Shown here in pieces: positions 1-27,202 of a stretch of DNA of 27,202 nucleotides. Source of the stretch: a virus. Positions within the stretch are counted from its first letter, which is position 1; each line of letters opens with the position of its first letter. The notes under the pieces are model-generated. The model had not been told where the DNA came from, did not search any database, and saw only the letters and a list, made by a program, of their open reading frames with translations. The DNA lies in IMG/VR virus record IMGVR_UViG_3300021364_002303, positions 1 through 27,202 of that record; one strand, given 5' to 3'. A program made the translations under genes and the position numbers.

Positions 1-1
1 G

Positions 2-3000
2 AATGCTATTAGACAGCTTGAACTAAACAAAGAATTTATAGTTGCAGAAGTATTAAATCATGTGGACAATACATTCAAAGATAGAGTAACTGGTATTGAT
101 ATAGGCGCAGACACTGTTGAAATCTCAGATACTAGTTGGATGTCAGTAGGTATGCCTATTAAATTTTTCAACGATGAAGATGCAGGAGATTCTACTGATG
201 CAGTAGTCCAAGCTAACTTGCTAGAAACACAAACATACTATGTCAAAAATATTACAAGTGCAACAACATTCCAAATTTCAGATGAACAATATGGAACTAC
301 AAGTGTTTTAACTAGCTATGGTGAAAACTTTGTTGTTCAAAAGGCATACGAATACAATCGTACATTGTGTGCAAGAGACGTAAGAGAATACATCGAAGGA
401 ATGAAGTGGGATCTACAATGGCCACAAGATTGGAAACGAAATTACAGCATGACAGATGTTTCACTTGATGCAAATGGAACCACTACAAGCACAACTTTAA
501 GCACTGTATTGTATCTTCCTGCTTTTTATAGAAGTAGTTTAGCTGCACGTTACTATGTAAATAGTGTAATTGGATCACAGGAAGAAGATTTCTACTATTT
601 AAGAAATGGTACAGGACTACGCCTACAAACATTAGATGGATTAAGAGGAGATCTAGGTCCTGCAAATGCGTATGGAACTAGTCGTCCAACAGCAGGTGCT
701 TACGCATCCTTGGATCCAGGTTGGGGACCAAATGATCAACGTGTTTGGATTACAGCACGTTCACCGTATGTACAGAACTGTACAACATTTGGATTTGCAG
801 CAATTGGACAAAAGATCGATGGAGCATTACACAACGGTGGTAATGACTCAATTGTATCTAACGACTTTACACAGGTAATATCAGATGGTATTGGTGCATG
901 GATTACAAATAATGGTAGAGCAGAACTTGTATCAGTGTTTACATACTACTCACACATAGGTTACCTAGCAGAAGCAGGCGGACGTATTAGAGGAACTAAC
1001 GGTAACAACTCATATGGTACGTTTGGTTCAGTAGCAGAAGGTGTTGATCCAGATGAAACTCCTGTAACAGCTATTGTTGATAATAACAAACAGTATAATG
1101 CTGTAGTATCTAATGTATTCACCGACGGTGCAGATGAAATACTACAACTAGAATATTCACATGCTGGTAATGATTACACAGAAGCAACAATTAATATATT
1201 TGGAGCAGGTGATAGCGAAGAACTTGTACAAGAAGATTATAGAGATGAAGCAGTAAACAATGTAAGAATTATTGAAGTAGATGATTCAACAGGTAATCCA
1301 GATGCAACAGCAGGTGGTAGCGGTTATTTAGTTGTTACTAACACAGCTCAAACAGGTACTACAAGTAGTATTACGTTGGCTGCAACAGACGGTAATTTGT
1401 CAACAGCATATCCTGGAATGAAATTATATATTACAGGTGGTGCAGGTGTAGGACAATTTGGTATAGTTGACACTTACAATTCTGGTTCAAAACTAGCTAC
1501 AATAGTAAAAGAAACAGATGGCACAGCAGGCTGGGATCACGTAGTGCCTGGCACAGCAATAGTTGCAGCAAACAGTTCTTCAACTTATTTAATAGAGCCA
1601 AGAGCAGAATTTACAGCACCTACAAAAACAAACAGCCAAGAAACTGGAGCTTCAAGTACATATAGTGCAATGGAATTTATCGAAACTTCCGCAGAGTATA
1701 CAGGTGTAGGAGTAACTACTCAAAGTGATGGAACTGGCGTCACATTTGATGTAATAAGAAATGGTGAAAAGTATTACGTTACAATAAATGCCGCTGGAAC
1801 AGGCTATACAAGGCTAGACACACTAACAATAGTTGGTAGCGATTTAGGCGGAGTTGATACTACGCATGATATCACAATTACTATCACGGCTGTCAATGCA
1901 GACACTGGAGCAATTACAGCTTTTGATTTTGCAGGTATAGGAAGAAAAGGATTGTTTGTTAACTTACCTGCAACAGGAACAGCAGGACAATCAAGTGTTG
2001 ATGGAAGTACATGGACAGCAAATACACTTTCTACAAGTGCAAGCTGGACAGATTTAATTTCTGGTAAAGTAGACGATGGTACAACTACATTTACTCAAAG
2101 TTATGCTGTTGCTGTTGGTGTAACTGGCGGCGCTGTTGTAGCAAATTACAGTTTAAATGGAACAACATGGACTGCGTCGAACCCATCAGGAATTAGTGCA
2201 ACTTCAAGAGCAGCAGGAGCGTTTGGACAAATAGACACAGCAATTTCAAGAATAGTTATTATTAGTGATAACGATCAAGATGTAGCATATTCAGACAATG
2301 GAGGTCAAACTTATATTACAACCTCGTCTGCACTTCCTTCAACTGGATATAATGATATTGCTTATGGTAACGGATTATTTGTTGCTGTTAAAGGCGGAAG
2401 TCAAGAAATGGCATATTCAGAAGATGGTATAACATGGACTACAGAAGCAACAGGCATGCCTAATACAAATGACTGGAATAGAGTGGTATTTGGTGCTGGA
2501 AGATTTGTTGCTATTGCAAGTGATAGTGATACTATTGCATATAGTTTAGATGGTAGTAACTGGACAGGTGTAGCAACTGCACTTGTATCAACTACAGTAA
2601 GAGATATAAGTTACGGTCAAGGTATGTTTGTAGTTACAACTGATGATACAAATCAGGTTAACTTCTCGCAAGATGGCGTATATTGGCCAAGTGGAGGATA
2701 TACATTATCTAACACATATACAGGTGGATTAAATGCTATAGCATTTGGTAACCCAGATAGAAATCCAATATTTGTAGCAAACCAAAATGATGCAGGAACA
2801 AATATTCTTAAAGCAAAAATTGGTGCTACCACAAAAGGAAGAGCAGGCGTTGCTAATGAACAAGTATTTGAAGTAAGAATAACAGACCCAGGGTCAGGAT
2901 ATGGATCAACTTCACCTACCCTAACAATTACAGATCCTAACAATATTAATGATGTACTGACAACAGTTAGGTTAAATGATGGTGTGTTAGCACAACCAAC

Positions 3001-3871
3001 ATTTGTATCAAGAGGTAGCGGATTTATAACAGCTACAGCAGAAGTTGACGCTGCAACCAGTAATGGTTTTGCAGACTTCTTACAAGATGGACAATTTATT
3101 GCTGTAAGAAGATTGAGTGCCACACCAGTAAATGGATCAAACGTTGTGTTTGATGATTTGCCTGATCAAGTGTTTAAATTGGTTAACACTGTATCACTTG
3201 TAGGTCTTATTGACGGAGATAAAACTGCTTTCTTACAAATATCTCCTCCTATGGAAATTGAAGATGCAGTAAGTGATGAAAATCCAGTCACAATGCGAAT
3301 TAGATTTAGTCAAACACGATTAACAGGTCACGACTTCCTAGACATAGGAACAGGAAATTTTGCTGATACGAACTATCCAGGAGTTCCTGTAAATGAGCCA
3401 AATGCTGATAATGAAACAGTAAGTTCAAACGGTGGACGAGTGTTCTTTACAAGTACTGACCAAGATGGTAACTTTAAAGTTGGTGATTTGTTTAGTATTG
3501 AACAGTCCACAGGTGTTGCTACTCTAAATGCTGAAGCATTTAACATCGCAGGACTACAAGAACTTTCACTAGGTGAAGTTACACTAGGTGGAAACTCAGC
3601 AAGTATTACTGAATTTAGTACAGATCCGTTCTTTACTGCCAATAGTGATACAGTTGTTCCAACTCAACGAGCTATTAAAGCATACATTGAAGCACAAATC
3701 GGTGGAGGTGGTGCATCTCTAATCGTTAACAGTGTTACAGCAGGTGATGTTTTCATAAACGGAACACAAATTACAACGGTGAGTGGAGCATTGATAAATA
3801 TAAAAGCGAACGTGAATTTCCAAGGCGCAGTGCTTGGTACACCGTTAGCATACAATTACTTTTTAAGATAA
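2..3871 (+). CDS. Very large virion structural protein with Asp-box propeller-like repeats (5' end outside window)
   Basis: The frame is open from the window edge: about 20 codons precede the first possible start (GTG at 62) without a stop, so the gene begins upstream and at least 1,289 residues are visible. It is probably a tail-fibre or baseplate-associated protein on the phage surface. The first third is rich in Gly, Asn and aromatic residues, as in the large structural proteins of T4-like cyanophages. Between about 1990 and 2700 there are six units of the form (Y/F)S-x-(D/N)-G-x-x-W (for example YSEDGITW and YSLDGSNW), separated by segments such as GNGLFVAV. This is the Asp-box pattern of sialidase-type beta-propellers. 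Gly-rich GSGYG and GTGY segments flank it. The C-terminus contains TDQDGNFKVGDLF, a motif I associate with marine T4-like structural proteins. The family assignment is by remembered resemblance. An enzymatic role is not supported, because no sialidase catalytic residues were identified. Confidence 0.8.
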   Translation, partial: NAIRQLELNKEFIVAEVLNHVDNTFKDRVTGIDIGADTVEISDTSWMSVGMPIKFFNDEDAGDSTDAVVQANLLETQTYYVKNITSATTFQISDEQYGTTSVLTSYGENFVVQKAYEYNRTLCARDVREYIEGMKWDLQWPQDWKRNYSMTDVSLDANGTTTSTTLSTVLYLPAFYRSSLAARYYVNSVIGSQEEDFYYLRNGTGLRLQTLDGLRGDLGPANAYGTSRPTAGAYASLDPGWGPNDQRVWITARSPYVQNCTTFGFAAIGQKIDGALHNGGNDSIVSNDFTQVISDGIGAWITNNGRAELVSVFTYYSHIGYLAEAGGRIRGTNGNNSYGTFGSVAEGVDPDETPVTAIVDNNKQYNAVVSNVFTDGADEILQLEYSHAGNDYTEATINIFGAGDSEELVQEDYRDEAVNNVRIIEVDDSTGNPDATAGGSGYLVVTNTAQTGTTSSITLAATDGNLSTAYPGMKLYITGGAGVGQFGIVDTYNSGSKLATIVKETDGTAGWDHVVPGTAIVAANSSSTYLIEPRAEFTAPTKTNSQETGASSTYSAMEFIETSAEYTGVGVTTQSDGTGVTFDVIRNGEKYYVTINAAGTGYTRLDTLTIVGSDLGGVDTTHDITITITAVNADTGAITAFDFAGIGRKGLFVNLPATGTAGQSSVDGSTWTANTLSTSASWTDLISGKVDDGTTTFTQSYAVAVGVTGGAVVANYSLNGTTWTASNPSGISATSRAAGAFGQIDTAISRIVIISDNDQDVAYSDNGGQTYITTSSALPSTGYNDIAYGNGLFVAVKGGSQEMAYSEDGITWTTEATGMPNTNDWNRVVFGAGRFVAIASDSDTIAYSLDGSNWTGVATALVSTTVRDISYGQGMFVVTTDDTNQVNFSQDGVYWPSGGYTLSNTYTGGLNAIAFGNPDRNPIFVANQNDAGTNILKAKIGATTKGRAGVANEQVFEVRITDPGSGYGSTSPTLTITDPNNINDVLTTVRLNDGVLAQPTFVSRGSGFITATAEVDAATSNGFADFLQDGQFIAVRRLSATPVNGSNVVFDDLPDQVFKLVNTVSLVGLIDGDKTAFLQISPPMEIEDAVSDENPVTMRIRFSQTRLTGHDFLDIGTGNFADTNYPGVPVNEPNADNETVSSNGGRVFFTSTDQDGNFKVGDLFSIEQSTGVATLNAEAFNIAGLQELSLGEVTLGGNSASITEFSTDPFFTANSDTVVPTQRAIKAYIEAQIGGGGASLIVNSVTAGDVFINGTQITTVSGALINIKANVNFQGAVLGTPLAYNYFLR

Positions 3872-3889
3872 CATTGGAGGAAAAACAAA

Positions 3890-4210
3890 ATGGCAAACGG
3901 AATTTTAGGTACTTCAGAAGTTCCAGCTACAACACTAACGACTGTCTATACTGTGCCTGCAGATACATTTTCAGTTGTTACTCTAAACGTAGTGAATAGG
4001 TCTACAGCACCTAGAACAGTTAGAGTAGCACTATCAGCGGCAGCAACACCAGACCTAGCAGAATACATTGAATATGATGTTGAAATTCTTGCAAACGGTG
4101 TACTTGAGCGCACAGGATTGGTTTTAGATGCAACAAAAAATATTGTTGTGTATGCAGACAGTTTAGGTTGTTCAGCAATGGTTTTTGGTTTAGAGACAGC
4201 AACAAGCTAA
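3890..4210 (+). CDS. Small virion-associated protein, unknown role
   Basis: This is a protein of 106 residues rich in Val, Thr and Ala, without a signal peptide or membrane segment. Alternating hydrophobic stretches (around VVTLNVVNRS and TVRVALSAAA) suggest an all-beta fold. GGAGG at 3876-3880, nine bases before the ATG, supports the start. It lies 18 bases after the giant structural gene and 27 bases before another small protein of similar style, in a run of virion genes on the same strand. A minor structural protein or fibre-attachment protein is the likely reading, from context only. I do not recognise a named family. Confidence 0.6.
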   Translation: MANGILGTSEVPATTLTTVYTVPADTFSVVTLNVVNRSTAPRTVRVALSAAATPDLAEYIEYDVEILANGVLERTGLVLDATKNIVVYADSLGCSAMVFGLETATS

Positions 4211-4211
4211 A

Positions 4212-4219
4212 GATAAATA
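4212..4219 (+). promoter_or_regulatory. Candidate T4-type late promoter motif
   Basis: GATAAATA, followed by TAG, lies 18 bases before the start of the gene at 4238 and ahead of its AAGGAG ribosome site. It differs at one base from the T4 late promoter core TATAAATA, which is read by the sigma factor gp55 in T4. The same core recurs before the genes at 18248 and 21818. Confidence 0.4.
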
Positions 4220-4237
4220 TAGTAAGGAGAGTATTAA

Positions 4238-4579
4238 ATGGCGAGAATAGTAGCAAAAGGTGTTCAACCAACTCCTACATTTGTTAAAATGCCAAATGTA
4301 GAAGTTATTGCAAACATCGTTGCGGATTCAAATAAAGCATATTGGATAGATACATCTGTTGCTCCGATAACATTAACCTTACCAGCAAATCCTTCAATGG
4401 GAGATATTTTAAGAATATTCGATGTTGAAAATACTTTTGATACAAATAATTTAACAATAGATAGAAATGGTAAACCTATTATGGGAGCAAATGACAATCT
4501 AACAGTTAATATCGAAGGCAGTGCATTTGAAATTATTTTTTACAATGATACTAAAGGATGGAGATTGTTTACAATCTAA
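4238..4579 (+). CDS. Small virion-type protein, unknown role
   Basis: This protein has 113 residues. A strong ribosome site (AAGGAG at 4224-4229, eight bases from the ATG) fixes the start. The middle (roughly residues 25-113) reads as short beta strands with turns: WIDTSVAPITLTLP, GDILRIFDVENTF, NNLTIDRNG, and a C-terminal FEIIFYNDTKGWRLF. The pattern of amphipathic strands, an NLTIDRNG turn and an aromatic ending resembles small beta-prism or tip modules found at the ends of marine phage fibre proteins. That is a resemblance and not an identification. It sits directly before the three tandem fibre genes and is probably expressed with them. Confidence 0.55.
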   Translation: MARIVAKGVQPTPTFVKMPNVEVIANIVADSNKAYWIDTSVAPITLTLPANPSMGDILRIFDVENTFDTNNLTIDRNGKPIMGANDNLTVNIEGSAFEIIFYNDTKGWRLFTI

Positions 4580-4593
4580 GGTAAGGTGAGTGA

Positions 4594-5544
4594 ATGGCTA
4601 ATTATAACAGTTTTAAGAGAATAGATAGGCAAGCTATCGTTGATGGAGCAGTGCAAGGCGTAGATATTGCACCTGGCGCTGTAAATACCAACGAAATTGC
4701 CAACAATGCTATAACTAGCGCAAAGATAGAAGACACTTCTGTTTCTAGTCCACAACTTGGCGATCCAGTAGACTTATCAACAAAAAATATAACATATAGA
4801 CCTTTTATAAATGCTGATTTTTCTAACAGTGCAAATATTGCGCAAGACAAACTAGCGTCAGGTGCAGCCGAAGTAAATCTAGGATACACACCTTTATCTA
4901 CAGCCGGTAATAATGCAATGGGTGGAAGACTTGCAGTTGCTAATGGTAGTGCAAGTGCTCCTAGTATAAGAGGTAGCGATGCTAACACTGGGATTTATTT
5001 CAACAATAATGAAGTACGTTTTAGTATAAACGGAAGTGATGCATTACAAATTGACAGCTCGGGTAGAGCAATGTTTCCACGAAAGCCAATGTTTGCAGCT
5101 GTAGGACAACCAGGATGGTTGTACACAAATAGCTTTGGTGGCGGCGTAGGACAAAAAGAACTCAATAGCACAATGAATTGGAATCTTGCCCATCAATACG
5201 GCGGCAGCAATTTCAACACCAGCAACGGACGTTTTACTGCTCCTGTAAGCGGATGGTATCATTTTAGTACCATGTATTATTTGTATAATAATAACAATAG
5301 TACAAGTAGTTACATCCATACATTCTTTATGAGAAATGGTAGTGTAAATACAACTCCTAGCAGCAGAATTCCTTATAATATTAACATGCACGGAAACACA
5401 AACAGTCACGACGACGGTGCTTGCTATAATAGTATACAGTATTTAAACAGCGGCCAGTATGTAAGTCTTGCTTGTAGATGGCATCAGAATAATTCGAGAA
5501 TACATGCTGGGCATCAAATTTTTAGTGGACAGTTGATAGGATAG
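4594..5544 (+). CDS. Tail fibre protein with C1q-like C-terminal domain, copy 1 of 3
   Basis: This 316-residue protein is a likely receptor-contacting fibre. Residues 1-10 (MANYNSFKRI) are nearly the same in all three tandem copies and are a candidate attachment segment. Residues 15-90 hold repeats of about ten residues (GAVNTNEIANNAITSAKIED) typical of fibre shafts. Residues 120-157 contain the SAPSIRGSDANTGIYF to LQIDSSG linker common in phage fibres. The C-terminal part from about 165 to 316 has the C1q/TNF-type jelly-roll pattern: GRFTAPVSGWYHFS, YLNSGQYVSL, and a final FSGQLIG. AAGGTGAG at 4583-4590 serves the start. The three copies differ most in the loops of the C-terminal domain. Such domains trimerise in the known family, so a trimeric fibre is inferred. 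Confidence 0.75.
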   Translation: MANYNSFKRIDRQAIVDGAVQGVDIAPGAVNTNEIANNAITSAKIEDTSVSSPQLGDPVDLSTKNITYRPFINADFSNSANIAQDKLASGAAEVNLGYTPLSTAGNNAMGGRLAVANGSASAPSIRGSDANTGIYFNNNEVRFSINGSDALQIDSSGRAMFPRKPMFAAVGQPGWLYTNSFGGGVGQKELNSTMNWNLAHQYGGSNFNTSNGRFTAPVSGWYHFSTMYYLYNNNNSTSSYIHTFFMRNGSVNTTPSSRIPYNINMHGNTNSHDDGACYNSIQYLNSGQYVSLACRWHQNNSRIHAGHQIFSGQLIG

Positions 5545-5547
5545 AAT

Positions 5548-6474
5548 ATGGCAAATTACAATAGTTTTAAAAAAATTGATTCAGAAGCCATAATTGATGA
5601 TAGTGTTGCAGCAAGTGATATAGGTGCTGGACAAGTTACTTCAGCAAAAATTGCATCTGGAGCTGTAAATGCAGATAAATTTGCAAGTGGTTCTGTTTCT
5701 GGTGCAAAACTAGGTAGTACTCTAGATATATCAGGAAAAAATGTTACTTATAGACCTGTAGTTGACGGCGATCTAGGCACCGGCGCAATCGCAGGAACAC
5801 AAATGGAAGACGGAGCCGTAATTGATGCGATTGGTTATACTCCTGTTAACACAGCAGGTGATACTCTAACAGGGCAACTTGTACTTGCGAACGGTACTGT
5901 TCTTGCTAGTAATGGTAATCCTGCCAGCGGTGTAAGAATAGATGGACAAACTATAAATTTAAGAGAAAATGGCACTGATCGATTTTCTATCAACAGTAGC
6001 GGACATCCAACTCAAAGCAATCACCCAGCTTGGGAAGCTAGTGGACGCGGCGGCTGGCGGTACGGAAACAATTACGATGGTGCACGTAACTGGCGCGAAC
6101 TAGACAATATGGGTTGGAACTTCAATACTAGCGGGGGTATTACAACTTCTAACAACTGTCGTGTTACTGTTCCTGTGGCAGGTTATTATTATGCGTATTT
6201 ACAAACCTATTGGTACAACAACTCAAACTCAACAAACGGATATACACACTTTAAGATTGGGTTGAATGGAGGCAATGGCGAATTAAGTGGAGGCAGAACA
6301 AACCACCAAATGTATGCATATGGATTACGTAACAATTATGCTCCGGGAATTATGACGTCTTATGTTAGATACTTAAATGCAGGACAATACCTAACACCGC
6401 TTCCATATTTTGGTGGAAATCAAGGTAGACATCACGGTAATCACAGTTATTGGTGTGGATATTTGATAGGATAA
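5548..6474 (+). CDS. Tail fibre protein with C1q-like C-terminal domain, copy 2 of 3
   Basis: This 308-residue paralog lies between its two sister genes, three bases from each. The N-terminal MANYNSFKKID is followed by shaft repeats (VTSAKIASGAVNADKFASG) to about residue 70 and a linker with VRIDGQTINLRENGTDRFSINSSG. From about residue 155 comes a C1q-like region: CRVTVPVAGYYYAYLQTYW, YLNAGQYLTP, and a terminal YWCGYLIG. The SIRGSDANTGIYF linker of copy 1 is replaced by a different sequence, so this copy is the most diverged. The start has no separate strong ribosome site: the end of the previous gene supplies only GGATAGA, so translation is probably coupled. Its role in host recognition is inferred from domain type and neighbours. 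Confidence 0.72.
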   Translation: MANYNSFKKIDSEAIIDDSVAASDIGAGQVTSAKIASGAVNADKFASGSVSGAKLGSTLDISGKNVTYRPVVDGDLGTGAIAGTQMEDGAVIDAIGYTPVNTAGDTLTGQLVLANGTVLASNGNPASGVRIDGQTINLRENGTDRFSINSSGHPTQSNHPAWEASGRGGWRYGNNYDGARNWRELDNMGWNFNTSGGITTSNNCRVTVPVAGYYYAYLQTYWYNNSNSTNGYTHFKIGLNGGNGELSGGRTNHQMYAYGLRNNYAPGIMTSYVRYLNAGQYLTPLPYFGGNQGRHHGNHSYWCGYLIG

Positions 6475-6477
6475 GTT

Positions 6478-7422
6478 ATGGCAAATTATAATAGTTTTAA
6501 GAGAATAAATTCAGAAGCAATAATTGACGGCGAAATTGTAACATCAGAACTAGCAAATAATTCTGTAGGGCAAGATCAACTTGCTGATGGTGCTGTAACA
6601 GAAGATAAGATACTAGATGGTGCAGTCACTGATGGAAAATTAGCTAGCGATTTTGACATTTCCACCAAGACAGTTACCTACAGAACTATTGTAAATGGAG
6701 ATATTAATTCTAGTGCAGCTATTGCTGGAGGAAAATTTGCCAGTGGTGCTATAGAAGGAAATTTAGGTGGAGCACCTCTACCTACCTCCGGCGGCACAAT
6801 GACAGGACAACTCAAAACTACAACAGGTAGCGCAGGTGCTCCTGCTGTGTATAGAAGCGGTGATGGCGATACAGGTATAAGTTTTAGCGGAAATAGTACA
6901 ACAATTTCAGCAGGTGGTCAAACAGCCCTTGTTATGAACTCCAATGATAATCTTACAAAACCTAACAGCGTTGCATTTCACTCTCCAGGAACTAGTGGTT
7001 GGAGATATGCAAATAGCTATGGTGGCACAGGATGGAGAAGTTTGAACGGTAACTTTGGTTGGACTGGCCAACAACGTGGTGGAAGTAACTTTAATTACGG
7101 CAATGGAAGATTTACTGCTCCAGTATCAGGATTTTACCAATTCATGTTTGAAACATATGCACGTAATGATAGAAACAATAACCAAGGATACTATCACATG
7201 AGCTTTGGTGTTAACGGTGGAAATGCTATGGTAGGCGGACGCACACCACACGGTATATACGGTCATTCTAACGCACAAAGATATTATCCAAATGGCACAC
7301 ATGTGGATTTAGGAACTTATTTAAATGCTGGACAATACGTAGAAGTGCGTGTATTCTGGCACAACAATCAAACACGCTTTCATAGTGCTCACAGTGTGTT
7401 TAATGGTTACATGATTAGCTAA
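6478..7422 (+). CDS. Tail fibre protein with C1q-like C-terminal domain, copy 3 of 3
   Basis: This 314-residue paralog opens with MANYNSFKRIN, as copy 1 does. It has shaft repeats through about residue 70 (GAVTEDKILDGAVTDGKL) and a linker with GDGDTGISFSGNSTTIS. The C1q-like domain (about residues 165-314) contains NGRFTAPVSGFYQF, YLNAGQYVEV and a final VFNGYMIS. It is closer to copy 1 than to copy 2 in the NGRFTAPVSG strand. The aromatic and Asn/Gly-rich loops (YARNDRNNNQGYYH, HSNAQRYYPNG) are where the three copies differ and are the natural candidates for receptor contact. There is no strong ribosome site ahead of it (GGATAAGTT), so coupling to copy 2 is likely. Confidence 0.74.
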   Translation: MANYNSFKRINSEAIIDGEIVTSELANNSVGQDQLADGAVTEDKILDGAVTDGKLASDFDISTKTVTYRTIVNGDINSSAAIAGGKFASGAIEGNLGGAPLPTSGGTMTGQLKTTTGSAGAPAVYRSGDGDTGISFSGNSTTISAGGQTALVMNSNDNLTKPNSVAFHSPGTSGWRYANSYGGTGWRSLNGNFGWTGQQRGGSNFNYGNGRFTAPVSGFYQFMFETYARNDRNNNQGYYHMSFGVNGGNAMVGGRTPHGIYGHSNAQRYYPNGTHVDLGTYLNAGQYVEVRVFWHNNQTRFHSAHSVFNGYMIS

Positions 7423-7425
7423 ATA
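7419..7425 (+). promoter_or_regulatory. Possible late promoter-like motif
   Basis: CTAAATA overlaps the stop codon of the third fibre gene and lies 18 bases before the start at 7444. It is a weaker match to TATAAATA than the other sites in this window. Its position matches that of the other candidates, but the stop codon context could produce it by chance. Confidence 0.22.
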
Positions 7426-7443
7426 ACTATGAGGACAAACTAA

Positions 7444-7686
7444 ATGAGAAATATAGTATTTGAAATTACAGACAACGAACAAAAAGTTTTAGATAGATAT
7501 TGCATGGACCCACAAGAATGGATTGAAAATGCAGTAAATCATCTAGTTGAAGGTGCAAAAACACAAATTTATGATTCAGAAGTTGAAAGAATTCTAGCAG
7601 ATCCTGACGTTGCAACACTTGTAACTGATAGAAATGAGATAGTTAATATGTATAGTGGTCCTTTAAAGGGAAATCCAAACGGGTAA
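7444..7686 (+). CDS. Small protein of unknown function, paralog of the next gene
   Basis: This 80-residue acidic protein has no membrane segment. It opens with VFEITDNEQKVLDRYCMDPQEWIENAVNHLVEGAKTQIYDSEV, a predicted strand followed by two helices. That layout matches the next gene (VQISDADYKALCYVTENPNTYVDEHVTEYIRQMKEDLVKEIL). Small proteins with the DPQEWIEN pattern occur near structural genes of T4-like cyanophages, to my recollection without a known function. AGGA about nine bases before the ATG supports the start. It lies 21 bases after the third fibre gene, so a link to fibre production (assembly factor or chaperone) is possible but rests only on position. Confidence 0.6.
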   Translation: MRNIVFEITDNEQKVLDRYCMDPQEWIENAVNHLVEGAKTQIYDSEVERILADPDVATLVTDRNEIVNMYSGPLKGNPNG

Positions 7687-7698
7687 AGGAGATTTATT

Positions 7699-8028
7699 AT
7701 GACAGTACAATACACAGTTCAAATAAGTGATGCTGATTACAAAGCTCTATGTTATGTAACTGAGAATCCTAACACATACGTTGACGAACATGTAACCGAA
7801 TATATCCGTCAAATGAAGGAAGATTTAGTAAAAGAAATTCTTAAAAGCGAACTTGCTAAACCAGGAATGAGATCTATACCTGCTGACAAAGAAGAATTAA
7901 TTCGTACAGCAAACGTTAAAACACAAAAACAAATCGTCAGAGAGGACACACTGCGCATGGAAGCAATGGTTATAAGTCCAGATGCACATGATTCTGATAT
8001 TGGCGAAGCTGTTGAATTACCAGAATAA
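7699..8028 (+). CDS. Small protein of unknown function, paralog of the previous gene
   Basis: This 109-residue, highly charged protein has an N-terminal half (residues 1-50) that follows the same strand-helix-helix plan as the preceding 80-residue protein. Its C-terminal half is extra and helical or disordered (KTQKQIVREDTLRMEAMV), ending in an acidic tail. A strong ribosome site (AAAGGAG, seven bases upstream) sets the start. It is the last gene of the left plus-strand block and is followed by a clear terminator. No function can be assigned. A duplication of the neighbour is the simplest origin. Confidence 0.6.
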   Translation: MTVQYTVQISDADYKALCYVTENPNTYVDEHVTEYIRQMKEDLVKEILKSELAKPGMRSIPADKEELIRTANVKTQKQIVREDTLRMEAMVISPDAHDSDIGEAVELPE

Positions 8029-8048
8029 TAAAAGATTTTTATTGTATT

Positions 8049-8075
8049 AAAAAAGCCGCTATATGCGGCTTTTTT
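8049..8075. terminator. Bidirectional intrinsic terminator between convergent genes
   Basis: AAAAAAGCCGC, the loop TATAT, then GCGGCTTTTTT form a perfect eleven-pair stem with a five-base loop. A runs on one side and T runs on the other make it a Rho-independent terminator in both directions. It ends the plus-strand block finishing at 8028 and the minus-strand operon whose last stop codon (8074-8076) overlaps its edge. Confidence 0.9.
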
Positions 8076-8583
8076 ATTCTTCTATATTAGATATTTTTTT
8101 TAATTTAAACGCAACTGTTGTTCTTAGAATAGGACAATGTCTTGTAGGTTCATTCGCTACATGGGGTATGTTACTATCAAAAACTATTGCCGTGTTACTA
8201 CAAGGTAAAATACTTGCTACACGGTCTTTAGATTTAATTACAGTATGTCCACCCCATTCAGGATGCCATACATGATTTGCATAATATATTACAGTTAAAT
8301 CATTTTCACTATCTGAATCAATGTGCATGTAACCTGGAAGACCATGCGTTTGTCCGTTGGCATAGACCCTGACCAGTTCAACATCAATTTTGATCAAATC
8401 TTTTATTACATTAAAAAATTCTTCTGTATAGAATTTATTATTAGATAAATCATGAAACCAAAATTTTAATTGATCGTTTGCATTTGAAATACCTTGGAAT
8501 TTATAATCTGCATTTTGCAAGTATTCAGCTTGTTCGTGAAATTCTCTAGCTGATAATACATTATCAAACTGTAGTAAATTCAT
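8074..8583 (-). CDS. 2OG-Fe(II) oxygenase-like protein (HxD type)
   Basis: This 169-residue protein shows the double-stranded beta-helix pattern of 2-oxoglutarate/Fe(II) oxygenases. GYMHIDSD gives the metal motif H87-x-D89, IVFDSNIPHVANEP gives the distal H141, and R154 in LRTTVAFKL is a candidate for binding the 2-oxoglutarate carboxylate. The GGHTVI strand is typical of prolyl-hydroxylase-like members. In this family oxygen and 2-oxoglutarate drive hydroxylation of a protein or small molecule, and the substrate here is unknown. It is the last gene of the minus-strand operon. Its ATG follows the halogenase stop codon without a gap, and AGGAG within the halogenase end serves as ribosome site, so the two are translationally linked. 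Its stop codon overlaps the terminator. Confidence 0.8.
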   Translation of the reverse strand: MNLLQFDNVLSAREFHEQAEYLQNADYKFQGISNANDQLKFWFHDLSNNKFYTEEFFNVIKDLIKIDVELVRVYANGQTHGLPGYMHIDSDSENDLTVIYYANHVWHPEWGGHTVIKSKDRVASILPCSNTAIVFDSNIPHVANEPTRHCPILRTTVAFKLKKISNIEE

Positions 8584-10269
8584 TTACTCCTCTGTATTAG
8601 TTGAGTCTTCTATAGCATCTTCTTCTATAGCATCTTCTTCTACAACATCTTCTTTTTCATAAAAATTCTTTCTTAGATATTCATAGTGGCTATCTGCGTC
8701 ATTAGCTAGTGTTTGGATATAATCTTTCTTTTGATCCCAATAATCTTGCAACTGTTTAGTATATATTTCTGGTGTTTGTCCTTGTCTAGATACAATCAGA
8801 TCTTCTAAAACTTTTAATTGCGTAGGATTCGCAGGTATACAATTATTTCCTACAAAAATATCTGGAATACCACCCATTGACAAGTCTCCTTGCATGGAAT
8901 GAGACTGCAATAGTGCATTTGCCATCACAGCAGGTAAACTTTCTATACTATTATTAAATTTAGGATCATCTAGTCTAGGGTCCATTCTTATATACTCACC
9001 TGCTTGACGCCAGTATTCTGTATCTCTGCGTGAAGATAGAGTAAAGTGATATGCTACAAAGAATTTAAATCCTGTCATAATTTGTTTTACAACATAGTTA
9101 AAATGGTCTACATGTACTCGATTTACTTGTTCATAGTGCAGTGTCTCGCACAGTCTAAGTAATATTTCTTGTACACTTAATAGACCTGTAGATTCTAAAG
9201 GTTCAATAAAACCATAAGATAAGCCTACACCAACTACGTTCTGAACCCAACATCTATGCATTACTCCGTTACGTATATCAATATGATCAAATTTTTCAAT
9301 TTCTTCTGAACGATCAGGCTTGTGCAATTTCATTCTATCACTATTAAGATATTCTTTAAATTCTTCTTCAGCTTGTTCGCGTGTTAAGAATTTTGGATCG
9401 TATACATAACCTGCACCAATTCTATTGTATAATGGAATATTCCAAATCCAACCATTATTCCATGCAGTACAGTTAGTAACATTTTCCATTTCAAGTTCTT
9501 TATCTGTGTAAGGAACATGGCAAGTGACAGCACGTTTGTTAGGTAACCAATCTCCAAAATCTTCAAAGAAAGATTCCATTGTTTCTCCTAGCAATAAAGA
9601 TCTAAAACCCGTACAGTCAATGAATAGATCTGCTTCAAGTTGATCACCGTCGTCTAGTTGTATATAGGAAACATATCCTTCTATATCTTTTTCGATTTTT
9701 TTGATTTCTTTTTTCACATGCACTACGCCATTGGGTAATGCAACTTTATCACGTAATACGTGTCCAAATTGTATAGCATCAACATGATAGGCTACATCTG
9801 ATTTCCAACTAAAGTTAGGCAACTGGCCATCTTTGTTGTCATAGATCTTGTTATCATATATAAAAGGCATACAACTATAAAATGACTCATAAAAGTCGTT
9901 TTTAGGTGTTTCCGGATTTAATGCTTTTTTTACATACCAATCTGTTGCACCTGCTTGAGTGTTTTGCATATCTTTTACACCAAATGGATAGTAATATGCT
10001 TCACCTTTTTTATAGAAGTCGCTAAACTTAATACCTAACTTATAAGTTGCTTGACATTCGGGCATCCAGTCTTCATCTTTTAAACCTAGTAGGTCTAGAA
10101 AACTGTTTATAGTTCCTAAAGTTGATTCTCCTACACCTATCACAGGAATATTTGGAGATTCAACTAGTGCTATCTCTTTATCAGGAAATTGTTTTGATAG
10201 TACAGCGGCTGTCATCCATCCTGCTGAACCACCACCACAAATGATAATTTTGTTTATAGGTCCTCTCAT
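8584..10269 (-). CDS. Flavin-dependent halogenase, tryptophan halogenase family
   Basis: This 561-residue protein is close to the usual length of the family (roughly 500-550). The N-terminal GGGSAGW (residues 12-18) is the FAD-binding loop. W274-I-W-N-I-P279 is the WxWxIP signature of flavin-dependent halogenases. K77 in ATYKLGIKF matches the catalytic lysine position of PrnA (K79), and E359-S360 in PLESTG matches its E346-S347. The enzyme should use FADH2, oxygen and chloride or bromide to make HOX, which is guided to an aromatic substrate. The substrate is unknown, and no flavin reductase is visible nearby. A C-terminal acidic tail (about 541-561) is encoded by a 15-base tandem repeat. The ATG overlaps the previous stop (ATGA). 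Family members are known in cyanophage genomes. The gene lies among 2OG oxygenases, which suggests a shared target. Confidence 0.88.
   Translation of the reverse strand: MRGPINKIIICGGGSAGWMTAAVLSKQFPDKEIALVESPNIPVIGVGESTLGTINSFLDLLGLKDEDWMPECQATYKLGIKFSDFYKKGEAYYYPFGVKDMQNTQAGATDWYVKKALNPETPKNDFYESFYSCMPFIYDNKIYDNKDGQLPNFSWKSDVAYHVDAIQFGHVLRDKVALPNGVVHVKKEIKKIEKDIEGYVSYIQLDDGDQLEADLFIDCTGFRSLLLGETMESFFEDFGDWLPNKRAVTCHVPYTDKELEMENVTNCTAWNNGWIWNIPLYNRIGAGYVYDPKFLTREQAEEEFKEYLNSDRMKLHKPDRSEEIEKFDHIDIRNGVMHRCWVQNVVGVGLSYGFIEPLESTGLLSVQEILLRLCETLHYEQVNRVHVDHFNYVVKQIMTGFKFFVAYHFTLSSRRDTEYWRQAGEYIRMDPRLDDPKFNNSIESLPAVMANALLQSHSMQGDLSMGGIPDIFVGNNCIPANPTQLKVLEDLIVSRQGQTPEIYTKQLQDYWDQKKDYIQTLANDADSHYEYLRKNFYEKEDVVEEDAIEEDAIEDSTNTEE
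8606..8650. repeat. 15-base tandem repeat, three units, in the halogenase 3' end
   Basis: TCTTCTATAGCATCT occurs exactly twice (8606-8620, 8621-8635), and a third unit with two changed bases follows at 8636-8650. On the coding strand it encodes the repeated acidic segment EDAIE near the end of the halogenase. The copy number is a multiple of whole codons, so gain or loss of units keeps the frame. Confidence 0.85.
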
Positions 10270-10886
10270 TTTTGTATTATTCCTTCTTTCTTTTCGTTAA
10301 TTGTTAACCAGTTAAATGCGATAGTAATTCTATCGTCGTCTGTTGTATTTACTTGAACTCGGTGATCCAACCATCCAGGAAAGAGTATAATCATTCCTTC
10401 TTGGGGTGGATAGTAAATTTTTTCAAATGCTTTTTTACCTGCCGGAAATAGCCCTTTTTGCGTAAACTGAACGGGGTTACGTATCATTAGATCACCGTCT
10501 TTTGTGTTGGTTTTGTAATAATATACTCCGCTAATAAAACTATCTGTGTGTGAGTGCCATTCTTGGCTTTCTCCTCTAGAAGTAATATTAAACCAACTAT
10601 GACTCATAAAAATATCATTGTTTATAAAAGGTTTTAATTGGTCTACATATGCATATGTGTGCTTTTGGATATAGTTTTCTAGGTTTTTTAACCCATAATC
10701 GTTTATAGTATTCCATCTGTGTGAAATAGTAGTTTGTACAGGATCTTCCCATCCTTTGGGAGTTTCCCAAGAATCGTTTTCTTTAATCTCGGGCAATTTT
10801 TGTTTAATTTCATTCTGGATTAAAAAAGTCTCGTCAAAAGATCCTTTATGCACATATACAGGAGTAGGAAAAATCCATTCAATCAT
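10266..10886 (-). CDS. 2OG-Fe(II) oxygenase-like protein (PF13759-like, HxHxD)
   Basis: This 206-residue protein begins with WIFPTPVYVHKG, the N-terminal pattern of the 'putative 2OG-Fe(II) oxygenase' family (PF13759/TIGR02466 type). The core reads EWHSHTDSFISGVYYY, then GMIILFPGWLDHRVQVN and RITIAFNW. Candidate metal ligands are H111/H113, D115 and H175, and R186 is a candidate 2-oxoglutarate arginine. This is the only member of its subgroup here with an acid (D115) two residues after the second His, where the others have Gly. It lies directly before the halogenase, sharing four bases with it (ATGA), so the two are likely made together. The substrate is unknown. Confidence 0.78.
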   Translation of the reverse strand: MIEWIFPTPVYVHKGSFDETFLIQNEIKQKLPEIKENDSWETPKGWEDPVQTTISHRWNTINDYGLKNLENYIQKHTYAYVDQLKPFINNDIFMSHSWFNITSRGESQEWHSHTDSFISGVYYYKTNTKDGDLMIRNPVQFTQKGLFPAGKKAFEKIYYPPQEGMIILFPGWLDHRVQVNTTDDDRITIAFNWLTINEKKEGIIQK

Positions 10887-11575
10887 TTTTTATTCCGTTC
10901 CTTAAATTTTTTTGTTTTGTAATAATTGCTAGAAAAAGAAAAATGATATCCGTCTTTGCTAACAAACTCTTCTGCACTTACAACATGCATTTTTATTTTT
11001 ATATTTTTGTCAGATAATGGAATACACTGCACTAATGGATCGCCAGCATTTATCATAAAATTATTAGGATATATTTTTTTAGAAACTACCATGTTTACAT
11101 TTGTAGTAGATTGATGTTTGTACTCTACTATTCCGTTAGGCACAAAATAATTGCTTTGATGATGATTCCAAAATGAATTTGTAAATAAAAACTTAACACC
11201 TGTTTTTTCTTTAATCCTCCAAGGACTAACTAATTTTATATGTGCATACCCATCTAATCCTGTACCCCACTGAATAGGGTTATGTTGGTCTGCAGCATCA
11301 TCTGGATATGTTGAAGGAATACCGCTATTGATTTGTATTTGAAAATCTCTCCAAGCCTGTATAACAAATCCCGATTTGAAATAGTCCACAACACCCGGAC
11401 ATGTTTTCATTGTTCCTCGATTAACACCTTGAAATTCTACGGTGGTTTCTAATTTTTTCCACCAATTAGGAATCATATTTTTTGATTCAACTATAGGAAA
11501 CAACTCTGGTAAATCTGGTATAACTGTAAAACAATCTAATAATATCGTAGAAGGCTTGTTAAAAATACTAAACAT
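10883..11575 (-). CDS. Uncharacterised protein, diverged member of a three-gene paralog family
   Basis: This 230-residue protein shares a weak but ordered set of motifs with the two genes upstream of it: IPNWWKKLE (35-43), MKTCPGVVDYFKSGFVI (56-72), GIVEYKH (148-154), and INAGDPLVQCIPL (175-187). It lacks the TPPGYS motif of its paralogs, which is replaced by KTGVKFLFT. Motif order and predicted strands suggest a beta-rich domain. The family recalls DUF6065-type proteins, an uncertain match made from memory. There is no complete HxD-H-R set, so it cannot be called an oxygenase. It overlaps the next gene by four bases. A weak AGG lies eleven bases before the ATG. It shows no signal peptide or membrane segment. 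Confidence 0.6.
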   Translation of the reverse strand: MFSIFNKPSTILLDCFTVIPDLPELFPIVESKNMIPNWWKKLETTVEFQGVNRGTMKTCPGVVDYFKSGFVIQAWRDFQIQINSGIPSTYPDDAADQHNPIQWGTGLDGYAHIKLVSPWRIKEKTGVKFLFTNSFWNHHQSNYFVPNGIVEYKHQSTTNVNMVVSKKIYPNNFMINAGDPLVQCIPLSDKNIKIKMHVVSAEEFVSKDGYHFSFSSNYYKTKKFKERNKK

Positions 11576-11583
11576 GTGTATAC

Positions 11584-12285
11584 TTACCTGAATTTTTTTC
11601 TGCTATGAAACAACCTGGAATAGGTTCCGTGCCACAAGTTTTTTGTCCAATACCTAAACTTATTTGCGTTGGTATAATCATCAAAACTAACTTCCATCTT
11701 CCAATCATCTCTCTTAAATGGATATACTACCATGAGAGGTTCTCCTGGTTTTATAGTAAATTGTTTTTTAAGACCTACTCCTACAAAATTTACAGCATCA
11801 TCGTGCTTATCTGTATCTACTATAGCAGGAAGCATTTTATAATTTTTATTCAATGTGAAAAATGGTTGATAAAAATGACAACTATAACCTGGAGGAGTAA
11901 TAACCTTCCAAGAATTACTAAGTTTAAAGTAATGACTTTTAGCTTCGTCCATAACAACAGGAGCCTGTTGAAAAGGGTGTCCTGCCACATATTCTGAAGC
12001 TGGACAAACATTATGTGCGCGAAGTATACCGTCTCTATCTTCCTGGAATCGTATATCAGTATCATATGAATTTAATATCACATAACCGCTTGTTAAGTAA
12101 TCAAGTACAGGCACACATTTTTTCATTGTAGGAACATCTTTTTGCTGTACGTCTCCGTCATCGTGATCGAAACTTAACGGAATATCCTTATACCATTTTG
12201 GAATAATTTTAGAAACAGGCACTGGTGGATAATGTATCTCAGCTGATTTATCATAAGTTACAAATTTAATAAGTTTTTCTGACAT
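11584..12285 (-). CDS. Uncharacterised protein, three-gene paralog family (DUF6065-like?)
   Basis: This 233-residue protein is clearly paralogous to the 217-residue neighbour at 12285-12938. Both share an IPKW/LPKW segment near residue 30, a Cys-x-PV-x-D-(Y/W) segment followed by SGY(V/I)I, W/Y-K-V-(I/V)-TPPGYSC, QPF, a (V/I)DTDKHD segment (156-162 here), PGE-x-L, and PFKRD-x-W. Invariant TPPGYSC, DTDKHD and PFKRD suggest a conserved binding or catalytic site. The biochemical role is unknown to me. Similar wording (TPPGY, a VETD-like segment, a GEP strand) is what I recall of DUF6065, so that link is tentative. It joins its upstream neighbour through a TAATG overlap. The C-terminus is basic and aromatic (residues 206-233). 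Confidence 0.65.
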   Translation of the reverse strand: MSEKLIKFVTYDKSAEIHYPPVPVSKIIPKWYKDIPLSFDHDDGDVQQKDVPTMKKCVPVLDYLTSGYVILNSYDTDIRFQEDRDGILRAHNVCPASEYVAGHPFQQAPVVMDEAKSHYFKLSNSWKVITPPGYSCHFYQPFFTLNKNYKMLPAIVDTDKHDDAVNFVGVGLKKQFTIKPGEPLMVVYPFKRDDWKMEVSFDDYTNANKFRYWTKNLWHGTYSRLFHSRKKFR

Positions 12286-12938
12286 TACTTATATACCTTC
12301 TTTGTTCTAAATAATTTGGTGTATGCACCTCTTATGTAATGAAACAATTGACTATACATCCTTTCAGATTTAAGAGTCATTTCCCAATTATCTCTTTTGA
12401 ACGGTACTATTTGTACTAGTTTCTCACCTGGAAGTATTCTCAAATCTTTTTCTTTAGTATATGCCATTGTTGTAACAACCCAGTCATGCTTATCTGTATC
12501 AATAATACCAGGCATAATTGTAAATTTAGAATTAAAATCATAAAATGGTTGCATAATTAGACAACTGTAGCCAGGCGGTGTTACTACTTTATATTCTGTC
12601 TCTATTTTAAAGTAAGCATATGGACCACCGTCAATAGGCATACATTCCTTAGCGTATACACTAGGATTAATTTTTCTTAGATTTGGTCTTTTGTTTTGTG
12701 TAGTTAACTCTAAACCTTTTTTAAATTGCACAACTTTTTCTTTTACAAATGTTTCCCAAGGATTGTGAATAATATATCCACTATTCATCCAATCCATTAC
12801 AGGAGCACAATTAGTAACATTAAATTCGTTATTGTTATCTATACTATCTAACCACTTAGGAAGATCTTCCGATATGGGCATCGGCGGAAAATCTTTCATA
12901 ATCTGTGGATCGTCAGTGTAAAATTCTATTTTTTTCAT
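12285..12938 (-). CDS. Uncharacterised protein, three-gene paralog family (DUF6065-like?)
   Basis: This 217-residue protein is the closest paralog of the gene just downstream. Motifs in order are LPKWLDSI (26-33), CAPVMDWMNSGYIIHNPWE (44-62), YKVVTPPGYSC (116-126), QPF (130-132), GIIDTDKHD (144-152), LPGEKLVQIVPFKRDNWEM (169-187), and a basic C-terminal end. The even spacing of motifs over the whole length argues that these are full-length, working proteins. It is tied to both neighbours by TAATG overlaps. Neither the cofactor nor the substrate can be read from the sequence. Its place inside an oxygenase/halogenase operon suggests it belongs to the same modification process, as enzyme or substrate-binding partner. 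Confidence 0.65.
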   Translation of the reverse strand: MKKIEFYTDDPQIMKDFPPMPISEDLPKWLDSIDNNNEFNVTNCAPVMDWMNSGYIIHNPWETFVKEKVVQFKKGLELTTQNKRPNLRKINPSVYAKECMPIDGGPYAYFKIETEYKVVTPPGYSCLIMQPFYDFNSKFTIMPGIIDTDKHDWVVTTMAYTKEKDLRILPGEKLVQIVPFKRDNWEMTLKSERMYSQLFHYIRGAYTKLFRTKKVYK

Positions 12939-13603
12939 TATATTTTTGCCCTTACATTTCCAGAAACTGAAATCCTTGTATTATCATTATAAAAAGGATA
13001 TACCTGATGATGAAGTTGAGCAGGAAAAACGCAAATTTTGCCCTCCCAACTAGAATCGTCTGCCAATCTCGCTGTTTTTATTTGTCCTAGCATATCTGTG
13101 TAAACAAATTCAAATTGACCTTGATAACCTTTATTTAAACTAAAAGATTCATTGTAATTTGTGCTAATTATATCTGTAGCTTTGTAAGGTATTTGTACCC
13201 AAACAACAAAACTAAAAATTCCACTATGTCTATGCAAAGGAGTATATTCTCCAGGACGCTGATAATTTATCCAAAATCTTTCAACGACACAATCCCAATT
13301 TTCCGGTTCGTTTTCGTATTGATTAAGAGTGTACATATATTCGGGGTATGTTTCAACTAACATTCTGCAAATCGATAAGAGTTCTCTTTCTAAACCATCT
13401 TTACTTTTAGTAGGCTGTTGAAAAAATAAATCTTTTGATACATCTTGATGATACATTTCAAGTAAATCGCCCGACCTTTTACCCCAATCTTTTTCTAAAA
13501 TTTTTAATCCTTCTTGACAATCTTTTTTTAATTGTTGAAAAACAAAAGGATTTAGATCTCCAAGATATATACCCAAATTTGGTAAAACTTTCTCGGTTAT
13601 CAT
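12938..13603 (-). CDS. 2OG-Fe(II) oxygenase-like protein (HxH type)
   Basis: In this 221-residue protein the core reads FWINYQRPGEYTPLHRHSGIF, giving H124-x-H126, then a strand pair, and KICVFPAQLHHQVYPF with H198/H199, followed by R210 in TRISVSGNV. The fold pattern is that of the 2OG oxygenases, and the RPGEY-x-P-x-H-x-H lead-in is characteristic. The usual acid of the HxD motif is not evident, because the second position is His. AAGGAG eight bases before the ATG is one of the strongest ribosome sites of the operon and may boost the distal genes. It shares four bases with the upstream gene (ATGA) and one base with the downstream gene. The substrate is unknown. Confidence 0.74.
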   Translation of the reverse strand: MITEKVLPNLGIYLGDLNPFVFQQLKKDCQEGLKILEKDWGKRSGDLLEMYHQDVSKDLFFQQPTKSKDGLERELLSICRMLVETYPEYMYTLNQYENEPENWDCVVERFWINYQRPGEYTPLHRHSGIFSFVVWVQIPYKATDIISTNYNESFSLNKGYQGQFEFVYTDMLGQIKTARLADDSSWEGKICVFPAQLHHQVYPFYNDNTRISVSGNVRAKI

Positions 13604-14310
13604 TTTATATCTCCTTGAAGTTCCATCATTTCAGTAGCACTTCTCACAATACTTGCCTGTGTAATTCTCCAATTATCGTAGTATGTATCGTTATTTTCAA
13701 TGTATGCACCATGTAACTGGTTACCGCTGAATATAACACAGCGGTTTGGTTTTGCTGGAATTATTTCTTTGATTTTGTATTTAGACACATCTACTATTAG
13801 GTTAGCACCTTCTCTATTTTCAATTTCTTCATTTTCGTACAGTGCTGTTCCACCATCTGCCACAGCATCTATGTAAATTAATATGTTAACCATATTTCTA
13901 TCATAATGTGGATGATGTTGCATAGTGTTAGGTAATTTCTGTTTTTTATGCTTAAAAACGTTGAACGCAAGACTTTTTTCCATAGCAACATCGTCCCAGC
14001 CTACTAGTCTTCCAACAAGCCTGTTGAGAGGCTCTAACCGGGCATCTATCATTTCTTTAGAAGGTTCCCAATTAGCAAAAGCAGGCCTACAATCATAGTA
14101 ATCTTTAAAATTTCTACTCCATTTACTCATTTTCCAAGACTCAACAGGCATATTTTCAAATAACGATTGTATCTGGTCTATGTTTGTATAAAAATCATCT
14201 ATACATACCCAGTCTTCGTAGTAGGATATTTTACTATTAGGATTAAGTGAAAATAATTCTTCAACAACAATAGGAATAGGCATCTTTTTTTCTCTTTCTT
14301 TAAAATCCAT
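13600..14310 (-). CDS. 2OG-Fe(II) oxygenase-like protein (HxD type)
   Basis: This 236-residue protein has all expected motifs. QHHPHYDRN gives H135-x-D137, GGTALYEN is the strand that follows in hydroxylases, RCVIFSGNQLHGAYI gives H200, and R215 in WRITQASIV is the candidate 2-oxoglutarate ligand. The N-terminal half (YEDWVCIDDFYTNIDQIQSL) matches the region before the core in DUF6445-like and related oxygenases, to my recollection. The chosen ATG overlaps the previous gene by eleven bases. A second ATG nine codons later (14283) is equally possible, and neither has a strong ribosome site. It is a soluble protein without a signal peptide. The substrate is unknown. Confidence 0.78.
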   Translation of the reverse strand: MDFKEREKKMPIPIVVEELFSLNPNSKISYYEDWVCIDDFYTNIDQIQSLFENMPVESWKMSKWSRNFKDYYDCRPAFANWEPSKEMIDARLEPLNRLVGRLVGWDDVAMEKSLAFNVFKHKKQKLPNTMQHHPHYDRNMVNILIYIDAVADGGTALYENEEIENREGANLIVDVSKYKIKEIIPAKPNRCVIFSGNQLHGAYIENNDTYYDNWRITQASIVRSATEMMELQGDIK

Positions 14311-14938
14311 CTTCGTCTTGATTTGTCAATTTCATCATAATGTTTACAGCATTGACAATTCTAAGTTTGTTTGATGTGTGTTTAGGTGCAGTATGGTCTA
14401 ACCAACTTGGAAACAATACTATATCACCTTCTTCTGCTTGTACTTGATATCTATCATTAAACATGCTATCAGGCAAGTAATTAATATTTTTTGTAGGCAT
14501 AGAAGCACGTATCATTTTGTAATTAGGATTAAAGAAAATAGTTCCATCATCTTTGTCTTCTATATGAACAAAATGGGTGAACGCATAGTTAATATTTGTT
14601 GACCCGCCCATATGATCATGCATCCATTCTTCTTCATTATTAGTAGTAAAATTGTACCAACCTTTTAATTTTATATCCCACGGTTGTTTCATATCGAAAC
14701 CTATTTCTGACAGCATAGATTTTACATCATCAGTATATCTGTCATATATGTACGGCCAATGTATCATTGCACCAGTACCTGGTAAGTAATCTGTATAAAT
14801 CTGTTGTAGTCCACCGTTTGGTCCAAGTTCTTGAAATTTAGGATACACATGCTTCATTAGATAATCTTTTATCTCATCATGCTTAGTAGCCTTCATTTTA
14901 TAAATGTAAAACGGAAAAGGATTAATTTTTTCTATCAT
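14300..14938 (-). CDS. 2OG-Fe(II) oxygenase-like protein (HDHMGG subgroup, copy 2)
   Basis: This 212-residue protein opens with INPFPFYIYKMKA, as family members do (a hydrophobic 'FP-x-P-(I/V)-Y' start). The core is WYNFTTNNEEEWMHDHMGG with H107-D-H109, a strand with FVHIEDKDDGTIFFNP, then EGDIVLFPSWLDHTAPKH with H182, and R193 in LRIVNAVNI. The next gene upstream has the same HDHMGG, EGDI-x-FFPS/LFPS-x-L and spacing, so the two arose by tandem duplication. The second metal ligand would be His or missing, not Asp in the standard place. The ATG overlaps the upstream stop (ATGA). The reaction and substrate are unknown. Assignment to the PF13759-like group is by pattern. Confidence 0.77.
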   Translation of the reverse strand: MIEKINPFPFYIYKMKATKHDEIKDYLMKHVYPKFQELGPNGGLQQIYTDYLPGTGAMIHWPYIYDRYTDDVKSMLSEIGFDMKQPWDIKLKGWYNFTTNNEEEWMHDHMGGSTNINYAFTHFVHIEDKDDGTIFFNPNYKMIRASMPTKNINYLPDSMFNDRYQVQAEEGDIVLFPSWLDHTAPKHTSNKLRIVNAVNIMMKLTNQDEDGF

Positions 14939-15585
14939 GATGTTACAACATTCTTAAATAAAAATTCATTTGGATTTCCTATAGTAAGATTCATAGCTAT
15001 TGTTGCTCTAACGGTTTTGCTACGTTGGTATTCTACACTATGTCTTAAATATGACGGGAAAAATATTATATCTCCTTCAGCAACAGTGGGAGAATAATAA
15101 CCTTTTTGCCAATCTGTTGGCATATCCTCTCCATTGCAAGGATGCATATTTCTCAAATAAGTATGATGAATAGGATTGTAGAAAATAGTAGGCTTGTGTT
15201 CAGCAGGATCATAAATTAAATAATGTATAGCACTGTAAACAACTCCAGGAAATCCTCCCATGTGGTCGTGTTCTTCTTGGCTACTTCCTTCTATACCTAC
15301 ATTGTACCATAAATCAACATCAGTTACCCATTTTTTATTCTGATTAAAGCCAGCTTTTTTTTGGAAATTTACAATGGTACTATTATAGTATTCTATCCAT
15401 TCTGGACCTAATTTTTCTAAACCTCCAAAATAATCACTATATAGATTTAGTCCTACATTGTTAGGCCCCGGCAAGGCTTCTAATTTAGGCATCACATCTT
15501 TTAAAAATTTTTCTTTTACTTCTTTGTGATTAGGCAAAGTTGTTTTGTAAATAGGAATTTCAAATGCGCTAGATTTTATTATCAT
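14935..15585 (-). CDS. 2OG-Fe(II) oxygenase-like protein (HDHMGG subgroup, copy 1)
   Basis: This is a protein of 216 residues from the ATG at 15585. A TTG four codons earlier is also in frame, but the ATG overlaps the upstream stop as TAATG and has GGAG six bases ahead, which decides the start. FEIPIYKTTLP at the N-terminus fits the family. The core is LWYNVGIEGSSQEEHDHMGG with H106-D-H108, NPIHHTYLRNM, EGDIIFFPSYLRHSVEY with H182, and R193 in VRATIAMNL. The distal His and Arg stand at the same positions as in the neighbour, its tandem duplicate. The HPCNGEDMP insertion is its own. A 2OG-dependent hydroxylase of unknown target is the best call. Confidence 0.78.
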   Translation of the reverse strand: MIIKSSAFEIPIYKTTLPNHKEVKEKFLKDVMPKLEALPGPNNVGLNLYSDYFGGLEKLGPEWIEYYNSTIVNFQKKAGFNQNKKWVTDVDLWYNVGIEGSSQEEHDHMGGFPGVVYSAIHYLIYDPAEHKPTIFYNPIHHTYLRNMHPCNGEDMPTDWQKGYYSPTVAEGDIIFFPSYLRHSVEYQRSKTVRATIAMNLTIGNPNEFLFKNVVTS

Positions 15586-16259
15586 TAGTTGCTCCAACTA
15601 GATTTTACTGACAAAATAGATGACAATTCTTGGAATTGTGCATTATTAATAAAAAAAAGTAACGAGTATCTAGGTAATGTTTTTACCTTGTAACTGTTAG
15701 GTCTATGCCATTGTGTTGCATCGTATGCTACTAGCCTGTTGAACTTGTTTCCAACATTTATAGTTTCAGAAAATTGCGATCTGTTATTTTTTAAATCTTT
15801 TAAGTATTGATCAGTAACATTTTTTTTAAGATTTAATTCTTTGCGGGATTTGTAATCCTCTGCTTCAAAGTCTTTAGATAATGTTTTATCAAAAATACTT
15901 GTACCTGTGCTCATGTTAGGTTCTTCATCATTAAGATATACTAATCCTGCAAAATCAATATCGTCATTATGAATCCAACCGCAGTTGGCTTCGTCTACAT
16001 TATAAAGATCGTTTTTATGAAATCTAACATCTATCTCAAATTTACTTAAACCATAAAACACTTTGTCGGCTATATTCTTTGCAAAAAACTTCGCAAATTC
16101 AACAGCTAATGTATTGTTAATTTGTAATAAATTATCAGTTCTCAACCCAGGCCATGCCTCGTTATTATGGTATTCTAACGAGTTTCCTAGATCAATTATA
16201 GGCTGTATATCATTGAAAAAATCATCAATAACGTGTGTAGAATTTCTGTATATATCCAT
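15585..16259 (-). CDS. 2OG-Fe(II) oxygenase-like protein (HxD type, DUF6445-like)
   Basis: This 224-residue protein is the first gene of the minus-strand operon. CGWIHNDDIDFAGLVYLND holds H97-x-D99 and the strand that follows. After a lysine-rich insertion (about 125-165) come NKFNRLVAYDATQWHRPNSY with H185 and R197 in PRYSLLFFI. The W-(I/V)-H-x-D, A-x-(L/V)-x-YLN and late N-(R)-L-V-x-Y-D-x-x-x-WH order recalls the DUF6445 group of 2OG-like proteins, which in some bacteria occur next to tryptophan halogenases. That parallel is from memory. The ribosome site is weak (GGAAAA, far upstream). The stop overlaps the next start as TAATG. Confidence 0.78.
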   Translation of the reverse strand: MDIYRNSTHVIDDFFNDIQPIIDLGNSLEYHNNEAWPGLRTDNLLQINNTLAVEFAKFFAKNIADKVFYGLSKFEIDVRFHKNDLYNVDEANCGWIHNDDIDFAGLVYLNDEEPNMSTGTSIFDKTLSKDFEAEDYKSRKELNLKKNVTDQYLKDLKNNRSQFSETINVGNKFNRLVAYDATQWHRPNSYKVKTLPRYSLLFFINNAQFQELSSILSVKSSWSN

Positions 16260-16317
16260 ACTATTACTTATTTTCCAAAGTTAAGTGATACAATGATAAT
16301 GACTGTATAAGTACAGT
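16260..16317. promoter_or_regulatory. Divergent intergenic region, likely promoters for the two halves of the oxygenase island
   Basis: These 58 bases separate the minus-strand operon (start 16259) from the plus-strand genes (start 16318), so promoters for both directions should lie here unless read-through covers them. On the plus strand TTTCCA (16272-16277), seventeen bases and GATAAT (16295-16300) form a fair sigma-70-like site that would start transcription near 16307. No T4-late-type motif is seen in either direction. The promoter call is weak. Confidence 0.3.
16302..16317. promoter_or_regulatory. Perfect inverted repeat abutting the start codon at 16318
   Basis: ACTGTA, TAAG, TACAGT form a perfect six-base inverted repeat with a four-base centre, ending directly at the ATG. 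As DNA it could be a small operator. As RNA it could be a short hairpin over the translation start, which has no ribosome site. Its function is unproven. Confidence 0.4.
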
Positions 16318-17025
16318 ATGAAACATGAACTAGCTCATCCAATGGAACGAATATCTTTATGGCCAACTTATATGTTTAGGTATAGGTATAGAGATTGGCC
16401 TTATGATAAGAAAAAATTAGTAGACTGTATAAGAGAAGAAGAAAAAAAGCAAGAAAAAGACATTGATAGTGATGTTGCTCTAGGAGTCAAAACAGCTGGA
16501 TTAAAAGAAAGCAAATTTGATTTCCTAAAAAAAGAAAACGAATATCCTATTTTAAAAAAATATAATGAATTCTTTAGTGAGGCTTTAGCAAACGTTGTTT
16601 TACATGCGTTACCTAGTGCAGACCAAAGATTAGCATTACCTCCTCATATAAAAGTAGTCAATCCTATAATATTTGAATCATGGTATCATGTTACTAATTC
16701 AAGTGGAGCGCATGGTGTCCATTGTCATCCAGGATCTAGTTGGGCAGGAATTTTTTATGTTCAGACATCAGAATGCAAAAAACTTAACGGAGTAAATCGT
16801 TGGTTTAATATAGATTCTAATCGCGGACCGGGAGACTTAGGAAGCTATTGGTGGAACACTGATAGCGTATATGGGTTTGAACCCGAAGAAGGAACACTAA
16901 TACTTTTTCCTTCTTGGCTTTGGCACGAAGCTACGTCATACATAGGTAAAGAAGATAGAATATGTATAGCTTTTAATAGTGTAATTACTGACCCTAGCGA
17001 TACCGTCCTAGTTGGAGACGCTTAG
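16318..17025 (+). CDS. 2OG-Fe(II) oxygenase-like protein (PF13759-like, HxHPG)
   Basis: This is a protein of 235 residues from the first ATG. The family N-terminus (ISLWPTYMFRYR, like WIFPTPVYVHK elsewhere) makes the ATG at 16342 (227 residues) also plausible, and neither start has a ribosome site. A charged segment (about 38-75) is followed by the core: SWYHVTNSSGAHGVHCHPGSSWAGIFYV with H135-x-H137, GTLILFPSWLWHEATSY with H203, and R214 in DRICIAFNS. The HPGS-x-x-(S/A)G-(V/I)-(Y/F)Y order is the hallmark of the PF13759-like group. Gly stands where the acid ligand would be. It opens the plus-strand half of the island, and the next gene starts inside its stop codon (TAGTG). Confidence 0.77.
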   Translation: MKHELAHPMERISLWPTYMFRYRYRDWPYDKKKLVDCIREEEKKQEKDIDSDVALGVKTAGLKESKFDFLKKENEYPILKKYNEFFSEALANVVLHALPSADQRLALPPHIKVVNPIIFESWYHVTNSSGAHGVHCHPGSSWAGIFYVQTSECKKLNGVNRWFNIDSNRGPGDLGSYWWNTDSVYGFEPEEGTLILFPSWLWHEATSYIGKEDRICIAFNSVITDPSDTVLVGDA

Positions 17026-17501
17026 TGATTAACGTGTATGATGAATTTTTAGGTGTCTCAGTAAGACAGGCTATATTTAAACAATGTCACAAATTATACT
17101 ATATGATGGGCGAGTTAGATCGAGAAGATTGTCCACCGACAGGAATGATAAGCGAATTGAAATCTGACGATATGGTTTTACCAGAAATTATATCTGAAAA
17201 ATTAAATCGTCCTGTTTCGTCTTTAATACGATTTTATGTAAATTATTATGCACCTGGAGAAACTCCCTATTTTCATGATGATGGTGATTGTATTACTTGT
17301 TTGTACTACCCTAATGTTATAGATGATATCGATCAAGGTGGAGAAACTCAATTTTTGTTAGATAATAAGATCTCAGCTGTGCCACATGTACCAGATAGAC
17401 TGATAGAATTTGATGGAAAAATACCTCACAAAGCAACTAGTTTTAGAGATACTTATAGATTTACAATAGCAGCAAAATACACAAGAAAGTTTGGTGAATA
17501 A
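17025..17501 (+). CDS. 2OG-Fe(II) oxygenase, prolyl-4-hydroxylase-like (HxD type)
   Basis: This 158-residue protein is the cleanest 2OG oxygenase of the window. NYYAPGETPYFHDDGDCITCLYYPN gives H84-x-D86. GGETQFLLD is the strand typical of prolyl-4-hydroxylase-like proteins. VPDRLIEFDGKIPHKATSF gives H135, and R145 lies ten residues later, the usual distance for the 2-oxoglutarate arginine. The protein is short and lacks any extra domain. The start is GTG, sharing a base with the previous stop (TAGTG), so translation is coupled. Prolyl, lysyl or other side-chain hydroxylation of a protein is a reasonable guess from the subfamily, with the target unknown. Confidence 0.85.
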   Translation: MINVYDEFLGVSVRQAIFKQCHKLYYMMGELDREDCPPTGMISELKSDDMVLPEIISEKLNRPVSSLIRFYVNYYAPGETPYFHDDGDCITCLYYPNVIDDIDQGGETQFLLDNKISAVPHVPDRLIEFDGKIPHKATSFRDTYRFTIAAKYTRKFGE

Positions 17502-17502
17502 T

Positions 17503-18210
17503 ATGAATAAGTTCCTTTGGAAAATTACTGATACGTGTATAGATTATACTCCAGTTACAATTATAAAAAATGCTATTACTAAAAAACAGGCAAACGAAAT
17601 TGCAGAACAGGTAATAGAATACAGTAAAACAGATCACAGCAAACAATTCCAAGAATTTAATCAAGACAACAATCCTGGCACTTGGAGGGGGTTTCCACTA
17701 GTAGCCCCAGACGATGTACCAGGATTAACAAGAGAAAACAAAGAACTTATTCAATCAACAATAATGGAAGCTGGTAGGCATTACCAAGCAAGCTGGCCAG
17801 CAGCGCCTGAAATAAAAGTAACAACTTGGCAACGTAGTATTTTTAATGAAAATGATGTAGATGTAAGTGTATGGTTTAATATAAACCAAAAAGGTTCTGC
17901 AAATATGATACATGCACACCACGGAGCATATTATAGCGGCGTGTTTTATTTCCAAGCAGAAGGTACAGGAAATATTAGATTATATCCTGATAATTTTTTG
18001 ACTGGAAATACACATCCTATGTGGCCGTACAAAGGAACAATGACACATGAACCAGAAGATGGCGATTTATTATTATTTCCTGGCCATCTACAACACGATG
18101 TAGAAGCAAATCCAAACGAAATACCTAGAGTCAACTGTGCTTTTAATGTAGGACTAGTACCTAGAAACGATATAGTCATGGAAAGAAAAGCGGCATCTGT
18201 TCCTAATTGA
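17503..18210 (+). CDS. 2OG-Fe(II) oxygenase-like protein (PF13759-like, HxH)
   Basis: This protein has 235 residues from the ATG at 17503, one base after the previous stop. An in-frame TTG at 17491 inside the previous gene is less likely. Core motifs are WFNINQKGSANMIHAHHGAYYSGVFYF with H137-x-H139, GDLLLFPGHLQHDVEANP with H198, and R209 in PRVNCAFNV. NIRLYPDNF between them is a variable strand. It matches the genes at 10266 and 16318 in the SGV-(Y/F)-Y strand and the DG(D/M)-x-(L/I)-LFPG-x-L-x-H strand, placing all three in one subgroup. It is the last gene of the plus-strand half of the island. The candidate late promoter of the next block begins three bases after its stop. Confidence 0.78.
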   Translation: MNKFLWKITDTCIDYTPVTIIKNAITKKQANEIAEQVIEYSKTDHSKQFQEFNQDNNPGTWRGFPLVAPDDVPGLTRENKELIQSTIMEAGRHYQASWPAAPEIKVTTWQRSIFNENDVDVSVWFNINQKGSANMIHAHHGAYYSGVFYFQAEGTGNIRLYPDNFLTGNTHPMWPYKGTMTHEPEDGDLLLFPGHLQHDVEANPNEIPRVNCAFNVGLVPRNDIVMERKAASVPN

Positions 18211-18213
18211 TAC

Positions 18214-18221
18214 GATAAATA
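18214..18221 (+). promoter_or_regulatory. Candidate T4-type late promoter motif
   Basis: GATAAATA followed by TAC lies 26 bases before the ATG at 18248, between the oxygenase block and the virion gene block. It is identical over eight bases to the site at 4212 and one base away from the T4 late core TATAAATA. Confidence 0.45.
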
Positions 18222-18247
18222 TACTAGTATACCAAGGAATTATATAA

Positions 18248-19753
18248 ATGGCAGATCAAGCACCAGTTGTAGGTAGAATACGGATAATACCAAGACCTAG
18301 CGATTTTCTAGATCGTCAAGTAGGAAATAGTGGTGAAGTATTCTTTGACAAACAATCAAAAAGTTTAAGAGTCTACAGCGGTGATGACCAAGGTGGATTC
18401 AAGCTTCTTACACCCGACAATGTAACAAACGAATTATATCAATCTGGAATTTCTACTGTAACTTATAATATTACTGTAGGCACAGATCCTGACGGTATAG
18501 AATCAGGAAACAAATACTTTATAGATAATGTTTACAAACCGGAACTAAATTTGGTTGTAGGATACACTTATGTATTTGTTCAAGATGATCAAACTAACGA
18601 ATATTTTCCTAATCCCGACGGCGGAACTAATAATCAACATCCCTTAAATTTTAGTTCAGATAATTTAAATGGTTCTTTAGGTGGAGGAACTAGTTACACA
18701 GATAATATAATTTATAGACTGGATGGTAAGGAAGTAACCCAAGCAAAATATTGGGAAAATTTTGCAACAAGCACAAATAGAAGTGTACAGATAACAATTA
18801 CCAGTTCAACACCTAAAACATTATATTATTGGTGTCAACAACACCTTAACATGGGAAATACTATAAACATTGCGAATCCGGGTACAGGTGCTGGAGGAGG
18901 AACAACTGTTGATGTTAGTGAAACAGCACCAGATTCTCCAACAGCTGGAAACATTTGGTTTAATTCTACAAATGGTAAAATATATGTCTATGTTGATGAC
19001 GGTGATAGTCAGCAATGGGTACAACCAGTTATACCAGGAGTAGGTCAAGCTGGCGAACAAGGCATAATTAATGCATTTTCATCAATAAAACTATCTGACA
19101 GTTCTCAAATGGATGCAGTTGGACAAGATACAATTACATTTGTAGACGGTCCTGGTATTGAAATTACCAATGACAGTACAAACAATACTATAATAATTAG
19201 TGCAACCGGCGGTGGCGGTGGCGCAGGAGGTGTAGATCTTACAGCATTTAGTGTTGGAGCAGAAGGTGCAGCTTCAGGAGATGGCGGTATTGCATATGAT
19301 AATTTGACAGGAGTGTTTACTTATACTCCACCGGATTTAAGTTCTTATCTGACTAGTATATCAGGATTAAACATAAGTTCACTTAACAATGACAGTGGAT
19401 TTATAACTAGTGCAAACCAAACTTTAGATGATGTAACCACAGCCGGCGCAACAACTACAAATAACATTTCAGTAGGCAGTGTTACTGCAACCTCTTTTAG
19501 TACAACAGGAAATTTAACTCTAGGAGGTGACATTGTTACAACAGGGTCTGGCACTCCTGAAATAACATCAGACAATGAAATATTATTAACAGCATCTACA
19601 AGAACAGTAATCCAAAATACACCATTCAAAGTAGCAGAATTTCTTACACTTGCTAGAGATGGATTAATTGCACAAAATGGCGATATAATTTATAACGGAG
19701 ATACAAATACATTTCAAGGATATGCAAATGGTGTTTGGGTTGACTTAAACTAG
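18248..19753 (+). CDS. Fibre-like virion protein with a plastocyanin-like domain
   Basis: This 501-residue protein begins with GRIRIIPRPSDFLDRQVGNSGEVFFD, a small module common at the start of marine phage fibre-like proteins. Residues about 72-210 look like a cupredoxin: YNITV, PELNLVVGYTYVF, H131 in QHPLNFS, GGTSYTD, and YYWCQQHLNMGN with C196, H199 and M202, the Cys-x2-His-x2-Met end of a type 1 copper site. The rest is Gly/Ser/Thr-rich with short fibre repeats (SVTATSFSTTGNLTLGGDI) and ends in YNGDTNTFQGYANGVWVDLN, a frequent fibre terminus. AAGGA ten bases before the ATG serves the start. Location on the virion surface is inferred. Whether copper is bound is not known. Confidence 0.75.
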   Translation: MADQAPVVGRIRIIPRPSDFLDRQVGNSGEVFFDKQSKSLRVYSGDDQGGFKLLTPDNVTNELYQSGISTVTYNITVGTDPDGIESGNKYFIDNVYKPELNLVVGYTYVFVQDDQTNEYFPNPDGGTNNQHPLNFSSDNLNGSLGGGTSYTDNIIYRLDGKEVTQAKYWENFATSTNRSVQITITSSTPKTLYYWCQQHLNMGNTINIANPGTGAGGGTTVDVSETAPDSPTAGNIWFNSTNGKIYVYVDDGDSQQWVQPVIPGVGQAGEQGIINAFSSIKLSDSSQMDAVGQDTITFVDGPGIEITNDSTNNTIIISATGGGGGAGGVDLTAFSVGAEGAASGDGGIAYDNLTGVFTYTPPDLSSYLTSISGLNISSLNNDSGFITSANQTLDDVTTAGATTTNNISVGSVTATSFSTTGNLTLGGDIVTTGSGTPEITSDNEILLTASTRTVIQNTPFKVAEFLTLARDGLIAQNGDIIYNGDTNTFQGYANGVWVDLN

Positions 19754-19761
19754 GATCTAAG

Positions 19762-21798
19762 ATGGCTGAAAAATATTATCAACTAGGCACACATACTACC
19801 GAACAGTGGCAAGAATTACACGCAGAATTAATTGCAGATGGTAATCTATATGAAGCGGTTCCTGTTAGACAGGTTAGTGTAGATGATGAAAAACTGCACA
19901 GTCCAACACGTGGAACATATCTGCTAACTGTTGAAGAAGCAGAAGAACTTAAAAAAGATCCAAGAGTTAAATTTATTAACATTGATTACTCAAAATATGA
20001 AGAATTTAAACCTCCAAAAAATGAATTGCAAATGACTAGACCTGCTCTAGTAAATAGGTATTCGTCTACAGTTAGACATTATAGAGAATTTGAAACTTCT
20101 AATACTTTACCTGTAGCACCAGGAGCAGCAGAAATTAATAGAACCGGTTATCAAATTCTAAGACTACAACAAACTACGCAGGCAGATCCTTGGATTGATG
20201 GAGCACTTGCAGATAATGATGTTGTCAGTCAAGCCATACAAGCAAGAGGTTCAGGAAAAAATGTTGATGTTGTTGTTGCAGACGAAGGATGTTGGTTAGG
20301 ACATCCAGAATTTCAAAATGATCCAGTACTGGCATCAGATGGTGAAACAGCTATAGAATTACCTGCAGATTTTGGAGGCAACGTATTGCCCGGCAATGGA
20401 ACCTGCACAGTTTTAGATTTAGTATTAGACGCTCCTTACTACATAGATCCTGATTGGTTTAATGCTGATCCAGATAACAGACTTACAACTAGATGGGACG
20501 GTACAACTGTTCCAGTAGAAAATGTTGCACTAGCTTGGTGGGCAAATGGATTACAAAGAAGTTCACAGTTTGCTAGTGAAGGAACAGTAAGCATACCAGC
20601 AAGTTATACACGGCAAAATGTTAGCGGAAGTAACAGTTCTCAACCAACAGGTTTAGACGGAGAACACGGAACACCCTGCGGCGCATTAACATACGGAAGA
20701 ACACAAGGTTGGGCATACAATGCTAACAAATGGATGTTAGATCTTTATGGAGATTATGGTAGTGGAATTGAAGCAGGTTTTGATCTTACAAAATTATTCC
20801 ATCAATTGAAACCAAAAAATTCTGCATATGACAAACAAGATCCAACAGTTATGTCAAACAGTTGGGGATATCGTGCTAACAAAGATCCTTTCGGAAGCAC
20901 GTATTATTATACACATCGTGCAAGTTCTAATGTATCATATACAACTGAAAACGGTATTGCTTGGTTAAGTCACATGGGAACACAGGGCGATGGCGGACGT
21001 TGGAAAAGTGAAATGAAAACAAATTCACTAACAACAGCACTTGATGAATTAATTGACAGCGGCGTCATATTTGTTTGTGCAGCTGGTAACAGTAACCAAA
21101 AATGTGTAAATGATGGACATCCAGATTTTGACAATTACATTACACAAACAGATGGAGGAAATTTAGCAGATAGCTCATTTACTGAATTTGGTGTAGAAGT
21201 TTTTGGAACAACTAATCGTAGAGGATTTCCTCAACAAGGTGGAAAATTTACAGATACAGATGGCGTTATAAAATATAAAACTATTAACATAGGAGCATTA
21301 GACGATGACTATGTTAATGGGTTAGAGGGAAAAGTAGATTACAGCGACCGCGGAGAAGGTATGGATTGTTATACTCCTGCAGATGGAACTCTTGCAGCAA
21401 ATAAATCTTACACCAATGAAGGTCCTAGGGTTGATACATATGCCAATTTTGATTATGGACCCGGAGCATACGATTGTGCCTTTGGCGGTACAAGTGCAGC
21501 TTGTCCAGTAGCTGCAGGTTTTATTGCTACAGTTATAGAACATAACAGAGATTGGACCTGGAGAGAAATTAAAGATTGGATTAATTCTTTAGATAGCATT
21601 CCAGGTACAGATTTTTACTACGGTGTAGAATCAACTACTCCTAATGCAGCTAATTGGACTGATTATGAAAGTTTAGAAGGTGGTATTCCGAGAGTTTTAT
21701 ATCAAAACAATTATGATTCAAGATTTGTAATAGGTTCAAGGACAGTTGCTTCTAATTTATCATTAGGCGGAGCATTTACTCTGAGAACAAACAAATAA
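19762..21798 (+). CDS. Subtilisin-like serine protease (peptidase S8), probably virion-associated
   Basis: This 678-residue protein carries the full catalytic set of the S8 family in order: D174 in VVVADEG, H302 in GEHGTPCG, the oxyanion N443 in CAAGN, and S578 in FGGTSAACP. The first 110 residues (EELKKDPRVKFINIDYSKYE) resemble a propeptide-like or docking domain. About 125 residues between Asp and His is a long insertion compared with subtilisin. After residue 600 a short Tyr/Asn-rich tail follows. No signal peptide is seen, so it acts inside the cell at assembly or as part of the particle. It lies eight bases after one virion gene and 19 bases before another, with AGGA six bases from the ATG. 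Cleavage of host surface proteins or fibre maturation are both possible. Confidence 0.88.
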   Translation: MAEKYYQLGTHTTEQWQELHAELIADGNLYEAVPVRQVSVDDEKLHSPTRGTYLLTVEEAEELKKDPRVKFINIDYSKYEEFKPPKNELQMTRPALVNRYSSTVRHYREFETSNTLPVAPGAAEINRTGYQILRLQQTTQADPWIDGALADNDVVSQAIQARGSGKNVDVVVADEGCWLGHPEFQNDPVLASDGETAIELPADFGGNVLPGNGTCTVLDLVLDAPYYIDPDWFNADPDNRLTTRWDGTTVPVENVALAWWANGLQRSSQFASEGTVSIPASYTRQNVSGSNSSQPTGLDGEHGTPCGALTYGRTQGWAYNANKWMLDLYGDYGSGIEAGFDLTKLFHQLKPKNSAYDKQDPTVMSNSWGYRANKDPFGSTYYYTHRASSNVSYTTENGIAWLSHMGTQGDGGRWKSEMKTNSLTTALDELIDSGVIFVCAAGNSNQKCVNDGHPDFDNYITQTDGGNLADSSFTEFGVEVFGTTNRRGFPQQGGKFTDTDGVIKYKTINIGALDDDYVNGLEGKVDYSDRGEGMDCYTPADGTLAANKSYTNEGPRVDTYANFDYGPGAYDCAFGGTSAACPVAAGFIATVIEHNRDWTWREIKDWINSLDSIPGTDFYYGVESTTPNAANWTDYESLEGGIPRVLYQNNYDSRFVIGSRTVASNLSLGGAFTLRTNK

Positions 21799-21801
21799 AT
21801 A
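21795..21801 (+). promoter_or_regulatory. Candidate T4-type late promoter motif
   Basis: ATAAATA, preceded by A and followed by TAATG, overlaps the stop codon of the protease gene and lies 16 bases before the ATG at 21818. The position relative to the start matches the sites at 4212 and 18214. Confidence 0.38.
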
Positions 21802-21817
21802 TAATGAGAGGTATACA

Positions 21818-23428
21818 ATGGCTTTAAATTTTCCACAAAATCCGCAAGTTGATGACACTTACACAGAAGGTGGCACTACGTGGAAATATGACGGCGTAGC
21901 ATGGAACATTGACTCATCCTTATCTGCTGTAACCGTATTTCAAAAATTTAGAGCAGACAGTGGTGTAGCAACACCTACAACACTTTTAGACACATTAAAT
22001 ATTTCAGGCGGCGCAAATGTTACTACTACAGTATCTGGAAAAACTCTAACAATTTCAAGTGTGGGTGGCGGATTAACACAAAATGTTTTTGATACTATTA
22101 CTGCTGACGAAGGTTCAACCACAGCTGCTAGTATAAATGATACATTAAATATACTAGGAGGCACAAACATTGCTACCAGTATCGCAACAGATACAGATAA
22201 TGTAACAATAAATTTACAAAGTTTTTCAATAGATTTTTTATCAGACGTTGATACAACAAGTTCTGCTCCTACAACTGGACAAGTTTTAAAGTGGGATGGT
22301 GGAAAATGGGCACCGGGTGTAGATGCTACTTCCGGCGGTGCAGGCACCGATGCTGATACACTAGATGGATTTGATGGGGCTTACTATCTTGACTATAACA
22401 ATCTTAATAACACTCCTGCAATATTAACACTTTCAAGTTTGAGTGTAGGTGTTGAGAATACTCCTAGTGGTAATGGTGCTATAAGTTACGATAGTGCAAC
22501 TGGGGTTTTTAAATTTACTCCTCCTACAGCTGCAGGTATAGGTGCGTTAACAGAAGAAGTTAATGATCTTACAGCGTCAGTTACTTGGGCTAATGTTCCT
22601 GATGGTAATATTACTGAATCAAGTGTAACGCAACACCAAGCAGCTATAAGTATTACAGAAAGTCAAATATCGGATTTACAATCTTATCTTACTAGTATAT
22701 CAGCTAGTGATTTAAACACTATTAGCATTGATGCCTTAAGTGATGTTGATACAACCACAGCAGCCCCTAGTAATAATCAAGTTTTGGCATGGAATGGTAG
22801 TGCATGGGTACCGGCAGATCCTGCAGAAGGTGGTGGTGGTGGCGACCCTGATCAAAACATATGGCAAAATATTTCAGGTGATAGCGGTACTGTAACAGCA
22901 AACACAACTACAGATACATTAACTATTGAAGGCGGAACCAATATAACAACAAGCGCCGCTAATGATACTATTACAATTGACTTTAGTGGAACACTAGGAT
23001 CATCTACATTCTCTGGTTTAACAGATGTAACTACTGCTAGTTTAGATGTTTCAAAAATTTATATGCCTGCTATTGCAATGCTTACTGTAGACAATGATGG
23101 TACAACTGCATATACTTTCAATAGTCATTATAGCGGAAACAATCCAACTTTATATGCATTGTCAGGAACAACTATTGCATTTGATCTATCAAATGCAGCA
23201 GGACATCCATTTGAGATACAAAATCCTAGTAGTAATCCTTATAATATAGGACTTGTACATGTTGATACAGACGGAACTGTATCTACAGGGTCTAACGCAC
23301 AAGGAAAATCATCAGGAGTATTATATTGGCAAATTCCAGAAACAATTAGTGGCACATATAGGTACCAATGTCAATCGCATATTTCAATGGTCGGTGGCAT
23401 TTTTATTAAACGTTTATCAGTAATTTAA
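21818..23428 (+). CDS. Fibre-like virion protein ending in a plastocyanin-like domain
   Basis: This 536-residue protein opens with NFPQNPQVDDTYTEGGTTW, a start shared by many marine phage fibre-like proteins. The middle holds repeated strands of the type DSG-x-x-TTLLDTLNISGG (positions 50, 92 and 355 roughly) and two LSDVDTT-x-APT/S-x-(G/N)QVL-W units. The last 110 residues form a second cupredoxin-like domain: H463 in AAGHPFEIQ, then YRYQCQSHISMVGG with C518, H521 and M524. The Cys-x2-His-x2-Met spacing equals that of the gene at 18248. GAGAGG before the ATG serves the start. It ends the plus-strand block, its stop overlapping the convergent gene by four bases without a visible terminator. 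Structural role inferred. Confidence 0.75.
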   Translation: MALNFPQNPQVDDTYTEGGTTWKYDGVAWNIDSSLSAVTVFQKFRADSGVATPTTLLDTLNISGGANVTTTVSGKTLTISSVGGGLTQNVFDTITADEGSTTAASINDTLNILGGTNIATSIATDTDNVTINLQSFSIDFLSDVDTTSSAPTTGQVLKWDGGKWAPGVDATSGGAGTDADTLDGFDGAYYLDYNNLNNTPAILTLSSLSVGVENTPSGNGAISYDSATGVFKFTPPTAAGIGALTEEVNDLTASVTWANVPDGNITESSVTQHQAAISITESQISDLQSYLTSISASDLNTISIDALSDVDTTTAAPSNNQVLAWNGSAWVPADPAEGGGGGDPDQNIWQNISGDSGTVTANTTTDTLTIEGGTNITTSAANDTITIDFSGTLGSSTFSGLTDVTTASLDVSKIYMPAIAMLTVDNDGTTAYTFNSHYSGNNPTLYALSGTTIAFDLSNAAGHPFEIQNPSSNPYNIGLVHVDTDGTVSTGSNAQGKSSGVLYWQIPETISGTYRYQCQSHISMVGGIFIKRLSVI

Positions 23429-23676
23429 AATAAGGTTTCTAATTTAGTTCTCAATTCAACTAAACGTTCTACATTATCTCTATTTCTTTTAGGATCAATA
23501 TATCCATTATTATATGAACTATGACCTTCATCTATAAGATTTATCTGTTGTTGGAAATCTTTTAAATATATTTCAAATTGTTTTTTTACATTTTGATTTT
23601 GCATTTTTTCTATTGCAATTTTATATCTTTCAAAATCTTGTTTTATTTTACTTTGTTGAGACAATTTTTTAATCAT
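23425..23676 (-). CDS. Small coiled-coil protein, unknown role
   Basis: This 83-residue protein is rich in Lys, Gln and Glu. The first 50 residues (KIKQDFERYKIAIEKMQNQNVKKQFEIYLKDFQ) and the last 15 read as amphipathic helices, broken by a central GHSSYNNGYIDPKRN turn. It has no membrane segment. It is the last gene of the minus-strand neck operon, sharing a base with the previous stop (TAATG), and converges on the fibre gene to its left with a four-base overlap. I recognise no family. A small helical assembly factor is conceivable, from position only. Confidence 0.55.
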   Translation of the reverse strand: MIKKLSQQSKIKQDFERYKIAIEKMQNQNVKKQFEIYLKDFQQQINLIDEGHSSYNNGYIDPKRNRDNVERLVELRTKLETLF

Positions 23677-24041
23677 TAGAATGCTTCCGGCTTTAAAATA
23701 ATGTGCTGATCATTTTCAGTTGATGCGCAAGCTATGTGTAAACTAGATTCAGATTTTCTAGCTTCAAAGCTACAAGGTTGTAATTTAGGACAATGCCATA
23801 CTTGTCCTTCTTTTATTTCTGCTTGTAAAATATTACCAGTTTTTGTATCAATCCATTTTACTAAAAATTCTCCAACACTAATAAAGAATGTTTTGTCAGT
23901 ATCACTGTTAAAAAAGAAAGGTGTTTTACTTCCTATCTGATTGAAGTAAAAAATTTTACCACAATAATCTTTTGTGTTTGCCCAAATTAATTCATAGCCC
24001 CAGTCGTGTTTAATAACGTTATTGTTTTTTTGATCGTTCAT
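23676..24041 (-). CDS. Cupin-like protein, mannose-6-phosphate isomerase type II fold, metal ligands lost
   Basis: This 121-residue protein begins with HDWGYELIWANTKDYCGKIFYFNQIGSKT (12-40), the opening of the type II phosphomannose isomerase/ManC C-terminal cupin (typically KPWGYE, then GKxLxI). In active enzymes the following strand carries metal-binding His and Glu residues. Here the same place reads FFFNSDTDKTFFISVGEF without any His. The later strand reads EGQVWHCPKLQPCSFEA, where the usual final His is replaced. So the fold is recognisable, but isomerase activity is unlikely. Related small cupins occur near neck genes of T4-like cyanophages, as I recall. It starts two bases after the Nudix stop. 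Confidence 0.65.
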   Translation of the reverse strand: MNDQKNNNVIKHDWGYELIWANTKDYCGKIFYFNQIGSKTPFFFNSDTDKTFFISVGEFLVKWIDTKTGNILQAEIKEGQVWHCPKLQPCSFEARKSESSLHIACASTENDQHIILKPEAF

Positions 24042-24043
24042 AA

Positions 24044-24475
24044 TTAATCCAACAAGTCTATTAATTTAAATACAGTTTCCAGTTTAGTTTGATTTATTTT
24101 ATTTGTTAGTGTATTTCGTAAACCGTGATGTAATGGTTTAGGCCATTTACCAAAACTTACCCAAGCGTATCCGTCGTGTTCTTTATTAAGTGTTGGTAAA
24201 AATTCTTTTTCTATCACACATAGATAGGTATGAAAATGAAATTTTGAATCATTAGAAATAAATGTTTCTAAAGGAATTGTTTTTTTAATAGGAGTATCAC
24301 CAATTTCTTCTGATATTTCTCTTTTTAAACTTTCCCAAGGAGTCTCTTTGCCTTCATTAGTTCCACCGACTAAACCCCAAAGATTATTTTGTTTGCCCTG
24401 TGTACGATGTAAGAACAGAAATCTACGGGTGTCAAGTGAATAAAAAAGAGCTCCGCTGCAAATAATATTGTTCAT
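24044..24475 (-). CDS. Nudix hydrolase
   Basis: This 143-residue protein has the Nudix box at residues 38-60: G38-x5-E44-x7-R52-E53-I-S-E56-E57-x-G59, with Asp at the last position where a hydrophobic residue is usual. Preceding FLFLHRTQGKQNNLWGLVGG and following FHFHTYLCVIEKEF and YAWVSFGKWPKPLHHGL fit the fold. The family hydrolyses nucleoside diphosphates linked to another group (oxidised nucleotides, NADH, nucleotide sugars, capped RNA). The substrate is not readable here. T4-like phages often carry Nudix genes. It lies 45 bases after gp15 in the same direction, with no clear ribosome site before its ATG. That short gap shows no hairpin. Confidence 0.88.
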   Translation of the reverse strand: MNNIICSGALFYSLDTRRFLFLHRTQGKQNNLWGLVGGTNEGKETPWESLKREISEEIGDTPIKKTIPLETFISNDSKFHFHTYLCVIEKEFLPTLNKEHDGYAWVSFGKWPKPLHHGLRNTLTNKINQTKLETVFKLIDLLD

Positions 24476-24520
24476 ACTATTAATTATGCTTAAAATTAGT
24501 TAGATATGTTTGATATGGAT

Positions 24521-25993
24521 TTAGTATTTTAGACGCCAAGATCCATGTGGATATTCGCCTTCAAAGGATAAGATCCACTCACCGCTATCCCATTTGTATT
24601 GTATGCCTGTATTTAGATTAGTTGTGTAAACTGTATCTGTGCTCGAACTACTATCAAATACCACATGCCATTTAGATCCGTCCCATTCAACTATGTCGTT
24701 TTCTCCAGCAATGAAATCAGTTCCGTCTGTGTTTTTCCAATCATCTGCACCATCTACATTTATTTCGTCACCAATACCTGAGCCTAGAAGAAGTATTCTA
24801 GTTCCTGTTGTTCTAAGAGATACAGGACTAGTTTTTGTCGGATCTATAATATAACTTATTTTATTTGCATCGCCTGTTGGTCCAGTAATTACCGTATCAC
24901 TAGGTATAGTATCACTGTCCCAATTTACAATTAATTCAGTAGGATCGTTTGAGTTAATAGCAACTGTTCCTGAGATTTCATTGTCTACATCTTTTCTTTT
25001 TAATCTTAATTCTGTTATACCCGCTTCAAATACCTCAGGGAATGCTTTTATGTATGCTTCCCATAGCACACTACCAACCACACCATTTTTAATAATTTTT
25101 GCTGTGTTTGTCATTACTAATAAATCATAATCTCTATAAGAATTAGAAATAACAGTAGCTGCATCTTGTCTAAACAAGTCTTTGTTAGACTGCCTTGTAT
25201 CTATAGAACCAGTAGGTGTTATAGATACATTAGTTCTTACATCTGCATTAGGAACAGCAACACCTTCAGCAGCATCACTTACTTGTCCTTGTGGTCTACT
25301 TAGATCTAACTCAATAGTTCCTTTGCTTTCATCGTATATACTCTGTACAATACTGGTCACTACACCTAAACGTTTTACTTTTGTAGGTGGAGAAATATAT
25401 ATAGGTGTTTTAAATCCTAGAGTAGCAATATCTATTTCGCTCTCAGTTCCAACAGGAATACTTCTACCACTAAAATTAATAGTATCTAAATTAACAACAC
25501 TTAAACTGGTCCAATCTACATAATTATCTGTGGTTTGGATTTCTAAACTTGGATTAAACAGCATTAAAATCTGTTCCATAATTTGTAATTTTTGATCGGT
25601 GTTAGTAGTCCACATGTCAACATTTAAACTCAATGTGTATGGTGTTGGCATAAGTCTTTCTACAGTGTAATTTTTACCTTCTGTGTTAAGGTATTCTTGT
25701 CCATTAGCATCATAAGCACGTTCACGTATGTTCAACTTATTAACATAGCTTGAATCAGCAAGCCTTGTTGTATCCATTTCGAGACCGGTTACATATACAG
25801 CCATTCTTGGCGCACTTGGTATTTTGTTTTCTGAATTGTCTCTTAATATATGACCCACTTGACGAGTTATGTCACCATACATGACTGGAACTTCAGTAAG
25901 GTTGCCATTTCCATCTTTGTAAGAAAAATTACTCATTAATCTTACAATTTGGGTAATGTAACGTCTTATTTGTCCATCATAAAAGTGTTGCAT
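24521..25993 (-). CDS. 15: Tail sheath stabiliser/completion protein, T4 gp15-like
   Basis: In this 490-residue protein the N-terminal half matches T4 gp15 in pattern: FYDGQIRRYITQIVRLMSN, VPVMYGD, a strand before MPTPYTLSLNVDMWT, and QIMEQILMLFNPSLEIQTT (compare VEQILPYFQPHF of T4). In T4 gp15 caps the tail tube and sheath and joins the tail to the head via gp13 and gp14. T4 gp15 has 272 residues. Here about 220 more follow, including a Trp-rich end (VEWDGSKWHVVF, YKWDSGEWILSF, YPHGSWRLKY) that I associate with the marine relatives. It starts within the stop codon of gp14 (shared base), as expected for co-made neck proteins. Confidence 0.8.
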   Translation of the reverse strand: MQHFYDGQIRRYITQIVRLMSNFSYKDGNGNLTEVPVMYGDITRQVGHILRDNSENKIPSAPRMAVYVTGLEMDTTRLADSSYVNKLNIRERAYDANGQEYLNTEGKNYTVERLMPTPYTLSLNVDMWTTNTDQKLQIMEQILMLFNPSLEIQTTDNYVDWTSLSVVNLDTINFSGRSIPVGTESEIDIATLGFKTPIYISPPTKVKRLGVVTSIVQSIYDESKGTIELDLSRPQGQVSDAAEGVAVPNADVRTNVSITPTGSIDTRQSNKDLFRQDAATVISNSYRDYDLLVMTNTAKIIKNGVVGSVLWEAYIKAFPEVFEAGITELRLKRKDVDNEISGTVAINSNDPTELIVNWDSDTIPSDTVITGPTGDANKISYIIDPTKTSPVSLRTTGTRILLLGSGIGDEINVDGADDWKNTDGTDFIAGENDIVEWDGSKWHVVFDSSSSTDTVYTTNLNTGIQYKWDSGEWILSFEGEYPHGSWRLKY

Positions 25994-27162
25994 TAGTTAT
26001 CTGCCTTAGGTCTAAGTGCTTGTGACAGACTTTGTCTTTCCTGCACATTTTCACCACCAATTTCATTAGTATTAGTATTATTAACAAATGTACCTTTTTG
26101 ATGACTTCTTGTGTTTGTGTTTGTTAGCGTCATACGTACTGAATCTTCTTGTTTCACCCACCGTGTACCATCATATCTAAACAATCTATTTGGCATAAAA
26201 TCTGTCCTTAGGAAAAAATCACCTTCTACACTACCTGTTGGAAAACTTAATCCATGTCCGAATGCTTCACCATTACCTGGTATTCCGTCACCTAACAAAT
26301 AACCTTGATATCCTTCTCTATCAGGAGTTTGCATTACTCTGTCTGCTAATTCATTCTGAGTGCTTGCATCAAGTGTATTTGTATCTGTAGTAACTAATTC
26401 TACTTCTCCATTGTCGTCTGTTTGAAGTGTAAAGAAATGACTGGTGTCATAACCTGATTTAGCTGCATCAGCTTCTGCTTGTTGTACTACAGCATTGTTT
26501 ATTTGCATTTCTTTTTCGTATGTAGAAAGAAGATCACGTAAAGTGTTTCCCCCCGGGTTATCTGCTTCTGCAGGTAGGTCAAGTATTTCTTTAAATTCTT
26601 GACTATCAACTATCTGTTTTAATTTTATTCTATACAAATGCGGATACCAAGTTGGTGAAAATCCTTCGGCTGCTCTGTTTACATCTTCAACAACATAGTA
26701 TCTTTTAAGTGCAACGGTGTAATCATTTAGAGCATATTCATCTTTTAGATGAGGTAATTCTATTACATCTCCCGGCATAATTTTTCTGCCAAGTGTTTTT
26801 ACGCTCGAGTTAATATGTATGGTCATAAACAGTGTGTCATTTGATAAAAACAGCCCAAACTGACTCATGTTAAAGTCTATATCTTGTACATTGTAAATAC
26901 CACGCATACTGTAAATATCAGGATCGTATTTGCGATCACGATTTTCCATAAACAACATGTCTTGAATGTTTGTCTCTTTTACAGCATCATAACGGGGCTG
27001 ATCAGCAGTAGCATCTGCTTCGTCTGGATTTTTTGGACCTAAATATTTGTGTACAAAGACGTCTGTGCCGCCCACAGTGAACATTTCATAGATTCGCTTG
27101 TCTATGAATTCGTAGTCTTTGCCTTTCTCTGGTTTGTATAAAGATAATCTTGGCATATACAT
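25993..27162 (-). CDS. 14: Neck protein, T4 gp14-like
   Basis: This 389-residue protein contains the stretch from MSQFGLFLSNDTLFMTIHINSSV to YPHLYRIKLKQIVDSQEF, which follows the T4 gp14 order (QVQDEVTLSINPN, EGDLIYFPMDNSLFEI, DPFYQLGQNAIRKI). GDVIELPHLKDE is the matching strand. T4 gp14 has 256 residues. Here a C-terminal extension contains EGDFFLRTDFMPNRLFRYDGTRWVKQED (about 315-342), a segment typical of the cyanophage versions. gp14 and gp13 form the head-tail joint. The ATG at 27162 or the one two codons later (27156) may be used, and no good ribosome site is seen. It is followed directly by gp15. gp13 is expected beyond the window on the same strand. Confidence 0.8.
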   Translation of the reverse strand: MYMPRLSLYKPEKGKDYEFIDKRIYEMFTVGGTDVFVHKYLGPKNPDEADATADQPRYDAVKETNIQDMLFMENRDRKYDPDIYSMRGIYNVQDIDFNMSQFGLFLSNDTLFMTIHINSSVKTLGRKIMPGDVIELPHLKDEYALNDYTVALKRYYVVEDVNRAAEGFSPTWYPHLYRIKLKQIVDSQEFKEILDLPAEADNPGGNTLRDLLSTYEKEMQINNAVVQQAEADAAKSGYDTSHFFTLQTDDNGEVELVTTDTNTLDASTQNELADRVMQTPDREGYQGYLLGDGIPGNGEAFGHGLSFPTGSVEGDFFLRTDFMPNRLFRYDGTRWVKQEDSVRMTLTNTNTRSHQKGTFVNNTNTNEIGGENVQERQSLSQALRPKADN

Positions 27163-27202
27163 ATTTAGCGTAAGATAAATACTTGTGGAGAACTTTTCGT
27201 AT

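Follow-up and report, generated by a model that had tools for sequence, protein, structure and literature searches.

Gene content and layout of the island

Positions 8074 to 18210 of the window (the whole stretch analysed, 27,202 nucleotides of IMG/VR virus record IMGVR_UViG_3300021364_002303) hold fourteen genes, A to N (Table 1). By Pfam and PHROG matches, ten encode DSBH/2OG-type oxygenases, one a flavin halogenase and three are phrog_7084 paralogues. The eleven genes A to K lie on the minus strand and L to N on the plus strand, with neighbouring reading frames overlapping by 1–13 bp or separated by at most 9 bp, and with 58 bp in the divergent gap between K and L. Fibre genes stand on either side: the long fibre gene g0 and three paralogous tips (g3–g5) on the left, and a fibre gene, a subtilase gene and a fibre connector gene (O, P and Q) on the right. 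The initial annotation had described this same arrangement of two divergent runs of overlapping genes between fibre genes, and the reading frames and family matches bear it out.

Table 1. Features of the locus, with functions as predicted from the evidence in the last column
Feature	Position	Strand	Description	Evidence
g0	2..3871	+	Long fibre protein, open at window edge	ORF; syntenic in related loci
g3	4594..5544	+	Fibre-tip paralogue, C1q/TNF-like	Alignment A1; co-occurrence test
g4	5548..6474	+	Fibre-tip paralogue; weak PF00229 TNF and tail-fibre PHROG matches	Pfam/PHROG, alignment A1
g5	6478..7422	+	Fibre-tip paralogue	Alignment A1
g6, g7	7444..8028	+	Pair of small proteins separating tips from island (7444-7686, 7699-8028)	Synteny
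Hairpin	8035..8076	.	GC-rich hairpin, T and A runs; lies where fibre and island transcripts converge	Sequence, by eye
A	8074..8583	-	PF13640-type 2OG oxygenase (HID...H...R)	Pfam/PHROG, PF13640 1.8e-8
B	8584..10269	-	VirX1-like flavin-dependent halogenase	Pfam/PHROG, motifs, alignment
C	10266..10886	-	PF13759 oxygenase (HSH...H...R)	Pfam, motif alignment, model pLDDT 91.3
D	10883..11575	-	phrog_7084 paralogue	PHROG 1.8e-23
E	11584..12285	-	phrog_7084 paralogue	PHROG 2.2e-37; model pLDDT 91.5
F	12285..12938	-	phrog_7084 paralogue	PHROG 4.2e-31
G	12938..13603	-	PF13759 oxygenase (HRH...H...R)	Pfam, motif alignment
H	13600..14310	-	DUF6445 oxygenase (HYD...H...R)	Pfam/PHROG
I	14300..14938	-	PF13759 oxygenase (HDH...H...R)	Pfam, motif alignment
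J	14935..15597	-	PF13759 oxygenase (HDH...H...R)	Pfam, motif alignment
K	15585..16259	-	DUF6445 oxygenase (HND...H...R)	Pfam/PHROG
Gap	16260..16317	.	Divergent, candidate control gap; inverted pair of ATAAGTA, variant of the ATAAATA found before fibre genes	Sequence
L	16318..17025	+	PF13759 oxygenase (HCH...H...R)	Pfam/PHROG
M	17025..17501	+	PF13640-like oxygenase (HDD...H...R)	phrog_274 4.8e-21
N	17491..18210	+	PF13759 oxygenase (HAH...H...R)	Pfam/PHROG
O	18248..19753	+	Fibre / baseplate-wedge-like protein	PHROG
P	19762..21798	+	Subtilase-family protein within right fibre module	Pfam/PHROG
Q	21818..23428	+	Baseplate-wedge tail-fibre connector	phrog_677 5.7e-75

We fetched 27 IMG/VR loci with the halogenase and compared gene order as far as the contigs reach. 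The order of the island recurs in most of them, down to 30–50% identity, with L025 and L027 differing. Measured against locus L001, the island genes are under purifying selection (dN 0.14–0.27, with a saturated dS of about 1.7–2.2). Given this recurring order and this selection, the island is not a chance assembly; it is real and conserved. Its GC content is below that of its flanks.

The hairpin left of the island is, from its sequence, likely to be a bidirectional terminator, while the inverted ATAAGTA pair between K and L is no more than suggestive of a control element. ATAAATA itself occurs in the window on the plus strand only, mostly preceding fibre genes; the enzyme genes of C1q-type islands lie on the opposite strand from the fibre genes, with no such element before them. 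A search for TATAAATA late promoters for the island gave no match in the window. Neither g6 nor g7 has a convincing family match in Pfam or PHROG, and g7 occupies by synteny the slot of a small protein in cyanophage modules. For the sheath and other structural genes the closest relatives are those of jumbo phages and, on this sequence evidence, the window phage is not an ordinary cyanophage. GenBank holds no near-identical isolate.

The predicted oxygenases

The classical HxD/E...H...R/K motif is present in A, H, K and M, which are predicted by sequence to be 2OG-Fe(II) oxygenases. H and K match DUF6445 (E 1.2e-9 and 1.5e-10), while M matches PF13640 only weakly (E 0.1), yet combines its phrog_274 match with HxD...H...R. 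Within the families O3, O3d and D6445, HxD is kept in 93–100% of members. The remaining six (C, G, I, J, L and N) match PF13759 (E 2.5e-22 to 3.1e-10) and have no classical HxD/E; in these H-x-H...H...R is invariant, and in profile alignment the second His falls on the Asp position of HxD. The metal-ligand residues of the island oxygenases are intact. Thus the initial annotation was right in counting ten DSBH/2OG-type genes, but the core pattern of six of them is not the classical one.

We also considered G, I, J, L and N as HxG-type 2OG radical halogenases (as SyrB2, WelO5 and BesD) and rejected this assignment, given that members of PF13759 carry HxH...H; what looks like HxG comes from a shift in register, at a position that varies (N, G, D or K) among 203 homologues.

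The model of C has a prolyl-hydroxylase-like DSBH fold. Its nearest folds are 2rg4/3bvc, followed mostly by protein prolyl hydroxylases, one of which is the viral collagen hydroxylase of PBCV-1; AlkB is in the list too. Pfam finds no JmjC gene in the window; the JmjC_2 proteins of cyanophage modules have as best solved relatives the histidyl hydroxylases NO66 and MINA and the L16 arginine hydroxylase. The nearest characterised relatives, whether by sequence (JmjC_2) or by fold (PF13759), are NO66, MINA, YcfD, PBCV-1 vCPH and PHD2, all of them remote and with HxD...H where the PF13759 enzymes have HxH...H.

The halogenase and the phrog_7084 triplet

B matches Trp_halogenase (PF04820, E 2.4e-107) with its motifs intact: GGGSAG at 12, the Lys of YKLG (76–79), which aligns with the VirX1 Lys region, WIWNIP at 274 and ESTG at 359. 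It therefore has the flavin motif, catalytic Lys, WxWxIP and active-site Glu/Ser of a VirX1-like flavin-dependent halogenase, and is predicted to have that activity. Over its full length, the best solved relative is VirX1 (PDB 6qgm, E 4.5e-117), at about 40% identity. Alignments of B with Trp halogenases stop at residue about 423–431, while that with VirX1 continues to 538, which suggests that the C-terminal part of B is not one it has in common with Trp halogenases. It is in their C-terminal part that Trp halogenases bind Trp. VirX1 is CPUG_00131 of Syn10, located within a module of the same type, with tips, halogenase and 2OG oxygenases. According to a review, the active site of VirX1 is large and accessible, and its substrates are broad in range and bulky (PMC8407142); we found no report in the literature of a native substrate for VirX1 or for B.

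The model of E has a dUTPase-like beta fold (Z 12.8, rmsd 2.4 over 120 aligned residues against 2y8c; best Foldseek E 1.6e-3, probability 1.0), and on this model the triplet D, E and F is dUTPase-like. When the five dUTPase catalytic motifs were compared by eye, only GIVDTD resembled one, motif III. Speculatively, a trimer-forming fold of this kind could act as a scaffold or binding partner, keeping the trimeric tip or the enzymes in place. Cellular phrog_7084 genes (Caulobacteraceae) mostly stand alone among ordinary genes, with one near a TonB-dependent receptor, and the link to bacterial receptor loci mentioned in the initial annotation finds no support here. Identity of phrog_7084 with SapC of such loci was likewise set aside, on the E model and the isolation of the cellular homologues.

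Linkage of the enzymes to fibre tips

The tips of the window are C1q/TNF-like and those of the cyanophage modules glycine-rich, two unrelated folds; the C1q-type tip has no significant solved homologue. We fetched IMG/VR loci by fibre-tip sequence alone and counted the testable cases. A halogenase lies 3' of the tips in 27/27 C1q-type loci (about 14 distinct lineages) and in 61/61 glycine-rich loci (about 36 distinct lineages), and an oxygenase lies downstream in 27/27 and 58/61 respectively. No halogenase lies 5' of the tips (0/34 and 0/61; 0/95 in all). The glycine-rich tip of Sf-CH11, which is more distant, fetched a third set of 14 loci: every one has a downstream oxygenase and 12 have the halogenase, the remaining two ending before it could be reached. 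We rejected that tip as a third fold, as it too is Gly_rich_2. Among INPHARED/GenBank phages, all 20 records with a glycine-rich tip also carry the halogenase. The window follows the same plan, its halogenase and oxygenases coming immediately 3' of the fibre-tip paralogues.

In the glycine-rich loci, one small gene stands between the last tip and the halogenase in 81 of 85, and a single strand is used throughout, a layout consistent with co-transcription. The C1q-type island is convergent with its tips, so the linkage is kept in two arrangements. It is important to note that the main halogenases found with each tip type form sister clades in our tree, and hence the 88 tip loci are far from independent.

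Co-occurrence with fibre genes in related phages, on which the initial annotation had staked its proposal, is therefore strong. Scattered homologues, named there as evidence against it, are not found for this halogenase clade, but do occur among remote halogenases and some JmjC enzymes: a VirX1-like halogenase without tips is present in S-B64, and some JmjC genes stand alone. With the co-occurrence upheld and no scatter within this clade, the suggestion of one process directed at fibre tips is well supported as an inference.

Comparison with known systems

Islands of halogenase and 2OG genes occur in the T4-like cyanophages Syn9, Syn10, S-CREM1, S-RIM44, S-WAM1, P-RSM6, P-TIM40 and Sf-FP1. They share with the window the tips, a small protein, a VirX1-like halogenase, several PF13759 and PF13640 oxygenases and an adjoining long fibre gene. 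Their tips are glycine-rich, their genes co-directional and usually accompanied by JmjC_2, and most have phrog_7084, as at most one gene. In the window, by contrast, the tips are C1q-like and convergent with the island, phrog_7084 is present three times and JmjC is absent. In the literature we found, the genes of these islands are reported only as auxiliary metabolic genes. The cluster of the jumbo cyanophage S-SSM6a, for which a role in making a secondary metabolite or in the capsule has been proposed (Iyer et al. 2021, PMC7824862), likewise combines a halogenase with 2OG and cupin-like enzymes. Compared by its published description, it differs in having carbamoyltransferases, a HemK-like methylase and phosphatases; Pfam and PHROG find neither carbamoyltransferase nor HemK methylase among A to N. 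The suggestion that such a protein modification system had not been described as such therefore holds for the literature examined.

Proposed function and its alternatives

Since relatives of the halogenase follow tip genes in 88/88 testable loci, we consider it probable that these phages chemically modify the tips of their own fibres. Our preferred reading, to which we give a probability of about 0.5, is that the island is one local version of a module widespread among phages, which moves together with fibre-tip genes and chemically finishes those tips, most likely, to judge from linkage and sequence, by hydroxylating and halogenating their side chains. After translation, several Fe(II) oxygenases would hydroxylate exposed tip side chains. 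His is our best guess for the target, because the JmjC members resemble histidyl hydroxylases and because it shares with Gly the highest degree of fixation among tip residues (46–49% of all tip His sit in columns at least 85% conserved, in both folds, equalled only by Gly); other candidates are Asn, Arg and Pro. With reduced flavin supplied by the host, the VirX1-like halogenase would halogenate aromatic residues (Trp, Tyr, His). Such changes could give the receptor-binding surface new contact chemistry, stabilise the tip or allow it to bind metal. Conserved His in T4 gp37 bind metal, and by analogy those of the tips may do only this. We saw no flavin reductase gene; this, the lack of a JmjC gene in the window, the opposite strand of the C1q-type enzyme genes and their lack of a preceding ATAAATA, the tip-free halogenase of S-B64 and the solitary JmjC genes all count against fibre-tip modification. 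The proposal of fibre hydroxylation and halogenation is thus supported in part, by the conserved linkage, while the mechanism is inferred from that linkage and from sequence.

The published proposal for S-SSM6a points elsewhere, to a small halogenated, hydroxylated metabolite or a decorated sugar or capsule; applied here, it would make the fibre linkage a side effect of location. Many different oxygenases would suit a pathway, and Trp halogenases are classic natural-product enzymes. However, scaffold, carrier, carbamoyltransferase and methylase are absent from the window island and the modules inspected, B probably does not share the C-terminal part of Trp halogenases, and the 88/88 linkage and upstream absence are left unexplained, making us regard this explanation as unlikely. 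We are marginally more sceptical that the enzymes target the surface of the host, or one of its receptors, during infection, for superinfection exclusion or easier release. The genes would then adjoin those of the fibres since both have to do with one surface, a place in a host-recognition module is equally expected, and the 2014 survey of marine phage islands by Mizuno et al. put Fe(II) oxygenases under 'host recognition', with no mechanism given (PMC3909814). An informal look noticed no secretion or membrane signal among the enzymes, though, and their need for FADH2 and 2OG in the cytoplasm would make new phage proteins the easier target.

Papers on cyanophages usually state that such genes are auxiliary metabolic, with roles in DNA repair, in 2OG/nitrogen control or in protecting the host from antibiotics. 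This seems to us improbable here: the genes cluster beside tips rather than repair genes, the window lineage shows no photosynthesis gene (no psbA in 13 related virus records), and consuming 2OG does not need six to ten divergent paralogues. The tip linkage may also reflect a shared, insertion-tolerant hot spot or one inherited cassette, its members having no common substrate, as the sister halogenase clades and the lower GC of the island would allow. We think this equally improbable, given that order is maintained at 30–50% identity under strong purifying selection, and that further halogenases from other clades have repeatedly been added into the same slot.

Tip finishing by the module would have a wider consequence, which we put forward tentatively and at somewhat less than even odds: that phages of at least two lineages possess a dedicated multi-enzyme system hydroxylating and halogenating (perhaps brominating or iodinating) their own receptor-binding tips, and that such viral protein halogenation is the native role of VirX1. 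From at least 2010 onwards, cyanophage halogenases and the many 2OG oxygenases that go with them have been catalogued as auxiliary metabolic genes, no substrate being given. The strict tip linkage offers a native role for VirX1, one open to a concrete, cheap test in culturable phages. If true, side-chain chemistry would join the phage routes to receptor-binding diversity, beyond sequence change, and would add a rare example of enzymatic protein halogenation.

Linkage of the halogenase to fibre tips

So as to avoid circularity, a second retrieval was made with fibre-tip sequence alone. Profile A1, which describes C1q-like tips, returned 41 loci, and the test of the 3' side was limited to those with at least 4 kb there: a halogenase and an oxygenase lie 3' of the tips in all 27 testable loci, and a halogenase lies 5' in 0 of 34. 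Profile A2, built from the glycine-rich tips of cyanophages, returned 80 loci, with a halogenase on the 3' side in 61/61, an oxygenase there in 58/61 and a halogenase upstream in 0/61. Clustering the halogenases by 4-mers leaves about 14 (C1q) and 36 (glycine-rich) distinct lineages. Among GenBank phages, 20 of 20 records with a glycine-rich tip are also halogenase records, and 14 loci with a distant tip of this kind (Sf-CH11) read tip, oxygenase, oxygenase, halogenase, oxygenase as far as their contigs extend. In 81 of 85 glycine-rich cases the last tip and the halogenase are separated by a single small gene on the same strand; island and tips converge in the C1q type. There are exceptions: recombination and peptidase genes flank the halogenase of S-B64, the remoter halogenases of S-PM2, S-MbCM6 and HTVC008M are sited elsewhere, and JmjC genes stand alone in Syn30 and S-H38. 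By eye, one P-TIM40 tip, of 529 residues, ends in a second domain, fibrinogen-like and fused C-terminal to the glycine-rich one.

Composition and conservation of the island

The window is a virus record of 27,202 bases. The ten oxygenases, one halogenase and three paralogues counted in the initial annotation agree exactly with the Pfam and PHROG matches. To the left of the island lie one long fibre gene and three paralogous tips (g3-g5), and to the right fibre O, subtilase P and fibre connector Q. P may process the fibre or be displayed on it. Two PHROG labels are misleading, namely 'DNA endonuclease V' (phrog_274) and 'minor coat protein' (phrog_1644): motifs and Pfam identify the members of these families here (A, M, H and K) as oxygenases. 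Genes of this sort bear both labels in GenBank too. GC content falls from 37-41% in the left fibre genes to 32-34% in the island. ATAAATA occurs 5 times in the whole window (16 expected), on the plus strand only and mostly a short distance 5' of fibre genes, and is likely a late-promoter element avoided elsewhere in the window; TATAAATA occurs 0 times in the window (5 expected).

Features and their coordinates
Feature	Gene(s)	Record	Positions	Remarks
Island	A-K, L-N	window	8074-18210	ORF calling: 11 minus-strand, 3 plus-strand genes
Flavin halogenase	B	window		Pfam + PHROG
PF13759 oxygenases (6)	C, G, I, J, L, N	window		Pfam + PHROG
PF13640-like oxygenases (2)	A, M	window		Pfam + PHROG
DUF6445 oxygenases (2)	H, K	window		Pfam + PHROG
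phrog_7084 paralogues (3)	D, E, F	window		Pfam + PHROG
Island GC range		window	8001-18000
Subtilase family	P	window	19762-21798	PF00082, 2.1e-15; flanked by right-module fibre genes
Genes R-T	R, S, T	window	23425-24475	By eye, S resembles a small cupin of the mannose-6-phosphate isomerase type, and T a Nudix protein
Inverted repeat	K/L divergent gap	L001	about 50-190	Long, near-perfect; promoter-like elements in both directions
phrog_7084 outside modules		L032	9905-10777
phrog_7084 outside modules		L166
phrog_7084 outside modules		L169	7875-8585
Tandem flavin halogenases (4)		L027	7010-13019	198 kb virus contig; about ten oxygenases alongside
Shortened halogenase		L005	12146-13357	About 403-406 residues, no WxWxIP
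Shortened halogenase		L015	12176-13387	As above
Shortened halogenase		L019	12188-13396	As above
P-TIM40 tip		L039	7673-9262

Retrieval by halogenase from IMG/VR gave 27 loci, compared as far as each contig extends and at identities down to 30-50%. Almost every locus reads K-(J)-I-(H)-G-F-E-D-C-B and then, converging on it, g7...g0; L025 and L027 have other arrangements. Some loci hold two to four halogenases. Shortened halogenases, perhaps regulatory or decayed, persist in several lineages alongside full ones. Between the window and the related locus L001, island genes show dN of 0.14-0.27 and, where computable, a saturated dS of about 1.7-2.2, a pattern indicating maintained proteins. In 135 kb relatives every PF13759 match falls inside the island.

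The enzymes and the phrog_7084 proteins

VirX1 (PDB 6qgm) has been described as the first characterised viral halogenase, and the identical protein, CPUG_00131 of Syn10, is encoded within a module of this kind. B is related to VirX1 over its whole length, whereas its similarity to tryptophan halogenases stops short of the C-terminal part; all four catalytic motifs are present. A review describes VirX1 as having a large, accessible active site, taking bulky substrates and preferring iodide (PMC8407142).

Across 203 dereplicated PF13759 homologues, H-x-H, a distal H and R are invariant. An HxG motif proved only apparent, as its position varies freely. Because the second His aligns with the Asp of HxD in profile alignments, these enzymes are predicted to bind iron through three His, on a fold like that of prolyl hydroxylases. 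The model of C (pLDDT 91.3) is nearest to 2rg4/3bvc (Z about 19.5), followed by prolyl hydroxylases and the PBCV-1 collagen hydroxylase (Z 15-16) and AlkB (Z 15). Cyanophage modules additionally carry a JmjC_2 enzyme; among solved structures its closest relatives are the histidyl hydroxylases NO66 and MINA and the L16 arginine hydroxylase.

Of 40 complete glycine-rich modules, 31 have one copy of phrog_7084 after the halogenase; C1q modules have three or four copies. In its AlphaFold model (pLDDT 91.5), E folds like a dUTPase (Z 12.8) and carries an insertion; the set of five dUTPase motifs looks incomplete. Outside modules, haloviruses have members next to thymidylate synthase, and Caulobacteraceae have members that stand singly, one of them near a TonB-dependent receptor. 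Given the halovirus neighbour, phrog_7084 may have originated as a nucleotide enzyme. Since dUTPases and fibre tips are both trimers, our guess is that it might serve as a scaffold in the module.

What the module may act on

The module is real and conserved, and it is tied specifically to fibre tips; its chemistry we infer. The best single explanation, to which we give a probability of about one half (0.52), is hydroxylation and halogenation of the tips. In both tip folds 46-49% of histidines fall in columns conserved to at least 85%, near glycine and above all other residue types; lysine and cysteine are rare and conserved in none. Histidine conservation would fit a modification target, and metal binding equally.

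A metabolite or sugar pathway ranks behind tip modification and seems to us unlikely, followed by action on the host surface, which we hold to be doubtful too. Several published papers class such genes as auxiliary metabolic genes (PMC2984593, PMC3037559, PMC9964418, PMC9602691, PMC9146016, PMC10452541), and those of S-SSM6a have been interpreted as a metabolite cluster (PMC7824862); Fe(II) oxygenases of marine phage islands have been placed under 'host recognition' (PMC3909814). In none of the open-licence papers covered here, the primary VirX1 paper not being among them, is fibre-tip modification put forward as their role.

Phage identity and history of the module

The sheath and structural genes U and V are closest to those of jumbo phages (Phosso, the PA5oct group and Atu_ph07; 32-41%), and psbA was not found in related records, which are fragments. 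From this we conclude that the window phage is probably not an ordinary cyanophage, and thus that two or more phage lineages, and two tip folds, share the module. A MutT/NUDIX annotation is also overlapped by the U homologues of PA5oct-group phages. In the halogenase tree the two main clades, one per tip type, are sisters, and additional halogenases from other clades have joined modules. On this tree, the module appears to be a single old cassette that exchanged its tip fold and later gained further halogenases.
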